Below are positions 1-64,000 of a stretch of 64,000 bases of DNA, piece by piece. A program made the position numbers and the translations under genes. Position 1 is the first letter of the stretch. Each line of letters opens with the position of its first letter. The notes under the pieces were generated by a model. It did not search any database. It had not been told where the DNA came from and saw only the letters and a program-made list of their open reading frames with translations. This DNA comes from Candidatus Thioglobus autotrophicus (GTDB lineage: Bacteria; Pseudomonadota; Gammaproteobacteria; PS1; Pseudothioglobaceae), in the NCBI RefSeq assembly GCF_001293165.1, contig NZ_CP010552.1, positions 372,001-436,000 of the forward strand, read 5' to 3'.

Positions 1-1828
1 ACTGAGGATTAAACTCTGGAACAATTTGAATCAAAAGAGATCGTAATACTTTTTGATCGGAATTCATTGCAGCCTTTTCTAAAGAATTTAAGATTATATT
101 TAAGTCATTCCAAGGTAGCATATCTTCTTCGGCTTTCATAATCATAGGATGTTTAGTCTTACTCACATTATTACCAATCAATAGCTCTTCAAATAACTTT
201 TCACCAGGCCTGAGTCCGGCAATCTTAATCTCAATTTCACCACCAGGGTTTAATTCATTTTTAACCTCTAATCCACTTAAATGAATCATTTTGGTTGCCA
301 AATCGAAAATTTTAACTGGCTGACCCATATCCAACACAAACACTTCTCCACCTTTACCCATAGCGCCAGCTTGTATCACCAACTCAACTGCTTCAGGTAT
401 TGTCATAAAGTATCTAATGATTTCTCTATTGGTAACAGTGACAGGGCCACCAGCCTTAATTTGATCTTTAAACAAAGGTATTACTGAACCACTTGAATTA
501 AGTACATTGCCAAAACGCACCATAATAAATTTAGTGACACTCTGATTATCCGACAATGCTTGTAAAATCATTTCAGCACTTCGCTTCGTGGCACCCATTG
601 TATTTGTCGGACGTACAGCTTTATCAGTTGATATCAATACGAACGCTTCAACATTGGAATTAATAGCAGCCTGAGCGCACTTTAATGTACCGAAGGTATT
701 ATTAACAACACCCTCAGTATTATTGTACTCTACCATTGGTACATGCTTATATGCAGCTGCATGATAGATGGTTTTTACACCAAATTTCTTACACACTCTT
801 TCTACCCTATCTTGATTAACCACAGACCCCAATATTGGAAACACATGATCCCTAGACAACTCTTGATCGATTGCATACAAAGCTAATTCACTTTGTTCAA
901 ATAGTATGAGCTTACTAGCACCAAGTTTTATTATCTGTCTACACAATTCTGAGCCAATTGAGCCGCCTGCACCCGTAACCATTACCACTTTATCTTTGAT
1001 ATTTTCCTGTAGTAAAGATTGCTCTGGTTTTACTGATTCCCTGCCTAATAAATCATCAATGCTTACTTCACGCAAATCTTCAACTTTGATTTTTCCTTGC
1101 GCTAATTCAGAAACACCTGGGAGGGTTCGAACAAGTAGTGGATAAGGCTCTAAAAAATTAATAATTTCATTGAGCCTTTGATGTGATACTGAAGGCAATG
1201 CCAACAGAATCTCATCTACATTATATTTTTGCATTAATAACTCAACACGATCAATACTGTAAACTTTAATGCCGTTAACATGTTGACTAATTAAGTCTTT
1301 AGCATCATCTATAAAGGCAACAGGCTTGTACTCAGTAGAATGCATCAATGCATTGGATAATTGCCTACCTGCAGATCCAGCGCCATAAATAATTACATTT
1401 TTTTGCTTAGACAGATCGTCTACACTTGTCAATATCCATCTCGCCAGCATTCTCAACCCGCCAATTGATAATATTGCTAGTAACCAATTGATTAATATAA
1501 CTGATCTTGGAATGCCTTCTATTGCAGACATAAAACCAATAATACCCCATAGAAGTGCATATAACGATACAGCCTTAATAACCGCCCACAGTGCATGCAT
1601 ACCTAAGAAGCGAACAATAACATGATAAAGACCAAATTGCGCAAATACTGGAATAGCAAGAATTGGGGCACCAATTATCACCCAAAATAAATCCTCTCCT
1701 GGCCAAAACCAATACCCCAGCCTTACTGAAAATGAGAAAAGAAGTATAGCTTGAATAACAATAGAGTCAGTTATCATCATAATCAACTTCTTGTTAATTC
1801 TAGAAATTTCTTTAATTTTATTAATCAA
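1..1828 (-). CDS. wbpM: WbpM/CapD-type membrane UDP-GlcNAc 4,6-dehydratase (3' end off the window)
   Basis: Membrane-bound nucleotide-sugar 4,6-dehydratase that converts UDP-GlcNAc to the 4-keto-6-deoxy intermediate for bacillosamine/QuiNAc/FucNAc-type sugars. Seen: about four N-terminal hydrophobic segments, a first Rossmann-like domain with GAGSAGRQ, and a second NAD domain with GAGGSIG near residue 283. The active-site block STDKAVRPTNTMGATK lies near residue 409, with Met-x3-Lys where ordinary SDRs have Tyr-x3-Lys, as in the WbpM family. About 609 codons are visible; homologues have about 630-660, so only the C-terminal tail is missing. I choose a TTG start at 1828 because it overlaps the upstream TGA stop, has GGAG seven bases upstream, and gives the usual N-terminus (M-I-N-K-I-K). 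An ATG pair at 1780-1775 is the alternative. Last gene of the locus, as in Pseudomonas B-band clusters. Confidence 0.93.
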   Translation of the reverse strand, partial: MINKIKEISRINKKLIMMITDSIVIQAILLFSFSVRLGYWFWPGEDLFWVIIGAPILAIPVFAQFGLYHVIVRFLGMHALWAVIKAVSLYALLWGIIGFMSAIEGIPRSVILINWLLAILSIGGLRMLARWILTSVDDLSKQKNVIIYGAGSAGRQLSNALMHSTEYKPVAFIDDAKDLISQHVNGIKVYSIDRVELLMQKYNVDEILLALPSVSHQRLNEIINFLEPYPLLVRTLPGVSELAQGKIKVEDLREVSIDDLLGRESVKPEQSLLQENIKDKVVMVTGAGGSIGSELCRQIIKLGASKLILFEQSELALYAIDQELSRDHVFPILGSVVNQDRVERVCKKFGVKTIYHAAAYKHVPMVEYNNTEGVVNNTFGTLKCAQAAINSNVEAFVLISTDKAVRPTNTMGATKRSAEMILQALSDNQSVTKFIMVRFGNVLNSSGSVIPLFKDQIKAGGPVTVTNREIIRYFMTIPEAVELVIQAGAMGKGGEVFVLDMGQPVKIFDLATKMIHLSGLEVKNELNPGGEIEIKIAGLRPGEKLFEELLIGNNVSKTKHPMIMKAEEDMLPWNDLNIILNSLEKAAMNSDQKVLRSLLIQIVPEFNPQ

Positions 1829-2385
1829 TGGGACACTCCATCACGTTTTACAATTTTAGAGAAGGTCATCCAAAGTATTTTCATATCCACCCAAAAATAT
1901 TGTTGGTTTAGATACTCCACATCTAACGCCACTTTATCAGGAATTGACAACTCATCTCTACCATTAACTTGCGCCCATCCTGTAATTCCCGGCAACAACT
2001 CATCCACACCTTTTTCTTTTCGCAATGCAATTAAATCATCCTGGTTATATAGTGCAGGTCTTGGACCTACAAAACTCATATCACCCTTTAAAACTGAGAA
2101 CAGTTGTGGCAATTCATCCAAACTAGATCGACGCAAAAAACCACCGATTGGAGATAAATAAGAACTTGGTTTATCCAGTAAATGAGTTGCAACGACAGGC
2201 GTATCTATCAACATTGATCTAAACTTTGGCATTTTAAAAATTTTATTATTTTTTCCAACTCTATGTGACCAATAAATTGCCGACCCCTTAGATGTCAAAC
2301 GCACCGCAATAAAAATGAATAACATTGGAACTGCTAAAAATAGTAAAAGCAAAACTCCAAAAAATAAATCAAAAGAGTGTTTCAT
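1825..2385 (-). CDS. Initiating undecaprenyl-phosphate sugar phosphotransferase (PglC/WcaJ-type, short form)
   Basis: Transfers a sugar-1-phosphate from a UDP-sugar to undecaprenyl phosphate at the inner membrane, the first committed step of repeat-unit assembly. At 186 aa it is the minimal monotopic phosphoglycosyl transferase fold. Seen: one N-terminal membrane-inserting hairpin (about residues 5-30), KFRSM at 54-58, the catalytic Asp-Glu pair in SLDELPQ (D90, E91), SFVGPRP at 104-110 and GITGWAQVNGRD at 133-144. Its stop overlaps the TTG start of the downstream 4,6-dehydratase, a classic pairing that suggests UDP-bacillosamine, QuiNAc or FucNAc as first sugar. The family is certain; the sugar is inferred. 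Confidence 0.94.
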   Translation of the reverse strand: MKHSFDLFFGVLLLLFLAVPMLFIFIAVRLTSKGSAIYWSHRVGKNNKIFKMPKFRSMLIDTPVVATHLLDKPSSYLSPIGGFLRRSSLDELPQLFSVLKGDMSFVGPRPALYNQDDLIALRKEKGVDELLPGITGWAQVNGRDELSIPDKVALDVEYLNQQYFWVDMKILWMTFSKIVKRDGVSH

Positions 2386-2495
2386 TTATATTCCTCAACT
2401 TTTACAATTTAATAGATAAGCCACACTCATTTATGGGCACTATTTAAGCTCGAACGATCATGACTAAAAAAACAATACTAACTTGATACTAAAAG

Positions 2496-4037
2496 CTATT
2501 TAAATAAATAAACCAACCTAGGACTCAACCAAACAATAATATCTTGCACCCATGTATTTTTAAATAATTGAACCCAGTGTCTGATTATTTTTGGTTGCTG
2601 TTTAATTAACCTAGGCACATCTTTGGAGGATACTGATTTAACTAGATTTTTTTCACTATCATACACATATAGTTTATTTTTTAAAGAATACTTTTCGCTA
2701 AATTTTGGATCGACAAGATAGCCCTCTCTGATCTCAGTATAAGGAGTTATGGCTACAATAGTTTTTATTTTAGTATTATTATGAAATATTGCATTGACGT
2801 TCCACGGCATGCTAAAGAACTCAATATGGGAGTGTTCACCAAGCTTACTATAAAGGTTTCCTGTTATTATCAAAGTACTATCTGACTCTATTTCTTTTAA
2901 ATCTTGATTATTTTTTATATTCTCTATAACAACCTTCTGATTTTCATTCCAATTCTTCCAATGATCACTAAGTCCAAATACTGGCGCTAAAAATATAATT
3001 AATAAAAAAATAGCTGACTTCTTATTGGCGGGCAGAAGTGCAGCTAACAAAAAAGCAATAAATAATGATCCATAAACAGTTGTTCTATTCCCCAAATTAA
3101 ACGCTGAATGACTATAAAGACCAGTCAAAGCAAACATACCAAATGAAAGAAGTAAAACACTTATAAGGCCAATATACAATGATTTTGGTAACTTGCGTAC
3201 TTTGGAAAATGACTTAACTCTTATGAATGAAAATATTAATATCATGGCTATTATAATTATGGAAATGAAACCTATCGACTCGATGGCATAAAACACCTTT
3301 AGCCAATATGAGGGCCCTATTGCTGATTCTAGAAAACTCAAAGGCTGAATGAGCATTTGTTTTAGAAAATCTAAAATACTTAAATCTGCATTTATTCTGC
3401 GCTCAAGTCCAGCATAATTAAACTTCATCCAAAAATAGTACGCCACATACAATATTCCTGGAGTTGCAAACACAATTGCCTTCTTGAGTTTTTTTTCATA
3501 TAAGAATATAACAGTCAAACCAAACAAATAAGGAGGAGAGGCATAGCTTAAAAACGATCCAACTATAGTTACAAGAAAACCTTTTCTAATTTTATTATTT
3601 CGTATTAAGTGATGGGCATACAACAAGATTGCTGGTGCCAATATATATTGAAGTGTCATATACCAATATAAGGTAGTGTCATGCAATGGATATAGAACAA
3701 AAATAAAGGATGCAATGATTGCCCTATCATATGACATATAGTCACTAAAAAACCTAAAAATTAAATAAACACTAATGACAGAGGATAAAATTTTTATTAG
3801 GTCGTATATTATTTGATATTCATTACCTAGTACGGCATAAGCCCACCAAAGAGTATAAAATGAAATTGGATTTAATATTAATGAGCCAACTTCATCCGGT
3901 GTTTGCCCTATAAAATTCCAAAAACTATATCCATTAAAAGAATTGATGACTGTGTAATCATCTCCATGCAGCCCACTGGGCATTATTAAATACGACAAAA
4001 TAAATGCAATAAAATAAAGAGGAAAATACTTAGTCAT
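2496..4037 (-). CDS. Multi-pass membrane protein, probable GT-C glycosyltransferase
   Basis: 513 aa with about ten to eleven hydrophobic segments in residues 1-350 and a soluble C-terminal region of about 150 residues. An HGDD motif (24-27) sits in the first extracytoplasmic loop, directly after the first membrane helix. That is where GT-C enzymes place the catalytic acidic pair, so I read this as a polyprenyl-phosphate-sugar dependent transferase that adds a branch residue on the periplasmic side. It is followed after four bases by the WecE aminotransferase, with a GT2 dolichol-phosphate-mannose-synthase-like gene and a small EamA-like transporter just upstream, which together form a complete lipid-carried sugar branch. 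A Wzy polymerase is a weaker alternative. Confidence 0.6.
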   Translation of the reverse strand: MTKYFPLYFIAFILSYLIMPSGLHGDDYTVINSFNGYSFWNFIGQTPDEVGSLILNPISFYTLWWAYAVLGNEYQIIYDLIKILSSVISVYLIFRFFSDYMSYDRAIIASFIFVLYPLHDTTLYWYMTLQYILAPAILLYAHHLIRNNKIRKGFLVTIVGSFLSYASPPYLFGLTVIFLYEKKLKKAIVFATPGILYVAYYFWMKFNYAGLERRINADLSILDFLKQMLIQPLSFLESAIGPSYWLKVFYAIESIGFISIIIIAMILIFSFIRVKSFSKVRKLPKSLYIGLISVLLLSFGMFALTGLYSHSAFNLGNRTTVYGSLFIAFLLAALLPANKKSAIFLLIIFLAPVFGLSDHWKNWNENQKVVIENIKNNQDLKEIESDSTLIITGNLYSKLGEHSHIEFFSMPWNVNAIFHNNTKIKTIVAITPYTEIREGYLVDPKFSEKYSLKNKLYVYDSEKNLVKSVSSKDVPRLIKQQPKIIRHWVQLFKNTWVQDIIVWLSPRLVYLFK

Positions 4038-4041
4038 ATTA

Positions 4042-5181
4042 TTAAAAATTATCTTCTTTAAAAGTTGAAATTACATCTAATACTTGATTAATTACATAAT
4101 CCACATCAAGACCAACCCATAGGGGCAATCTTACTAATCTATCAGACAAATCATTAGTATTGGAAATACCTCCATGAATGCGGCCATACTCCCATCCACC
4201 GGGAGATGAATGAAGCGGTATGTAGTGAAAATAACAATCCACACCTTTAAGCTTCATCGATTCAATAAAATACATTCTTTGTTTAATATTTTTAAACAAT
4301 AAATAGTACATATGGGCATTATGAGAACAAGAATTTGGAATAAACGGTCTTTCTATCTTTTTATCTTGCGCTAATTTATGAAATGCATTGTGATACTTAT
4401 TCCAAATCTCTATCCGTTTTTTTGTAATATTTTGAACCTCTTGAAGTTGTGCCCATAAAAATGCAGATACAATTTCACCAGGTAAATATGAAGAGCCAAT
4501 ATCGACCCACGTATACTTATCGACCTGACCCTTAACAAATTGACTACGATTGGTTCCTTTTTCTCTAATTATTTCAGCTCTTTTAACTAAAGAGGGATTG
4601 TTAACTAATAAGGCACCCCCTTCGCCAGAGGAAATATTTTTAGTTTCATGAAAACTTAAGGTACCTAAATCACCCATTGACCCTAAAGCGCGCCCTTTAT
4701 AGCTCGCACCAACACCTTGTGCCGCATCTTCAATAACAAGTAATTTATGACGTCTTGCTATCTCTAAAATTGTATCCATTTCACATGCAACTCCGGCATA
4801 ATGAACAGGGACAATTGCCTTGGTGTGTGAAGTAATTGCGGCCTCGATAAGTTGCTCATTAATATTTAGCGTGTCTTCTCGAATATCTACAAAAACAGGA
4901 ACCCCTCCACGAAGAACAAAAGCATTAGCAGTAGAAACAAAAGTATACGAAGGCATAATCACTTCATCACCTGGATTGATATCTGCTAGTATTGCTGCCA
5001 TTTCAAGCGCTGCAGTGCATGAGTGTGTGAGCAACACCTTGCAGCAGCCAGTGTAATTTTCAAGCCATTTATGGCAATATTTTGTATACGTATAATCACC
5101 TGCTAATTTATGACTATTGATTACCTTCTTAATATTTAACATCTCTGTGCCAACTATATATGGCTTATTAAAGGGGATCAT
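4042..5181 (-). CDS. wecE: dTDP-4-amino-4,6-dideoxygalactose transaminase (WecE/RffA)
   Basis: PLP-dependent DegT/DnrJ/EryC1 sugar aminotransferase that makes dTDP-4-amino-4,6-dideoxy-D-galactose (dTDP-Fuc4N) from the 4-keto-6-deoxy sugar. 379 aa, the normal length. The sequence is close to enterobacterial WecE through most of its length: LLTHSCTAALEMAA, GDEVIMPSYTFVSTANAFVLRG, VHYAGVACEMDTI, the PLP-contacting EDAAQG (151-156), the Schiff-base lysine K181 in SFHETKN, and EKGTNRSQF. It ends four bases upstream of the GT-C-like gene. No RmlA/RmlB partner is in the window, so the dTDP-sugar substrate must come from genes elsewhere. Confidence 0.95.
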   Translation of the reverse strand: MIPFNKPYIVGTEMLNIKKVINSHKLAGDYTYTKYCHKWLENYTGCCKVLLTHSCTAALEMAAILADINPGDEVIMPSYTFVSTANAFVLRGGVPVFVDIREDTLNINEQLIEAAITSHTKAIVPVHYAGVACEMDTILEIARRHKLLVIEDAAQGVGASYKGRALGSMGDLGTLSFHETKNISSGEGGALLVNNPSLVKRAEIIREKGTNRSQFVKGQVDKYTWVDIGSSYLPGEIVSAFLWAQLQEVQNITKKRIEIWNKYHNAFHKLAQDKKIERPFIPNSCSHNAHMYYLLFKNIKQRMYFIESMKLKGVDCYFHYIPLHSSPGGWEYGRIHGGISNTNDLSDRLVRLPLWVGLDVDYVINQVLDVISTFKEDNF

Positions 5182-5240
5182 AAAAATATACCTATCAAAC
5201 TCAAATACTCCATAATTACACTATTCTGAAAATCTATCTA

Positions 5241-5591
5241 TTAATTTTTATAAGCATCAAGCATTAACACCAATATGCCCAATATAATTATCAAGTATGC
5301 CAGTATTCTATAAAAACTAAACTCCTCTCCAAATAAAAAATATCCAATGAAACCCCCTAGCACAATAGTTAAAATATTGGCTGGAATAAGGACGGTAAAT
5401 GGTATTTTAGATGCGGAAGCAAACCATGCCACAAGAGCAATGCCGTATAGTAATAATACAAAATAAATCTTGAAATCAAAAAGACTATCGAAAAAACTTC
5501 CATTATATTTAACTGAAATAGCCTTTAAAGAAGCTTGCACTACTGTTGTTAACAATATAGATAGTAACAAAATTCCGTAATATTTAATCAT
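5241..5591 (-). CDS. Small EamA/SMR-like membrane protein, candidate lipid-sugar flippase subunit
   Basis: 116 aa, four hydrophobic helices, starting MIKYYGILLLSILLTT and ending in a short charged tail. Size and layout match the EamA/small-multidrug-resistance type proteins such as ArnE/ArnF, which move undecaprenyl-phosphate-aminoarabinose across the membrane. The conserved FGE (about residues 86-88) before the last helices is typical of EamA domains. The start overlaps the end of the upstream GT2 gene by eight bases, so the two are translationally coupled. The GT2 neighbour would load a sugar on undecaprenyl phosphate and this protein would flip it. Family certain to superfamily level; substrate inferred. 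Confidence 0.7.
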   Translation of the reverse strand: MIKYYGILLLSILLTTVVQASLKAISVKYNGSFFDSLFDFKIYFVLLLYGIALVAWFASASKIPFTVLIPANILTIVLGGFIGYFLFGEEFSFYRILAYLIIILGILVLMLDAYKN

Positions 5592-6501
5592 TAATAGTTT
5601 TCCGTACTATAAATTGCGGTTTTCGATTAATAGACAGATAGGAGCGCCCAATATATTCTCCAATAATCCCTAATGACGATAGAATTGCACCACCTATAAA
5701 TAATTGTAAAACAATAATACTTGTCCACCCTTCAACAGTCGTGCCGTACATATAATACGTATAAATATAATATACACCTAGCATAAAGCCCAATATAGAT
5801 AACAATAATCCAAAAAATGATGCAATTCTCAAAGGCATTATAGAGAAGCCTGTAGTATGTTTAAAAAATACCGATATTGATCGCCGTAAATTATAATTAC
5901 CCGTGCCACTATAACGATTAAAATGCTTTACCTGCACTTGCGAAACCAAATTGGTTATTTGAAATATCAAACCATCAATATAGGGATATGTCCCTTTATA
6001 TTCAAGCAATGAATCTACCACCATACGGTTAACAACTTTAAAGGGTGACAAATAAATATGCTTTGGTTTTTTTATAAAAAACTCAGCTTGCTTTGAATTA
6101 AGCATACTTCCAATATTCTTCCACCAAACTTGATGGAGATCGTCACTAAAATCGGCATAACAGACATCACAATCATTCTTTATTTTTTCTAACAAAATAG
6201 GAATGTCTGAGGGAGAGTGTTGCAAATCATCATCCATAATAACGACATAATTTCCACATGAAAGACCTAACCCTGCCATGATAGCATTATCCTGACCAAA
6301 GTTTTTTGCAAGCGATATACCTTTTACCGTAGAAAATTCTTTCGCAATCTGCTCAATTACAGACCAACTTTCATCGACACTTCCATCATTGACCAATATT
6401 AGTTCAAAATCAATGTGTAACAACTCGGCATTTACTTGTTTGGATAATTCTTTCAAAATTGATGCACTATTGTATACCGGAATAACTACGCTTACTTCCA
6501 T
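5584..6501 (-). CDS. GT2 polyprenyl-phosphate glycosyltransferase (ArnC/GtrB/DPM1-like)
   Basis: 305 aa. The N-terminal GT-A domain starts VSVVIPVYNSA, with NDGS at 38-41 and the metal-binding DDD at 90-92 (IMDDDLQH). The C-terminal part has two membrane helices (about 225-250 and 260-285), ending in GEYIGRSYL as in GtrB/ArnC. Such enzymes transfer a sugar from an NDP-sugar to undecaprenyl phosphate at the cytoplasmic face. The gene overlaps the methyltransferase upstream by ten bases and the EamA-like gene downstream by eight, so these form one unit together with wecE and the GT-C-like gene. The likely donor is the Fuc4N-type sugar from WecE, an inference from adjacency. Confidence 0.88.
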   Translation of the reverse strand: MEVSVVIPVYNSASILKELSKQVNAELLHIDFELILVNDGSVDESWSVIEQIAKEFSTVKGISLAKNFGQDNAIMAGLGLSCGNYVVIMDDDLQHSPSDIPILLEKIKNDCDVCYADFSDDLHQVWWKNIGSMLNSKQAEFFIKKPKHIYLSPFKVVNRMVVDSLLEYKGTYPYIDGLIFQITNLVSQVQVKHFNRYSGTGNYNLRRSISVFFKHTTGFSIMPLRIASFFGLLLSILGFMLGVYYIYTYYMYGTTVEGWTSIIVLQLFIGGAILSSLGIIGEYIGRSYLSINRKPQFIVRKTIND

Positions 6502-7091
6502 GTTACCTCCAAAATAATATCTCTTTTTTGATCATTGACAATGTGTAATATCCAGCGATTTCCACATAACTCCGCTAGTGTCTTAATTAGCTCTTTCTTA
6601 TCATAACGAAACTCTTCAGCACCATTACCAGCATTAGCAGAATGGCTAGCAATTCTTCCTATAAGGCCACCACTATTTGATAAATTATGAATTGGCTCGG
6701 AGATAATTAATCTTGAGCAAGAATTCATTATTTTTAAAAGAAATTCATCGAGCATTCCATGAAAGTGGTACAAAGATCCCGCAATAATAACAGTATCAAC
6801 TGCTGGGAATGCGCTTTCCTTTTTAAGGTCTAGACAAATCGCATTAAACCCTTTTTTAATAGCAAAATTAACAAATTTTTGGTTTATATCAATCCCAGTC
6901 CAATTTACCGAATTTGCTTTACACCATTCTGCAATATGCACATCGCCATAACATAGCTCAGTAATGAATTTTTCTTTCTTTGGATCGATGAGTTTGATAA
7001 TATCATCAAACCTTTCAGTATACTTCCCCAAATACAAAACATTCATTAGCAATCTATATATAAATAAATTATTGTATATTAAACTTGTCAT
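6492..7091 (-). CDS. SAM-dependent class I methyltransferase
   Basis: 199 aa. The SAM-binding motif I is ELCYGDVHIAEWC (about residues 44-56), followed by the acidic strand end WTGIDIN and by AGSLYHF, then a post-motif region with ISEPIHNL. This is a small Rossmann methyltransferase of the type found beside sugar N- or O-methylations. It overlaps the GT2 gene by ten bases and probably modifies the amino sugar made by WecE. An internal ATG at 7046 is an alternative start, since neither start has a clear ribosome binding site. Upstream lies a perfect 13-bp inverted repeat that could be its control site. Confidence 0.75.
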   Translation of the reverse strand: MTSLIYNNLFIYRLLMNVLYLGKYTERFDDIIKLIDPKKEKFITELCYGDVHIAEWCKANSVNWTGIDINQKFVNFAIKKGFNAICLDLKKESAFPAVDTVIIAGSLYHFHGMLDEFLLKIMNSCSRLIISEPIHNLSNSGGLIGRIASHSANAGNGAEEFRYDKKELIKTLAELCGNRWILHIVNDQKRDIILEVTWK

Positions 7092-7125
7092 TTTAATTAA
7101 ACTTTGGCCCTTAATATTTCCTTAT

Positions 7126-7152
7126 ATAATACCGGTATAATACCGGTATTAT
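7126..7152. promoter_or_regulatory. Perfect 13-bp inverted repeat with one-base centre
   Basis: Two 13-base arms (ATAATACCGGTAT and its exact complement) flank a single A. Each arm contains the self-complementary core ATACCGGTAT. The site lies 35 bases upstream of the methyltransferase start and 109 bases from the end of the epimerase gene. The dyad is too AT-rich and has no following T-tract for a good terminator, so an operator for a dimeric regulator, or two stacked operators, is more likely. No regulator gene is in the window. Confidence 0.45.
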
Positions 7153-7260
7153 CATACGAGCTTTAACAGATATTTCGCAATACCTCATGACCAATATGAA
7201 ATTCAAATAATCGATAAATAGCATGTTGACCTATAAAATGAACCTACAGCAAAAGACAAA

Positions 7261-8202
7261 TCAAAAAGATGTTTTATTCATATCTTTCAAGGTTCTTTTA
7301 GCCTTAAACCCTAATGCCTCTATTTTTTCAGAGGAGTAGCACTCATCAGCAAATAACTTGTCAAGCTTGTATTTAATTTTAGGATTTATTTTGGCAGCAA
7401 TGCCAATTATAAACTTAGGTACATTCCATTTTGGAATTGACTTCCCAGCTATAATGCACATAGCTTTATAAATATCACGCGAAGAATATGGCTTACCATC
7501 GGTTACTATAAATATCTCTCCATTGGCACGTTCATCTTTAGCAACTAGCATAATTGCTCGAACTAAATCATTAACATGAATCATGGATTTACGATTCTGC
7601 GTATCTGGTATAGGCGGAAATAAACCTTTATTGATCAATGACAGCATTAGCCTTAAATTTCCCTTAGCATTTGGCCCATATACCAATGAAGGTCTAATTA
7701 TAGACACGTGCATATTAGAATTTCGACCAATATTTAATAGCTTTATTTCTGCCTCTCTCTTTGTTTGGCCATAAATATTATCTGCCATACCTTGATCTAT
7801 TTCATTCGCACACTTATTAGTAAATAATTTACCACCAGCCTTAACACTACTAATAAAAACAAAATGTTTTACGCCTGACTTAACCGCTAATTCAGCCAAT
7901 CGAAGTGTTGCGCCTACATTTAGAGTGTGATATAAATTCTTAGACTTTGAGGGTTCGCGAAAATCATGGGCGTAACCAGCAAGATGAAACACCGTATCTA
8001 CATCATTCATAATATCATTAGGAATATTTTCACACTGCAAGTCACAAACTACTGTTTCATGAATTGGGTGGATATTACGGGAAATAATCTTAATTGAAGA
8101 AATATCACCACTATCAAATTGTTTGCTAAAATTTAAATAAGACAATAGCTGTTGCCCAATAAATCCAGTTGCGCCAGTTATTAAAATCTTCTTGCTTGAC
8201 AT
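7261..8202 (-). CDS. NAD-dependent epimerase/dehydratase (extended SDR) of nucleotide sugars
   Basis: 313 aa extended short-chain dehydrogenase. NAD-binding GATGFIG is at residues 10-16, the catalytic serine region FISSVK near 117-121, and the Tyr-x3-Lys pair Y144/K148 in NIYGQTK. The substrate loop has SLVYGP and the C-terminal half MIHVNDLVRA. It resembles the UDP-sugar 4-epimerase/4-reductase genes that sit beside WbpM and the initiating transferase in O-antigen loci (for example WbpV or FucNAc/QuiNAc reductases). It would act on the WbpM product to fix the first sugar. Its ATG shares one base with the GT4 stop upstream. Confidence 0.85.
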   Translation of the reverse strand: MSSKKILITGATGFIGQQLLSYLNFSKQFDSGDISSIKIISRNIHPIHETVVCDLQCENIPNDIMNDVDTVFHLAGYAHDFREPSKSKNLYHTLNVGATLRLAELAVKSGVKHFVFISSVKAGGKLFTNKCANEIDQGMADNIYGQTKREAEIKLLNIGRNSNMHVSIIRPSLVYGPNAKGNLRLMLSLINKGLFPPIPDTQNRKSMIHVNDLVRAIMLVAKDERANGEIFIVTDGKPYSSRDIYKAMCIIAGKSIPKWNVPKFIIGIAAKINPKIKYKLDKLFADECYSSEKIEALGFKAKRTLKDMNKTSF

Positions 8203-9350
8203 TATGTATTTCTATGCCTTCTGTTACATGATATTTGTTTATAGATATTTATGTGTTCTACCACTATTTTTTTTATATCAAACAGTCTCTCAGCTCTTTC
8301 TCTCCCAGCAATACCCATTTTTTTACAGTGACTTGAATCATTCAACAACTCAGAAACTGCCTTTGCAAGAGCTTTGGTATTACGCACAGGTACCAATAAT
8401 CCTGTCACATCTTTTTCAATCGCATCACGACAACCCGGCACATCTGTTGTAATTATTGCACGACCACATGATGCCGCTTCAACCAACACTTTTGGAAAGC
8501 CTTCTCGATATGATGGCAAAACAACAATGGTTGCATTTGATAATACACTTTCCATATCATTCCTGTATCCCCACAATTCAACCAAACCATTTTCTTTCCA
8601 TATTAATAACTCTTGCTCTTGTATTGAAGCAGGATTAAACTTATCAATCTCACCAACCAGAACAAAACGTGCAAGCACTTTGGTTTTATTAACCAATTCT
8701 GCAGCATGGACAAATTCCCTAACCCCCTTATCAACCAGTAGCCTTGCTGCAAGCAATACAATCGGCAATCCGTTAGGTGGCGGTAGTACTTTATATAGAG
8801 ACAAATTTACCCCAGAGCCCTGAATTATAGTTGAATTATCAAGAGATAGGCTTGTCAATTTAGACAGTTGTTTTTTGTCATCAATATTTTGAAAAATTAC
8901 TCTCTGGTTAGAATGCCCTAGTGCTAAGCGATATATAACTGAAACCACCTTGCGTCGTAACAAAGCTGTAAATCCATTGTTCATAAAAACAAAACCAAGT
9001 CCAGAGATTGCCGATACGACCGAAGGTGTGTTTAACAGACGTGTGGCTAAACCTCCTAGTAATACTGGCTTAATAGTAACTAGGTGAACAATATCAGGTG
9101 AAATTTTACGGACCAAAGAAAAAATTTCTAAGAACTCAGATGTAACTGCAAAAACGCCACTCTGACTTCTATGAAGATTTATAGGATGCACAATCAACCC
9201 TTTATCCAACAAAAAATCAAGTCTATCTGTAATTGTCGTTGCAATATGAACTTCGTACCCTTTGTCAATGGCTTCAAGAGCAATAGGCAGACGGTGTGAA
9301 ATAAAAAACCAATCCACATTAACAATAAAAAGTAGCTTTCTATTGTTCAA
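8202..9350 (-). CDS. GT4 family glycosyltransferase (PglA/WbpX-like)
   Basis: 382 aa GT-B fold retaining glycosyltransferase. The N-terminal half starts LLFIVNVDWFFISHRLPIA. The donor site is in the C-terminal half, with AARLLVDKGV at 201-210 and the E-x7-E motif E283/E291 in REGFPKVLVEA. The WFF.SHR.P start and DVPGCRD are typical of the PglA-type enzymes that add the second sugar onto an undecaprenyl-PP-linked acetamido sugar. It lies between the AsnB gene (two-base gap) and the epimerase (one-base overlap), in the same transcription unit as the initiating transferase. Linkage and donor cannot be read from the sequence. Confidence 0.9.
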   Translation of the reverse strand: MNNRKLLFIVNVDWFFISHRLPIALEAIDKGYEVHIATTITDRLDFLLDKGLIVHPINLHRSQSGVFAVTSEFLEIFSLVRKISPDIVHLVTIKPVLLGGLATRLLNTPSVVSAISGLGFVFMNNGFTALLRRKVVSVIYRLALGHSNQRVIFQNIDDKKQLSKLTSLSLDNSTIIQGSGVNLSLYKVLPPPNGLPIVLLAARLLVDKGVREFVHAAELVNKTKVLARFVLVGEIDKFNPASIQEQELLIWKENGLVELWGYRNDMESVLSNATIVVLPSYREGFPKVLVEAASCGRAIITTDVPGCRDAIEKDVTGLLVPVRNTKALAKAVSELLNDSSHCKKMGIAGRERAERLFDIKKIVVEHINIYKQISCNRRHRNT

Positions 9351-9352
9351 CT

Positions 9353-11287
9353 CTACTGCTCCTCAAGCCATGCTTGAAACATTAAAACATCCCATAATTG
9401 ATGTTGCCAGTTCCTTGTTCCTGATAAATGCTCTCTCCATTTTTGTCGAATTTGCTCAGGATTGAAAAAACCCTCCTGCCTCAACCTAGACTCATCTAGT
9501 AATTCTTCAGCCCACTCTCTTAATGGGCCACGTAACCAGCTATCAATTGGGACACCAAACCCCATCTTAGGTCTTTCGATCATTTCTTTAGGAATGTATT
9601 TATACAGAATCTGTCGCAATGCCCATTTACTTTCACCATTACGAACTTTAAAAATCATAGGCATGCGCCATGCATATTCCACAACATTATGATTTAAAAA
9701 TGGAATTCTTGTTTCCAACGACACTCCCATTGCAGCCCTATCAACCTTAGTTAAAATATCATCAGGAAGGTATGTTAATGTATCCATTAACATCATCTTT
9801 TGAATTTGACTTAATCGTGATATATTCGAAGTAGCACTGGTTAGTTGTGTAATAGGTTCTCTACTATTTAAAACAATAGACTCAGGATTATTCCAATGTG
9901 AAACTATTCGCAAATACAATTCATCAATTGAGGATGATTCCATAACACTTGCAGCCTTATGTATTTTTTCTCCAACTCTGTTGTAAGGCAAGAATCCAAG
10001 GAATTTATTAAAAGCTTCTGGAGAAAGTGTGGTCATCATGCTCGCCAAACCACGACGCATAGATACTGGTAGCATAGATAGCTTCCCCCATAGCTGATCA
10101 GTTAATAAGTAACGATTATAACCACAAAATAGCTCATCTCCAGCATCCCCAGATAAACTAACTGTTACGTGCTCTCTAGCAAGTTGTGAAACAAGAAAAG
10201 TCGGAATTTGAGAAGAATCTGAAAAAGGCTCATCATAAATCTTAGGCAACTTTGGGATAACATTTATAGCGTCCTGATGAGATACATATAACTCAGCATG
10301 GTCAGTATTCAAATATTTTGCCACTTCCTTGGCATACTTTGCTTCATTATACAAATCATCAGAAAAACCGATTGTAAATGTCTTAACAGGTTGGGTTGAT
10401 TGTTGTTGCATCAAAGCAACAATCAAACTTGAATCTACCCCCCCAGAGAGAAAGGCACCTAATGGCACATCTGCAACCATTTGTTGCTCAACTGATTGCT
10501 TTAGAACGTCCTCCAACCCATTAACAACCTCGGTATCACCACCACTATGCAAGTTATTCAATCCCTTCATGGCGACTTCTTTTAGAGACCAATATTCAGA
10601 TATTTTAGGCTCTGTATCATTAATCGAAATCGAGAGTATAGTTCCCGGCATCAACTTCGATATTTTATTGTAGATAGAATAAGGTGCTGGTATACAATTA
10701 TGTCTCAGCAATAAATTAATTGCATCACGATTAATATCAAACTTAAAAGATGGGTGTTTGCGTAATGCTTTTAATTCAGAGCCAAATAAAAAGACTGTAT
10801 TGACTCCTTCACCTTGCCATCCGTAATAAAGTGGCTTCTCACCAAGCCTATCTCTCGCCAACATTAAGATTGATTTAGCACGGTCCCATACAGCCAGAGC
10901 AAACATTCCCTCGCATTTCTTTAAGGTAGGCTCTAGCCCCCACACTTCAATTGCATTTAACAAAGTTTCAGTGTCTGAATGCCCGCGCCAACAACTCACT
11001 TTATCTCTCAAGTTGTACCGTATCTCCTTATGGTTATATATTTCACCATTAAAAACTATAGTATATCTACCTGATACTGATTCCATAGGCTGATGCCCAG
11101 CAGGCGAAAGATCTACAATTGATAGCCTTCTATGTGACAATGCAACACCTGCTGCTTTATCTATCCACACTCCGCCATCATCAGGACCGCGACTAATCAT
11201 AGCTGTAGACATATGAGTCACTTGTTCTGATAAATCACCACTGTAATTCATTCTATTTTTTACTAAAATTCCAGCTATTCCACACAT
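9353..11287 (-). CDS. asnB: Glutamine-hydrolysing asparagine synthetase family amidotransferase (WbpS-like)
   Basis: 644 aa with both domains complete. An N-terminal class II glutaminase has the nucleophile Cys2 (MCGIAGI), SRGPDDGG, VFNGEIYN and SDTE. The synthetase domain carries the pyrophosphate loop SGGVDSS at 281-287, with DAGDELFCGYNRY and the C-terminal PKMGFGVPI. In O-antigen clusters such proteins (WbpS type) amidate uronic acids or other carboxyl groups on sugars rather than aspartate. Position between GT2 and GT4 genes supports that role. No uronate-forming dehydrogenase is in the window, so the carboxyl substrate is unidentified. Confidence 0.93.
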   Translation of the reverse strand: MCGIAGILVKNRMNYSGDLSEQVTHMSTAMISRGPDDGGVWIDKAAGVALSHRRLSIVDLSPAGHQPMESVSGRYTIVFNGEIYNHKEIRYNLRDKVSCWRGHSDTETLLNAIEVWGLEPTLKKCEGMFALAVWDRAKSILMLARDRLGEKPLYYGWQGEGVNTVFLFGSELKALRKHPSFKFDINRDAINLLLRHNCIPAPYSIYNKISKLMPGTILSISINDTEPKISEYWSLKEVAMKGLNNLHSGGDTEVVNGLEDVLKQSVEQQMVADVPLGAFLSGGVDSSLIVALMQQQSTQPVKTFTIGFSDDLYNEAKYAKEVAKYLNTDHAELYVSHQDAINVIPKLPKIYDEPFSDSSQIPTFLVSQLAREHVTVSLSGDAGDELFCGYNRYLLTDQLWGKLSMLPVSMRRGLASMMTTLSPEAFNKFLGFLPYNRVGEKIHKAASVMESSSIDELYLRIVSHWNNPESIVLNSREPITQLTSATSNISRLSQIQKMMLMDTLTYLPDDILTKVDRAAMGVSLETRIPFLNHNVVEYAWRMPMIFKVRNGESKWALRQILYKYIPKEMIERPKMGFGVPIDSWLRGPLREWAEELLDESRLRQEGFFNPEQIRQKWREHLSGTRNWQHQLWDVLMFQAWLEEQ

Positions 11288-11312
11288 ATATACCTAAAAC
11301 TAATATATTGAA

Positions 11313-12140
11313 TTATTTTTTACTTACAAAAGTAATTACTATTGATCGGATGATATAAATCATATAATGAATAAGCATTCTAACCCTACTAAGACTTGCC
11401 ATATTAACAAAGTACAGTCTAATCTTAAAGTCCGGAACAAGCTCATTTAATAAAGAAGGCCTAGGGTTTAAAAATGCTGTACATTTGGCATGTGTATTTA
11501 CAAATAAACCTACACCTGCCTGCCTTAATAAGAAGGAGTGTATTAAGTCCTCACAATATGCTTTTCCTTTATAAGGATAGAAATCTTCCAAAACAAGATT
11601 TTCTCTTCTATGCAGCACACAGCCGCCTGGCTGCCATTCAACTTTAACCAAGTTCGATGTTACATCGTCTGGATTAACGCCAATATTGGTACCAGCAAGA
11701 GTTACCCCGCCAGGTTTATACCCATGCCTGCCATTGACTAAATAATAATAAGTTGCCAATAAGGTGGTTTTGCTATTCTTATAAAATGGCTCGCCATTAA
11801 TATTAAACAAACACGGTGATACAGTGGATACTCTTGGTAATCCTTTAAGCGAACTAACAAGTTTTTCCAGACACTGATTGTCAAGCAATATATCATCATC
11901 TGCCTGAAAAATATAGTCACCCTTTGCCTGATGAAACCCAACAATACGTTGATACACTTGACCATAGCGCTCTGCATAGATAACAGTTACATTTTTATAC
12001 CTATCACTATTCTTTACAGAGTGCGAATCATTTGGAAGGCAAATAATGATTTCATCAGGATAAACACTGCTTGAATTAATACTATCCAAAGTATTGCAAA
12101 GATTACCCCCTAAACTTGGAATAACAACCGATATATTCAT
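11313..12140 (-). CDS. GT2 family glycosyltransferase
   Basis: 275 aa soluble GT-A enzyme. It begins NISVVIPSLGGN, has the metal-binding DDD in FQADDDILLD (about 95-100) and a later WQPGGCVLHRRE segment with the GG-x3-RRE pattern of the acceptor site, and ends with a short hydrophobic segment. It transfers one sugar of the repeat unit in the cytoplasm. It lies 25 bases upstream of the AsnB gene. On its upstream side is IS1595 copy 1, only about 112 bases from the start codon, so the insertion has probably separated this unit from its earlier upstream transcript. Confidence 0.85.
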   Translation of the reverse strand: MNISVVIPSLGGNLCNTLDSINSSSVYPDEIIICLPNDSHSVKNSDRYKNVTVIYAERYGQVYQRIVGFHQAKGDYIFQADDDILLDNQCLEKLVSSLKGLPRVSTVSPCLFNINGEPFYKNSKTTLLATYYYLVNGRHGYKPGGVTLAGTNIGVNPDDVTSNLVKVEWQPGGCVLHRRENLVLEDFYPYKGKAYCEDLIHSFLLRQAGVGLFVNTHAKCTAFLNPRPSLLNELVPDFKIRLYFVNMASLSRVRMLIHYMIYIIRSIVITFVSKK

Positions 12141-12259
12141 ACAACTCTAAACCAAAACAGAAAAATAAAAAAAATAGTTAAGTTTTTTTTGCTATATATA
12201 TTTTAGACTGTAAACTCATTACTATGCTTGATTTTAGCCCTTAGACCTAATTAAAAAAA

Positions 12260-12999
12260 GGGTCATGACAACTTAAGCGACTCTTTTCTAAACATTCCAA
12301 GCAAAACTTTATAAATATTTTGCTTGCGATTATTAAATCTAAATTCGCATTCTTTTAAGTGTAAATTAAACATACTTTTATCCATTCCTTTAAACTTTAC
12401 CAATCTATTTTTAGCATAACCCCAGAATGATTCAATTCCATTAATATGTGAATTACCTCTGGCAAATTCATTCTTACTATGATGCACTCTAAAGTGCTTC
12501 TTATAACCAAAATCTACAAGCCCATTATACCCGCGCCATCCATCTGAATGAATAACGCTATCAATACTAGTCTTACCCTTGATAATCCTTTGCAGGGTGG
12601 CGCTACTACAGTCTGGAACTATTTCAGTGTACACTTGATCGCCACGTTTCAATAAACCAAATACTATTGTTTTACCCTTGGCGCCACGGCCGCGTTTTCC
12701 GCGGACGCGCCGTGCGCCAAAATAACTTTCGTCAACTTCAATCTGACCCACTAAAGTATCAGATTGAAGCAAAGATAACTCTAAAATTCTAAGTCTAATA
12801 GCAGTTAAATATTTGTTAATTGTTTGCCTGCTTAAACTTGTTAAATGAGAGATTTGAGTTGCACTCAAATCCTCAGAAAACAACAAAATTATTTGCCTAA
12901 ATTTGGCCTCTGAAATACGTGAACGAATCACATACTTGTTTTTTACTTTCATGACGGTACTTTAACAGGTTTTTAAACATGCTTAAGTTGTCATGACCC
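12260..12999 (-). mobile_element. IS1595-family insertion sequence, copy 1 (740 bp)
   Basis: Complete element. The 19-bp terminal inverted repeats are perfect (GGGTCATGACAACTTAAGC at the left end, its complement at 12981-12999). It is flanked by an exact 8-bp duplication TAAAAAAA (12252-12259 and 13000-13007), the target duplication length expected for IS1595. It carries one transposase and has gone into intergenic DNA between a GT2 gene and the deacetylase gene. The transposase stop codon lies inside the inverted repeat. Confidence 0.96.
12263..12952 (-). CDS. IS1595-family transposase (ISXO2-like DDE)
   Basis: 229 aa. N-terminal helix-turn-helix (about residues 28-50, SATQISHLTSLSRQTINKYL), then the ISXO2-like catalytic domain with D74 (VDESYFG), D137 (HSDGWRG) and N171/E174 (HINGIESFWG). 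The basic stretch RRVRGKRGRG follows the first Asp. It appears intact. Compared with copy 2 it differs only at positions 66 (T/P), 92 (K/R) and 161 (N/S), so the two copies are recent relatives. Confidence 0.96.
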   Translation of the reverse strand: MKVKNKYVIRSRISEAKFRQIILLFSEDLSATQISHLTSLSRQTINKYLTAIRLRILELSLLQSDTLVGQIEVDESYFGARRVRGKRGRGAKGKTIVFGLLKRGDQVYTEIVPDCSSATLQRIIKGKTSIDSVIHSDGWRGYNGLVDFGYKKHFRVHHSKNEFARGNSHINGIESFWGYAKNRLVKFKGMDKSMFNLHLKECEFRFNNRKQNIYKVLLGMFRKESLKLS

Positions 13000-13077
13000 T
13001 AAAAAAATATCTAATTCATTGGTTTTGATTCAAAGACAAAATACTTTTTGCTTAACAATAGCCATATTGTATCGGAT

Positions 13078-13108
13078 TTTACATATATAAATAGATTTAC
13101 ACTATAAT
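13078..13108 (+). promoter_or_regulatory. Possible sigma-70 promoter for the deacetylase gene
   Basis: A perfect TATAAT lies at 13103-13108, 30 bases ahead of the TTG start. The best -35 match is TTTACA at 13078-13083, with a 19-base spacer, longer than ideal. As the deacetylase is the only non-transposase gene on the plus strand it needs a promoter of its own here. Weak support in AT-rich DNA. Confidence 0.35.
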
Positions 13109-13137
13109 TCAAATAACATTTTTTCACAGAAACCAAA

Positions 13138-13836
13138 TTGAATTTTAATAATAATACAAGGTTACTAGTTGTTGCAGCTCATCCAGACGATGAAGTTTTA
13201 GGTTGTGGCGGCACAATTTTAAAAGCCAAAGAAGCGGGTGCAACTGTTGCAGTTTTATTTTTGGGCGAAGGAATTTCAGCTCGATTTCCTATCGGTAAAT
13301 ACGATAGCCAAAAATTCAAAAATCAAACCCGACAAAGAATCAAAGAAAGTCATTGCGCATTAGAAATTTTGAAAATCGATCAATTTCAATTCGGGGATAG
13401 GCTGTGTACTCAATTTGACCAATATTCCTTATTAAGCTTAGTTAAGGAAATAGAAGAATATATATCAAATTTTAATCCAACTATACTTCTTACTCACAAT
13501 GAGTCTGAAGTTAATATTGACCATAAAATAACCTACAATGCAGTTGAAGTTGCTTGCCGACCAACACGAGACTCTATTCCTAAGGAAATCTACTCTTTTG
13601 AAATTATTTGCAGTGGCTCTTTTAAATTCAACCCAACATTCAACCCTAATACCTTCGTAGATATAGAAAAATACTGGGATAAAAAAATGGAGGCATGGTC
13701 TTGTTATGCTAGTGAAAACAGAGAGTTTCCTTTTCCAAGATCCGATAAGGGGCTGCATACACTAGCTCACTACAGAGGTCTAGAGAATGGAGTTAAATTC
13801 TCAGAGGCATTTCGCCTAGAACGTGGCACCTATTAA
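13138..13836 (+). CDS. PIG-L/LmbE family deacetylase
   Basis: 232 aa zinc-dependent N-deacetylase of the PIG-L family, which removes acetyl groups from GlcNAc-type sugars. Seen: the metal and catalytic motif HPDDE at 15-19 in AAHPDDEVLGCGG, and the later HNESEVNIDH with the third zinc ligand in NxDH. Length is normal. The start is a TTG at 13138: the next upstream in-frame codons run into a TAA at 13114 with no ATG, and no clear ribosome binding site is seen. It is alone on the plus strand, beside IS1595 copy 1, and convergent with a methyltransferase. Inferred role: de-N-acetylation of a glycan intermediate, leaving a free amine for the acylation enzymes elsewhere in the locus. Confidence 0.85.
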   Translation: MNFNNNTRLLVVAAHPDDEVLGCGGTILKAKEAGATVAVLFLGEGISARFPIGKYDSQKFKNQTRQRIKESHCALEILKIDQFQFGDRLCTQFDQYSLLSLVKEIEEYISNFNPTILLTHNESEVNIDHKITYNAVEVACRPTRDSIPKEIYSFEIICSGSFKFNPTFNPNTFVDIEKYWDKKMEAWSCYASENREFPFPRSDKGLHTLAHYRGLENGVKFSEAFRLERGTY

Positions 13837-13865
13837 TATAGTGCCTATTTAAACTCTATCTTTTC

Positions 13866-14606
13866 TTATGCATACCCTTCCAAATAAGAAATAGACTTGG
13901 TTACAATAATATTGCCATCATAAAAATTCTTTGCTGCAGATAAAAACTCCTCTTCTTTGCTTGCATCATAGAATGTTGTATTTCTCCAATAATTAAGCAA
14001 ATCACCAAAAGACGAGTATTTCACTCTATTCAACACTCTATTAAAATTAACATTGCCATAACAGTTAAGGAACTCCCTCTCCATTACCAACATAAACTCC
14101 TCACTAGCAAAAAACATATCATCAGGTACTTTCACGCCTATCTGACCCAAAATCTCATATAACTCTGCATTATTTCCAAGCACTGGACCAACAAGAACGA
14201 ACTTTCCATCTTTATTCAATTTTTTATATAACTCGCTATGTAAAGCAACCGGATCTTTGCTGTAATAAAATCCATACGCTGTAAAAATCAAATCTACTGA
14301 CTCTGATACATATCTGTCCACTTTATCAATACTAGACACATGATAAATAATATTATCTTTACCTGCCGTATTGCGGTTTTCTTCAACTGTCTCTTGATTA
14401 ATATCAACACAATCCAAACTACCCCCACCCATAAGCTTAGCTAAATACTTGGTTTGAGCACCTGTACCACAACAGAGCTCTAAAATTTTTGGATTGTCTT
14501 TAACCTCTAATCTACTAAAGACCCATTCATTTAAATCCACTGTCTGATTATTCTGCGATGAAATTCTTTTCTGTAATGCAGATGTTTTTATTGCGTTTTC
14601 TTTCAT
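13866..14606 (-). CDS. SAM-dependent class I methyltransferase
   Basis: 246 aa. Motif I ILELCCGTGAQTKYL (about residues 40-54), acidic loop CVDINQE, and LIFTAYGFYYSKDP as motif II. The C-terminal part is longer than the minimal fold. The start ATG at 14606 has a moderate AAGGAT upstream. It is convergent with the deacetylase gene (29 bases apart) and follows the 475-aa transferase-like gene by 56 bases, so it probably methylates the sugar added by that unit. Target atom unknown. Confidence 0.8.
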   Translation of the reverse strand: MKENAIKTSALQKRISSQNNQTVDLNEWVFSRLEVKDNPKILELCCGTGAQTKYLAKLMGGGSLDCVDINQETVEENRNTAGKDNIIYHVSSIDKVDRYVSESVDLIFTAYGFYYSKDPVALHSELYKKLNKDGKFVLVGPVLGNNAELYEILGQIGVKVPDDMFFASEEFMLVMEREFLNCYGNVNFNRVLNRVKYSSFGDLLNYWRNTTFYDASKEEEFLSAAKNFYDGNIIVTKSISYLEGYA

Positions 14607-14662
14607 TTGATATCCTTAATAATACTCGCTCGTAAATCCTTATAAAAACTAACACCCTTGTT

Positions 14663-16090
14663 TTAACAAACTATTTCATTTAATAAAGCATTAACATTCA
14701 AAGGCGTATAAAAATCCTGTGCAAAATCCTGTAAAGCTTGTCTAGTTTTTGCATCAATATTTTTGTTAAAAGCCAAATGTAACTCATTTTGATTTTGAAC
14801 AGTTTCTTTACCTTGTTTCTGTTGATAAATAGGGTCAATACTCAACTCATCAGTTGATTGTTTATAATAAATAGGTTTTAACCCTGCATTGATAGCATTC
14901 ACTATTGCAGTAGAACCACGATACAAAGCACTGTCACATTTTTGAATGTCGTCATCCAAGCTATTCTCTGAAAGATGTATATTGCTAGGCAGACTATTTA
15001 AAGAAACGCCATGTTTTCTTATATCATCAAAATTTAATAACGGGTGTAAACGCCAAATAAACTGCTGATCTGGATATTGCTTAGCATATCCCAAGCTTAG
15101 TTTAAACAATATCAAACATTCTGAAACAAGCCCTTCTGGTACAACTAAACAACACTGAGCTTCACCTGTAGTTAGATTAGGCGTTCGATGCTTGTAAGAC
15201 CCTAAACAAGCAATTTTACCACTTTCAATTTGGCTTTTCTCAAATATATCTTTTGCAATTATTCCAGAAGTTAGTATGACATCAGGATTGTATTTTTCCT
15301 CCAACGGGCGTTTGATAGCATGTTGATGCTTAAACACTGCCGCATGTTGATAACCAAAACACTTAATATCAGGATTAGCCTCTCTTGCGTAATAATAAAC
15401 TAAGCGCTCCCAAGCATAACCCTCATAGGTGGTAACAATAAATTTTGCACCTGTTTTTCTAACAATATCTGCCACTTGCATAGCAATTCTAAGCGTGTTA
15501 AAAGTTTCAGACGACAAATGATGGTGCAATATATCTTTTACAAGCGCTTTGTTTATTCTCAAATCCTTTAGAATCAACTTTAATTGTTTTTTAGCTTTTC
15601 TTTGAGAGAAGTGAAGTTTTATCTCTGATAAAAAATCTAAACTTGAATTTAATATAAACCTATGAACTTTGCAATCTTTCCACACACGAGATGTTCTCTG
15701 ATTGTTCATCTTAATATGGTTAATTAAGGCAATGCTACTATCCTTGCCGTGTTGCAACAACTGATTTGGTAAATCTCCAAAGTAATCATCACTATCTCTC
15801 AACATTTGCTGACTATTATTCAAGTGGGATACAAACAAGATATCAGACTGAAAATTTTGTTTTTGAGTGTTGTAATGTTTTTTATTAAGAATAGACTGAA
15901 GTATTCCAATCACAGAAACTAGTCTAGACTTTACAAAGAACCAAATCTTTACTTGCTTAGATAGATTGTATTTTTTTAAGAATTCTGGATGTGCATTAAG
16001 CACATGTAAATAGGTATTAGCAACAATATATTGATTGCTGTCTTTGTGAATAAGTACTTTATCAAAAAGTGAAGTATTAAGCACTAGCAA
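14663..16090 (-). CDS. Surface-carbohydrate biosynthesis protein, GT-B-like
   Basis: 475 aa, soluble. I do not recognise a named family with certainty. It resembles large GT-B-like surface-carbohydrate proteins: a mid-protein YGYQH-like segment (KCFGYQHAAVFKHQH), a conserved FIWRLHPLL, a late YRGSTAIVNAINAGLKPIYY typical of the donor-side loop in CMP-Kdo/sialic-type transferases, and no membrane helix. It overlaps kdsB by 14 bases, which suggests that it uses CMP-Kdo made by KdsB. So it may be a Kdo transferase of the surface glycan; that is inference from adjacency plus the late motif. Confidence 0.55.
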   Translation of the reverse strand: MLVLNTSLFDKVLIHKDSNQYIVANTYLHVLNAHPEFLKKYNLSKQVKIWFFVKSRLVSVIGILQSILNKKHYNTQKQNFQSDILFVSHLNNSQQMLRDSDDYFGDLPNQLLQHGKDSSIALINHIKMNNQRTSRVWKDCKVHRFILNSSLDFLSEIKLHFSQRKAKKQLKLILKDLRINKALVKDILHHHLSSETFNTLRIAMQVADIVRKTGAKFIVTTYEGYAWERLVYYYAREANPDIKCFGYQHAAVFKHQHAIKRPLEEKYNPDVILTSGIIAKDIFEKSQIESGKIACLGSYKHRTPNLTTGEAQCCLVVPEGLVSECLILFKLSLGYAKQYPDQQFIWRLHPLLNFDDIRKHGVSLNSLPSNIHLSENSLDDDIQKCDSALYRGSTAIVNAINAGLKPIYYKQSTDELSIDPIYQQKQGKETVQNQNELHLAFNKNIDAKTRQALQDFAQDFYTPLNVNALLNEIVC

Positions 16091-16805
16091 ACTTCTTTTG
16101 AACCCGCTTTAAGTCGCTTGGCGTATCAACTGAAATAGAGACATCGTTAGTTTTAACCATTTGAATACTATAGCCATGCTCAAGCAGACGATACATTTCT
16201 ACACCTTCAACCTTTTCCAAACCAGCAGGTAAATTTTCACTAAATACTTGCAGTCCACTTTGTTTAAAGGCATACAAGCCTAATTGTTTGCTATATTTTG
16301 CAGTATTTGCCTTAGGGTAGGGAATAGGCTGTCGAGAATACGCCAGTGCCCGTTGATTAACATCCATAATCACCTTAACCGTATTTGTATCAACCACATC
16401 GCTAATGTCTTGCATAGATGTATAAGCATTGGCTGCTTGCACTAATGGATTGTCACAATCAATAATAGCTTGCGCTACTAACTTAATCGCTTCAGGCTCA
16501 ATGAAAGGCTCGTCCCCCTGTATATTGATATAATAATCTGCTTGTATTTGACTGGCAACTTCTGCCACTCTATCAGTGCCAGTTTCATGCTTGTTGCTAG
16601 TCATTACCGTTTTTAAATTATGCTCATTAGCAACTTTAACAATACGCTGATCGTCTGTTGCGATATAAACCTCATCTAAAATATTAGACTCAAGTGCTCG
16701 TTGATACACATGCCACATCATTGGCTTGCCATTTATGAGTGCTAGCGATTTTCCAGGAAAGCGAGATGATTGATAACGGCAAGGGATAACGCCAATAATT
16801 TTCAT
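16077..16805 (-). CDS. kdsB: 3-deoxy-manno-octulosonate cytidylyltransferase (CMP-Kdo synthetase)
   Basis: 242 aa, normal for KdsB. Signature motifs: VIPCRYQSSRFPGK near residues 6-19, TGTDRVAEVA and NIQGDEPFIEP, then the late HxGLYAFK-type block (here KQLGLYAFKQSGL) and VEGVEMYRLLEHG. It activates Kdo with CTP. A KdsB is normally encoded with lipid A/core genes; one within a polysaccharide locus, coupled to a transferase-like gene by a 14-base overlap, suggests Kdo as a repeat-unit or linker sugar. Its ATG (16805-16803) directly abuts the truncated HAD remnant, which marks a recombination junction. Confidence 0.94.
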   Translation of the reverse strand: MKIIGVIPCRYQSSRFPGKSLALINGKPMMWHVYQRALESNILDEVYIATDDQRIVKVANEHNLKTVMTSNKHETGTDRVAEVASQIQADYYINIQGDEPFIEPEAIKLVAQAIIDCDNPLVQAANAYTSMQDISDVVDTNTVKVIMDVNQRALAYSRQPIPYPKANTAKYSKQLGLYAFKQSGLQVFSENLPAGLEKVEGVEMYRLLEHGYSIQMVKTNDVSISVDTPSDLKRVQKKFASA

Positions 16806-17093
16806 TTAAATAATATCCATTAATTGTGTAATATTCTCTAATTTTATTATATTTTCATCATCATAAACACCGTATCTCCACAAAGCATGTGAATAATTTA
16901 CATGGGTACGCTTTGCAGCCTCATAATCAACATCGATATCACCTATATAAAGCGTAACAGAAGCATTCATGTTTAGTTCTGACATTGCATGCAGTATGTG
17001 ATCGGGCGCAGGTTTACCTTTTAAAGCATCATTAGATGTTGGCACAATATTCTTTTTCTTAGAATAGGTGGTGTTTCTATTAGATTTGATCAT
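16806..17093 (-). pseudogene. HAD-family phosphatase, C-terminal remnant (copy A)
   Basis: 95-codon open frame homologous to the C-terminal half of the complete HAD gene at 26560-27189. It keeps motif III (KGKPAPDH) and motif IV (GDIDVDYEAAK) but has lost motif I (the nucleophile Asp) and the cap. Its first ~14 codons are diverged or rearranged. It is essentially identical to the remnant at 20275-20571, except that one T is missing next to the kdsB start, which replaces the last residues L-N-E with an immediate stop. Not functional as a phosphatase. Confidence 0.85.
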
Positions 17094-17109
17094 ACTTGTT
17101 AAAAAAATA

Positions 17110-17313
17110 TTACAACCTAAATTTACGAAAGATCAGTACACCACCGATAAATACATATGCTAGAGAATGCATAAAGTATCGATAATGCTCCCCACCTACA
17201 AGTGTGCTATAGACAATCAGATTTAGAAAAATAACGGTGCTTAATATTAGTAAAACAACCCCTAAAATAGACCCGTTAACTAAAAAATAAAAAAATTCAC
17301 GTACTGCTAACAT
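17110..17313 (-). pseudogene. In-frame chimera of GtrA N-terminus and GT-C C-terminus
   Basis: 67 codons. The first 24 residues (MLAVREFFYFLVNGSILG...) correspond to the start of the GtrA-like gene at 22568. The remainder (STVIFLNLIVYST..., ending RKFRL) is the C-terminus of the GT-C protein that ends at 20588. The 1.8 kb deletion happened to keep the frame, so a two-helix membrane peptide could be translated. Best read as a deletion relic; function unlikely but not excluded. Confidence 0.8.
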
Positions 17314-17465
17314 TAAACAGCTTTTTTTATTATTAAATCTAAACTGTAGTCGTCGCTAAACTCCACAATATCAGACTTAACTGAATATTTTTGATTGGCA
17401 ATAAATCCACTTAAATTGTCGCTGGATACGGGCAGTTTAACGCCAATACTTTCAATAATTTTCAT
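17313..17465 (-). pseudogene. SDR epimerase, C-terminal remnant
   Basis: 50 codons from an ATG at 17465 (MKIIESIGVKLPVSSDN...) to a TAA overlapping the start of the chimeric ORF by one base. It corresponds to the last 49-50 residues of the SDR gene at 22568-23410, with several substitutions (for example GDD to SDD, and final KKAI to KKAV). The upstream part of the gene is missing, the break lying beside IS3 copy 1. Not functional. Confidence 0.85.
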
Positions 17466-17476
17466 AACATATTTAT

Positions 17477-18766
17477 CACCCCAAAACCTCTGACAACTTT
17501 TTAAAATTTCTTATATAGAACATCCTAAGAGGCCTTCTTCTTATTCTGGTTTAATTTTATACTTTCTTGGTACACGTCCATTGGTTTTTTGTAGTCTAGC
17601 GTTTGATGGAATCTTCGATGGTTGTAAAACTCAATATAGTCATCTACATCAGTGGTTAACTCATTGATATTTTGGTATTCGTTCAAATAGATTCTTTCGC
17701 ATTTGGCGCTTCGCCAGAAGCGCTCAATGCAGATATTATCTGTGGCTCTACCCCTACCATCCATGGATATAGTAATACCTAGATTTTTAAGCCTTTGAGT
17801 GTGTATCTCACTGGTGTACTGGCTACCTTGATCGGTGTTAAAGATCTCTGGATATGGATACTTAGCTAGTGCATCATTGAGCACACTCATCACTAACTGA
17901 ACATCCATGGTGTTAGATATTCTGTGTGATAGCACAGCTTTGCTGTGCCAATCAATGATGGCTGCCATATAGACCATGCCACCGGCAATCTTGATGTAGG
18001 TGATGTCGGTACTCCAGACATGATTAGCATGGCTAATATTAAGCCCTCTGAGCTTATAGGTGTATTTCTTATGCTCTTTGATTGGCATGGTTGTATTGAC
18101 TTGTTTAACGGCCAATACAGCCTTTAAGCCCAACTCTTGACGGTAGCGAGCTACCGTATTTAAGCTGACCTTGATACCATCCTCAAGCAGTTGCTGATGC
18201 ACCTTCTTCTCGCCGTAAATGGGTATCTGTTCAAACACCTTGGTGATATGACTCTTAATTGTTTGCTTGGCGTGGTTAACTCGTGGCTTGTAATACAAGC
18301 CACTTCTGTTAATGCCAAGCAGCTGACATTGATGATTAATAGAGATAGATGCTGGTGATGGCTTGAGATCAACTAATTGTTTTAGTTTAGATGAGCCCAA
18401 GCTTTTTAGCTTTTTTGCTAACCATTCCTTCTCTACGGTTACTTTACCTACCAGCGCTGTTAAGCGCTCGTTCTTCTCTTGTGATTTAATAAGCTCCTCC
18501 TTGTACTCTTTAACTGCTTTAGAGGGCTCCATAGCAATCTCTGCGTTGGCAAGGAAGGTCTTCTTCCAGTTCACTAGGTTTTGTGGAAGAATGTTATGCT
18601 TGCTGGCAATCTCTGCCAGGGTATCTGCATTTTGTAATAGTTCAAGTACTAATTTTGTTTTAAATGCTGAGCTGTAGGTTGTACGTTTTTTACTCCGAAT
18701 TGTTGGGTTAAGTTTAACTCGTTCGAAATAAGAAATTTTAGATTGTTGTCTTAATTTATTGGGGTG
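17477..18766 (-). mobile_element. IS3-family insertion sequence, copy 1 (1290 bp, transposase start deleted)
   Basis: Same element as copies 2 and 3, with imperfect terminal inverted repeats that begin CACCCCAA. It is flanked by TTAT on both sides (17473-17476 and 18767-18770), the same 4-bp flank as the other copies. It is 14 bp shorter than the 1304-bp copies because one unit between two GAGTAAAAAA direct repeats has been lost near 18685-18695, removing the ATG of the transposase. It joins an SDR-gene remnant to a truncated oxygenase gene. Confidence 0.93.
17525..18574 (-). pseudogene. IS3-family transposase without its start codon
   Basis: The reading frame from codon 6 of the 390-residue transposase is intact, including the D, D, E residues (TDITY, NTDQGSQY, IERFWRS). 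However, the 14-bp deletion has removed ATG and codons 2-5. The remaining frame has only a GTG at 18574 (residue 43 of the full protein) as a usable start, with no ribosome binding site at the right distance, and the N-terminal helix-turn-helix would be lost. Probably inactive but could be mobilised by copies 2 or 3. Confidence 0.9.
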
Positions 18767-19299
18767 TTATAGTTTGGTATATATTCCACTTTCGATTTTG
18801 CCTCGACGCCAGTTGGATTAAAAAATATTGTAGATCCACCAAAGTCGACCTCCCAATCAGATGAAAGATAAATAATAATATTTAGAACATGCGGTAAACC
18901 AAGATTCGGCTCAGAAGAGTGGTCTACATGAGGGCCAAGTAAACCACCAGATTCCATCTCGTGATAATTTGCCAGCTTTGAATTAGAAGCGACAAGAGTT
19001 TCAATACCGCTTAGCTTTTTAAAATTATCGACCCAGTTTTGTGTATTTAATTCATCTACGATGTTCGATACCAGATCAGGTAACTGAGAATTTGTACTGA
19101 TAGACTTATTCGACTCGACACCAGATGTGAAGTTTTTACCCATTAGAATATCATTATTTTGCTGTAATGTTTCAGTTAATACCTTAAAATATTCCGTGTC
19201 AAGAAAGTCATCAAGAATGAGATAGGGGAACGGACTCGCACTAAAAAAATCATTTTTAAACTTTGAGAGTGATTTATATTTCTGATTAATAATTTCCAT
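18767..19299 (-). pseudogene. 2-oxoglutarate/Fe(II) oxygenase-like gene truncated by IS3 copy 1
   Basis: About 177 codons of native sequence. Features of a prolyl-4-hydroxylase-type 2OG-Fe(II) oxygenase: FPYLILDDFL near the N-terminus, the iron-binding HxD in GPHVDHSS (about residue 126-130), then LNIIIYLSSDW and FGGSTIFF. The distal iron-binding His and the 2OG-binding Arg, which would follow within about 30-40 residues, are lost: the frame runs into the IS end after VEYIPNY and stops four codons later. The C-terminal piece was not found elsewhere in the window. Confidence 0.8.
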
Positions 19300-19353
19300 T
19301 TAGATATTCCTAATATTCCAAACCTTGAGTTTTTGTTTAAAGATTTTTACTTA

Positions 19354-20031
19354 TTAATTCTTACTTGCAAATATTACAACCATCCCTTTCATCAGGTCAA
19401 AATCAATAGACCTTACATTGTAATGGGCATTTTTAAATAAAAGCAAATAATTATGATGGTAATTGGTAAAGTTATGCGCCTCATTAAGAGCGCTACTCTT
19501 TAAATTTGCATGCTTTTTGTGTGTGCTAACGGCAATTTCAACTTGGTCAAAAGTTTTATAAATCAACTCAAATATAAACTCTAATCGATCTTGCGTAAGA
19601 TAATCTAGAGTGTTTTGAGATGTAAATAAAATATTATCTCCCAGTTTTGCTTTACAAATATAATCTTCTATATCTGCATACACAAAGTCAACATATTTTC
19701 TACCTTGATATTTTTCAATGTTTTTCTGAATTTGTTTTTTATTTATATCAATTCCGATAAACTTCTTACAATTTTCAATCTTTTTACTTAAGATGTTTAT
19801 AAAATTTCCAGCTCCACACCCAATCTCTATAATTTCGCTAAAATTATCATGTTTAACATTGCCACTAACACATTCTGCAAATAGCTCAAAATCATTTTCA
19901 TCTCTTTCATTGTGCCATTTCGCCCCCCATGAATTAGCCCAGAAGAACCTGGTAAACTTCTTATGCATCTTAAAATAAACAAATTTAGCAGGCTTTATTA
20001 ACTTAAGGAATTGAATCAACTTAATTAGCAT
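19354..20031 (-). CDS. SAM-dependent class I methyltransferase
   Basis: 225 aa, motif I IIEIGCGAGNFINIL (about residues 66-80), acidic strand end FIGIDINKKQ, motif II YADIEDY and TSQNTLDYL. The N-terminal region (FTRFFWANSWGAKW) is also seen as a remnant at 30249-30398, so this family occurred twice in the locus. It lies 54 bases upstream of the broken oxygenase and was probably in the same unit. Acceptor unknown. Confidence 0.78.
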   Translation of the reverse strand: MLIKLIQFLKLIKPAKFVYFKMHKKFTRFFWANSWGAKWHNERDENDFELFAECVSGNVKHDNFSEIIEIGCGAGNFINILSKKIENCKKFIGIDINKKQIQKNIEKYQGRKYVDFVYADIEDYICKAKLGDNILFTSQNTLDYLTQDRLEFIFELIYKTFDQVEIAVSTHKKHANLKSSALNEAHNFTNYHHNYLLLFKNAHYNVRSIDFDLMKGMVVIFASKN

Positions 20032-20071
20032 TATTCTTGTCTTTGCTCCTTATATTTTTTAAGATTTTTAA

Positions 20072-20173
20072 TCATAGTAATTGCACTCTTATTAGGTCCA
20101 CACCATCTCTATCAAGACTAATATCTTTAACCCTCGGGTCTAAAAGTAAATTTCTTATTGTCTTGCTTATCAT
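20072..20173 (-). pseudogene. N-terminal remnant of a polysaccharide methyltransferase-like gene
   Basis: 33 codons from ATG 20173 (MISKTIRNLLLDPRVKD...) to TGA at 20072. The pattern LL-DPRVKDISLDRDG resembles the N-terminus of larger sugar methyltransferases that begin with a short helical segment before the SAM fold. The rest is gone. Its ATG overlaps by one base the stop of the SDR remnant upstream, copying the TAATG junction seen between the SDR and GtrA genes. Identification is tentative. Confidence 0.4.
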
Positions 20174-20232
20174 TAAATCGCTTTTTTTAATATTAATTCA
20201 ACACTTAAATTATTATCAAACTCTAAAATGTC
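20173..20232 (-). pseudogene. C-terminal remnant of a second SDR epimerase
   Basis: About 19 codons reading DILEFDNNLSVELILKKAI then stop, clearly related to the C-terminus of the SDR gene at 22568-23410 (DIVEFGDDYSLDLIIKKAI) but diverged. It shows that another version of that gene once stood here. It is joined, out of frame, to the GT2 start fragment at a CTGACA sequence shared by both. Confidence 0.6.
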
Positions 20233-20282
20233 AGTCTTTCGTTATATGCTGGCAGAATAACCACCACTTGATTATCACTCAT
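20229..20282 (-). pseudogene. GT2 start fragment (duplicate of 26514-26567)
   Basis: ATG plus 17 codons (MSDNQVVVILPAYNERLT) identical to the start of the GT2 gene at 26567. A stretch of 68 bases (20229-20296) equals 26514-26581. After that the sequence leaves for an SDR remnant and the frame ends at a TAG. It lies just after the HAD remnant, as the complete HAD gene precedes the complete GT2 gene at 26560, so the HAD-GT2 junction itself has been duplicated. Confidence 0.8.
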
Positions 20283-20571
20283 TTAAAATAATATCCATTA
20301 ATTGTGTAATATTCTCTAATTTTATTATATTTTCATCATCATAAACACCGTATCTCCACAAAGCATGTGAATAATTTACATGGGTACGCTTTGCAGCCTC
20401 ATAATCAACATCGATATCACCTATATAAAGCGTAACAGAAGCATTCATGTTTAGTTCTGACATTGCATGCAGTATGTGATCGGGCGCAGGTTTACCTTTT
20501 AAAGCATCATTAGATGTTGGCACAATATTCTTTTTCTTAGAATAGGTGGTGTTTCTATTAGATTTGATCAT
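20275..20571 (-). pseudogene. HAD-family phosphatase, C-terminal remnant (copy B)
   Basis: 98 codons. Same truncated frame as copy A (16806-17093) with the full C-terminus DIILNE, overlapping the start of the GT2 fragment by eight bases as in the intact pair. About 90% identical at DNA level to the C-terminal half of the complete gene at 26560-27189 but lacks the nucleophile motif DxDG. The shared odd N-terminus of both remnants shows that the truncation preceded the duplication. Confidence 0.85.
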
Positions 20572-20587
20572 ACTTGTTAAAAAAATA

Positions 20588-22162
20588 TTACAACCTAAAT
20601 TTACGAAAGATCAGTACACCACCGATAAATACATATGCTAGAGAATGCATAAAGTATCGATAATGCTCCCCACCTACAAGTGTGCTATAGACAATCAGAT
20701 TTAGAAAAATAACGGTGCTTAATATTAGTAAAAACAAATCATACTTTGAAATATTTAATGACCTTGAAAAAACAACTCTAAATAAGTAAGTGAAGAAATT
20801 TAATAATATTAGTAAATAGCTAACAAATATCAGACACCCAAAAATTATAGCTGCTATACCAATAAAACCCTGAAATGGAATCTTTATTGATGCCATTGAA
20901 AATTTAGACAAAGCCTCTAATTCACTCCAATGTGAATCTTCAGATCTCCACAAAACCTCATACGGAAAAAATGGGCCGTATAAAGAATAAACAGCGGCTT
21001 GTTTGGCAATTATGTATAACATGCCTAGCGAGTTTTCTTGAATAGCTGTCAAATACAAATCTCGAACTTCGGCACCCCAAATTGATGTCCATCTAAGAGA
21101 ATATTCTGGAGCATAGCCGGATAAAAGATATGGCTTATCATTGATTACATGTTGATCATACAACAAGCTTGAAACTTGTTCTTTAGATCCAATTTTTGTT
21201 ACTGCATCAACCATATTGTCAATACTAAAATTAAACTTGGCACTGTTATTATTTTCCTCCTCTTGAAAACACATGCCCCAATGTCTAGCAAGGTATATTA
21301 AATCACTTTCACTATAAGTTGGATTATCAAAACACCAGACAAACATTTTTGACGCATTGGATTTAACAATAAACTCTCGTAGCTTTACAGGGTCATGTAA
21401 AAATGAACGAGAAACCACCTGCATCATTGACACACCACTTTTAGAGCTATGATTAAAGTCTTTATTTAGGCTGTAATTTTTAACGCTAAAGGAGGCAATA
21501 ACCAACATAACACTCACTACAGGAATTAGGCTAACGTTAATTATGGATGTAGAAATATTTCTATTAATGGTTTTAAATAAGCCTAATAATGCCAAACAAA
21601 TAGGCACCACTACAATGTTTATTGGAAAAAGTAAAGCAAGCAATATTGATGAGAAGGATAGTATATAAACTGAAAACTTTGTCTCATCCATTATGTAATT
21701 CAAAAGTGTAAATAGAAAAAAACTAGTGAAAAACAAATTGTAATGGTCATAATGCAGACCTAACCTCCAAAACTCAAATGGGATTAAAGAAATAGACAGT
21801 AAGGAAATAAAAAAGATAGCATAATAACTATTAACAAATCTAATGATAATTGAATATATTAGGACAATTGCTATTACATCCAAAACAAAAGAGAATAAAA
21901 GCAAAACTTTATATTTTAATATAACATCATAGCTAAATAGATTTACCAGCATTGCATCGATTACTGTTATCAACGGAGATTGTACGGTTGCACTATACAA
22001 ATATTCAAAAAAATGGTTATTTAAAGCGTTATAGTAACTATGCTTAAAGTGGCCGCCATCTATACTTGTAAAATCAGAAAGAAAATACACAACCGCTCTA
22101 ATTAGCAATGAAACTAAAGCAATGAGAATGATAGGGTTATGCTTATATAAAAATCTATTCAT
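20588..22162 (-). CDS. Multi-pass membrane protein, probable GT-C glycosyltransferase
   Basis: 524 aa from the ATG at 22162. A TTG at 22201 would extend it over the GtrA gene and is less likely, though neither has a strong ribosome binding site. About ten membrane helices in residues 8-260 and 420-520, with a periplasmic region of about 160 residues between. The first periplasmic loop contains FTSIDGGHF, an acidic residue in the place GT-C enzymes use for catalysis, and later RLGLHYDHYN. Together with the GtrA-like gene and polyprenyl-phosphate GT2 upstream it fits a transferase that takes a lipid-carried sugar on the periplasmic side. Confidence 0.6.
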   Translation of the reverse strand: MNRFLYKHNPIILIALVSLLIRAVVYFLSDFTSIDGGHFKHSYYNALNNHFFEYLYSATVQSPLITVIDAMLVNLFSYDVILKYKVLLLFSFVLDVIAIVLIYSIIIRFVNSYYAIFFISLLSISLIPFEFWRLGLHYDHYNLFFTSFFLFTLLNYIMDETKFSVYILSFSSILLALLFPINIVVVPICLALLGLFKTINRNISTSIINVSLIPVVSVMLVIASFSVKNYSLNKDFNHSSKSGVSMMQVVSRSFLHDPVKLREFIVKSNASKMFVWCFDNPTYSESDLIYLARHWGMCFQEEENNNSAKFNFSIDNMVDAVTKIGSKEQVSSLLYDQHVINDKPYLLSGYAPEYSLRWTSIWGAEVRDLYLTAIQENSLGMLYIIAKQAAVYSLYGPFFPYEVLWRSEDSHWSELEALSKFSMASIKIPFQGFIGIAAIIFGCLIFVSYLLILLNFFTYLFRVVFSRSLNISKYDLFLLILSTVIFLNLIVYSTLVGGEHYRYFMHSLAYVFIGGVLIFRKFRL

Positions 22163-22169
22163 TACGTAA

Positions 22170-22568
22170 CTAATATTTTTCAAAGACCCAAAATTTAACA
22201 ATAAGAAAAGACGGTATGGATAGAAATGCTACTGTGGCAATAAGGCCGAAATAATCACCATAGTGTAGGCCAAATATAGAGGAAATTAATTGTCGAGAAA
22301 ATGGAGATATAGAGGAAATTAACAACATAATAAAAATATTTGAGAGTAAGAATTTTACAAAAATACCGTCTTTCTTAAAAATTATCTTTCTTTGTAAGAA
22401 AAAATTTATAAAAATAAGTGGTATGTATGACAAAATTATAGAAGAAATATAGGCAAAATCAGACGAGTCTCCTAGTATTTTATAAACTATAAATTGTAAT
22501 ATTAAAAGAACAGCCCCTAAAATAGACCCGTTAACTAAAAAATAAAAAAATTCACGTGCTACTAACAT
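22170..22568 (-). CDS. GtrA-family membrane protein (lipid-linked sugar flippase type)
   Basis: 132 aa with four hydrophobic helices. N-terminal FFYFLVNGSILGAV matches the GtrA pattern (F-x2-VG-x3-T/G), then a loop with FLQRKIIFKKDG between helices 2 and 3 and FWVFEKY at the end, both typical. GtrA-family proteins are thought to flip undecaprenyl-phosphate-linked sugars, and Rv3789 of mycobacteria is a member beside DprE1/DprE2. The start overlaps the stop of the SDR gene (22568). Gene order GT2, oxidoreductase, SDR, GtrA, GT-C supports the role. Confidence 0.85.
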   Translation of the reverse strand: MLVAREFFYFLVNGSILGAVLLILQFIVYKILGDSSDFAYISSIILSYIPLIFINFFLQRKIIFKKDGIFVKFLLSNIFIMLLISSISPFSRQLISSIFGLHYGDYFGLIATVAFLSIPSFLIVKFWVFEKY

Positions 22569-23410
22569 TAAATAGCTTTTTTTATTATTAAATCTAAACT
22601 GTAGTCGTCGCCAAACTCCACAATATCAGACTTAACTGAATATTTTTGATTGGCAATAAATCCACTTAAATTATCGCTTGAAACAGGTAGTTTAACACCA
22701 ATACTTTCAATAATTTTCATAACATACAAGATAAAATATCCATTTATTTTTAACAGATATTTCTTTTTACTGTTTATTTGGATAAGTGCTTTAATTAGGT
22801 CTTCTAACTTAATCATATGTGAGTAAATATTATAATTCTTACTAATAAAATTATCTTGAATAACATCAAAGATAACACTGCACGCCTTGTCAATTGAAAC
22901 GATTGGAATTAGATTTTCTTTCGAACTGACTGGAACTACAATAATGGGGGACTTATCGACGAATCTGGCAATCTTATTAAAGATCCCTCCTTTTCCTATT
23001 ATTAATCCTGGACTAATAGAATATTCGTTATTCTCTAAAAAGAATTTCTCTATTTGATACTTTGATTTGCCATAATCTGAGATTGCATGCTCATGCGCGG
23101 AATATGACGATATATAGATTTGTCTTACCTCTAACTCTTTAAATGTTATAAATGTTTTTTTATACCAATTTATGAGTTTTTCACTCTCCAGAGTAGCATT
23201 ATGTGACAAATACACAACAGAGGAGAAGTCATTTAACAATATTTTGCTATTAATTGCATCTCCAACTTTAAATTGGAAAATATTTTTTGATACATTTGAA
23301 GTGTGGGTAGTCCCAAAAACTTCAACACTCTTCCCTTCCAAAAATCCTGCTAATTCTTTTCCCAAAAATCCGTTTATACCAACAATTAAAACCTTTTTGT
23401 TGTTTTTCAT
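22568..23410 (-). CDS. NAD(P)-dependent SDR epimerase/reductase
   Basis: 280 aa, extended SDR. VGINGFLG (about residues 11-18) binds the nucleotide; YISSYSAHE (Ser) and Y-x3-K in DYGKSKYQIEK form the active site. Shorter than UDP-sugar epimerases and with few of their substrate motifs. It lies between an FAD oxidoreductase (18 bases) and GtrA (one-base overlap). I infer that it reduces the keto sugar made by the FAD protein, as DprE2 does after DprE1. Ordinary nucleotide-sugar epimerisation is the alternative. Confidence 0.75.
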   Translation of the reverse strand: MKNNKKVLIVGINGFLGKELAGFLEGKSVEVFGTTHTSNVSKNIFQFKVGDAINSKILLNDFSSVVYLSHNATLESEKLINWYKKTFITFKELEVRQIYISSYSAHEHAISDYGKSKYQIEKFFLENNEYSISPGLIIGKGGIFNKIARFVDKSPIIVVPVSSKENLIPIVSIDKACSVIFDVIQDNFISKNYNIYSHMIKLEDLIKALIQINSKKKYLLKINGYFILYVMKIIESIGVKLPVSSDNLSGFIANQKYSVKSDIVEFGDDYSLDLIIKKAI

Positions 23411-23428
23411 ATCAATCCATGCATTTTT

Positions 23429-24844
23429 TTAAAATTTTATCTGCTTTCCAATTCTATAAGAGTTTGCAATATACGACAAAGTAGGGCTTACTGGTGGCAA
23501 ATAACTGAATGTTGAGCCTCCTACAACTTTTACGTGGCTTATATTTTTTAAATTACCGTCTTTTACCAGGGTTTTTGAATATAGGTCGCCAGGAATTCCA
23601 CCTCCATAATGAATGTCGCTACCTAATAATATTTTTTTAGAATACGGAAACATTCCATTATTTACTATTGAAAATTTCTTTATAATTTTCTGAATTTCAT
23701 GAATTTTTGATTGATATTTTTCACTGTATCTGCCACTTATTACAATATTTTTATTTTTTTTCTCAAGACTGCATTCAGCATAATCTGAAGAGACAAAACC
23801 AGCACCAAAAACCATATATTTAGAAATTATTTTAAACAAACTATCTACAACCTTATTGTTCGATACTACCCTTCCGCTTGAAACGGCCAACGAATACCCA
23901 TCATAAAGATTTCCATAGAAATCAAGATTGTTCTTATTTTCTAAAATGAATGTAGCATTCCCCATACCAAAGAAAGAAAATTCAAAATTTTTAGTAAAAT
24001 TAAAAAAAGAAAAGGCAAGTGCAGGTGTATTAAGAAGCTTTGCCTTTGTATTGACTACATTCTCAAGATTAGCCAATAGTTTGTAATTCTGCATAACACC
24101 GCCAGCCAATATAATATATCTACTATTTAAGATTTTTTCCTTATCGTCTTTTAAATACGTCACTCGATTTTTAGTAATTTTTGTAGCAAAAGAATCTTTT
24201 AATAACGAAATATCTAGCTTTATATTTAAGAAGTCCTGCTCTAAAGGGGACCATATACTATTCCTTTTACATCCAGCCAAGCACTGATTACATTGATTGC
24301 AATTATCTCTTACTAACAATCTAGGGTGGCCCACTTTAAAAGTATCACCAAAAAATTTACCATAAAGTTTACGTACTCTTTGAGAAATTACCACACTTTT
24401 TGTTATCTTCAAGTCAAAATAATCCGAAATATCATCTTCCTCATTCCCACTAAAAGGTAAAAATTTCTCAATCTCAGCATAACATTGGCTAAATTCGTCA
24501 AAATCTAGGTTATTATTATTTAGTGTTTTTTTGTCAAAAGTGCCTATTGATCCTCCCCACATTCTGCACATTCCTCCAATTCCATGCACACCGATATGAG
24601 AAAAATTATTTTGGATTACATTGACAAATGTATCTAGGTAATAAGATAAGGATAATAAATTCTTATCTTGTAAAAACTTAGGAGATATGCCTTTAATATT
24701 GCACTTAACCGTATTTTGTTTGTATTCAGAGGGGCACAATACTGCAATTTTTTTATCTTTAAAATCCTTATTCTTTTCCAGTCCTTTTAAAAACCCATAC
24801 GAAGAAGCGCCACATCCCACCACAATCAAGTCATAATCATACAT
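23429..24844 (-). CDS. GMC-like FAD oxidoreductase with a cysteine cluster
   Basis: 471 aa. The N-terminal FAD-binding VVGCGASSYG (8-17), then GIGGMCRMWGGS (88-99) like the GMC flavin-contact loop. A cluster C182-x2-C185-x2-C188-x3-C192 looks like a [4Fe-4S] or [3Fe-4S] ligand set. The C-terminal GMC block has HYGGGIPGD and VVGGSTFSYLPPVSPTLSYIA, with His and aromatic/Pro residues near the active site. It should oxidise an alcohol on a sugar or lipid-sugar at the membrane. Between a polyprenyl-phosphate GT2 and an SDR, it is placed like DprE1, although from a different flavoprotein family. Function inferred. Confidence 0.75.
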   Translation of the reverse strand: MYDYDLIVVGCGASSYGFLKGLEKNKDFKDKKIAVLCPSEYKQNTVKCNIKGISPKFLQDKNLLSLSYYLDTFVNVIQNNFSHIGVHGIGGMCRMWGGSIGTFDKKTLNNNNLDFDEFSQCYAEIEKFLPFSGNEEDDISDYFDLKITKSVVISQRVRKLYGKFFGDTFKVGHPRLLVRDNCNQCNQCLAGCKRNSIWSPLEQDFLNIKLDISLLKDSFATKITKNRVTYLKDDKEKILNSRYIILAGGVMQNYKLLANLENVVNTKAKLLNTPALAFSFFNFTKNFEFSFFGMGNATFILENKNNLDFYGNLYDGYSLAVSSGRVVSNNKVVDSLFKIISKYMVFGAGFVSSDYAECSLEKKNKNIVISGRYSEKYQSKIHEIQKIIKKFSIVNNGMFPYSKKILLGSDIHYGGGIPGDLYSKTLVKDGNLKNISHVKVVGGSTFSYLPPVSPTLSYIANSYRIGKQIKF

Positions 24845-25564
24845 TTTGACTCCTTTAAAATAATTCTATTCTTTATTTATCGATGTATTTAATAGCTTAT
24901 GCTCGTAATTAACGTTATATTGCTGGGTAATTGCATCCAGAATTAACCCTAAAGAAAGAGATAAAATTGCAATTATCCCTAGTCCAGTTGACAATACTGC
25001 TAATGGCACATGATATACATATCTATGAACAATCCAATCATCGATAACTGGATATGCCGCCGTTAAAGATAAAATAGAAAACATTAAAAAGAAAGCGCTG
25101 TAGAATTTTAAAGGCTTATAAACTCGAAATATATTAAAAATTGTAAATATAACTTTAGCCCCATCAGTAATAGTATTTAACTTAGAAACACTGCCATCAG
25201 GCCTATCTACAAAATCTATAGGAATTTCTATTATCACAAACCTTTTATCTAGACAATGTAACGTCATGTCTGTTTCTAGCTGAAATCCGTCTACCATTAT
25301 TGGATAATTTTTTACGAATTTTTTATTAAAAACTCTATATCCGCTCATAATATCATTCAGCTTGCTTTTGAATAAAAAATTTATCATGTTTTTTACCAAT
25401 CTATTTCCAAAACCATGAAAATTTCTTTTATTTTCTTTTTGGTAATGTCCGCAAGAATGCCTATCACCAACCACTATATCAGCATCACCATTTATAACTG
25501 GCTGCATTAACTTATGCACATCCTTTGCTGGATATGTCAAATCAGCATCAGCCATAATATAAAT

Positions 25565-26304
25565 GGGTCATGACAACTTAAGCATGTTTAAAAACCTGTT
25601 AAAGTACCGTCATGAAAGTAAAAAACAAGTATGTGATTCGTTCACGTATTTCAGAGGCCAAATTTAGGCAAATAATTTTGTTGTTTTCTGAGGATTTGAG
25701 TGCAACTCAAATCTCTCATTTAACAAGTTTAAGCAGGCAAACAATTAACAAATATTTAACTGCTATTAGACTTAGAATTTTAGAGTTATCTTTGCTTCAA
25801 TCTGATCCTTTAGTGGGTCAGATTGAAGTTGACGAAAGTTATTTTGGCGCACGGCGCGTCCGCGGAAAACGCGGCCGTGGTGCCAGGGGTAAAACAATAG
25901 TATTTGGTTTGTTGAAACGTGGCGATCAAGTGTACACTGAAATAGTTCCAGACTGTAGTAGCGCCACCCTGCAAAGGATTATCAAGGGTAAGACTAGTAT
26001 TGATAGCGTTATTCATTCAGATGGATGGCGCGGGTATAATGGGCTTGTAGATTTTGGTTATAAGAAGCACTTTAGAGTGCATCATAGTAAGAGTGAATTT
26101 GCCAGAGGTAATTCACATATTAATGGAATTGAATCATTCTGGGGTTATGCTAAAAATAGATTGGTAAAGTTTAAAGGAATGGATAAAAGTATGTTTAATT
26201 TACACTTAAAAGAATGCGAATTTAGATTTAATAATCGCAAGCAAAATATTTATAAAGTTTTGCTTGGAATGTTTAGAAAAGAGTCGCTTAAGTTGTCATG
26301 ACCC
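25565..26304 (+). mobile_element. IS1595-family insertion sequence, copy 2 (740 bp)
   Basis: Same 740-bp element as copy 1, in the opposite orientation, with the same 19-bp terminal repeats. An exact 8-bp target duplication ATATAAAT flanks it (25557-25564 and 26305-26312). The clean duplication and near-identity to copy 1 point to a recent insertion. Confidence 0.96.
25612..26301 (+). CDS. IS1595-family transposase (ISXO2-like DDE)
   Basis: 229 aa, intact, differing from copy 1 only at residues 66 (P), 92 (R) and 161 (S). Catalytic D74, D137 and E174 are all present. Transcription runs opposite to the interrupted glycosyltransferase gene. Confidence 0.96.
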   Translation: MKVKNKYVIRSRISEAKFRQIILLFSEDLSATQISHLTSLSRQTINKYLTAIRLRILELSLLQSDPLVGQIEVDESYFGARRVRGKRGRGARGKTIVFGLLKRGDQVYTEIVPDCSSATLQRIIKGKTSIDSVIHSDGWRGYNGLVDFGYKKHFRVHHSKSEFARGNSHINGIESFWGYAKNRLVKFKGMDKSMFNLHLKECEFRFNNRKQNIYKVLLGMFRKESLKLS

Positions 26305-26559
26305 ATATAAATATCTGCATCAATCTCTTTAAAGGCTTTTCGCATTGCAAAACCTTTACCTTGAAAAGACTCAATAAGAACCTCTCCTTTTATATTGTTT
26401 TCTATAATTGCTGATAAAGCTAACTCAAATGTTCCATCATTTGAGTTATTATCAATTACTATAATTTTAGCTTTTGGCAGCTCTTTTGCAAAATCTAAAA
26501 TTGTATCGACAATTGTCAGTCTTTCGTTATATGCTGGCAGAATAACCACCACTTGATTA

Positions 26560-27189
26560 TCACTCATTTAAAATAATATCCGATAGTTGTGTAATATTCT
26601 CTAATTTTATTACATTTTTATCATTGCAGGTTCCATACCCCCATAAAGCATGTACATAATTTACATGGGCACGCTTTGCAGCCTCATAATCAACATCCAT
26701 ATCACCTATATAAAGCGTATCAGAAGCATTCATGTTTAGTTCTGACATTGCATACAATATGTGATCAGGCGCAGGTTTACCTTTTAAAGCATCATTAGGT
26801 GTTTGCACAATATCAAATGCAAAGCCAAGCAAGTCTAATATTTTTTGAGTTTTAATAGTATTTTTTGAAGTAACAATACCTATTTTAATATTATTATTGG
26901 CAAGTTGCCCTAATACAGACTCAACACCCTCATAAAATTCTACTTGATCAATTAATTGGGTAGAAACATCATTAAAAGTTTTCTCGATATCAGTTTGATC
27001 TACGTTGATATTTAAAATATCTAGAATATCTTTAAATGGCCTACCAATATTAGAAAAATAATCCTCAAATTCAACATTAACATCATGTCTTTCACAAACC
27101 GCGCCCCAAGACAACTCCATATTCCTCTTTGAGTTCAGCAATACTCCATCTAAATCAAACAAAATAAGTTTTTTACCTGGGAAATGCAT
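26560..27189 (-). CDS. HAD-superfamily phosphatase (phosphoglycolate-phosphatase-like)
   Basis: 209 aa, complete. Motif I FDLDGVLLNS with nucleophile D12 and acid D14, helical cap, motif II Thr/Ser in IGIVTSKN, motif III lysine in KGKPAPDH and motif IV GDMDVDYEAAK. The C-terminal half is present twice more as remnants at 16806 and 20275. It overlaps the start of the interrupted GT2 by eight bases. Soluble sugar-phosphate phosphatase; in this module it could dephosphorylate a phosphorylated lipid-sugar or precursor, which is inferred from position only. Confidence 0.88.
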   Translation of the reverse strand: MHFPGKKLILFDLDGVLLNSKRNMELSWGAVCERHDVNVEFEDYFSNIGRPFKDILDILNINVDQTDIEKTFNDVSTQLIDQVEFYEGVESVLGQLANNNIKIGIVTSKNTIKTQKILDLLGFAFDIVQTPNDALKGKPAPDHILYAMSELNMNASDTLYIGDMDVDYEAAKRAHVNYVHALWGYGTCNDKNVIKLENITQLSDIILNE

Positions 27190-27326
27190 CTATAGGACCA
27201 TTAAAGACAAAAAAACCATTTTTTAGAGTCGATTCCATTTCTGGCATATATATCCAATGAAGACAATGTATTGTTAAATATCGTAGTTTTATTATTCATC
27301 CTACCGCCCTTAATTTAGCACACTGG
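27190..27326. other. Short stretch without a convincing gene
   Basis: 137 bases between the HAD start and the tail of the IS-split gene. A 32-codon frame on the minus strand (27287 down to about 27189, starting M-N-N-K-T-T-I-F) has AGGGCGGTAGG just ahead of it but no recognisable product. No repeat or RNA structure seen. Confidence 0.4.
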
Positions 27327-27506
27327 TTATCCATGAAAAACATCCATTTTATCGTTATCAAAACAAAATACGACAGGTCGTGCCATAATTATTTTGTTCT
27401 TAATAATCAGCTGACTAGGATTAGGGAAATCCTTAATAGGCAATATAAACACTTGCTTAGACTTTAGGGTAATGCATTTTTCTATCCAAATACTGTCATT
27501 ATATAA
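27327..27506 (-). pseudogene. C-terminal part of the uncharacterised gene split by IS3 copy 2
   Basis: About 60 codons reading away from the 5' end of IS3 copy 2 (YNDSIWIEKCITLK... to DVFHG and stop). With the N-terminal part at 28811-29429 it gives a protein of about 265 residues, the same size as the neighbouring 261-aa gene, which also ends in a related segment. The orientation and order fit a single insertion. See the N-terminal entry. Confidence 0.6.
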
Positions 27507-28810
27507 CACCCCAATAAATTAAGACAACAATCTAAAATTTCTTATTTCGAACGAGTTAAACTTAACCCAACAATTCGGAGTAAAAAATTATGAGTAAAAA
27601 ACGTACAACCTACAGCTCAGCATTTAAAACAAAATTAGTACTTGAACTATTACAAAATGCAGATACCCTGGCAGAGATTGCCAGCAAGCATAACATTCTT
27701 CCACAAAACCTAGTGAACTGGAAGAAGACCTTCCTTGCCAACGCAGAGATTGCTATGGAGCCCTCTAAAGCAGTTAAAGAGTACAAGGAGGAGCTTATTA
27801 AATCACAAGAGAAGAACGAGCGCTTAACAGCGCTGGTAGGTAAAGTAACCGTAGAGAAGGAATGGTTAGCAAAAAAGCTAAAAAGCTTGGGCTCATCTAA
27901 ACTAAAACAATTAGTTGATCTCAAGCCATCACCAGCATCTATCTCTATTAATCATCAATGTCAGCTGCTTGGCATTAACAGAAGTGGCTTGTATTACAAG
28001 CCACGAGTTAACCACGCCAAGCAAACAATTAAGAGTCATATCACCAAGGTGTTTGAACAGATACCCATTTACGGCGAGAAGAAGGTGCATCAGCAACTGC
28101 TTGAGGATGGTATCAAGGTCAGCTTAAATACGGTAGCTCGCTACCGTCAAGAGTTGGGCTTAAAGGCTGTATTGGCCGTTAAACAAGTCAATACAACCAT
28201 GCCAATCAAAGAGCATAAGAAATACACCTATAAGCTCAGAGGGCTTAATATTAGCCATGCTAATCATGTCTGGAGTACCGACATCACCTACATCAAGATT
28301 GCCGGTGGCATGGTCTATATGGCAGCCATCATTGATTGGCACAGCAAAGCTGTGCTATCACACAGAATATCTAACACCATGGATGTTCAGTTAGTGATGA
28401 GTGTGCTCAATGATGCACTAGCTAAGTATCCATATCCAGAGATCTTTAACACCGATCAAGGTAGCCAGTACACCAGTGAGATACACACTCAAAGGCTTAA
28501 AAATCTAGGTATTACTATATCCATGGATGGTAGGGGTAGAGCCACAGATAATATCTGCATTGAGCGCTTCTGGCGAAGCGCCAAATGCGAAAGAATCTAT
28601 TTGAACGAATACCAAAATATCAATGAGTTAACCACTGATGTAGATGACTATATTGAGTTTTACAACCATCGAAGATTCCATCAAACGCTAGACTACAAAA
28701 AACCAATGGACGTGTACCAAGAAAGTATAAAATTAAACCAGAATAAGAAGAAGGCCTCTTAGGATGTTCTATATAAGAAATTTTAAAAAGTTGTCAGAGG
28801 TTTTGGGGTG
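27507..28810 (+). mobile_element. IS3-family insertion sequence, copy 2 (1304 bp)
   Basis: Complete. Ends CACCCCAATAAATTAAGACA at the left and the related repeat ending GGGGTG at the right. Flanked by ATAA on both sides (27503-27506, 28811-28814), which is TTAT on the other strand and so the same flank as copies 1 and 3. It splits an uncharacterised gene. The internal part is nearly identical to copy 3. Confidence 0.95.
27590..28762 (+). CDS. IS3-family transposase, single uninterrupted ORF
   Basis: 390 aa. N-terminal helix-turn-helix (residues 5-45, FKTKLVLELLQ...LAEIASKHNI), a coiled-coil linker (about 60-100) and an integrase core with D231 (STDITYI), D289 (NTDQGSQY) and E325 (IERFWRS). 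Most IS3 elements make OrfAB by a -1 frameshift; here OrfA and OrfB equivalents are one continuous frame. GGAG lies nine bases before the ATG. Identical protein to copy 3, so likely active. Confidence 0.96.
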   Translation: MSKKRTTYSSAFKTKLVLELLQNADTLAEIASKHNILPQNLVNWKKTFLANAEIAMEPSKAVKEYKEELIKSQEKNERLTALVGKVTVEKEWLAKKLKSLGSSKLKQLVDLKPSPASISINHQCQLLGINRSGLYYKPRVNHAKQTIKSHITKVFEQIPIYGEKKVHQQLLEDGIKVSLNTVARYRQELGLKAVLAVKQVNTTMPIKEHKKYTYKLRGLNISHANHVWSTDITYIKIAGGMVYMAAIIDWHSKAVLSHRISNTMDVQLVMSVLNDALAKYPYPEIFNTDQGSQYTSEIHTQRLKNLGITISMDGRGRATDNICIERFWRSAKCERIYLNEYQNINELTTDVDDYIEFYNHRRFHQTLDYKKPMDVYQESIKLNQNKKKAS

Positions 28811-29429
28811 ATAAATTAAAATCTATTACTTTAAATTCAACCTTTTTATTTTTTGAACTGGCATTGACCAAAGCAATTTCATAAGCTTTGCCCATCTCCA
28901 ACAAATACTGTAAATTATATTGCCTGTTTAAAAAACTACTGCCACTTAACAGTGCTAGGCTATCATCAATCGCATCTAAATTTCCGTGCACATAAGCGCA
29001 CAAAGGTGCATTTTTGTACTGATAGCTTACATAGCCACGCTCTGCAATAAATGATTGAAGCTTCAATATGCTATTCGGTATTTTTTTATGAAAAACACAG
29101 AAAGTTCCGTAATCACTGGGCAACTGTTTTAGCGTTGATAGCACTTTAGAGATATCTAATACTTGTCGATATAAACCGCTTAACTCAATTGACTTCTGAT
29201 GGAAATTTTCACCATTGTTATCAAAAAAAACAATATCTACTTGATGTTGCCCTTCATCGCCAAATAGACTTGCCAAATCTAATAATTCAAAATAAGTATT
29301 CCAATCTTGATTACATCGCCAAACAAACAAGTCGCTAATCACTGATTGCGGGTTATTAGGTTTTTTCGTTAGTGGCTGGGCCAATACCCAAGGCGCTTTC
29401 TTTACTTTTCTTAATAAGTTATTAATCAT
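28811..29429 (-). pseudogene. Uncharacterised glycan-locus gene, N-terminal part, split by IS3 copy 2
   Basis: About 205 native codons, then the frame enters the IS end and stops. Starts MINNLLRKVKKAPWVLA; no signal peptide or membrane helix. I do not recognise the family. The part before the break (YEIALVNASSKNKKVEFKVIDFN) looks like a beta-sandwich strand pair and continues well into the tail fragment at 27506 (YNDSIWIEKCITLKSK). The 261-aa gene immediately upstream overlaps its start by four bases and has a similar size and C-terminal pattern, so the two may be diverged paralogues that worked as a pair. Confidence 0.6.
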
Positions 29430-30211
29430 TTCTTAAGCTGAGAAAGCCAGTATTCTTTTATCTGTTTTTGAGCACCAAAGCGATTACCGTGTACTACTAA
29501 TGATGCAGGTGGGTGAGTATGCTCCAGACTCAATATTTCTCCACAATTATAGCTTGAAAAGTATAATGGAATAGATGCCATTTCTCGACAAATAATGACG
29601 GGTAAGCTTTTCTCATTAAACCCCATATCATTCAATGAGATTATATTTATCTGATTACTATAAGCGCTTTGAATTTTCTTAAGTTCCTTACTATGAGCAT
29701 CATAAATCTCCACTACTACCTTTCTACTTTCTGGTATTTTTTCCAAATTCATAAGCAAGACATAGTTTTCAACACCCAAACCAAATTGAAGAAACGGTGA
29801 AAATGTCAATAATGATGCCTGCGACGGAAAAGGATTAATCTCACCTTGATAAACAGTTGTTGTAAATGAAGATTTTAGGCCTAGAGTCGCACGAGACATC
29901 GGCATATAAGTATGGCTACAATTCAATACTGGCAGCTCTGCACTCGTCCTAGGTAACTCTTCTTTAGACAAAGATAGCAATGCTAGTGCACCATCAGGGA
30001 TTAAATCAGAAATGTCATTATGCTTCACGACTTTGTAATCCTGATATGCTAATTTTTCCAAGGCTACGCTATACCATAAATCATCTTTAATATAAGTCAA
30101 GCTAACAGTCTGCTCGCACTTATCCACTAACTCCCAATTATTTGGCGAAAAATTGTAAAGCGTAGTGCTCCCAGTGCAATAAGGGGCTTTTAATATTGGA
30201 AAATATGACAT
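29426..30211 (-). CDS. Uncharacterised protein in polysaccharide locus
   Basis: 261 aa, soluble, no known motif recognised. N-terminal APYCTGSTTLYNFSPNNWE; mid region SRATLGLKSSFTTTVYQGEINPF; C-terminal SLEHTHPPASLVVHGNRFG. The alternating hydrophobic pattern suggests a mostly beta structure. It overlaps the start of the IS-split gene by four bases. Part of its N-terminus (CTGxTTLYNF) is repeated as a frameshifted remnant near 31940-32000, so the family has been copied within this locus. It may be a carbohydrate-modifying or binding protein; no function is assigned. Confidence 0.6.
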   Translation of the reverse strand: MSYFPILKAPYCTGSTTLYNFSPNNWELVDKCEQTVSLTYIKDDLWYSVALEKLAYQDYKVVKHNDISDLIPDGALALLSLSKEELPRTSAELPVLNCSHTYMPMSRATLGLKSSFTTTVYQGEINPFPSQASLLTFSPFLQFGLGVENYVLLMNLEKIPESRKVVVEIYDAHSKELKKIQSAYSNQINIISLNDMGFNEKSLPVIICREMASIPLYFSSYNCGEILSLEHTHPPASLVVHGNRFGAQKQIKEYWLSQLKK

Positions 30212-30248
30212 TACCCCTCCCTAATCCTACTTGACTGTATTATTTTAA

Positions 30249-30398
30249 TCACTTACCCTGTCTGCAAAAAATAACTACGGTCTCTAAATCTTTATCTCTC
30301 ATCTTGCGCCACTTTCTGCCAATAAAGCTACTCCAATAAAATCTAGTAAAGTGCTTGGAAATTTTCCCTAAAATAAATCTAACAATTGCATCTTTCAA
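30249..30398 (-). pseudogene. N-terminal remnant of a methyltransferase-like gene
   Basis: 49 codons from a TTG at 30398, which has a strong GGAGAGAGAGG just ahead, to TGA at 30249. The segment ISKHFTRFYWSSFIGRKWRKMRD aligns with the N-terminus of the methyltransferase at 19354-20031 (HKKFTRFFWANSWGAKWHNERD), about 40% identical over 35 residues. The SAM-binding fold is missing. A relic of recombination between cassettes rather than a working small protein. Confidence 0.5.
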
Positions 30399-30409
30399 AC
30401 CTCTCTCTC

Positions 30410-31846
30410 CTAATTTTTTTTAAAAAATTTTAATAAAATCCTTCTATTTGCAGTGTTCAAACTTGATACATAAATATACATAAAGACTAGGAATATTTTG
30501 GAAAAGAGTAATAAATAACCATTTGTATTAACTACATCCATCTCGTTTAACAATGAGAACACCATGGAAAACAGATATACAGCATAAGCTATGAAAATTG
30601 ATTTCAAATCCCAATATATTTTGATATATTTCTGTGCAAACAAAAAACCCATTATTGTTGATATAGCAGTAGTAATAGTAACTGCCCATGCTGCACCAAA
30701 AATACCCCAGTAAGAAATAAAAATAGCGTTTAAAATGATACCAATAATCAGTGAAAATAATGCTAAATATACAATAATAAGTGCCTTTTTAGCTTGAATC
30801 AACTGAGATCCAGTGATAATTCCAAAGAATATAACAGCATAATTTATAGATAAAATAATAACAACCTCAGACAGATTTACATACTTGTCTGAGAAAAATA
30901 TAGTCAAAATATCTGCAGAAAATAATCCAAATAACAGCGCTACGAATATACTTAAATAAAAAAAAGGCAGAATATAATCGTTTATCTCACTAGAATTATT
31001 TTGGTGTTTATTAGCAAATAATTTTCGATGAAATTCAGGTTTAAATACTTTATCAAGAGCCACCATAACCTGAAAAACTACTAACGCAATACTTTGTCCT
31101 ATATGGTACACTCCGACCAAGGCTGTGGAGCCAACTGCACCTAGCATTATCTTATCAAGCTTTGAACTTAGCACACCTAAAAATATTCTTGGCGTTAATG
31201 GCAATGATATTTTTAACATTTCCCTCAAAAGTTTCTTATTAAAGGAAAAATGCGATTCTTGATAATAAACCAGCATCAATAACAACAAGATATTTGAAAT
31301 CAACATGCCATAAGCCAACGATAGTACTTTAAGTTGAGCAAAATGTAGCAAGACTATAACCACAATAAAATTAGCAATTGTCCTTATTAAAGTAAATTGC
31401 ACATAACGATTAGCAAGCCCTGTATTCTTTAAAAAAATAAGGTAATACTCCGATAATTCACTCAAAGCGATACCAAGAAAAATCCATAACAATAAATGAC
31501 TTTGACTTAAGTCACTTGATATTAACTGTTCTATATCCGACTCAAAAATCCATAAAAAACCAAAGATAATAATTAGATTAACTGCGACAAAAAGTAGTGC
31601 GGAATGTAAAAGTTGTGCAGATTTATCGGTTTTCTCATATGCAAAAAAGGTGCGTTCGTAGCCTCCTTTTAAACCAAAGTTTGCCAAACTAGTCGAAAAT
31701 ATTATCCAAACTTGTATTAGTGCGAACTGCCCTAACTCATCGGGTGTTAGATAATGTGTGGTAAACATCAACAATACCAATCCAAATATGCTGCTGATAG
31801 CAGTTTGAAACAAGTAAAGTGTGGTTTTTTTTATCGACTCAATCAT
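30410..31846 (-). CDS. wzx: Wzx-type O-antigen/polysaccharide flippase
   Basis: 478 aa polysaccharide-transporter (MOP superfamily) protein with 12-14 hydrophobic helices. N-terminal TTLYLFQTAISSIFGLVLLMFTTHYLTPDELGQF is characteristic of Wzx/RfbX, as are the later KISLPLTPRIF and GAVGSTALVGVYHIG. It translocates the undecaprenyl-PP-linked repeat unit to the periplasm. The start codon follows a remnant by one base. No clear Wzy or Wzz was identified in the window, though several multi-pass proteins could be Wzy. The ABC flippase at 49504 is a second possible export route. Confidence 0.9.
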   Translation of the reverse strand: MIESIKKTTLYLFQTAISSIFGLVLLMFTTHYLTPDELGQFALIQVWIIFSTSLANFGLKGGYERTFFAYEKTDKSAQLLHSALLFVAVNLIIIFGFLWIFESDIEQLISSDLSQSHLLLWIFLGIALSELSEYYLIFLKNTGLANRYVQFTLIRTIANFIVVIVLLHFAQLKVLSLAYGMLISNILLLLMLVYYQESHFSFNKKLLREMLKISLPLTPRIFLGVLSSKLDKIMLGAVGSTALVGVYHIGQSIALVVFQVMVALDKVFKPEFHRKLFANKHQNNSSEINDYILPFFYLSIFVALLFGLFSADILTIFFSDKYVNLSEVVIILSINYAVIFFGIITGSQLIQAKKALIIVYLALFSLIIGIILNAIFISYWGIFGAAWAVTITTAISTIMGFLFAQKYIKIYWDLKSIFIAYAVYLFSMVFSLLNEMDVVNTNGYLLLFSKIFLVFMYIYVSSLNTANRRILLKFFKKN

Positions 31847-31847
31847 T

Positions 31848-32000
31848 TTAAAAAATTTCTATCCACTCTTTGAATTCATTAATGCCATACCCAACATCTG
31901 TGTAACTTAAATTATCAGCCTGTGTGGCTTTTTTATAAACAGACTCCCAATTATGGATGAAAATTATAAAGTGTCGTCTGCCCGGTACAATGCAGGCCTG
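31848..32000 (-). pseudogene. Composite remnant: 261-aa-gene N-terminus joined to an epimerase C-terminus
   Basis: Reading leftwards, about 20 codons resemble the N-terminus of the gene at 29426-30211 (LHCTGQTTLYNFHP against YCTGSTTLYNFSP), then a one- or two-base frame change leads to NWESVYKKATQAD and GYGINEFKEWIEIF before a stop. The last part looks like the C-terminus of an NDP-sugar epimerase (the G-I-x2-F-x2-W ending). No open frame covers a whole domain. Identification of the second part is tentative. Confidence 0.45.
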
Positions 32001-32022
32001 AAAGAATAGAATAATAGTATAT

Positions 32023-32816
32023 TTAGTCTCTAATCCAAAGTTGATTATATTGACTACTATTCTCCAATAAAATATGTTTTTCTGATAATGTTAACCCGGC
32101 GTCTAATAGATACTTTTCGGACTGCTTACTTTGCTCTATAAAACTCTCATCAATTTCTACTAAAACACTTTTAACTGTTTTTAATATATGGCTAGCACCT
32201 TCTAAAATAAGATGTTCAATACCATCCACATCAATTTTAATATAATCCGGGCTAAGTATATTAAAAGTACCTATTGCATTATCGGCGCTCAATCCTAAAA
32301 TACTATATTCAAATGAAGTATTAAAATTCTCACCATATTGATCAAAATCTACGCCAAATGCAGACAATGCACCCCCCAAACCGGGTTATTCATCTTAAAT
32401 AAATTAAAATTGGTAATATTGCTCAAAGCCAATGGGAAAATAACAACTTTTTCTTGTAATTGATTTGCATGGATATTTTTTGCTAAAAATTCTAAATTAA
32501 ATACTGAAGGTTCAAAAGCAAAAACTCGTGCATTTTTTTTCTTTGCCGCATAAATAGAATAAAGCCCGATATTTGCCCCGATATCCCACACTACCGCATT
32601 ATTATCAAAAGAATCAATCCAATCTAGGGTTTCTGGCTCTTTCATGGCAAAGGTTCTAATTCTATAACGAATGAGTGCATTTGGTGCAAAAAATGTCATG
32701 TCAATGCCATTATATTTAATGCGCTGTTTTTTGTTAATCAGGCGATTAATTATTCTTTGTTCTAATGTCTCCATGCGATATATTAATGAAGATTTAATTT
32801 TTGTAAAAATACTCAT
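32023..32816 (-). pseudogene. FkbM-family methyltransferase with a frameshift
   Basis: Two overlapping frames together give about 264 residues of an FkbM-type SAM methyltransferase. The N-terminal part (32349-32816) has the SAM motif VVWDIGANIGLYSIY and AFEPSVFNLEFL. The C-terminal part (32023 to about 32379) has DYIKIDVDGIEHLILEGA, the family's diagnostic block. The frames meet at a run of six G (plus-strand C at 32372-32377); one more G would restore N-P-V-W-G-G-A-L-S-A-F. Either a recent inactivation, slippage-based switching, or a sequencing error in a homopolymer. Confidence 0.88.
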
Positions 32817-32900
32817 GTCAAAAAAGATAAATGAGAGTCATTATATTATAAATATTCTTGTAGACCGACCGCTAATAACAATTAGATAAAGTAGTCTCTA

Positions 32901-34433
32901 TCAATTAATTCCTTCAACCCATTGTTGCAACTCATCAATACTGACTAATATAGGTATACCATGCGCAGCTCTGTCATCTGCTTGGACAATACCACTAGGG
33001 TCATAGAAAACTGAAGGTCTTCCCTCGTGTTTTGCAATCAAAGCTGTAGATGTAAATGGCATCGATATACATGCCTTGGTTTTTTTAATTACCTGTGTGG
33101 CGTCTATATCAGGATCAATTTCAATATAATTTGGTTGTTTCTTTAATTTTTTTAGATTCTGCATATACTCTTCATGTGCATTTTTGTTTTTGCGCTTTAT
33201 TTTATGCGCCATAATCACATCATTCTTTTCTAACACCGAATATATATCATCTAGAAATTGATTTGCAATCTTTGGGGTGTAATATTCACTTCCCAAACCT
33301 AATGAAACATAAACATCTTCATTATTTGGCGTTACATCAAATACTGCAATTGAGTTTAATGAGACATCAATCACCCCACCACTAGATGAGGTCCATATTG
33401 GCCCAACTTCTTCTATGATTGATTTATGATGACCAAATCTTTTTAGAAAATCTGTTTGAAATTTATCCCATACTAAATAGTGAGACCAGCTCATTAAATG
33501 CCTAGGACGCTGAATAGGATAGCCTGATTTGGTTTTAAAATTCTCAGTATTGGTAGAATAAAAATAAAATAAAATTCTTGAGCCTTTGTCCTCCGCCGCA
33601 TAAGTCCATATCGGCCTATAGTAAGGCCCAGAACTATGAAATAAGTAATCTCTAGCTAACTCCTTATCATTGGCTAAATTAACCCTTAATAGCTTTAATA
33701 ATTCACCAAGTAATATAGCTGAATAAGGCTTAATAAAAATAAAAAAGAGGCTGTAAAAAATTAAATAAACTTGTAGAAAAAAATATCTCGCAATTTGAAT
33801 GCCTTCGAGATTTGGCAATCCATCAATATAAAAAACCTGTAAATTATTATATTTATAGTCACTCAAATTAGGTGCGCTATGGGCAATTGTATCAACATTT
33901 TTCACTCTTCCTTTCCACTTTAAATACCAATTAACAATATTATAGGTCTTGCTATTAGTCGGTAAGCTATCCTTTCCAATATCATGAAAAAATACATACT
34001 CTCTTAATATTTTCTTACTGTTAATTAAATAAATAATACTTTTAAACCCTTGTATTACGCCATATGCCCAAAGTAAAAATACATATCCTTGCCATAATAA
34101 GGCACAAGACAACCTATCAACTTGAACTTCCTGTTTGATTAATGCACTACGCCACTCTTTTGGTAATGGGCACCTTAATGGCTTATTTGCGCCAATACTA
34201 TAAAGTATCGCCTTGTTAAAAGAATAACCTAAAACTCTCACTGTTAAAAACTGACGAATAGATAGTTCAGTATTAAAATCATGTTTACACGGAAACCCCT
34301 TTAATACTATCGTATTATTAAGTTTAGTTCTTGATAAGATATCTACTAATTTCAACAAAAAATCTAACTTATTGTCATTTTTAAGTTGCTTATAGCCTTT
34401 TTTTATTAACCCTTTTCTCTTCTTATTCATCAT
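32901..34433 (-). CDS. Large surface-polysaccharide protein, probably glycosyltransferase-like
   Basis: 510 aa, not assigned with confidence. Two hydrophobic stretches (about 112-132 and 222-242) may be peripheral membrane contacts. The C-terminal half looks like a GT-B donor domain: YVSLGLGSEYYTPK (about 380), DVIMAHKIKRKNKNAHEEYMQ, then a late TKACISMPFTSTALIAKHEGRPSVFYDP of the kind that closes the nucleotide-sugar site in sialyl/Kdo-type transferases. The nonulosonate genes in the locus would supply such CMP-sugars. Its start is nine bases from IS3 copy 3, which separates it from any upstream promoter. Confidence 0.5.
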   Translation of the reverse strand: MMNKKRKGLIKKGYKQLKNDNKLDFLLKLVDILSRTKLNNTIVLKGFPCKHDFNTELSIRQFLTVRVLGYSFNKAILYSIGANKPLRCPLPKEWRSALIKQEVQVDRLSCALLWQGYVFLLWAYGVIQGFKSIIYLINSKKILREYVFFHDIGKDSLPTNSKTYNIVNWYLKWKGRVKNVDTIAHSAPNLSDYKYNNLQVFYIDGLPNLEGIQIARYFFLQVYLIFYSLFFIFIKPYSAILLGELLKLLRVNLANDKELARDYLFHSSGPYYRPIWTYAAEDKGSRILFYFYSTNTENFKTKSGYPIQRPRHLMSWSHYLVWDKFQTDFLKRFGHHKSIIEEVGPIWTSSSGGVIDVSLNSIAVFDVTPNNEDVYVSLGLGSEYYTPKIANQFLDDIYSVLEKNDVIMAHKIKRKNKNAHEEYMQNLKKLKKQPNYIEIDPDIDATQVIKKTKACISMPFTSTALIAKHEGRPSVFYDPSGIVQADDRAAHGIPILVSIDELQQWVEGIN

Positions 34434-34442
34434 CTAATTTAT

Positions 34443-35746
34443 CACCCCAAAACCTCTGACAACTTTTTAAAATTTCTTATATAGAACATCCTAAGAGGCC
34501 TTCTTCTTATTCTGGTTTAATTTTATACTTTCTTGGTACACGTCCATTGGTTTTTTGTAGTCTAGCGTTTGATGGAATCTTCGATGGTTGTAAAACTCAA
34601 TATAGTCATCTACATCAGTGGTTAACTCATTGATATTTTGGTATTCGTTCAAATAGATTCTTTCGCATTTGGCGCTTCGCCAGAAGCGCTCAATGCAGAT
34701 ATTATCTGTGGCTCTACCCCTACCATCCATGGATATAGTAATACCTAGATTTTTAAGCCTTTGAGTGTGTATCTCACTGGTGTACTGGCTACCTTGATCG
34801 GTGTTAAAGATCTCTGGATATGGATACTTAGCTAGTGCATCATTGAGCACACTCATCACTAACTGAACATCCATGGTGTTAGATATTCTGTGTGATAGCA
34901 CAGCTTTGCTGTGCCAATCAATGATGGCTGCCATATAGACCATGCCACCGGCAATCTTGATGTAGGTGATGTCGGTACTCCAGACATGATTAGCATGGCT
35001 AATATTAAGCCCTCTGAGCTTATAGGTGTATTTCTTATGCTCTTTGATTGGCATGGTTGTATTGACTTGTTTAACGGCCAATACAGCCTTTAAGCCCAAC
35101 TCTTGACGGTAGCGAGCTACCGTATTTAAGCTGACCTTGATACCATCCTCAAGCAGTTGCTGATGCACCTTCTTCTCGCCGTAAATGGGTATCTGTTCAA
35201 ACACCTTGGTGATATGACTCTTAATTGTTTGCTTGGCGTGGTTAACTCGTGGCTTGTAATACAAGCCACTTCTGTTAATGCCAAGCAGCTGACATTGATG
35301 ATTAATAGAGATAGATGCTGGTGATGGCTTGAGATCAACTAATTGTTTTAGTTTAGATGAGCCCAAGCTTTTTAGCTTTTTTGCTAACCATTCCTTCTCT
35401 ACGGTTACTTTACCTACCAGCGCTGTTAAGCGCTCGTTCTTCTCTTGTGATTTAATAAGCTCCTCCTTGTACTCTTTAACTGCTTTAGAGGGCTCCATAG
35501 CAATCTCTGCGTTGGCAAGGAAGGTCTTCTTCCAGTTCACTAGGTTTTGTGGAAGAATGTTATGCTTGCTGGCAATCTCTGCCAGGGTATCTGCATTTTG
35601 TAATAGTTCAAGTACTAATTTTGTTTTAAATGCTGAGCTGTAGGTTGTACGTTTTTTACTCATAATTTTTTACTCCGAATTGTTGGGTTAAGTTTAACTC
35701 GTTCGAAATAAGAAATCTTAAATTGTTGTCTTAATTTATTGGGGTG
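34443..35746 (-). mobile_element. IS3-family insertion sequence, copy 3 (1304 bp)
   Basis: Complete, same ends (CACCCC ... GGGGTG) and length as copy 2, opposite orientation. Flanked by TTAT at 34439-34442 and 35747-35750. It sits in intergenic DNA just ahead of the 510-aa gene, so it does not break a gene but may change its expression. Confidence 0.95.
34491..35663 (-). CDS. IS3-family transposase, single uninterrupted ORF
   Basis: 390 aa, identical to the copy 2 protein, with helix-turn-helix, coiled-coil linker and D231, D289, E325. Reads in the same direction as the downstream polysaccharide gene, so readthrough from the IS could transcribe it. Confidence 0.96.
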   Translation of the reverse strand: MSKKRTTYSSAFKTKLVLELLQNADTLAEIASKHNILPQNLVNWKKTFLANAEIAMEPSKAVKEYKEELIKSQEKNERLTALVGKVTVEKEWLAKKLKSLGSSKLKQLVDLKPSPASISINHQCQLLGINRSGLYYKPRVNHAKQTIKSHITKVFEQIPIYGEKKVHQQLLEDGIKVSLNTVARYRQELGLKAVLAVKQVNTTMPIKEHKKYTYKLRGLNISHANHVWSTDITYIKIAGGMVYMAAIIDWHSKAVLSHRISNTMDVQLVMSVLNDALAKYPYPEIFNTDQGSQYTSEIHTQRLKNLGITISMDGRGRATDNICIERFWRSAKCERIYLNEYQNINELTTDVDDYIEFYNHRRFHQTLDYKKPMDVYQESIKLNQNKKKAS

Positions 35747-35750
35747 TTAT

Positions 35751-36011
35751 ATAAACCACTACAGAAGCCTTAAAAATTCATTTACATTTTGTAAAAAATA
35801 TTATCGTTATTCACATCAAAATATATCTTCATGCAATCAAATTAAACATAAAGAATGAAGTGCGAACATTATTACACTCTATTTACAGTACTAGCAACTC
35901 TATGATTTTTTTTAAAAAATTGCTATTCTAAGTAGAATGCTTTTATAAATGGTTACAACTAGATCCTCTATCAAACCAACTAATATTTACCAATTAAACC
36001 ACAAAATATTA
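35751..36011. other. Intergenic DNA between IS3 copy 3 and the DUF4910 gene
   Basis: 261 bases, very AT-rich, without an open frame that I trust. On the minus strand TTGCTA (35892-35897) stands 17 bases from TAATAA (35869-35874) and could be a weak promoter for the genes to the left, now separated from them by the IS. No repeats or hairpin of note. Confidence 0.3.
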
Positions 36012-37292
36012 TTACATCTTTTTAATTAACTTTTCTCTTAATAACATTTCTATATTGTTAAATAAGCTCCACATAGGAACATTAAGCTTTTCAGCAATGG
36101 TTAATAAATCATTTTTGCCATCAGCGTAAACTAGCACATCCATAATATATTTAAAATTTTTGTCTAATTTGACACCTGCACCAAGAGTTGGGCGCAAGTT
36201 TCTTTTATCCATCTTTGGTTCACACAAAGTAGTTGTCCGATAGATTTCATTTTTCTCGATACATTCGAGGCATTGCTGTAATACTTCATAAGCACCATTT
36301 AGACCCTCTGCTGAAATATAATTTAAATCATCAAGAGAGGTGTGATATTGCTTGTACTTTCCATATTTAGTTCGCATAATAGATGCTATTGGCAAATCAA
36401 CTCCAGGACTACAATATTGCCTTTCATCACTACCTCTATCTAAATAACTGTATCTAACAAAATCAGGATGGGTGTGTTTTAAAACATGCAGTGCTATTTT
36501 ATCTGAAATAGTATTCTCAGCCCTTGAGGGTAAATAAGAATATGCATCATCATCGCCAACACAAGAAATATTATAACCAGCGACAATATTTTCTTTCATT
36601 GTGTTGAGATTTCTACTTAAATAGCAAATTGACCCAATAGTTTCAGGTATAAAAATAATCCTATAGGTATATTTTCTTGGCTGAGATTGTATCCATTTTG
36701 CTAAATAGGTAGTAACCGTTGGGCCAGATAATTCATTATTAGCCATTGAAGGATGGCAAACATAGGTAGATAAAAAGACTTCTTTTTTACTTCTCCCATG
36801 AATAATCAATTCTCCATAAGTCAAGCTACCGTCAGTTAATTCACTATCAATACACACTTGATAATCACCCTCTAACAGTGTTTTTCTTTGACGATCAGTT
36901 AAACAAAAACCCCACCTCTCTTGATAATATGAAGTTACATAAGGGATAGCATCTGGCTGCTTTGGCAATGAGTGTAAATTATTTTGTAGTTCATTTAGAG
37001 ATAGTGTTTGATTTATGGGGACGGAATAACTTACAACATGCAAGTTACTATCCTTAAAATCTACAATTTTATTCCCATTCGGGTCAATCACATAAGCATC
37101 GTTAATATTCCACTCTTTTGGAATAACCCAGTCAAAACATGTAGTGTCAGTTGGAACTTCATGTACATCTAAATTAGGCAGATGCCTCTTGATAATATTT
37201 AATGTCTCTCTAACCCCTTTTCCTGTGATGCTTCTAGTTATTGGCCATAAATCTTCACAGAGTTTATATATACATATTCCTACTTTTTTCAT
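36012..37292 (-). CDS. DUF4910/DUF2172-type aminopeptidase-like protein
   Basis: 426 aa. Matches the family of M28-aminopeptidase-like proteins found in glycan clusters: N-terminal LWPITRSITGKGVRETL, then the zinc-site region STYVCHPSMANNELSG (H180, N185, E187), IPETIGSICYL (E217), DRGSDERQYCSPG (D289/E290), and a late YHTSLDD. The C-terminal 70 residues look like a winged helix. It probably hydrolyses or forms an amide bond on an amino-acyl or acyl group attached to a sugar; the exact reaction is not known for the family. It ends a cassette with an acyl-activating enzyme and ACP. Confidence 0.8.
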   Translation of the reverse strand: MKKVGICIYKLCEDLWPITRSITGKGVRETLNIIKRHLPNLDVHEVPTDTTCFDWVIPKEWNINDAYVIDPNGNKIVDFKDSNLHVVSYSVPINQTLSLNELQNNLHSLPKQPDAIPYVTSYYQERWGFCLTDRQRKTLLEGDYQVCIDSELTDGSLTYGELIIHGRSKKEVFLSTYVCHPSMANNELSGPTVTTYLAKWIQSQPRKYTYRIIFIPETIGSICYLSRNLNTMKENIVAGYNISCVGDDDAYSYLPSRAENTISDKIALHVLKHTHPDFVRYSYLDRGSDERQYCSPGVDLPIASIMRTKYGKYKQYHTSLDDLNYISAEGLNGAYEVLQQCLECIEKNEIYRTTTLCEPKMDKRNLRPTLGAGVKLDKNFKYIMDVLVYADGKNDLLTIAEKLNVPMWSLFNNIEMLLREKLIKKM

Positions 37293-37363
37293 CTATTAAA
37301 TTTAACCTTTAAATATACAATTCACTCTAAATAATTTCTTGCAAAGCCCCTTTAAGGAGTTGT

Positions 37364-38932
37364 TTAATTGATGGGTTCTAGATCATCATACTTTGCATAT
37401 CTAATAACTTCCTGAATCAGCTCACGTCTTAACAGTTTTCCTGTAGAACTTTTTGGAATCTTATCTAGAATAATTATTTCATTTGGTATTTTTACCTTTT
37501 CAAGACTTTTTACACAATATTCTTTTAGTAAATTCTTATTTAACATGCTATTTGGCTTTAAAGTAACAACACAGAAAATCAGGATTCCAAAATTAATGTG
37601 GCTCAATCCGACAACTGCAACATTAGTGACATCGGTATTTTTCTTAAAAGCCTCTTCTATTTCTCTTGGATCAATTTTTATTCCTCCTTTATTAATAAAG
37701 GTTGATTTTCTTCCCGTTAAAAATAGATATCCATTTTCATCCAAATATCCAATATCATCAGTATAAAACCATTTATTTTTAATCACTTCAGATGTTAGCT
37801 TATTATCATTGAGGTATCCTTGCATTATGTGATTTCCTTGAATTACGACTCTACCTTGCTCAAAAGGTTGATTTTTACACATATTATCATCAACAATCTT
37901 AATCTCAACATTAGGCGTGGCTTTCCCAACACTTTTGCAGAAATACATTTCTGCATCAATTGAATAGTCAATAAAAGTTGATCTAGATGCTTCTGTTAAC
38001 CCATAGTACACAATAATTCTAGTATTCGGCAATAATGCTCTAATTTCTATGTTGAGTTCTGGTGGGAGAGGTTCTGAATCTATCACAATATGACGCAGAA
38101 AACTACCACATTGTTGCAGCTTCTTTGGGAATCTTTTGGACAAAATGAAATATCCACTTGGTGTACCAGGAAAGCCATTAGGCCTCTTCTCCATTAGTGT
38201 TTTAAATAACAACTGAAAATCACTGAGACCTGGCAACAAGCTAACTCGCCCACCCACAGCAATATTACAATAAACATGGCCAAGACCAAAATTATGAGAT
38301 AAAGGTAGAGTTATCAATTCATGATAATCGTGCTTATATCCAACAAATTCAACTATATTACTGATAGCTGAAAGAACATTAAAATGGGACAAAACTACAG
38401 CCTTTGGATTGCCAGTGCTACCTGTAGTAAACATATAAGATGCAATAGCATTAGAATTGGTGATTATTGATTTATATTGATTACCTGAAAAATCAAATAA
38501 TTCATTAAGAAAATAGCAGTGTTCAAGTTTGCTTTTGCCACTATAAATCACAGACATTGTAGATACTTGCGATGCAAGATACTTAGCTATTTTCATGTTA
38601 TCTGTAATAACCACAGACAAATCAGCTTTCTCAATTGCATGCAAAAGATTTTTATACTTTATTTCTGGGTCAAGTGGAGTAACCACATACCCTCCACACA
38701 ACAAGGAAAATTGAACTTCTACAAAGGTTACACTATTAATTATAACCACCCCTACAGCCTGTCCTTTCTTGATTTTTATTACGTGCGCCAAGCCTTTTGC
38801 AAGAGCTTTAGATCTAGTTAGCAATTCTTTATAAGTTAGCGATCGACAACTGTCGTCAACACACAGTTTTTCAGGGTACTGACAAGCTGAATTCTCAAGA
38901 AGTGAATAAATTGATGGTAACGCCCTAAACAT
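37364..38932 (-). CDS. AMP-forming acyl/amino-acyl-activating enzyme (ANL superfamily)
   Basis: 522 aa. All adenylation core motifs are visible: YMFTTGSTGNPKAVV (A3, about 166-180), YYGLTEASR (A5), YTDDIGYLDENGYLFLTGR (A7/A8) and the late K in KSSTGKLLR (A10). It would activate a carboxylic acid as the adenylate and load it onto the ACP encoded next (163 bases upstream in the same direction). Substrate-pocket residues cannot be decoded with confidence. Sitting in a glycan locus with two acyltransferases, it probably supplies an unusual acyl group for an amino sugar. Confidence 0.88.
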   Translation of the reverse strand: MFRALPSIYSLLENSACQYPEKLCVDDSCRSLTYKELLTRSKALAKGLAHVIKIKKGQAVGVVIINSVTFVEVQFSLLCGGYVVTPLDPEIKYKNLLHAIEKADLSVVITDNMKIAKYLASQVSTMSVIYSGKSKLEHCYFLNELFDFSGNQYKSIITNSNAIASYMFTTGSTGNPKAVVLSHFNVLSAISNIVEFVGYKHDYHELITLPLSHNFGLGHVYCNIAVGGRVSLLPGLSDFQLLFKTLMEKRPNGFPGTPSGYFILSKRFPKKLQQCGSFLRHIVIDSEPLPPELNIEIRALLPNTRIIVYYGLTEASRSTFIDYSIDAEMYFCKSVGKATPNVEIKIVDDNMCKNQPFEQGRVVIQGNHIMQGYLNDNKLTSEVIKNKWFYTDDIGYLDENGYLFLTGRKSTFINKGGIKIDPREIEEAFKKNTDVTNVAVVGLSHINFGILIFCVVTLKPNSMLNKNLLKEYCVKSLEKVKIPNEIIILDKIPKSSTGKLLRRELIQEVIRYAKYDDLEPIN

Positions 38933-39095
38933 AAACTTTTAATTAATTAGTATTTTTAAACCAATTGGTTGAAATATCAACATTACTGTTGCACAGATTG
39001 TCTCTTATAGCACTTCAACTAGAGGTATTGTTATAAAAAATAGACAAGAGATGCCTCTGGAACTATACTTTTTCTCTTATAAATTTTACATGTAA

Positions 39096-39350
39096 TTATT
39101 TTGATAAAATCAATTCTGTCAAACCAGCTATAGACGCAAATTCACTGTCAAGCAAATCATCCTCTGTAAACTCAATATTATATTTTTTTTCAATATAAAC
39201 AATAAGTTCGATTACCTGTATAGAATCAATGACCCCGCTTACTATAAGGTTAGTTTCAGGAGTAACATTAACATCTCCTACGGAATAATGTAAGTTTACA
39301 AACTCAATAAGCTCATTAATAATTTTTGAAAGTTTAGATGAATTTAACAT
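39096..39350 (-). CDS. Acyl carrier protein
   Basis: 84 aa, four-helix ACP size. The phosphopantetheine serine is S43 in GVIDSIQVIELI (DSI instead of the commoner DSL). Acidic residues follow (DDLLDSEF). Placed between the AAC(3)-like acyltransferase (28 bases) and the activating enzyme. A dedicated carrier in a polysaccharide cluster, not the fatty-acid ACP, whose sequence is usually far more conserved. Confidence 0.92.
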   Translation of the reverse strand: MLNSSKLSKIINELIEFVNLHYSVGDVNVTPETNLIVSGVIDSIQVIELIVYIEKKYNIEFTEDDLLDSEFASIAGLTELILSK

Positions 39351-39378
39351 AGACCTCTCTCAAAATAAAAAAATAGTA

Positions 39379-40149
39379 TTATATAGATTCGAAATATTTT
39401 TCTTTGTTAATCAAATAATACGGGTCTTTATTAACTTCTTTAGAAAAAATTTCATAAAAGTCAATGAAATTAATACTAGATATTTTACCCCATCCTATTC
39501 GTATAGATCGATACTTATTATTATTTTCAAGCTGTTTTCGCCTTATATCATACCGGTAAGATATGCATCTATCTAGAAATCTTGCATAATAAGGAGTTGT
39601 AGTTTGTTTAGTAACGCCATTATTAAATGTGGTAATCTTAAAATTTTTATAAAAACGGTATGGTACTTGCATATCCTCTTCAACCTGATGAATTAATGTA
39701 GTATTTTCAACACCTGTGCCTACCATTAACATCAGGGTATTAAGTTCTATTAATTTGGAAAAAGTTGATTTTTTGCCAAAGCTACTTTCGCTAACTTGTT
39801 GAGTAATTTCATCTGCTTTATCACCTATTGCTGATACAGAGTGTATTGGATGCAAGGATCGCTTGGCATTATTCAGCTTCATAATCCAATTACTAAACAC
39901 CCCCACTTCTGACCCCGTTTTATTAGGATCAAAAGTTAACCCTTGACAACAATTATTGGTGAATGTTGGCACTACAATTGTGCCAGAATCTCCAACAATC
40001 TCATTTAAACAATCATAAAGAAATTTATTAGGATCTTTTTGCTTTCCAAAAATCATACCAAGCGATGAGTGTACGAAAATTGTTCTGCCAGAACAAACAC
40101 CAAGTGACATCAACACATGCTTTAACTCATTTTTTTTTACACTAATCAT
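39379..40149 (-). CDS. AAC(3)-family N-acyltransferase
   Basis: 256 aa of the aminoglycoside 3-N-acetyltransferase/WbtX fold. Seen: TIFVHSSLGMIFG (H27), GTIVVPTFTNN (about 57-66), and the catalytic-region RSLHPIHSVSAIG (H100, H103). In glycan loci this family acylates sugar amino groups with acyl-CoA or acyl-ACP. The neighbouring ACP and activating enzyme suggest an ACP-borne donor. Overlap with the GNAT gene is nil, one base apart, so the two are co-translated. Confidence 0.88.
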   Translation of the reverse strand: MISVKKNELKHVLMSLGVCSGRTIFVHSSLGMIFGKQKDPNKFLYDCLNEIVGDSGTIVVPTFTNNCCQGLTFDPNKTGSEVGVFSNWIMKLNNAKRSLHPIHSVSAIGDKADEITQQVSESSFGKKSTFSKLIELNTLMLMVGTGVENTTLIHQVEEDMQVPYRFYKNFKITTFNNGVTKQTTTPYYARFLDRCISYRYDIRRKQLENNNKYRSIRIGWGKISSINFIDFYEIFSKEVNKDPYYLINKEKYFESI

Positions 40150-40674
40150 TTATTGTCTTTTTTCCAAGATATTTAAACCAAGTTGCATTATTATTATATT
40201 TTCAGAATCATGTGGCATATCAGTTTTTGTAAAACCACTTTTCTCATACGCCTTAATAGCATAAATATTATCTAAATCAACTCCAAGAAAAAACTCTCTG
40301 ATACCGAGATTCTTCTGCAGCCAAATCACAGTTGCATTAATTACCTCAGTAGCTACACCCACCCCTCTCCAGCTCTTCTCGCCAATTAAAATGCCCATTG
40401 TTGCTTGATGCTCCTCAATAACAATAGGCTCATATTTGATATTGCCAATATGATTACCGCTATCACGCACAAATATACCGAGGAATAAAACAGTGTCATC
40501 ATTTTCTCGTTGTGAAACATAAGATTTAACTTCTTTAATATCATGTTTTTTGCGAGTGTACCTTATTTGTGGGTTATCTTGACTACAAAGCCATTTTAAA
40601 TACCTATCGCTTACGTCACCTTGATTTAGAGTTCTCAAAATAAAGCGATCAGATTGAATAGTAATACTTTTCAT
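40150..40674 (-). CDS. GNAT N-acetyltransferase (RimJ/RimL or PseH-like)
   Basis: 174 aa. The acetyl-CoA loop is in GEKSWRGVGVATEVINA (about 101-117), with the N-terminal FILRTLNQGDVSDRYLKWL of the RimJ/RimL branch and a C-terminal NIYAIKAYEKSGF, both characteristic. Similar proteins (PseH, WecD types) acetylate amino groups of nucleotide sugars in nonulosonate pathways. Ends one base before the AAC(3)-like start. Confidence 0.87.
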   Translation of the reverse strand: MKSITIQSDRFILRTLNQGDVSDRYLKWLCSQDNPQIRYTRKKHDIKEVKSYVSQRENDDTVLFLGIFVRDSGNHIGNIKYEPIVIEEHQATMGILIGEKSWRGVGVATEVINATVIWLQKNLGIREFFLGVDLDNIYAIKAYEKSGFTKTDMPHDSENIIIMQLGLNILEKRQ

Positions 40675-40725
40675 GTTTTTTTTATATTTCTAAAGTTGTT
40701 CATCTTTTTTATATAAATGCTTTAT

Positions 40726-41772
40726 TTATTTTCTTTTTAACAATACATGTACTTCAGAAGAAGCGTATTTTTTATCCAGTTCAAATTGCATAGAATCAAT
40801 CAATGGTGTAATCATGTCTTGGAATAAATTCCTTATTTTTTTAGAACATTGGCTTTTTTTCATGTCAATAAAAATTTGTCGATAAAGATCGATAATGTCT
40901 GCGCCAAACCACCATTCTGAAATGATATCAAACCCAAATTCATCTGCAAGATACTCCAAAGACTTCTTGGTGTATAAATGAGTATGCCCGCCACTTAATT
41001 GCCTATGAAATGCATCATTAGATATCATTTCTAAAAATACAGAAAGACTAAAAAGAGGGACTGAGATGTATATATATTTTATTCTATTATTCTTTTTTAT
41101 ATACTCCATAGCACCACGTGGATCTTGTAAATGCTCTAGAACACCTATTAAAGAAACAACATCGACATCAGACTCTTTAGGCAAATTGTTAGTGTCATTT
41201 ATTTCATGGACAGATAGATGATCTGAACCTATCATTGTATTCCCAAAGTCTACTTGGTATCTTGAAACCTCTGTACCACTAATGTTTTTTAGTCCAATTT
41301 TATTCAAAGCACCGACAAAATACCCTGAACCTGCACCAACATCTAAATACTTCATTTTGTGGGGTGCTGCATTGTCATTCACTAATGATGTGTACAAAAA
41401 CTCAGCCTTAGGGATGTAAATGCTACTTAGTCGGTAATTAAAATCTTCAATATCACTTACCTTGTAGTTCTGGGCGTAATCCTTTCCTTCATCTCCAGTA
41501 TAAATAGCATTACAAAACTCATTCGTGTCTTCATATGCACCATTTAAATGAGTGCAAATATCACAAACTTTATATTCGATACCATCCTTAATAAAATCAT
41601 TCTCTTTTTTTAGAGGTTTGTCGCAATTTTTACAACATAAGCGGATTGGTTGTTGTTTATAAATATTTGATATCTTTCTTTGTGCCTCTATATGCTTATC
41701 ATTATCATTAAAAAATGATTTTTTTTGTTTAATTACCGATATGCTAGACTTTCCATATTGTTCAATTTTCAT
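40726..41772 (-). CDS. Zinc-ribbon class I methyltransferase (sugar C-methyltransferase-like)
   Basis: 348 aa. An N-terminal zinc ribbon (C47-x2-C50 and C70-x2-C73) precedes a SAM domain with YLDVGAGSGYFVGAL (about 143-157) and VSLIGVLEHLQDP, then SGGHTHLYTKKSLEYL, a block shared with Methyltransf_23 proteins. The ribbon-plus-SAM layout is known from TDP-sugar C-methyltransferases and from uncharacterised glycan genes. It lies between GT2 and GNAT genes. Substrate unknown. Confidence 0.8.
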   Translation of the reverse strand: MKIEQYGKSSISVIKQKKSFFNDNDKHIEAQRKISNIYKQQPIRLCCKNCDKPLKKENDFIKDGIEYKVCDICTHLNGAYEDTNEFCNAIYTGDEGKDYAQNYKVSDIEDFNYRLSSIYIPKAEFLYTSLVNDNAAPHKMKYLDVGAGSGYFVGALNKIGLKNISGTEVSRYQVDFGNTMIGSDHLSVHEINDTNNLPKESDVDVVSLIGVLEHLQDPRGAMEYIKKNNRIKYIYISVPLFSLSVFLEMISNDAFHRQLSGGHTHLYTKKSLEYLADEFGFDIISEWWFGADIIDLYRQIFIDMKKSQCSKKIRNLFQDMITPLIDSMQFELDKKYASSEVHVLLKRK

Positions 41773-41842
41773 TGTTTAACACCCTTTAAAATTCAATTGT
41801 TTTTTACTTTTTTTATTGCTACATCACTCAACAAGATGGGGT

Positions 41843-42487
41843 TCAATATTTTCTGCTTCCCATCCAAAGCGAACGTAAAATAACCATATTTGTAAAAATT
41901 CTACCACCTAAACGAGGCCTATCTTGGCGGCCTTTAATCTTAACGTGTTGTTGTGCAATTTTCATATTTTGATTCGCTGCAAATATCGACAGCTCAGTAC
42001 CAATTGACTTGTAAGAATCAAAGAATCCTAGCTGGTCAAAAACATCAATATGGTAAGCCTTCATTCCGCATAAAGGGTCTTCTATCCCCCACCTTCGAAC
42101 AGCAACCCATGAAAAAATACTTTCTGACACTCTTTGAAGTCTACTTCTTATGCCTATAACAACAGCAAACCCCTGCTCTAATAAATCAATATACTTTTCA
42201 ATAGATTCTGGACTATGCTGCCCATCAGCATCAAAAGTAATAACTGCATCACAATTTAATTCTTTTGCTTTAATAAAGCCACTGTTTAATGCATCGTCAT
42301 AACCTTTGTTTTTTTTATGGCTGACCAGTACTGCACCAGCACCTATTGCTTCTTGCTCAGTATTATCAGTAGAGGCGTCATTAACAACAATAACTACTCC
42401 ATATTCTTTGACTGATTGCACCACATTAGAGATTGTAGCTTCCTCATTGAATGCCGGAATAACAATAGCTATTTTATATTTGTCCAT
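41843..42487 (-). CDS. GT2 family glycosyltransferase (DPM1-like, soluble)
   Basis: 214 aa GT-A domain only, without C-terminal helices. VIPAFNEEATISNVV at the start, VVNDASTDNT at 34-43, the metal-binding DADGQH at 86-91, and PLCGMKAYHIDVF in the acceptor loop. This is the dolichol-phosphate-mannose-synthase branch. It overlaps the NeuB gene by 19 bases. It may add a sugar to a polyprenyl phosphate or act on a glycan. Confidence 0.87.
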   Translation of the reverse strand: MDKYKIAIVIPAFNEEATISNVVQSVKEYGVVIVVNDASTDNTEQEAIGAGAVLVSHKKNKGYDDALNSGFIKAKELNCDAVITFDADGQHSPESIEKYIDLLEQGFAVVIGIRSRLQRVSESIFSWVAVRRWGIEDPLCGMKAYHIDVFDQLGFFDSYKSIGTELSIFAANQNMKIAQQHVKIKGRQDRPRLGGRIFTNMVILRSLWMGSRKY

Positions 42488-43536
42488 TTTATATAATCAC
42501 CAGATTTAATATTTTCCACTAACTCTTTATCGAGAATCTTCTCTAATTTATAAGGCGGTAACGCATCTTCAGGACAAGGCCTAAGAAATTCTAAATCATC
42601 CTCTCGAACCATATCCCCGGCTGCTAGATCTTTTTTAAGACGGATAGATCTTCTTTGTAAGACAACAGTCTCAGCCTCATTGTCTTCTACTTTCTTTATC
42701 TCTAACCCTAATGAATTTTCTAACTCTCTAGTCCTAAAAACCATATCTTTCCAAGTATTAAAATCCATTGAAAATTTATGGTCTGGCCCTTCTCTAGTTG
42801 TGTCATCTGTAAAATGTTTCTCGATAACACGGGCACCTAGTGTCACTGCCCCTAATACTGTAGCATGTCCAGGAGTATGGTCAGACAACCCTAAAATAGT
42901 ATTGGGATATTTTCTACCATATTCTTTAAGCACATTTAAATTTATATATTTGAAATTTTCTAATGATGCTGTATAGTTTGTATTGCACTGCATTAATACC
43001 ACATCATTAGTGTGATTCAATAATGTAGACATAGCCATCTCTACTTCATCTATAGTTGAGGCTCCTGTTGCCAATAATACTGGCTTATTTTTAGAGGCAA
43101 TATAGTCAACAATCCCTAGCCAAGTAATATCACCAGACCCAATCTTATACGCACTTAAGAAATCATCAACTTTGTCTACTAATTCATAAGAATATGGTGA
43201 AGTTAGGAAAGCTATCCCTGCCTTGTTACAAGTCTCTTTCAATACAGGTGTCCAGTCTTGATCAATTGATGCATCTTGATATACATTAAATACGCTTTTT
43301 TTCCATCTAGACTGGTGTGATTGTTGCCTATCAAGAGATTTGAATCCTTTATCGCTTACAATGGTATCAGCAGTAAAGTGTTGAAATTTAGCAGCATCTG
43401 CCCCTGCCCCTGCACAAAGATATATCAAATCCTTGGCTCGCTCTAGATTTCCGTCATGATTAGCACCTACATCTGCAATAAAGTAGGTAGGGTGATTCAT
43501 GCCTACGACTTTATTTTCTATTTGAATTTCTCTCAT
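42469..43536 (-). CDS. neuB: Nonulosonate synthase, NeuB family
   Basis: 355 aa. The TIM-barrel N-terminal NeuB domain has FIADVGANHDGNLERA, AAKFQHFTADTIV, SAYKIGSGD, and EKHFTDDTTREGPDHKFSMD. The C-terminal SAF/antifreeze-like domain runs about 290-355. It condenses PEP with a six-carbon amino sugar to make a nine-carbon acid (sialic, legionaminic, pseudaminic type). The sequence has ADVGANHDG where sialate synthases have AEIGxNHxG. Substrate class not determined, but the PseB-like gene in the same unit points to a di-amino nonulosonate or a new variant. Confidence 0.93.
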   Translation of the reverse strand: MREIQIENKVVGMNHPTYFIADVGANHDGNLERAKDLIYLCAGAGADAAKFQHFTADTIVSDKGFKSLDRQQSHQSRWKKSVFNVYQDASIDQDWTPVLKETCNKAGIAFLTSPYSYELVDKVDDFLSAYKIGSGDITWLGIVDYIASKNKPVLLATGASTIDEVEMAMSTLLNHTNDVVLMQCNTNYTASLENFKYINLNVLKEYGRKYPNTILGLSDHTPGHATVLGAVTLGARVIEKHFTDDTTREGPDHKFSMDFNTWKDMVFRTRELENSLGLEIKKVEDNEAETVVLQRRSIRLKKDLAAGDMVREDDLEFLRPCPEDALPPYKLEKILDKELVENIKSGDYIKWTNIK

Positions 43537-43546
43537 TCTATTTCTT

Positions 43547-44446
43547 CTAATTCAATAAATTGTTGTTGTTATCATATTGATGCTTCATTAATTTTATCGT
43601 ATCTATGACATTAGGAATGTCATATACTAAAGCCGAACTAATCTTTTTAACACTTAACGCCATATTTTTCGGTCTATTTGCTTTAAATTCTATGCTATCA
43701 ACACTAACTCTGTTGATATTTTCATTAGGCAATTGGAATGTTTCAGCCATTTTTTTACCAAAATCATATTTTGAGATACTATCACTACTTACGCAATGAT
43801 GCAGTCCAAATATAGGTCTTTCAATTATCTTTCCGATAATAAGCGATAAATTATCAACATGTAATGGGGAAAAATACACATCATAAAATAAACTTAATGG
43901 TACATTACCAATCAAGCTTTTAAGTATCCATTCGGCAAATGAAGTATCACCTTCCTGCGTCCAACCAATAATATTTACTCTAAGAACTAAGCCGTTATTC
44001 ATCGATTGCACAGGCCTCTCTCCCATGAGTTTAGTTTTTGCATAAACATTGAGTGGATTTTCCAAGTCGGATTCACTATATGCGCCCCGCTTCTCTCCGT
44101 CAAACACTGAATCAGTTGAAATATAAATCAGCCTGCCGTCGCTAGAACCCAAATAATCCGCCATCGCTTTGGTTGTTTCAACATGAAGTTTGGTTGCTAG
44201 CTCAACATTTTCTTCACAGGTATCTACATTGACGATTGCAGCGCAATGTATCACTACATCCAGTTTAGACTTTTCTAGCCATTTATTAAGTAATGCAATA
44301 TCTGTTAAGTCAAAACAATCCCACTCAATATTATCACCCTCTATACCTTTGCTTCTTGAAGTTGCAAATACTTTGTGTTTCTCTGATAAATGAGCAACAA
44401 GTGACGCGCCTAACATTCCACTTGCACCTGTAACTCCTACCTTCAT
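43547..44446 (-). CDS. RmlD-like SDR sugar reductase
   Basis: 299 aa with the start at the ATG 44446, whose A is shared with the TGA of the fusion gene (TGATG), so it is translationally coupled. An earlier in-frame start at 44476 is unlikely. GVTGASGMLGASLV is the NAD(P) site, YISTDSVFDG (Ser) and YAKTKLMGER (Tyr-x3-Lys) the catalytic set. Close to dTDP-4-dehydrorhamnose reductase in pattern. It would reduce a 4-keto sugar from the PseB-type dehydratase, or a later intermediate. Confidence 0.82.
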   Translation of the reverse strand: MKVGVTGASGMLGASLVAHLSEKHKVFATSRSKGIEGDNIEWDCFDLTDIALLNKWLEKSKLDVVIHCAAIVNVDTCEENVELATKLHVETTKAMADYLGSSDGRLIYISTDSVFDGEKRGAYSESDLENPLNVYAKTKLMGERPVQSMNNGLVLRVNIIGWTQEGDTSFAEWILKSLIGNVPLSLFYDVYFSPLHVDNLSLIIGKIIERPIFGLHHCVSSDSISKYDFGKKMAETFQLPNENINRVSVDSIEFKANRPKNMALSVKKISSALVYDIPNVIDTIKLMKHQYDNNNNLLN

Positions 44447-46476
44447 CAATTCAACCTTGTAAACCCACCGTGACAAACAGGTCCATCTAATAAAGAATCT
44501 ACCGATAAGTCACCATTTTCACAATCAGCTATCACTTTAAAAATCGGGTCTAATATTTGGAAATAATTATCTATCTCTTGTATCCCATGCTCTGTACAAA
44601 CATAGATTACATTTGAAGCAAGAATATTGTTTTTTAGCATCTCTTGAGTTATGTAAGTTTTATACTTTAACCAATCATCAGATTGAATACCAAATCCAAT
44701 CATAGACGGTAAACCATTAACCTTAATAGGTAATTGATACTTTTCACCTAAGTTTTTCCATTGATTGCCAATATCTTTGCCCGTATTAGTTATCAATTCC
44801 CATGACTTAGTTTTATCCATAACCTCTAACGTCTTTAATGCGGCTGTAGGCCCAATTCTTTCAGTCCAAAAAGTGGAGCTAATAAAAGTACTTTGAGCAA
44901 CATCCATTACTTCTTTTCTTCCGATTACAGCAGTAATAGCATACCCATTACCCAAAGCCTTCCCAAAAACAGCCATATCTGGCTCAATGCCATATAATTT
45001 ATGAAGCCCGCCATTGCTTTGTCTGAAGCCAGAAGTGCACTCATCAAAAATCAAAATAATATTATTTTCACTTGCTATCTTTCTTACCTTAACCAAAAAA
45101 TCATCTTGAGGTTCGTCATTGCGAGAGACTTCCATTTTTATAACGCCAATATCATGATTTTGTATAATAGTTTCTAGCTCATCTATGCGATTATAGTTGA
45201 ATGGAACCACACTGCCTTTAAGGTCTTTAGGAACACCTTTAGGATTTAAACCTGGTAAGAGGTGCCCTGTAAGATTATCATCGTCTTCTAGATTTGCGGA
45301 TAAATACCAATCATGCCAACCATGGTAACCACAAATAGCTACTTTATCTTTACCAGATGCAGCCCTTGCTATTCTAATTGCTATTGCATTTGCCTCACCA
45401 CCTGTTCTTGCCAAGCGTACCATATTTGCCCAAGGGTGAAGCTCAATCAATTTTTCAGCAAGATATACCTCTTCTGGACAGTTAAATGTAGACATGTTTC
45501 CTTTTTTAACAACATTTATAACTGCAGCATCCACTTCATCATTACCATAACCCAAGATGTTTGTGCCAATTCCCATTATTGACATATCGGTATATTCACG
45601 CCCATCCAAATCCCATACTTTGCAACCTTTAGCCTTGCTAAAATACGCTGGCCAATGATCTGGAAGAAACATTTCACTTCTCTTGGATAGCAGCATATTC
45701 CCACCTGGAATAATACGCTTAGCTCTTGACCATAATTTTTCCCCAGTACTCATAACCGCCCCCTCGTTGCGAATTAAATGCTCATTTACAGTAAATAATT
45801 TTGGTTTATTTTCTTTTAACTCTATTATTTTTTTCCATGAAAAATTTATTTCTGGGTGAAAATAATTAAAAATATTTTGCACTACAGTAAAGTCTTCAGG
45901 CTCATCAACTGTCCATCTTTCTGCAGAAAAATCCTTAGAATTTTTTAGATAAAATTTCTTAAAAGTATCAGAATTGATAATATAAGGCGTTACATGCTCT
46001 CTCTGAAAGTCTTCTTTTCCCTTTTTATGAGCTTCTTCTAGCGCCTTAATTGAAATAACTTCAACATCTAACCCATCTGGATAAGTAGGTGGCTCACGAT
46101 TACTAGCATAATCTACATTAGAATCAATAAATCCCTCTATCACTTCATCAACAAGAAAACTATCTATCAATGGACAATCCCCAGTTATTCTGATAATAGC
46201 ATTAGCTTTAAATGTTTTTGCTGCTTGAAAATATCTATCCAACACATCATTTTCCTCTCCAGAAAATACCTTATAACCCAAACTTTCAACATGATTAATT
46301 AATGGGATATTATTTTTATTATTTGAAGTGGCGAGTACTATTTGATCAATGTGCTTAGAATTAGACAGCCTATCAATCAACAACTCAATCATTGGGATAT
46401 GATTGATTCTCATCATTACCTTATTAGGCAAACGAGCAGATCCCATTCTTGCTTGGATAATTGCTACAACTTTCAT
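44446..46476 (-). CDS. SpsF-like cytidylyltransferase fused to class III aminotransferase
   Basis: 676 aa bifunctional protein. Residues 1 to about 235 are a SpsF/NeuA-like nucleotidyltransferase (AIIQARMGSARLPNKVM, RITGDCPLID, DYASNREPPTYPDGLDVEV). Residues about 245-676 are a PLP class III aminotransferase of the glutamate-1-semialdehyde aminomutase type: RTGGEANAIAIRIAR, CGYHGWHDW, the FDECTSGFR aspartate D478 and the Schiff-base lysine K506 (FGKALGNGY). Both active sites look intact. The enzyme could aminate a keto sugar and activate the nine-carbon product with CTP. It lies two bases after the aldo-keto reductase gene. Confidence 0.9.
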   Translation of the reverse strand: MKVVAIIQARMGSARLPNKVMMRINHIPMIELLIDRLSNSKHIDQIVLATSNNKNNIPLINHVESLGYKVFSGEENDVLDRYFQAAKTFKANAIIRITGDCPLIDSFLVDEVIEGFIDSNVDYASNREPPTYPDGLDVEVISIKALEEAHKKGKEDFQREHVTPYIINSDTFKKFYLKNSKDFSAERWTVDEPEDFTVVQNIFNYFHPEINFSWKKIIELKENKPKLFTVNEHLIRNEGAVMSTGEKLWSRAKRIIPGGNMLLSKRSEMFLPDHWPAYFSKAKGCKVWDLDGREYTDMSIMGIGTNILGYGNDEVDAAVINVVKKGNMSTFNCPEEVYLAEKLIELHPWANMVRLARTGGEANAIAIRIARAASGKDKVAICGYHGWHDWYLSANLEDDDNLTGHLLPGLNPKGVPKDLKGSVVPFNYNRIDELETIIQNHDIGVIKMEVSRNDEPQDDFLVKVRKIASENNIILIFDECTSGFRQSNGGLHKLYGIEPDMAVFGKALGNGYAITAVIGRKEVMDVAQSTFISSTFWTERIGPTAALKTLEVMDKTKSWELITNTGKDIGNQWKNLGEKYQLPIKVNGLPSMIGFGIQSDDWLKYKTYITQEMLKNNILASNVIYVCTEHGIQEIDNYFQILDPIFKVIADCENGDLSVDSLLDGPVCHGGFTRLN

Positions 46477-46477
46477 A

Positions 46478-47347
46478 CTATAGCTTCCAATTTGTAGGAT
46501 TTATCAGCATAGGGTCATCTATTATTAATTCATCTGGTATTGAATATTGAGGGCTTTTAGAGATAGAGGTAATTATTTCAGTTAGTTGGGACTTATTCTG
46601 TACTCCAACTATTACCTTGTTAATTTGCTCATAAGAATATGAAAAATTTAGCGTAGCACTCAACGGAGTTTGATTGGTGTCATTAATCCACTCATTAAAC
46701 TTATTAAAGTAATCACTCCATTTATTAAAGTACGGATTTCTCTGATTTTTCTCCTGCAGTAATAGCCCCTGCAGAAAGACTGACCTAGAATGTAACTCCA
46801 CTCCAGTTTGGCTCAGCTTATCAAGCCAACCAGATACCTCAAGCCTTCTGTCTAAAATATTAAAAGGTGCCTGAACAATATCCATCTTCATGTCGTAATT
46901 TTCTAACGCATCTAGTTCATCTGGATTATAGATAGACACACCAATTTTTTTAACAACACCATCATCTTTTAGCCTGGACAAACTATCAAATAATCGTCTT
47001 TTAGGCGTTTCAAGAAAATCAGTGGACTGATGTAATAATAACCCTGATACACTATTTACACACATCCTGCTTAAGGATGACTTAACATGGCCACTTACCC
47101 ATAAGTCAATATTGTTCACATTTTTAGGAATAGGGGGTAATTTTGTTACAATATCAAATTGATTGACGCCCACCTTACCTAAAATATTTTCACTACTGCC
47201 ATACACTGCTGCCGTATCAAGTGTATCAATATTATGACACTCTGCCTCTCTTAATATATCTTCAACTTCTGAAATTTCAACTTGACCAGATGTATTAGAC
47301 ACACCGTAATCCGATCCAAATTGCACCGTTCCAAGAGATAATTTCAT
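46478..47347 (-). CDS. Aldo/keto reductase
   Basis: 289 aa NADPH-dependent oxidoreductase. The AKR tetrad: D in NIDTLDTAAVYG (about 38-49, with catalytic Tyr), K in FDIVTKLPP, and H in SGLLLHQSTD. VIVGVQNKSQL in the C-terminal nucleotide-binding part is typical. Such reductases occur next to SpsF-type genes in flagellin and spore-coat glycan clusters. It would reduce a keto-sugar intermediate. Confidence 0.9.
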   Translation of the reverse strand: MKLSLGTVQFGSDYGVSNTSGQVEISEVEDILREAECHNIDTLDTAAVYGSSENILGKVGVNQFDIVTKLPPIPKNVNNIDLWVSGHVKSSLSRMCVNSVSGLLLHQSTDFLETPKRRLFDSLSRLKDDGVVKKIGVSIYNPDELDALENYDMKMDIVQAPFNILDRRLEVSGWLDKLSQTGVELHSRSVFLQGLLLQEKNQRNPYFNKWSDYFNKFNEWINDTNQTPLSATLNFSYSYEQINKVIVGVQNKSQLTEIITSISKSPQYSIPDELIIDDPMLINPTNWKL

Positions 47348-47383
47348 TTTATTTAAAATGTCTTTGTTAGTTTTCTTAATAAT

Positions 47384-48304
47384 CTATACATCTTTATAAA
47401 AGAACTTCCTTAGCTTAAGATTTGGATGAACATGTAATTTTCTAAACAAAAAGAAATTATAAGGAAGAAAGAAAAATACATAGTGTACAAAAGTCTTTAA
47501 ACTCTTCTTCAAGAAATATAGGACTCCAGTCGGTTGAACATACTTTTTTAATCTTGGACTCACTATAATAGAATTTTTATTTGATAAAACATCAATCCAA
47601 TCTTGATTGAATTCAACTATATTCTTAAACTCAAGGTGTTCATAATTATTGTCTAGACTGAATCTGAAATGTATGTTGCCTCTAAATGAGTTACAGATTC
47701 CACGATGTAGAATAGCAGGGTCAAAAAATAGTATATTACCGGCCTTGCACTTCGGGTAGATAGACCCCTCTATCCTATCCGAGGAGCGTTGTTTTATCTT
47801 TTCTTCAACCACCTTATCTTTTTCTATATGCGACATAGGCATAAGTTCAAGCCCTTGCTCATCAAATAAAAACATGCTAACTTGAAGATACATGCTATTT
47901 CCAACATCTGCATCTCTATGCCAATTGCCAATATGGCCAAAATCTTCTCGGGTTGTATGATATCTTGACAAATCTAATTTTAACCTACCCTCTCCCACTA
48001 TGTCTTTAACACCTGTAATTAGGCTTGAAGAGTTTAAAAGTGCAGCCATACGCTTATCAAGAATATCTGAATGGAATGGCATTTCTATTCCTGCTATATT
48101 TACTACCTTACTAAGATAATCATCATAGACACGAAAGTATGGATACTCTCCACTTTCCGCCTGAGCAAGAATTTTTTTAAACGACTTTTGAGCATCTAAT
48201 AAAACTTGTGAACTCTCTAGTCCAGATTCAATTAAAACATACCCAAACTTCTTAAAATAGTTCCATTCTTTATGCGTTAAAAATCTCATCTCTTCTCTTG
48301 CCAA
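47384..48304 (-). CDS. PhyH-family 2OG-Fe(II) dioxygenase
   Basis: 306 aa, phytanoyl-CoA dioxygenase family. The iron-binding facial triad is visible: H and D in NWHRDADVG (about residues 131-139) and the distal H in FFDPAILHRGICN, with a following Arg (FRGNIHFRFS) for 2-oxoglutarate. The C-terminal 50 residues are basic with a hydrophobic patch (FVHYVFFFLPYNFFLF), possibly membrane associated. In a sugar locus it may hydroxylate or epimerise a glycan component. It has its own cassette position between the PseB and aldo-keto reductase genes. Confidence 0.85.
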   Translation of the reverse strand: MAREEMRFLTHKEWNYFKKFGYVLIESGLESSQVLLDAQKSFKKILAQAESGEYPYFRVYDDYLSKVVNIAGIEMPFHSDILDKRMAALLNSSSLITGVKDIVGEGRLKLDLSRYHTTREDFGHIGNWHRDADVGNSMYLQVSMFLFDEQGLELMPMSHIEKDKVVEEKIKQRSSDRIEGSIYPKCKAGNILFFDPAILHRGICNSFRGNIHFRFSLDNNYEHLEFKNIVEFNQDWIDVLSNKNSIIVSPRLKKYVQPTGVLYFLKKSLKTFVHYVFFFLPYNFFLFRKLHVHPNLKLRKFFYKDV

Positions 48305-48343
48305 ACTACAAAAAACACCTTTATTATCATATTAGTTCGATAA

Positions 48344-49342
48344 TTATATATTATCGATTTTATTGCGATTTTTCTCAATCCAATCTTGTAATATTTTAAC
48401 ACTCATCCACTCTTTATTACTGTCAGAACAATATATAAAGTCTGACTTAACCTTGACACCATTTCCAATTCTTTCTGGATCTTTAGCCCACTCGTTAATA
48501 GATGGTAAAATTTTATAATACTCTGGGTATTCATAAGTATAAAGTGCATCTTCTGAGCCAATCATCTGCTCATGTAACTTCTCACCTGGGCGAATACCAA
48601 CTTCTTCTTGCTTGGCGTTCTTATTAACTGCTAATGCCACATCAGTTACCTTCATAGAAGGGATTTTCTTCACATAAATTTCACCACCCTTCATATCATC
48701 AAAGGTGTGCCATACTAGCTCGACCCCTTCTTCTAGAGAAATCATAAAACGTGTCATCCTATTATCTGTGATTGGCAATACGCCACCTTCAGAAATTGAC
48801 ATAAAAAATGGAATAACTGAGCCACGAGACCCCATTACATTGCCGTATCTTACCACTGAGAAAGACGTATCATGATAGCCACTATATGAATTACCAGAAA
48901 TAAACAACCTATCAGATGTTAATTTGGTTGCACCATAAAGATTAGTAGGGCTACTGGCTTTATCAGTAGACAGTGCGACAATCTTTTTTACGCCTTTATC
49001 AATACAAGCATCGATCAAATTCATAGCACCAAATACATTAGTCTTTACACATTCAAATGTGTCATATTCGGCAGTAGGAACAATTTTAGTGGCTGCAGCA
49101 TGTACCACATAATCAATATCATCAAGTGCTCGAAACAATCTATCTTTATCACGCACATCCCCAATCAAGAAACGCACTCTTGGGTCGTTTTTAAATAATT
49201 TTGCCATTTCCCATTGTTTCATTTCATCTCTAGAGAATACAACTATTTTCTTTGGGTTGTATTTTTCCAATGTCATTGGGATAAAGGCATGGCCAAAAGA
49301 GCCCGTCCCACCGGTAATAAGTATTGATTTATTTGTTAGCAT
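48344..49342 (-). CDS. pseB: UDP-GlcNAc 4,6-dehydratase (inverting), PseB-like
   Basis: 332 aa soluble SDR: GGTGSFG near the N-terminus, GDVRDKDRLFRALD, VHAAATKIVPTAEYDTFECVKTNV, the active-site STDKASSPTNLYGATKLTSDR with Tyr-x3-Lys, and a C-terminal GEKLHEQMI. Typical of PseB/FlaA1, the first enzyme of the pseudaminic acid pathway (inverting C5). It differs from the membrane-bound dehydratase at the left edge, so the window holds both forms. PseC (DegT-type) is absent here; the class III aminotransferase fusion could take its place. Confidence 0.93.
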   Translation of the reverse strand: MLTNKSILITGGTGSFGHAFIPMTLEKYNPKKIVVFSRDEMKQWEMAKLFKNDPRVRFLIGDVRDKDRLFRALDDIDYVVHAAATKIVPTAEYDTFECVKTNVFGAMNLIDACIDKGVKKIVALSTDKASSPTNLYGATKLTSDRLFISGNSYSGYHDTSFSVVRYGNVMGSRGSVIPFFMSISEGGVLPITDNRMTRFMISLEEGVELVWHTFDDMKGGEIYVKKIPSMKVTDVALAVNKNAKQEEVGIRPGEKLHEQMIGSEDALYTYEYPEYYKILPSINEWAKDPERIGNGVKVKSDFIYCSDSNKEWMSVKILQDWIEKNRNKIDNI

Positions 49343-49503
49343 ATTGAATAATAATAGTAAATGTAATTTTCTTTTTTGTAGAGTAAAACTCTAAGTGTGG
49401 TAATAATACCTTACTCTGCTTACTATTTTGCTCTGAACAAATATTATGTGCTAGTAATTAATTCTAGAAGAATTTGTATGGATGCATATCTTGTTTACCA
49501 GTA

Positions 49504-51255
49504 TTAAGAGTTAATCATTTCGTCATATGTTCCTACATCCACTGAGCCATTATTGTTTATTCTTATTATCCTATCACAATTTTTTAAGGTAGATAATCGA
49601 TGTGCAATGATTAAAACTGTTAAATCTCTTTTCAGTTCGCTTACCTCTTTCATTACTGCACGCTCTGTATTATTATCCAGAGCACTTGTCGCTTCATCAA
49701 AAACCAGTATGTCTGTTTGCTTATAAAGCGCTCTGGCGATTCCTATTCTTTGACGCTGACCTCCAGAAAGTCGAATGCCTTGTTCACCTACAATGGCTTG
49801 GTAGCCATCTTTACTCTCGCCTATTAATTCATCAATTTTTGCTTGCTTTATAGATTTTTCCACTCGTTTTTTATTAATTTCATCTTTAGGAATTCCAAAA
49901 GCAACATTTTCTTCTATAGAATTGTCAGATAAATAAATACTTTGTGGAACGTGTGCTATATGCCTTCTCCAGGCCTGTCTATTTATTACTGTTATGACCT
50001 TATTATCAACAACAACCTCTCCCTTTGTTGGTTGGGTTAACCCCATAATAACATCTAATAGTGTGCTTTTTCCACTTCCAGTGGTACCTATAAAGCCAAC
50101 ACGCATGCCCTTGGTTATTTTTAAATTAATATTTTTCAACACCCAAGGGGTATTTTTTGAATATCTAAAACTTATGTTATTTAAAATAATCTCCTTTTTA
50201 AAAGGAATCTCTATTGATCGATTTTGAGTAGCATGAATAGGCAGGGGCTGGTTTAAAAGATCCAATACATCCTGATTAGATGATCTCGATCCTTGTATAG
50301 CACTATACGAACTGTATGCTTGTTGCAATGCCGGAATCAACCTTTGAGCTCCAAGTGCTAATGCTCCTAATATCGGAATTGCAGTTGTTATTCCACCTTG
50401 ATTCTGAGTTAAAAAGTACGCAAGGATGGCGATTAAACTCATTCCTATGGACTCCATTACGAACTTAGGACTACCTGAAATAAACATATTATCTCCTGAT
50501 GCTCGTCGCATAGGTAAGTCTGCATTACGATAAAGAGTGCAATAAAATTCTTGACTGCCATCTATAAGCACATCTCGGATTCCACCAAGACCCTCTTGTA
50601 ATGATTTTACTATTGCATTTGACTGATAAGCCACAATACTACTATTCTGTTTAAGTTTTTTCCTGGTGAATTTAATTACAATCCCATAAAGCACACCAAA
50701 ACCAACAACTGCAAAGAATGAAATTTGCATATTGATCACGAATAGTACACTTACAATCCCCACAAGCATAATTATCGAACTTACTAGAATAAGGGCTGGA
50801 GTCAGCCCCCCTTTAACTACCACATGTGTTTTTGTTACTATACCATTGATTACTTCACTACTATTTTTCAGTAAATGAACTGAGTACTCTTGATGTAATG
50901 TGCGACGATAAACATCTATACTGATATCTGCACCTATTGCATACGATAATCTGGTTGTCACATACAAAAGTGTTAGTCGTATTATTCCCGCAAAAATGGC
51001 TACAGTTATAAACGCAATGGTTAAAGGCAATATCAACTGGTCTGGTTTGGTTATATTCAAAAGCTGTATTGGATATTGCATAAGTGAATGCTGGTAAATT
51101 TGCTCTGGAGAAGTAAATACACCCAAGAATGGGAGGGTCAGACCAATACTAATAACCTCGGCTATACTAGCAATAAACATCAGTGCAAGCAACATATAAA
51201 GTTGCCTTTGTCGTAACTTTGACAAATGATGCCACAGACTTATTATTTGTTTCAT
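49504..51255 (-). CDS. ABC exporter, MsbA/PglK-type lipid-linked glycan flippase
   Basis: 583 aa, one half transporter. The membrane domain (residues 1 to about 330) has six helices. The nucleotide-binding domain carries Walker A GTTGSGKST (about 388-396), the Q-loop VPQSIYLSD, the signature LSGGQRQRIG, Walker B ILVFDEATSALD and the H-loop IIAHRLST. The family includes PglK, which flips undecaprenyl-PP-oligosaccharide. The gene stands alone between the phosphoramidate genes (72 bases upstream in transcription) and PseB. A second flippase besides Wzx suggests two glycan chains or a decoration-specific exporter. Confidence 0.9.
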   Translation of the reverse strand: MKQIISLWHHLSKLRQRQLYMLLALMFIASIAEVISIGLTLPFLGVFTSPEQIYQHSLMQYPIQLLNITKPDQLILPLTIAFITVAIFAGIIRLTLLYVTTRLSYAIGADISIDVYRRTLHQEYSVHLLKNSSEVINGIVTKTHVVVKGGLTPALILVSSIIMLVGIVSVLFVINMQISFFAVVGFGVLYGIVIKFTRKKLKQNSSIVAYQSNAIVKSLQEGLGGIRDVLIDGSQEFYCTLYRNADLPMRRASGDNMFISGSPKFVMESIGMSLIAILAYFLTQNQGGITTAIPILGALALGAQRLIPALQQAYSSYSAIQGSRSSNQDVLDLLNQPLPIHATQNRSIEIPFKKEIILNNISFRYSKNTPWVLKNINLKITKGMRVGFIGTTGSGKSTLLDVIMGLTQPTKGEVVVDNKVITVINRQAWRRHIAHVPQSIYLSDNSIEENVAFGIPKDEINKKRVEKSIKQAKIDELIGESKDGYQAIVGEQGIRLSGGQRQRIGIARALYKQTDILVFDEATSALDNNTERAVMKEVSELKRDLTVLIIAHRLSTLKNCDRIIRINNNGSVDVGTYDEMINS

Positions 51256-51327
51256 AATGTATTTTTTCTATTATTAATATGGTTTTGCAACATGTGTAAA
51301 AAATATAACAGCATGCTTTTTAAGCAA

Positions 51328-52101
51328 TTAAATTACTCTTATTCTTTTTACTCTCTCTAGCGTAATTGGAGCATGCAAATCTTCAACCGTATCTACTTCA
51401 ACCCAGTCTTCATCAATCTGAACCGAAGCTACTTTGCCGCCAATACTAACTATAAATTGTAGTAAATCGGTCATATATGAGTTTTCAACTTCTTTTCCTA
51501 ATAATTTTCCACTTTCAAGTGCGCTATGAAATGCTGACTTTATTTGCCTTACCCCTTCAGAAGAAAATTTCATTAATCCCATATATTGACCTTCTATTTC
51601 TTCAAGGGAACTTGGCTTTTGTCCAATCTCGCTAATTGTTCCATCTTTTCGTAATTTTAATGTTTCCGCGTCATCTAATGGATTTTCATTTCTCTCTCTC
51701 CAATAACCTTCCCACTTCTTATCAATAGTCACTGCAATATCCGCCTTAGACTTTATTAGAGCTTTCAATATATTTTTAGAATAAACTATATCTCCATAGC
51801 TCACAATAACATCACCCTCTAGCTCTTCTTCTGCTGAAAATAAAGTCCAAACCATATTTGTTTCAAAATACCTAGCATTCACTTTAAGTTTTATATCACC
51901 CCTTTTCAGCATCTCCGACTTATAACCACCAATTATTACTATGTCGTCTATTCCTTCAGATTTTAGGACTTCTAATTGCCTATCAATTAGACTAACACCA
52001 TCAATCTCTACCATGCATTTTGGGCGATCTAACGTGTATGGGCGTAATCTCGTTCCCTCTCCAGCAGCCAATATAATAACCTTTAGATTTTTATTTACCA
52101 T
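51328..52101 (-). CDS. CTP:phosphoglutamine cytidylyltransferase-like nucleotidyltransferase (Cj1416 type)
   Basis: 257 aa nucleotidyltransferase. AAGEGTRLRPYTLDRPKCMVEI (12-33 region) is the nucleotide-binding signature; SYGDIVYSK supplies a metal-binding Asp, and VEVDTVEDL at the end is typical of LicC-like enzymes. In Campylobacter the homologous Cj1416 joins CMP to L-glutamine phosphate to make CDP-L-glutamine. Position at the end of a four-gene set whose other members match Cj1418, Cj1417 and Cj1415 makes this reading much stronger than phosphocholine activation. Overlaps the hydrolase gene by 11 bases. Confidence 0.82.
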   Translation of the reverse strand: MVNKNLKVIILAAGEGTRLRPYTLDRPKCMVEIDGVSLIDRQLEVLKSEGIDDIVIIGGYKSEMLKRGDIKLKVNARYFETNMVWTLFSAEEELEGDVIVSYGDIVYSKNILKALIKSKADIAVTIDKKWEGYWRERNENPLDDAETLKLRKDGTISEIGQKPSSLEEIEGQYMGLMKFSSEGVRQIKSAFHSALESGKLLGKEVENSYMTDLLQFIVSIGGKVASVQIDEDWVEVDTVEDLHAPITLERVKRIRVI

Positions 52102-52732
52102 TATTTATCAACCTCTTAAATCTTTCTAAGTGACTTATTACAAGCCTACCTTCTCGTTCTGGGTGCCACATCCAAGCTTCCCATGGCAACTCTCTATGTC
52201 TAATTGCTTCTATATTTCCATCATCAGATTTAGCCAATACACTAAACACATCTGGGCAGCCTTCTAAAGCATAATTGTGATAACTATTTACTGATTCCAC
52301 TGCCTTTATTGTACTAACTTTATCGTATTGTAATTTATGGCGAGTATTTACATGTCCAGACACCTTAATTAATTTTCCGCCAACATGTAATCCCATCATT
52401 TGCATTCCCCTACAAATCCCCAATACTGGTTTATTATGTTTCTCTGCCCACTTAAGTAAAAAATTCTCTGTCACATCTCTTTGAACAGCCGTTCCAATAT
52501 CATTACCCCCAGATAATAATAATGCATTAATATTTAATAAATTTAACCACTGTTCTAATAATGGATGACCGCCAGATTCTGATGATACATTGACCAAATT
52601 ATTTGGAATTGGAACAGGAATAAAGCCTGCATCAATAACCCACTCAACTAGCCTTTGATCTACTGAATCTCTCCATTCATTATAAGCGTTAACCTTGTCA
52701 ATACGCTGAGTAATCCCAATCAATATGCTCAC
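52091..52732 (-). CDS. Class I glutamine-amidotransferase-like hydrolase, Cj1417 type (gamma-glutamyl-CDP-amidate hydrolase)
   Basis: 213 aa, peptidase C26/GATase 1 fold: LLLSGGNDIG (71-80), the nucleophile C107 in LGICRGMQMMG, and the His-Glu pair H190/E192 in WMWHPERE. Cj1417 of Campylobacter hydrolyses gamma-glutamyl-CDP-amidate (CDP-L-glutamine) to glutamate and cytidine diphosphoramidate. All three catalytic residues are present. It overlaps both neighbours (11 bases downstream, one base upstream), so it is tightly coupled to them. Confidence 0.83.
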   Translation of the reverse strand: MSILIGITQRIDKVNAYNEWRDSVDQRLVEWVIDAGFIPVPIPNNLVNVSSESGGHPLLEQWLNLLNINALLLSGGNDIGTAVQRDVTENFLLKWAEKHNKPVLGICRGMQMMGLHVGGKLIKVSGHVNTRHKLQYDKVSTIKAVESVNSYHNYALEGCPDVFSVLAKSDDGNIEAIRHRELPWEAWMWHPEREGRLVISHLERFKRLINNGK

Positions 52733-53310
52733 TATACTTTATCCAATATTTGAACTATCATCTCATCAGTAGTATATTTTTTCTTGCTATAATCAAACAA
52801 TAAATCTGGAGACTTTGGCTCGTCAACATCTATATCCAAGCCGAATACGTGTCTTAATTTGCCAGAATCATAACTATGATAAATTCCTTTGGGGTCACGA
52901 TTTCGCAATTCAGCAATAGGTACCTTTAAATAAATTTCAAAATAATTTGGCAAGTTCTCTCTATTCCACTTATACACTTCAGAAAACATTGAAATAGTAG
53001 CTATCACAACGGTTATGTTTTGATCAGAAAGAACACGGCAAAGATGCGCATATCTCATCGCAAGCAAAAAGCGTACGTCTTTATTATAATTTTTTTTAGT
53101 ATAAGCATCCGCACCAAAAACTTCTCGCAATTGGTCGCCATCAAGATAAACAACTGCACTCCCTTTATCTTTAAGCGTATTGCTTATCTTTATACCTAAT
53201 GTTGTCTTTCCAGATCCAGACAATCCTGTTATCCAAATAACCCTACTAATAATCTTATCCTTGTCAGTATAGTGGACTAACAATACCTGCAGCACAGTCA
53301 AGATGCACAC
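52732..53310 (-). CDS. APS-kinase-like kinase, Cj1415 type (cytidine diphosphoramidate kinase)
   Basis: About 192 aa at most. P-loop GLSGSGKTT (about residues 30-38), then DGDQLREVF, which in APS kinases binds the nucleotide substrate, and KKNYNKDVRFLLAMRYAHLC. In Campylobacter Cj1415 phosphorylates the 3'-hydroxyl of cytidine diphosphoramidate, giving the donor for transfer, as APS kinase does to APS. The start is uncertain: the longest frame begins with GTG at 53310 and overlaps the upstream gene by 47 bases; TTG at 53283 is an alternative. No sulfate-activation genes are nearby, which argues against a PAPS role, but the sulfotransferase-like gene at 62119 keeps that open. Confidence 0.8.
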   Translation of the reverse strand: MCILTVLQVLLVHYTDKDKIISRVIWITGLSGSGKTTLGIKISNTLKDKGSAVVYLDGDQLREVFGADAYTKKNYNKDVRFLLAMRYAHLCRVLSDQNITVVIATISMFSEVYKWNRENLPNYFEIYLKVPIAELRNRDPKGIYHSYDSGKLRHVFGLDIDVDEPKSPDLLFDYSKKKYTTDEMIVQILDKV

Positions 53311-55624
53311 GGTTTGCTTTCGTCAGTGAATTAAAACGCTGTTCGCCACATCCGATTGCTGCAGGCACTCCAAACTCTGCACAGCGAATTGCCATATGTG
53401 AATTAGCCCCTCCATATTTAGTAATTAAGCCAGATATTTTTTGTGAAAAAATCCAATCAAACCCAGGGTCAGCTCCCTCTATAACAACTATCTTTTCCTT
53501 TATTAAGACTCCATCTGTCCTAGAGTCTAAAAATACAAATGGAGCGGTCACTTCTTTATGGGTTATAAAATTTGGGTGGCTCACTTGAAATGGCACAATG
53601 TGAACTCCAGCTTCATCTGTTAAAACTTGTGGAAGACGTATTGATGCGCTAATATTGTGTTTATTCTCTTCTTGTACATATATGCATCTTAGTTGATCTT
53701 CTATAGATTTTTCATCACTTTCTTTTAATACTTTAAGTAGAGATGCCAATGGAACATGCGATATTTCATCTCGGCTTAAGCCATTATCTTCTGCAAAATT
53801 TGCAATTAATTCTAGTATATTGCTCAATATACGAGTAAATACAAACTTACCATACTCTCTACCAATTATTGCGTCATGTATATACTTCAGAAGATCATCT
53901 GCATTAATTGTATCAAAACCATCTTTTTCCAGCAGCTGATTTATTTTTTTCCGTTGCACATCTGATAATTCAAACTGCTTGACATTCTCCTCTTGATGAT
54001 TAGGAATACATCCAGTAGATATAGAGCTCATCTGATCATATCGGTGTGATTTTATATCATAAGTCCCAGGGCGAAGGTGTCCATATTTTCCCATAAAATC
54101 ACTATTAGAAATCCTCCCCAAATGTAAAGAATGCATATCATCGACTAATTCACTTGCTACAGTATGTACTCCAGACTGAATCTCATTAATCTCTGCACTA
54201 GTTAAGATAGACTCTTGCTCAAATGATAATAAAATAGTTTTTGCAATAAAACCATGCCTTGCCAAAATAGAAAATGGAATAGTTCCCAGCTGAACACAGT
54301 CATCAACCATAGAATACAAATTAAAAATATCCTTTTGGGCAACAAAGTCAACCTTGCTATATTTTTTGCTTAATGAATCTACCTTACTTAATGCGCAATT
54401 AATAGATCCATTACCATTACCACCAATCAGCTTTTTAGTATGTTGCACATGTAGCCGTCTAAACTCACCCTTTTCAGTTGCACTTAGTGCATCTCCAATT
54501 AGATTGTTAATTTTTTTGTCTATATCAAAACTGTAAGTTGTTATTGCTATGCCAAACTCAACTTTATCATGCAACTCTGGATTGTCTTTAAGTCGTCCAA
54601 TCCAATGATTAACCAATTTTTTGGCAATCAATGGATTGGTATTTTTTGGCAAATAACTATTAAAACTTAAACGTGTATCAATAAATGGCTGACCCGAAAG
54701 CATCACCATCAATGGTTCGCCAGTTGATGTCATGTACCCCATTATTGACCTTGCCTTACTCCAAGCAGAGTCTGTAATAAGGGTTTGATAGAGTGAGGAT
54801 GCTAAAGCTCTAGGAGCCCTACCTATCATCTCTATAGGATTCCAGTCTGGCATTTGCCCAAAAACGGTAACTTCTCCATATATTTTTCTATACCTCTCAA
54901 ACTTGTTTTTGACAAACAATTGCACTCCGTGCAAAGTTGTATCAATAGCGTTTGTAATTGACCTGTCCCAATTTGGCTGCGTAGTAATTGCCCTAACTTG
55001 TAACAAATATGGCGTTAGATCTTTACCAAGTGCAAACTCTATATCAAGAAACTGACTATTCATCACTTGCTCAAGATCTTGAACTGCTTGCAATAATTTA
55101 ATAAAACGCTCTGAACGTAGTTTGTTAATTGAATTACGGTGAATAAATATCGTACGATTAGAATACTCTCCATTGCCTGATGTCACTGTGTCAGTTAATC
55201 CAGACTCATCATCATAATTAATTACATAATATGGCGCACCAGTATTTAAATCATGAGTAAATACCACGCCACTCATGTTAATATTTTGTACCATCTCTTG
55301 CACCATAACTTCATCATTGGGAAGTATTTGACGCTTTTTTTTATAGCTAGAAATAACTGTTTGAACCCCCTTTCTTATTTCTTCTGGACTGTCTAGAGGA
55401 ATGTTCAACACAGAGTCATATTCTCCAGCTGAGGAACTAGAGTTTGTATCTTCATCTTCAGCTGAAGATCTAATAACCAACTTGCTAGATTTAACGTTTT
55501 TTCTTATTAGATCAACTACCTTGGAAAAATCATAAGCCTTTATATAAAAGCTTATAAAATTTGGAACAACAAAGATTGACACTCTAGTTTGGACATTGCG
55601 CAAAGTGTCTGATTTTGATCCCAA
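53264..55624 (-). CDS. PEP-synthase-like L-glutamine kinase, Cj1418 type
   Basis: 786 aa. ATP-grasp-like N-terminal domain (VIRSSAEDEDTNSSSSAGEYDSVLNIP, about 50-77; VMVQEMVQNINMSGVVFTHD; FLDIEFALGKDLTPYLLQVRA), a long helical middle, and a C-terminal swivelling phosphohistidine domain with H743 in KYGGANSHMAIRCAEFGVPAAIG. The PEP-binding barrel of true PEP synthase is absent. This is the layout of Campylobacter Cj1418, which phosphorylates L-glutamine to L-glutamine phosphate with a phosphohistidine. TTG start at 55624 is supported by AAGGG eight bases upstream (55633-55637) and a stop codon a short way up. First of the four-gene phosphoramidate set. Confidence 0.85.
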   Translation of the reverse strand: MGSKSDTLRNVQTRVSIFVVPNFISFYIKAYDFSKVVDLIRKNVKSSKLVIRSSAEDEDTNSSSSAGEYDSVLNIPLDSPEEIRKGVQTVISSYKKKRQILPNDEVMVQEMVQNINMSGVVFTHDLNTGAPYYVINYDDESGLTDTVTSGNGEYSNRTIFIHRNSINKLRSERFIKLLQAVQDLEQVMNSQFLDIEFALGKDLTPYLLQVRAITTQPNWDRSITNAIDTTLHGVQLFVKNKFERYRKIYGEVTVFGQMPDWNPIEMIGRAPRALASSLYQTLITDSAWSKARSIMGYMTSTGEPLMVMLSGQPFIDTRLSFNSYLPKNTNPLIAKKLVNHWIGRLKDNPELHDKVEFGIAITTYSFDIDKKINNLIGDALSATEKGEFRRLHVQHTKKLIGGNGNGSINCALSKVDSLSKKYSKVDFVAQKDIFNLYSMVDDCVQLGTIPFSILARHGFIAKTILLSFEQESILTSAEINEIQSGVHTVASELVDDMHSLHLGRISNSDFMGKYGHLRPGTYDIKSHRYDQMSSISTGCIPNHQEENVKQFELSDVQRKKINQLLEKDGFDTINADDLLKYIHDAIIGREYGKFVFTRILSNILELIANFAEDNGLSRDEISHVPLASLLKVLKESDEKSIEDQLRCIYVQEENKHNISASIRLPQVLTDEAGVHIVPFQVSHPNFITHKEVTAPFVFLDSRTDGVLIKEKIVVIEGADPGFDWIFSQKISGLITKYGGANSHMAIRCAEFGVPAAIGCGEQRFNSLTKANRVHLDCAAGIVSPLY

Positions 55625-55754
55625 TTTACTTACCCTTGTGGTGTTTACTAATTTTAGTAATTATTATAATTCCAACGATAGAATTATAAACGTTTTCAGT
55701 ATTAATAGTGACTCGCGCACATTAGCTAAACTGCAAAATATACTCTTATTTTTA

Positions 55755-56753
55755 TCACTTCTTTATTTTTTTATTTAAAGTTATAAATGCATAAAATTTA
55801 ACCATATCTAGAACCGCTCCAACAAAAAATAATGCCAAAAATCTAAGTGGTAGAATGCCTGGAAATAATTTCAAACCTTTGTCTCTTGGTAGAAAAATCC
55901 CTCTATATAAAAAATAAATTACAAAAGGGGTGGTGGTTACAATTTTAGTTATATGCGGTATGTAAAATAAAGAGTTGACTTGCCATCCTATAACTAACCC
56001 ATTCCAAATATAAGCAATAAAAATAAAGTATGGGAGTAGAATAAAAACAGCTAACTGCCTCTGCCATTTGTAATATTCAAGTCCCCCAGAAGAACGGTAA
56101 CTCACCAGCCATTTTTTTATCAATTTTTTAAAGTTTAATCTTAATAATCCATAATAATCAAGTACTATCACGCTATTATCAATAGATACTAAATTGAAAT
56201 ATATTGTTCTATTCATCCACTCAGAATCTTCTCCAGTTCTAACATTTTCAAGAAACTGGCCAACCTTATGAAAAACAGTTTTCTTTATAATTGATCCAGG
56301 AAGTGTTCTTATTGGATTTACACCATAAATAGAATCGCGAACATAAGTCATTAGCCCAGAATTATTAACAACATAGAGTGTAGAGCCCCAAATTATGTCT
56401 ACCGCCTCGCCCGTATTTATTTGCTTTAAACAATTACTTAACCAATTGACTCTAGGGATGGTCATAATGTCAATGAAAGCTATATAATCACCACTTGCTT
56501 TTTCTACACCTATATTTCTAGCAGCACCTGGATTTAATGTTTCACTATGGCTAATAATATGAAATGCACACCTATTTTGACACATTGCTTGTAGTTGTTT
56601 TTTATCATAATCGTTCAATCCATATGAATCAACAATAATTATTTCTGATGGTGCGTATGTTTGATCTAGTACTGCATCAATACATTTTTCAATATCAATA
56701 GCATTGTGAGCAGAGGGTATAACAACACTAACCATGTATTTATTTTTAGTCAT
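55755..56753 (-). CDS. GT2 glycosyltransferase with C-terminal membrane helices
   Basis: 332 aa. GT-A domain starts SVVIPSAHNAIDIEKCIDAVL and carries VDSYGLND, NPGAARNIGVEKASGDYIAFID and the acceptor-side GEDSEWMNR (about 170-178). The usual D-x-D is FIDIMT (one Asp only), so metal binding is unusual. The last about 100 residues form three hydrophobic helices. It lies 130 bases upstream of the glutamine-kinase gene and could be part of the same unit, but nothing in it shows it to be a phosphoramidate transferase. Confidence 0.8.
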   Translation of the reverse strand: MTKNKYMVSVVIPSAHNAIDIEKCIDAVLDQTYAPSEIIIVDSYGLNDYDKKQLQAMCQNRCAFHIISHSETLNPGAARNIGVEKASGDYIAFIDIMTIPRVNWLSNCLKQINTGEAVDIIWGSTLYVVNNSGLMTYVRDSIYGVNPIRTLPGSIIKKTVFHKVGQFLENVRTGEDSEWMNRTIYFNLVSIDNSVIVLDYYGLLRLNFKKLIKKWLVSYRSSGGLEYYKWQRQLAVFILLPYFIFIAYIWNGLVIGWQVNSLFYIPHITKIVTTTPFVIYFLYRGIFLPRDKGLKLFPGILPLRFLALFFVGAVLDMVKFYAFITLNKKIKK

Positions 56754-56825
56754 CTACTTCCAATTGAAACTGTATTAAATACAATTTTAAAACATGCTCA
56801 AGCCTTTTTTTAAAATTAAAGCGCA

Positions 56826-57635
56826 TCAGTTTTGTATATATCCTGAAAGTCCAATGTTAAATTCTAGATAATTATATATTATAAATCTTAATCTACTTAA
56901 TGGGCTTTGGGTATACGACCTACCACCCAATTCAAATACGTTAGAATTATTTATTATTTTTCTGGTTGGCAGCTTGTCAAACATACGTGCGTAATATCCT
57001 ATTACATCGTCTTTATTATTAAACTTATTGCCAAAAAACAGGCTAATATTATCTGATTTTATTTTTTCATAATTCAAATTATGCATAAATAAGTCCTTAT
57101 TTAAATCTAAGTCCTTTAATTCGGTAATTGACGCATGTTTATTATCATTATTAAGAAAAACTATTCCATAGTACGGGTCTATTATTGACCATTTGCCATT
57201 AACTTTAAAAATAGTTACCGCATCCTTGTAGTTGTCTTCATGAAACCAAATAAAAGCATCCACGCCAGCATACACCAATAAAACTGTCAAAAGATCAGAA
57301 AATTGATCCTCTGTACCAAGCCTTCTATCTATTATTGTCAATGGGTGACTATCAACCACATCAACGCCTTCTGGTATTTTTCTTATTTTATTCTGTACCC
57401 ATTTTGATATATCTAATACTTTTTCTATGTCATTTTTGGAATTCTGAGTTATTTTATTAACAAGATAATCATAATTTAAATGCCTGCCATAGAAATTATA
57501 TAGCTTTAAATATAATGGAATTTTGTATTCAATTATCTTGTAATTAATACCTATATATTGCGTTGTATTTTTACTTAAAACTATAAAAATGCTTACAATC
57601 AATACAACCAATAAGAGGAGTTTTATTTTTTTCAT
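56826..57635 (-). CDS. Membrane-anchored transglutaminase-like protein lacking the catalytic Cys and His
   Basis: 269 aa from the ATG at 57635, which gives an N-terminal anchor helix (KKIKLLLLVVLIVSIFIVL). An ATG 32 codons earlier would overlap the upstream gene by 41 bases. The core has the transglutaminase pattern: RRLGTEDQFSDLLTVLLVYAGVDAFIWF, then a strand DAVTIFKVNGKWSIIDPYYG. In active members the first block has C before two or three residues and the second HAW-V/E; here Q and D stand in their places. So the fold is present but thiol catalysis is not. It may bind a peptide or sugar in the periplasm. Assignment is by pattern only. Confidence 0.5.
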   Translation of the reverse strand: MKKIKLLLLVVLIVSIFIVLSKNTTQYIGINYKIIEYKIPLYLKLYNFYGRHLNYDYLVNKITQNSKNDIEKVLDISKWVQNKIRKIPEGVDVVDSHPLTIIDRRLGTEDQFSDLLTVLLVYAGVDAFIWFHEDNYKDAVTIFKVNGKWSIIDPYYGIVFLNNDNKHASITELKDLDLNKDLFMHNLNYEKIKSDNISLFFGNKFNNKDDVIGYYARMFDKLPTRKIINNSNVFELGGRSYTQSPLSRLRFIIYNYLEFNIGLSGYIQN

Positions 57636-57690
57636 AATAGATATATCTATAAAAAATATGTTTTTAGATAATTTAAATATTGACCTTTGA

Positions 57691-59091
57691 TTATTTCTTA
57701 ATTCGATGCAAAATAAATGCCTTGAATGCAAAATATAAGCTTAAACCTATTGTCACATGCCAAGGTGCTAAGCGCATGCGATACAGAGTTCCTACATTTG
57801 GAATTGCAATAGATTGCACCAACAATATTACTGCACCAGTTAACAATACCGCTGCAATAATTATAATATTCTCGTTGTTATATTTGATAATCAGACCTAT
57901 AAATCCGGCTATAAATGCAGCATATGCAACCAACATCTCAATGCCGGAAATTTTTCGCATAATCCCACTTCCAGGATTGACTCCTTGGGCAATCCACATA
58001 TCAGGAAATGGTGCCAAATATCCAATTTGAATAGCTCGTGGAATATAATTTAGCACGTCTAATACTGAATAAAATCTAACGTTGGCATCAATCATACTGC
58101 CTGCATTTGGATAGCCATTGATAAAATTCTGCCTAACTCGATCAAATCTAGCTGGATACGTAACAAGTAATTTCTCCAATAGAGCTATAGAATTAGAATT
58201 TATAGAATTAGAATTTATAGAATTAGAATTTATAGAATTAGAATTTATAGAATTAGAATTTATAGAATTAGAATTTATAGAATTAGAATTTATAGAATTA
58301 GAATTTATGTGATTAGCCTTCGGTGGTGGAGCATAATAATCTTGGATACTTGAAAGCGACACACCCCACTGATGAATAAAAAACATGCCAGTTACAATAA
58401 TCAATAATCGTTTATATCGTGTGGGTCTACGCCACAAAATCCACAACACCAAAATACTTACGCCTGCCATCCAGGCGATACTTACCACTTCCATAAAGTA
58501 TGGCCTAACTATCCAAATCAGAAAAAGCCCTGAAATAGTTCGTAGAAAAAAAGATAAATACACTTTCCAGCCCTTTTGATCACCAGCTAGTAGTAACGTA
58601 TTAAAGATGAGAAATACTCCAACTATGGAGAATATGTCTTTATGTAGCTGCCCATAAATCATCAATGAGCTAGGAAATAACAAAAGAGGCAGTACACCAA
58701 CCCAAGTGTATTTATTCTCCTTAGCTATATATGAAATTAACCTGTGTAACTCTGCAACTGCAATACCAAATAAAATAGCATTTAATGGCAAATACATAAA
58801 AGGTTTAGAAACCCCAGTCAGTGCATAAATTGCAGCAGCTATCCCAGCTGGCGCCTGCCCAAAAAGCCTTAACTCCCACTTATCCCAGCCAGTTTCATTA
58901 ATTTTATGTGCTGATTCTACTGCAATTTGATTGAACCAGACCCAATCTGCACCTTTTAATAGCCCATCTCCGGCGTGCAAATCTGGAAACACATATGGTA
59001 AAAAAATTAATTGCAATGAAAGCCCTAGTGTTAATGCCCATAAAAAAGCAATCAACCCTATAACGTATGATTTTGACAAATCAATATTCAT
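57691..59091 (-). CDS. Multi-pass membrane protein with an INSNS pentapeptide repeat, Wzy/GT-C-like
   Basis: 466 aa, about ten hydrophobic helices. After the first helix a loop reads LHAGDGLLKGADW, as in GT-C proteins. Between helices near residues 255-305 lie eight copies of I-N-S-N-S encoded by a perfect 15-bp tandem repeat (58186-58305). Later YPNAGSMIDANVRFYSVLDVLNYIPRA and four C-terminal helices follow. The repeat is in a loop that should face the periplasm. O-antigen polymerases have similar size and a large periplasmic loop, so Wzy is a reasonable alternative to GT-C. Start ATG at 59091. Confidence 0.55.
   Translation of the reverse strand: MNIDLSKSYVIGLIAFLWALTLGLSLQLIFLPYVFPDLHAGDGLLKGADWVWFNQIAVESAHKINETGWDKWELRLFGQAPAGIAAAIYALTGVSKPFMYLPLNAILFGIAVAELHRLISYIAKENKYTWVGVLPLLLFPSSLMIYGQLHKDIFSIVGVFLIFNTLLLAGDQKGWKVYLSFFLRTISGLFLIWIVRPYFMEVVSIAWMAGVSILVLWILWRRPTRYKRLLIIVTGMFFIHQWGVSLSSIQDYYAPPPKANHINSNSINSNSINSNSINSNSINSNSINSNSINSNSINSNSIALLEKLLVTYPARFDRVRQNFINGYPNAGSMIDANVRFYSVLDVLNYIPRAIQIGYLAPFPDMWIAQGVNPGSGIMRKISGIEMLVAYAAFIAGFIGLIIKYNNENIIIIAAVLLTGAVILLVQSIAIPNVGTLYRMRLAPWHVTIGLSLYFAFKAFILHRIKK
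58186..58305 (-). repeat. Eight perfect copies of a 15-bp tandem repeat
   Basis: The unit TATAGAATTAGAATT on the plus strand is repeated eight times without a mismatch, followed by a decayed ninth (TATGTGATTA). Fifteen bases keep the reading frame, so gain or loss of units lengthens or shortens a loop of the membrane protein by five residues per step instead of switching the gene off. Confidence 0.97.
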
Positions 59092-59162
59092 TATTATTCT
59101 TCATATTCTTCATATTGAAAACTTTAAATTTTAACTAATTGTTTCATTGTTTAAAAATAGGA

Positions 59163-60236
59163 TTAGTCTTTGACTAATCCTGTTAGTAGGCGAACTAGCT
59201 TATCTCCTGTAACATTTATACAATATTTATTCTCAATCAGCTTTCGCCCAACCCCCCCCATTTTAGCTCTCATATCTACATTCCTATATAGCCTTTCCAA
59301 AGCTTCAACCCACTGTTCATTAGAATCGGACAAAAATCCATTAACACCATCATCAACAATTTCTTTATTAACGCCTACCGAAGATGCAATAACAGGTAAT
59401 CCACTTGCCATATATTGTATTAGTTTAAAACCACATTTACCACGTGCCCAAGGCTCATCTGGCAAAGGCATGATCCCAACATCAAAACTAGACAAACACT
59501 CAACTTCAATCTCTTCAGACCAAGGGAGAATTTTCAATGAAACTCCTGGCAATTCAATAGATCCTGCACCAATCAAAGTTACAATCACATTATCATTCTG
59601 ACACATATGGGCCAATGCTGGGGCGATACTATATAGATACTTTGTGGTACTGGGAGACCCTATCCACCCAATATTAAATACATTTGATTGAAAATTAGAT
59701 TTAAATACTGGATATTTTGATAAATCTACCACTGTAGGGATTAATTCTACCTGCTTGGATCCAGCAGAATGTGCATAATTAGCTAAATATTTATTTCCCA
59801 CAATAACAATATTTGCAGATCTCATAACAGAACGAATTTTATTTTTAAATAGGATACGTATTAAAAAACTTTTGTGCGCATCATATCGATGGAATATAGC
59901 ATCATCATAGTCAATTATCAATTTACACCCTTTATATTGAAATAACCATTCAAAAATTGCAGGAAAAAATGGTATCAATTCATATTCAATAACAACAACT
60001 GAATGGCTTGATGCACGTAAAATTGCGAGTAGGCGACGAATAAATAAACCAAAAACCAATAAGAATGGGGTGATTCCATTTTTATATTTTTCAATAAGGT
60101 ATCGTTCACTAAAGAGTGGAGATATTTCATATTCCAGCCCAGACTTTCCAATCATCGGCAAATATTGGAGACTTCTGTAGCGACTGCTGGCGCCATTTCT
60201 ATCATATTTTGTTAAAAAAAATATTTTCTCTTTCAT
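59163..60236 (-). CDS. GT-B glycosyltransferase (group 1)
   Basis: About 357 aa from ATG 60236 (a TTG at 60251 is possible, with AGGA ten bases ahead). FFLTKYDRNGASSRYRSLQYLP at the N-terminus, CKLIIDYDDAIFHRYDAHKS mid, the donor-side GWIGSPSTTKYL, and GKCGFKLIQYMASGLPVIASSVGVNKEIV, the latter a variant of E-x7-E with K in the first position. Similar to glycosyltransferases that begin with a Y-D-R-x-x-A-S-S-R-Y-R motif, widespread in polysaccharide loci. Seven bases separate it from the GT4 gene ahead (22 to the ATG). Confidence 0.85.
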   Translation of the reverse strand: MKEKIFFLTKYDRNGASSRYRSLQYLPMIGKSGLEYEISPLFSERYLIEKYKNGITPFLLVFGLFIRRLLAILRASSHSVVVIEYELIPFFPAIFEWLFQYKGCKLIIDYDDAIFHRYDAHKSFLIRILFKNKIRSVMRSANIVIVGNKYLANYAHSAGSKQVELIPTVVDLSKYPVFKSNFQSNVFNIGWIGSPSTTKYLYSIAPALAHMCQNDNVIVTLIGAGSIELPGVSLKILPWSEEIEVECLSSFDVGIMPLPDEPWARGKCGFKLIQYMASGLPVIASSVGVNKEIVDDGVNGFLSDSNEQWVEALERLYRNVDMRAKMGGVGRKLIENKYCINVTGDKLVRLLTGLVKD

Positions 60237-60258
60237 TCGCAAATATAACAATAAAACA

Positions 60259-61461
60259 TTATCCTATTGCTTCGGTGTAGATCTTTCTATAATTATTAAT
60301 CCCAAATTCCAAAGAAAATATCTTTTCTGCAGTATCTCGACAGCGTTTATGTATTTCCTTATCAAGATATAAAGAATTAAGATTATCAATTGCATCAGAA
60401 ATAGATGTCGCATCAATTCCATCTAAAACAATGCCCACTCTATTTTGTGTAACAACATCTGCCACATCTCCAACACCACGATTCACCACTACCGGCATGC
60501 CAGTCGAAAGAACTTCTGCCAGACGAGTTGGAGAGCGCCCAAGTTCAGACGTCTCACCCCCCTTATAGAACATTGTAGATATTGAATGCTCCTTGATTGC
60601 ATTCGGAATATCTTGTGGCAAACATGAAGATATCTTCAAGCGCCTTCCTAATACATTCTTTGGATCAACAAGTGATTGGATTATTGTGGGATCGTCTTGG
60701 GATATTATCTCGAAAGTTGAATTTTGATCAATTTCAGCTAATTTATTAAACCAAATTGAAAGCCATTTAATGTCAAACCATCCGCTCAATACAGTACCAA
60801 TACACCCATGTACCATGGATTTATTTTCTTGGGATTTATCATACACAAGCATAGGAAATTTATTCAAATCGACACAAGTAGGAATTACAACCAGCTCTTT
60901 ATTTTTCAATTCTTTTGAGTATTTCTTATTAAGATATTTAACAGATGCATTTGTCAAAGTAACAACAGTAGATGCGTCACGCAAACACAATCGTTCAATT
61001 AAAATTATTATTTTATGTAAAAAAGAATTTCGATTAATGCGTGACGATGTTATCAACTCTTCAGGCCAAAGGGCACGCATATCAAAAATAAAAGGAACTT
61101 TGGTAACTTTATATACAATCCATGCGACGGCAGCAGGCAAGTATGAGCGCGCATGGATAAGTTTAATACTATCTTTTTTTACCACTTTTAAACAAAGAGT
61201 GAGAAATTTAATCATACTCCATGCCGATCCAATCAAAGTAGGGTGATATCTATAATATTGAGGATTCCAACAAATTCCAAGTGACTGGCATTCTTTTTTT
61301 AATCTTTCGAATCTATCAGAATTATTAACATCTTTTTCCTTTTCAAAGGTTATAAGAGAAATTTTATAGTAAGATGACAAACCTCTTAAATACGGCATAA
61401 CCTGGCTCTGACCCAATGGCTCTAGAAGCCCATTACGAGTGATGTACAAAACTTTATTCAT
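60259..61461 (-). CDS. GT4 family glycosyltransferase
   Basis: 400 aa. N-terminal YITRNGLLEPLGQSQVMPYLRGLS is the signature of a common GT4 group in O-antigen loci, with HARSYLPAAVAW and FDMRALWPEEL in the first domain. The donor domain has SQDDPTI and GRSPTRLAEVLSTGMPVVVNRGVGD near residues 315-340. Soluble. It forms a pair with the following glycosyltransferase. Confidence 0.88.
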   Translation of the reverse strand: MNKVLYITRNGLLEPLGQSQVMPYLRGLSSYYKISLITFEKEKDVNNSDRFERLKKECQSLGICWNPQYYRYHPTLIGSAWSMIKFLTLCLKVVKKDSIKLIHARSYLPAAVAWIVYKVTKVPFIFDMRALWPEELITSSRINRNSFLHKIIILIERLCLRDASTVVTLTNASVKYLNKKYSKELKNKELVVIPTCVDLNKFPMLVYDKSQENKSMVHGCIGTVLSGWFDIKWLSIWFNKLAEIDQNSTFEIISQDDPTIIQSLVDPKNVLGRRLKISSCLPQDIPNAIKEHSISTMFYKGGETSELGRSPTRLAEVLSTGMPVVVNRGVGDVADVVTQNRVGIVLDGIDATSISDAIDNLNSLYLDKEIHKRCRDTAEKIFSLEFGINNYRKIYTEAIG

Positions 61462-61495
61462 ATAATCGTATAGTATCTTTTAGTTTAAAAAAATC

Positions 61496-62113
61496 CTAAT
61501 CACAAAGATTTTTAGTTACCCACTGTCTATCTTTTTCTCCAGAATATATCAGTTTTATTTTTCCTGAATCGATAAATTCCTGAACGGCCTTATAAACACC
61601 ATGGTGCTTATGATGAGGATCAGGGTACCAATCATCTCCTGCAATAACCCCTCCTTTTTTTATTTTTTGACAGAGTAAGCCTAGCTCAATAGTAGTATGC
61701 TCATACTCATGTGAAGAATCAATATACGCCCAATCCAAACTATTTGACTGGAATCTTTTTAATATATCTATGTCGCTATCTACATACAATTTAACCAGTC
61801 CACTCTCAATATCTTTCTTAAATTTTCTCAATATATTGCGTAATGCATTAATTGTACTCTTATCACCTGATGCCCACTCCCACTGAGCCTCATATTGGTA
61901 CCATGGATCAATTAAATATAACAACTTTGGCTTTGTATTTTTTAATAAGACCTCGGAAAACCTGCCTTTAAAAACACCTAATTCAACACCAATGCCACCC
62001 TTAGGTATGTATTTTTCTAGTGCTGCTATTCTAATATTTATATTGGATTTGGAAAGATAGCCTTCTAGAAATTCAAATCTTACAATATATTTTTTTATAA
62101 ATTTTATAATCAT
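61496..62113 (-). CDS. Class I SAM methyltransferase (Methyltransf_24-like)
   Basis: 205 aa. SAM motif GGIGVELGVFKGRFSEVLL (about 34-52), LLYLIDPWYQYE for the acidic loop, and SLDWAYIDSSHEYEHTTIELGLLCQKIKKGGVIAGDDW, the metal-binding D and GDDW of the family that methylates sugar hydroxyls (TylF/MycE-like). It lies between the sulfotransferase-like gene (five bases) and two glycosyltransferases. Confidence 0.83.
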   Translation of the reverse strand: MIIKFIKKYIVRFEFLEGYLSKSNINIRIAALEKYIPKGGIGVELGVFKGRFSEVLLKNTKPKLLYLIDPWYQYEAQWEWASGDKSTINALRNILRKFKKDIESGLVKLYVDSDIDILKRFQSNSLDWAYIDSSHEYEHTTIELGLLCQKIKKGGVIAGDDWYPDPHHKHHGVYKAVQEFIDSGKIKLIYSGEKDRQWVTKNLCD

Positions 62114-62118
62114 TTTTT

Positions 62119-63108
62119 TTAAACCTTGTTGTATAAATATTCCTTTAAATGCCTTTCAATGAGCCTTAGCTCATCTTTATCCAAAAGTTCCTTATATATA
62201 CCGATATTTTTGCTTGAAGCGACAGAGTCATAATTTGAGTATAAACCCTTGTCAATACTCAAAAAATCACATACTTCATCGGAAACAACACTATGTCTTT
62301 CAACAAATTCTTCAAATCGAACTATTTTAATAAAATCACTATCTACAGATTCTATCCTTAACATCATTTCCTTATACCAGTCAATATATTCACTGACAGA
62401 CCGAGCATTTTTATGCTTTTTTAACTCACAATACTGGTCTCTAGGATCTCTAACAACAAGAATAACCTTTCTATTAGGAAAATAATCAGTTGAATTGACT
62501 GGATTCCAGCCAGATCCTGCCTGATTAAGTAAAGTGTACTTTTTATCATGAACTCCAAACATTTTCAAATGCAATTCACGAGTTTTTTCAACAAAATCTA
62601 CTCCAATGGTGGGTAAATACTTATCTTTAGCATAGTCTTTATTTATTATTTTTAGACGGTTATATATTCTCTTAAAGAATGGCGCAGTAAACCATTCCCA
62701 GTGGGAGTTATAGGGAAGCGAACTAACAACAAGACTATCAACATATAAGTCAATTAATTTATAATACGCATTGATATTATCCCCATACCCCATTCCAGGA
62801 TTATATTTGGTGTGTTTACGACCTAGCTTATATGCTATTTTTTTAAATTTAACTATATTTAAATGCGCACTTGGATGACTAAAAAAAAATCCACATGATG
62901 CATGAAGTGACATTATCCCGTATGGCACTTGAGGTAAAAGATATTCCTCTCCATTAAGCGGATCGTATGAGTCACTTCTACCAGATAAAAAATCATACAC
63001 TGCACCTGCGCCAGAGTAAAAAGTTCCTAAAGTTATTACGAATTTTGGAGGAAAATTTTCCTTATCACGCAAATTTAGAGTGAACTTTTTTTTTACAGAT
63101 TTAGACAT
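62119..63108 (-). CDS. Sulfotransferase-like protein
   Basis: 329 aa. An N-terminal LGTFYSGAGAVYDFLSG (about 27-43) stands where sulfotransferases have the 5'-phosphosulfate loop (G-x3-S-G). KVILVVRDPRDQYCELKKH (about 215-232) matches the 3'-phosphate-binding R-D-P-R-D and the following Ser/Cys position. The donor would be PAPS. It could also bind other 3'-phosphonucleotides, for example the 3'-phospho-cytidine diphosphoramidate expected from the cassette at 51328-55624, which is an inference. Overlaps the NeuA-type gene by eight bases. Confidence 0.7.
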   Translation of the reverse strand: MSKSVKKKFTLNLRDKENFPPKFVITLGTFYSGAGAVYDFLSGRSDSYDPLNGEEYLLPQVPYGIMSLHASCGFFFSHPSAHLNIVKFKKIAYKLGRKHTKYNPGMGYGDNINAYYKLIDLYVDSLVVSSLPYNSHWEWFTAPFFKRIYNRLKIINKDYAKDKYLPTIGVDFVEKTRELHLKMFGVHDKKYTLLNQAGSGWNPVNSTDYFPNRKVILVVRDPRDQYCELKKHKNARSVSEYIDWYKEMMLRIESVDSDFIKIVRFEEFVERHSVVSDEVCDFLSIDKGLYSNYDSVASSKNIGIYKELLDKDELRLIERHLKEYLYNKV

Positions 63109-63838
63109 ATAAGTCTCTTGTTGTTTTTACTTCTCGGCAGCGATTAGACATTAGCATTTTTGCAATATTAAAATCAATCATTTCATCTATGTCTATAGAG
63201 CTCTCTCTATTCATTTTATAAGAGTAAATATTATCTTGTATAAAAAAAGTTTTTTCATTCAATATTCTTTCTATCTTACAGAGGTAGATGGCGCCATTTA
63301 ATCTGTAGTAACTTTCCAAATCTTGACTTCTGCTATTTAACACCTGATTATCCAAAAAATTTGACAAACTTCCACTAGATGGGATTGTATTACACCACAA
63401 CGGGCTATGATCTACATTACATACACTAACTATCGCATCACATTTTTTTTGCTGTAGCAACTCTATAGACTCATCTATATTTTTAACAGTTCGCAGTGGG
63501 GAAGTTGGTTGCAAAAGGACAACATAATCATACCGTTCATCAGCCTTTTGAAAAAATTCTATCGCGTGCAAAACAACACTGATTGAGCTTGCATGGTTTG
63601 AGGAAAATTTATCTGGCCGTATAAACGGTACTTTTGCACCGTATTTTTTAGCAACTGTTGAAATTTCATTATCATCTGTTGACACAACTACATTGTCAAT
63701 ATATTTTGATGCTAACGCCGCTTCGATTGTCCAAGAAATTAGTGGTTTTCCCGATAAATTAAGAATATTTTTCTTTGGTATACGCTCACTCCCACCTCTC
63801 GCAGGAATAATAGCTAAAACTTTTTTTTTGCCAATCAT
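63101..63838 (-). CDS. neuA: CMP-nonulosonate synthetase (NeuA/LegF/PseF family)
   Basis: 245 aa. AIIPARGGSERIPKKN (9-24) binds CTP, then LLQPTSPLRTVKNIDE, and NGAIYLCK, with the late DIDEMIDFNIA. It activates a nine-carbon acid to the CMP-sugar. The preceding gene looks like LegE, which points to LegF of the GDP-dependent legionaminate route. Its ATG overlaps the LegE-like stop by one base. The partners LegB, C, G, I may lie to the right of the window. Confidence 0.92.
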   Translation of the reverse strand: MIGKKKVLAIIPARGGSERIPKKNILNLSGKPLISWTIEAALASKYIDNVVVSTDDNEISTVAKKYGAKVPFIRPDKFSSNHASSISVVLHAIEFFQKADERYDYVVLLQPTSPLRTVKNIDESIELLQQKKCDAIVSVCNVDHSPLWCNTIPSSGSLSNFLDNQVLNSRSQDLESYYRLNGAIYLCKIERILNEKTFFIQDNIYSYKMNRESSIDIDEMIDFNIAKMLMSNRCREVKTTRDLYV

Positions 63839-64000
63839 TATGAAAATTGACTCACATCTCTTTGTGCTTGGTCAAACTGTTCTATTTGCCCAATATCTAG
63901 CCAGTATTCATGGACAGGAAACATGTTAATTTTCCCAGAATCTCTTCTTTTTTGTTCCAATAACTGAGGCATATCTAAATAACTTTTCCCATCAACCATA
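63838..64000 (-). CDS. Nucleotidyltransferase C-terminus, LegE/PtmE-like (5' end off the window)
   Basis: Only the last 53 codons are visible. The segment NMFPVHEYWLDIGQIEQFDQA is characteristic of the sugar-1-phosphate nucleotidyltransferases of the LegE/PtmE type (usually with CBS domains at the N-terminus), which make GDP-GlcN in legionaminate synthesis. The stop shares one base with the NeuA-type start. Confidence 0.75.
   Translation of the reverse strand, partial: MVDGKSYLDMPQLLEQKRRDSGKINMFPVHEYWLDIGQIEQFDQAQRDVSQFS

Follow-up and report, generated by a model that had tools for sequence, protein, structure and literature searches.

A predicted CDP-phosphoramidate pathway and a candidate sulfotransferase-fold transferase in a surface-glycan locus of Candidatus Thioglobus autotrophicus

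Introduction

P-N bonds on surface glycans have so far been described as a speciality of Campylobacter, and a passage of a 2022 review still terms the kinase C. jejuni-specific (PMC9561416). A locus of Candidatus Thioglobus autotrophicus raises the question whether such chemistry also occurs elsewhere. This cultured marine SUP05 bacterium appears to encode the full precursor pathway without a Campylobacter-type transferase, which makes the question testable in an organism that is harmless. Here, we analyzed a stretch of 64,000 nucleotides (contig NZ_CP010552.1, positions 372,001 to 436,000; hereafter the window) and asked what the four genes would produce and which protein may transfer the product. 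Family membership, residues, gene order and genome inventory are the direct observations.

Results

Four intact genes match the phosphoramidate precursor families

The cassette occupies positions 51328-55624 of the window on the minus strand:

53264..55624, minus strand: L-glutamine kinase of the Cj1418/PRK05849 family (NF004508; PF01326 and PF00391; His743)
52732..53310, minus strand: predicted CDP-phosphoramidate kinase, Cj1415-like, with APS-kinase fold (NF004041; true start probably at about 53240-53263)
52091..52732, minus strand: putative gamma-glutamyl-CDP-amidate hydrolase, Cj1417-like, with class I amidotransferase fold (NF045546 best match, under cut-off; Cys107/His190/Glu192)
51328..52101, minus strand: CTP:phosphoglutamine cytidylyltransferase, Cj1416-like (41.5% identity to the reference)

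The coordinates and reading frames of the initial annotation proved correct. All four frames are intact and overlap or abut, in the order glutamine kinase (GlnK), kinase, hydrolase, cytidylyltransferase. No ATG, GTG or TTG occurs between the stop codon of the glutamine kinase and the P-loop of the kinase; the start of the latter would be a TTG or GTG that still lies in the glutamine kinase gene, or else an ATT preceded by AAGGATAAG.

A Campylobacter-type cassette (L160) served as reference. In blastp (E<=1e-3), each of its genes had one window match only, the cassette counterpart, with identities of 33% (glutamine kinase), 46% (kinase), 31% (hydrolase) and 42% (cytidylyltransferase). The glutamine kinase scored 825 bits against NF004508 (cut-off 501; 1130 bits for L160), while the next family reached 61 bits. 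Its PPDK_N (PF01326) and PEP-utilizers (PF00391) domains correspond to an ATP-grasp-type N-domain and a swivelling phosphohistidine domain, and the Pfam profile search listed no PEP-barrel domain at E<=0.001, as initially described. For the hydrolase, NF045546 was the best NCBIfam model at 100 bits, under the cut-off of 250; the closest relative, from the Candidatus Thioglobus sp. AH-558-A21 cassette (L040), scored 103 bits, and the hydrolase gene adjoins other cassette genes in most related loci. The cytidylyltransferase aligned with the reference gene over 253 amino acids (196 bits), and no specific family model matched it. Phosphocholine cytidylyltransferase (1jyk) was rejected for this gene with only 65.8 bits compared to 196 bits for the reference. 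Scores also ruled out assignments as PPDK/PEP synthase, rifampin phosphotransferase or GMP-synthase-type proteins.

Columns were taken as conserved at >=93% of rows with gaps under 25%. At every such column of all four alignments the window carries the family residue: 99 columns for the glutamine kinase (97 sequences; His743 included), 22 for the hydrolase (85 sequences; Cys107, His190 and Glu192 each in 85/85), 36 for the cytidylyltransferase (87 sequences) and 16 for the kinase (69 sequences). Profile matches, reference identities and conserved residues support the four families and key motifs of the initial annotation, with a weak profile score for the hydrolase, and the best matches were not PPDK, CysC or LicC, the other origins it had considered.

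By analogy to the Campylobacter enzymes, the four-step precursor pathway very probably runs. The glutamine kinase would N-phosphorylate glutamine with ATP via a phosphohistidine, the cytidylyltransferase would couple the phosphorylated glutamine to CTP, the hydrolase would yield glutamate and CDP-phosphoramidate, and the kinase would phosphorylate the latter at the nucleotide 3' position. The acceptor of the phosphoramidate group would then be a surface glycan of the nonulosonate type whose synthesis the locus itself encodes. We favor, with moderate confidence, a CDP-phosphoramidate pathway whose phosphoramidate, unmethylated or otherwise finished, is placed on a surface glycan.

The cassette recurs across phyla

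At least 569 relatives of the glutamine kinase were found in one scan. The best 79 distinct loci span at least 16 phyla, archaea included, and all four genes are present in 58 of them; as the families recur together so often, chance is excluded for the cassette. The rarity implied by the initial annotation is therefore not borne out: judged from sequence, the cassette is not rare, and predicted related pathways are widespread in bacteria and archaea. Among 95 genomes, a glutamine kinase over the cut-off occurred in one, T. autotrophicus itself, and viral contigs yielded one relative. A TagF-like apparent transferase is found in 16/79 loci, 14 of these with the 3'-kinase, and a CDP-alcohol-type one in 4/79, all four with the kinase. 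The formyltransferase set was adjacent to the cassette in related loci in 15/39 cases (10.3 expected; P 0.06, not significant), since a small protein separates the two and the set also took in generic formyltransferases. Counting the small protein is the cleaner measure; its AF2 model (pLDDT 87) had no PDB match at E<=0.001.

Neighboring genes include a candidate transferase

The following neighbors bear on acceptor and transfer:

42469..43536, minus strand: NeuB-like nonulosonate synthase (by eye); best window match of cassette-near proteins in 11 related loci
44446..46476, minus strand: fused cytidylyltransferase-like (by eye) and PLP aminotransferase protein, sugar precursor supply (PRK06209 237.6 bits for the aminotransferase half, below cut-off 486)
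49504..51255, minus strand: flippase-type ABC transporter that immediately follows the cassette (best NCBIfam model PglK, 318 bits, below cut-off 1000)
61496..62113, minus strand: class I Methyltransf_24 protein (PF13578, 51 bits), 5 bases after the 62119..63108 gene
62119..63108, minus strand: candidate phosphoramidate transferase with a predicted sulfotransferase fold (PF13469 at 25.6 bits, slightly short of the cut-off of 27)
63101..63838, minus strand: CMP-sugar synthetase-like protein (NeuA-like, by eye); best window match of cassette-near proteins in 13 related loci

The NeuB-like protein points to a nonulosonate-type glycan acceptor, and a homologue of the fused protein (48%) is located near a phosphoramidate cassette in L054. 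The initial annotation had noted the lack of an adjacent Cj1421/Cj1422 transferase. This absence extends to the whole genome, which gave 0 matches for the DUF2972 transferase (4 in the control genome G210); "no transferase" was too strong, as a candidate lies upstream. The methyltransferase and the sulfotransferase-fold protein are encoded by the sixth and seventh genes upstream of the cassette on the same strand, leaving six genes between 62119..63108 and the cassette.

The protein encoded by 62119..63108 is the sole match to PF13469 in the genome, where PF00685 has no match. All 15 Foldseek matches of its AF2 model (pLDDT 69, from 9 sequences) at E<=0.001 are sulfotransferases, and VIA comparison of the model to TPST1 with PAP (5wrj) gave a Z of 15.1 and an rmsd of 4.5 over 225 residues. 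The model thus predicts the fold of PAPS-dependent sulfotransferases such as TPST1. Differences to TPST1 are the sequence, with 13% identity, the cytidine-nucleotide donor proposed here, and a Ser to Glu exchange at the 3'-phosphate site. The exchange falls into R-x7-S, the sulfotransferase motif whose Ser binds the 3'-phosphate: Arg220 is kept, and the Ser position is occupied by Glu in the window and L068, by Gly in L108 and by Ser in 6/9 aligned rows. The homologue in L068 is encoded 39 bp from the glutamine kinase, and the L068 locus shows no 3'-kinase.

In related loci, sulfotransferase-like genes found with the window protein as seed stand next to cassette genes in 6/10 occurrences, against an expectation of 2.4 (P 0.011). 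Among ten other gene clusters used as control, nine were not enriched; the TagF-like c10 was (9/11), which we read as biology (Glyphos_transf). We discarded a broader sulfotransferase count (14/25 adjacent against 6.2 expected, P 0.0005), since part of its seeds had been picked from neighbors, and rely on the window-seeded count. The profile of these neighbor sulfotransferases (clusters c19 and c39) had no window match at E<=1e-6, and profile-profile comparison with the window type gave a probability of 95%. Homology of the sulfotransferase-like family to DUF2972 was unsupported (hhalign probability 2.7%).

As a tentative hypothesis, 62119-63108 may be the transferase, which would move the P-N group from 3'-phospho-CDP-phosphoramidate as sulfotransferases use PAPS. 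The genome also encodes a CysQ-type 3'-nucleotidase, which we count in favor of the phosphoramidate pathway; CysQ has another role in the removal of CoA-derived PAP, which counts against it. Also counted against the pathway are the hydrolase score below the NCBIfam cut-off, the Ser to Glu exchange, the six intervening genes and alternative transferases elsewhere.

The product may lack Campylobacter-type methylation

As the initial annotation stated, no Cj1419/Cj1420-type methyltransferase adjoins the cassette. The profile MT6, which covers the Campylobacter pair, had no window match at a threshold as loose as E<=10; in the control it detected 22 ORFs, in all 10/10 Campylobacter-type stretches. 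A product without Campylobacter-type methylation appears somewhat favored, and an unmethylated product is possible.

A methylated MeOPN product as in Campylobacter would need its methyl group from an unrelated enzyme, and at least three class I methyltransferases are encoded in the window (61496-62113, 40726-41772 and 13866-14606). The first of these, possibly a glycan or phosphoramidate O-methyltransferase, is so tightly coupled to the candidate transferase gene that methylation is conceivable; 13866-14606 matches a reference methyltransferase (E 1.6e-5) and the profile MT14 (3.1e-6), and in related loci class I methyltransferases sit beside the cassette genes (MT6: 12/13 adjacent, 3.3 expected). 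However, none lies inside the cassette, MT6 is silent in the window, and MT14 matches the window only as strongly as a generic SAM domain would (19.1 and 18.5 bits). We consider a methylated product rather unlikely.

The cassette kinase is set apart from CysC

The kinase scored 203 bits against NF004041 (cut-off 127) and 105.5 bits against the apsK equivalog, under its cut-off of 138.7; the Campylobacter-type reference kinase shows a like pattern (285 and 132 bits). In a tree of 25 CysC and 68 cassette kinases (LG+G4 without mixture, with a long-branch warning that includes L058 and L189), the window kinase grouped with cassette kinases and outside the CysC clade, which stood apart at 100/99. 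The CysC residue is missing at 19/20 diagnostic columns. These sequence findings suggest that the cassette enzyme is a 3'-kinase for CDP-phosphoramidate and differs from CysC. Kinases on long branches (L058, L065, L069 and L088) may be nearer to CysC and were retained in the counts.

Alternatively, the gene could encode a true APS kinase that provides PAPS for the sulfotransferase-like protein, phosphoramidate being moved from CDP-phosphoramidate without 3'-phosphorylation. It is the only full-length APS-kinase-family match in the genome, the second one (21.2 bits, cut-off 21.1) covering profile positions 2-50 only. Across the 95 genomes, T. autotrophicus included, 23 have both kinase and sulfotransferase, 9 the kinase only, 60 neither and 3, all assemblies 66-86% complete, the sulfotransferase only (Fisher p 7.6e-12); moreover, 19/79 distinct loci, some interrupted by contig ends, show no such kinase. 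Against this stand the tree, the diagnostic columns, the apsK score and the position of the gene between two cassette genes, which render a true APS kinase improbable.

The kinase was probably exchanged in one Thioglobus lineage

In L040, glutamine kinase (60% identical), hydrolase (62%) and cytidylyltransferase (73%) are sisters of the window genes in all three trees (support 100/100, 100/93 and 100/98, respectively). In contrast, the L040 kinase is 43% identical and not the sister of the window kinase (AU p 0.0017, only indicative as the constraint was picked after the tree was seen), and an SGNH-like gene stands between kinase and hydrolase, a slot that is empty in the window. As three genes are sisters and the kinase is not, the kinase gene was probably swapped in one of the two lineages. 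The kinase tree also places the window kinase outside the whole formyltransferase-associated kinase clade (96/91); we do not claim this position, because its inclusion in that clade is compatible with the AU test (p 0.143).

A decayed or inactive cassette, its genes kept by chance after acquisition and its partner genes lost, would fit the single occurrence among 95 genomes, the empty SGNH-like slot and the kinase without a canonical start, but is very improbable given four intact frames that keep every family-conserved residue.

Discussion

The phosphoramidate pathway can be extended to a joint reading, slightly more doubtful still than the transferase hypothesis itself. In a genome without a recognizable CysC, the cassette kinase would add the 3'-phosphate and the sole sulfotransferase-family protein would transfer the P-N group; the four-gene core would be combined with exchangeable end modules, namely DUF2972, TagF-like, CDP-alcohol and sulfotransferase-like transferases, and methyltransferase, formyltransferase-like and SGNH-like modifiers. 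If true, a conserved core with such modules would make phosphoramidate glycans a common, largely unseen class. That both bacteria and archaea carry the core suggests an entire overlooked glycan chemistry, for which the candidate transferase and the end modules are concrete enzymes for assay.

Within the open-access literature, the only account of the pathway outside Campylobacter that we found is in passages of a paper on Borgs (PMC12660748). The Cobalt Borg is reported, from structure prediction, to carry a cytidylyltransferase/MeOPN-type cluster that by its description resembles the present one; it resides on an archaeal extrachromosomal element.

Compared to C. jejuni, T. autotrophicus lacks a Cj1419/Cj1420 methyltransferase pair beside the cassette and a Cj1421/Cj1422-type transferase (DUF2972 in reference cassettes) in the genome; according to a passage of the 2022 review, the C. 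jejuni phosphoramidate itself is found in methylated as well as unmethylated form (PMC9561416). The gene order differs as well, as noted initially: the kinase is second here and last in the Campylobacter-type L160 (GlnK-hydrolase-cytidylyltransferase-kinase). Both systems share the four families homologous to Cj1415-Cj1418, their conserved residues and the setting in a surface-glycan locus.

The window encodes a four-gene phosphoramidate-type cassette

The initial annotation had proposed a complete four-gene phosphoramidate cassette, and the observation proved right.

51328-55624, minus strand: cassette of four overlapping or abutting genes

In reading direction, the genes encode a glutamine kinase, an APS-kinase-like kinase (hereafter the kinase), a class I amidotransferase-fold hydrolase and a cytidylyltransferase. 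By NCBIfam and Pfam, the glutamine kinase falls into the Cj1418 family, the kinase into that of Cj1415 and the hydrolase into that of Cj1417, with the hydrolase scoring 100 bits against an NCBIfam cut-off of 250. We take these family models to be equivalent to the Cj numbers, as supported by reference cassettes. The latter were Campylobacterota cassettes with a hydrolase above the cut-off of 250 (58 of 397 genomes), of which ten capsule stretches were read. All ten harbored glutamine kinase, hydrolase and cytidylyltransferase, seven of them also the kinase. The Campylobacter-type reference cassette L160 reads transferase, two methyltransferases, glutamine kinase, hydrolase, cytidylyltransferase and kinase, presumably corresponding to Cj1421-Cj1415. 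The gene order differs from that of Campylobacter, as had been claimed: the kinase is second in the window and last in L160.

In blastp, each L160 cassette query matched only its counterpart in the window, with identities of 33% for the glutamine kinase, 46% for the kinase, 31% for the hydrolase and 42% for the cytidylyltransferase. The key motifs named initially are likewise present; all columns conserved in at least 93% of aligned family rows are kept. Among them are His743 in the glutamine kinase and, in the hydrolase, Cys107, His190 and Glu192. For the CDP-phosphoramidate kinase, none of the canonical start codons lies 3' of the preceding stop (window 53240-53310), and translation must begin either at an ATT behind AAGGATAAG or, within the upstream gene, at a TTG or GTG.

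By analogy to the Campylobacter precursor enzymes and their individual steps, the four proteins would form, in turn, N-phosphoglutamine, CDP-glutamine, CDP-phosphoramidate and finally its 3'-phosphate. The part of the proposed chemistry that concerns the precursor is probably right, and a phosphoramidate, unmethylated or otherwise finished, would be the product of the locus. The Campylobacter enzymes have been characterized, as stated in a summarizing passage of PMC6429109, and C. jejuni phosphoramidate occurs both methylated and unmethylated according to an excerpt of PMC9561416.

The surrounding genes encode NeuB-like, CMP-sugar synthetase-like and aminotransferase proteins, glycosyltransferases and a PglK-like ABC flippase, several of them named by eye. 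Together, this neighborhood suggests that the acceptor is a surface glycan of the nonulosonate type. Within the same locus, a protein at 57691-59091 (a membrane protein by eye) contains a perfect 15-base repeat (58186-58308; 8.2 copies), whose in-frame unit encodes repeated NSINS. Near-identical transposase copies of two kinds, assigned by eye (12263-12952 and 25612-26301; 17525-18574, 27590-28762 and 34491-35663), occur at scattered sites in the glycan region, consistent with the variability of that region.

The cassette is variable within the group and widespread beyond it

Among 95 genomes searched, including the window's own and 11 others of the genus, only its own encodes a glutamine kinase above the cut-off; the locus is therefore variable within the group. 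A profile built from eight relatives, scanned against named genomes, matched at least 588 stretches, at least 569 of which encode a glutamine-kinase relative. From the matches listed, 80 loci were kept; one duplicates a plasmid record, leaving 79 distinct loci, with plasmid, phage and viral matches excluded from the count. With a gene scored as present at more than 70 bits within the fetched loci, glutamine kinase, hydrolase and cytidylyltransferase occur together in 68 of 79, the kinase in 60 and all four genes in 58. In four loci, two of which lie on contigs shorter than 8 kb, only the glutamine kinase is present. As 16 phyla are named among the 79 loci (plus two archaeal titles without phylum), the rarity implied initially was overstated. 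Fifteen plasmid records, four classed as conjugative, carry a glutamine-kinase relative; six were read, with hydrolase and cytidylyltransferase in five and the kinase in two. A 2022 review terms the kinase C. jejuni-specific (PMC9561416). Of 30 Campylobacter strains covered by a 2014 paper, 13 are reported to have the genes (PMC3907429), and a 2025 paper describes a comparable cluster on a Borg, an extrachromosomal element of archaea (PMC12660748).

Cassette genes are present in the SAR11 (Pelagibacteraceae) genomes L065, L069, L054, L055 and L088, with sulfotransferase-like genes adjoining the kinase gene in L065 and L088. A Cupriavidus taiwanensis plasmid (L037, 9845-12208) encodes a glutamine-kinase relative without the other three genes. 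This relative lies about 8 kb from nif genes, with a TPP enzyme and an aminotransferase of the histidinol-phosphate type encoded nearby, and may belong to a different P-N or phosphonate pathway. A further relative (33%) lies on L039 (MT837632.1), a short faecal contig of 9,540 bases, unverified and phage only by its record label 'Bacteriophage sp.'.

Modifier partners vary among relatives

Related cassettes usually pair the kinase with a modifier, which may be a small protein with a formyltransferase-like protein (small protein in 32/79 loci), an SGNH-like protein (7/79) or a class I methyltransferase of the MT6 profile (14/79). None of these profiles matched the window at the search thresholds used. 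MT6 gave no window match even at E ≤ 10, although it picks up 22 ORFs across the ten stretches of Campylobacter type. DUF2972, to which the reference-cassette transferases belong, had no match in the whole genome, while a control genome did.

The small protein (about 195-245 aa, no Pfam match) and a Formyl_trans_N-like protein lie beside the kinase in L044 (12881-14345), L093 (8661-9967) and 30 further loci from many phyla, sometimes fused (L101, L099). For the small protein, a core gene is the direct neighbor 23 times out of 24, against 6.0 expected. Among the 38 formyltransferase-like proteins encoded in such loci, 25 carry His (LHxHxGxLP) at the position of the Asn that we take to be catalytic; some of the others are generic. 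The His suggests another one-carbon or acyl transfer, perhaps onto the phosphoramidate. L040 (12905-14113), L041, L048, L052, L053, L084 and L116 encode a protein of 400-430 aa that has no Pfam match and, judged by eye on the L040 sequence, is SGNH-like. In most of these loci it neighbors the kinase, in the slot occupied elsewhere by the small protein and formyltransferase. A TagF-like CDP-glycerol-phosphotransferase relative directly precedes the kinase gene in L064, L067, L070, L076, L087, L093, L097, L099, L101, L112 and L117; that of L093, the one tested, matched PF04464. It is likely the phosphoramidate transferase of that cassette type.

A sulfotransferase-fold protein is the leading transferase candidate

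The lack of Campylobacter-type partners thus stands for the methyltransferases in the window and for DUF2972 genome-wide, but a candidate transferase is encoded nearby.

62119-63108, minus strand (same as the cassette): sulfotransferase-fold protein, seventh gene upstream, weak Sulfotransfer_3 match

The protein scored 25.6 bits against Sulfotransfer_3 (PF13469; cut-off 27) as the only match in the genome, where PF00685 gave none. For its AF2 model (pLDDT 69, built from 9 sequences), all 15 Foldseek matches at E ≤ 0.001 were sulfotransferases, and superposition on TPST1 with PAP gave a Z of 15.1 and an rmsd of 4.5 over 225 residues. In L068, a locus from Cyclobacteriaceae, the gene of a homologue with 29% identity stops 39 bp ahead of a glutamine kinase that shares 55% identity with that of the window; no kinase was seen there. 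Window-seeded searches of related loci gave ten homologues, six of which lie next to a cassette gene (2.4 expected, P 0.011). Sulfotransferases are seldom present without an APS-kinase-family enzyme across the 95 genomes (kinase >90 bits; sulfotransferase E ≤ 0.001): 23 have both, 3 the sulfotransferase without kinase, 9 only the kinase and 60 neither. The cassette kinase is the sole full-length APS-kinase-family enzyme of the window's genome. Against this role are the replacement of the 3'-phosphate Ser by Glu, the six genes separating it from the cassette, and the TagF-like or CDP-alcohol-type neighbors standing in the transferase role in other relatives. The protein is the leading but unproven phosphoramidate transferase.

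Alternatively, the cassette kinase could be a genuine APS kinase (CysC) supplying PAPS. The co-occurrence of the two families fits this explanation too. In a tree with 25 CysC sequences, the CysC clade is separate from the cassette kinases (100/99); of 20 diagnostic columns, 19 do not show the CysC residue in the window kinase.

The glutamine kinase, hydrolase and cytidylyltransferase of the window are sister to those of another Thioglobus, L040 (Candidatus Thioglobus sp. AH-558-A21), with support of 100/100, 100/93 and 100/98, the glutamine-kinase and cytidylyltransferase trees being built from 30 chosen rows under a plain LG model. Pairing of the two kinases was rejected (AU p 0.0017; log-likelihood 60 lower), with the group chosen after the tree had been seen. 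Judged from these trees, one of the two lineages has therefore probably exchanged its kinase.

Taken together, comparison with relatives reveals a core that is widespread and whose ends can be exchanged. The window holds a known pathway in variant form, whose cassette order and partners depart from the Campylobacter type.
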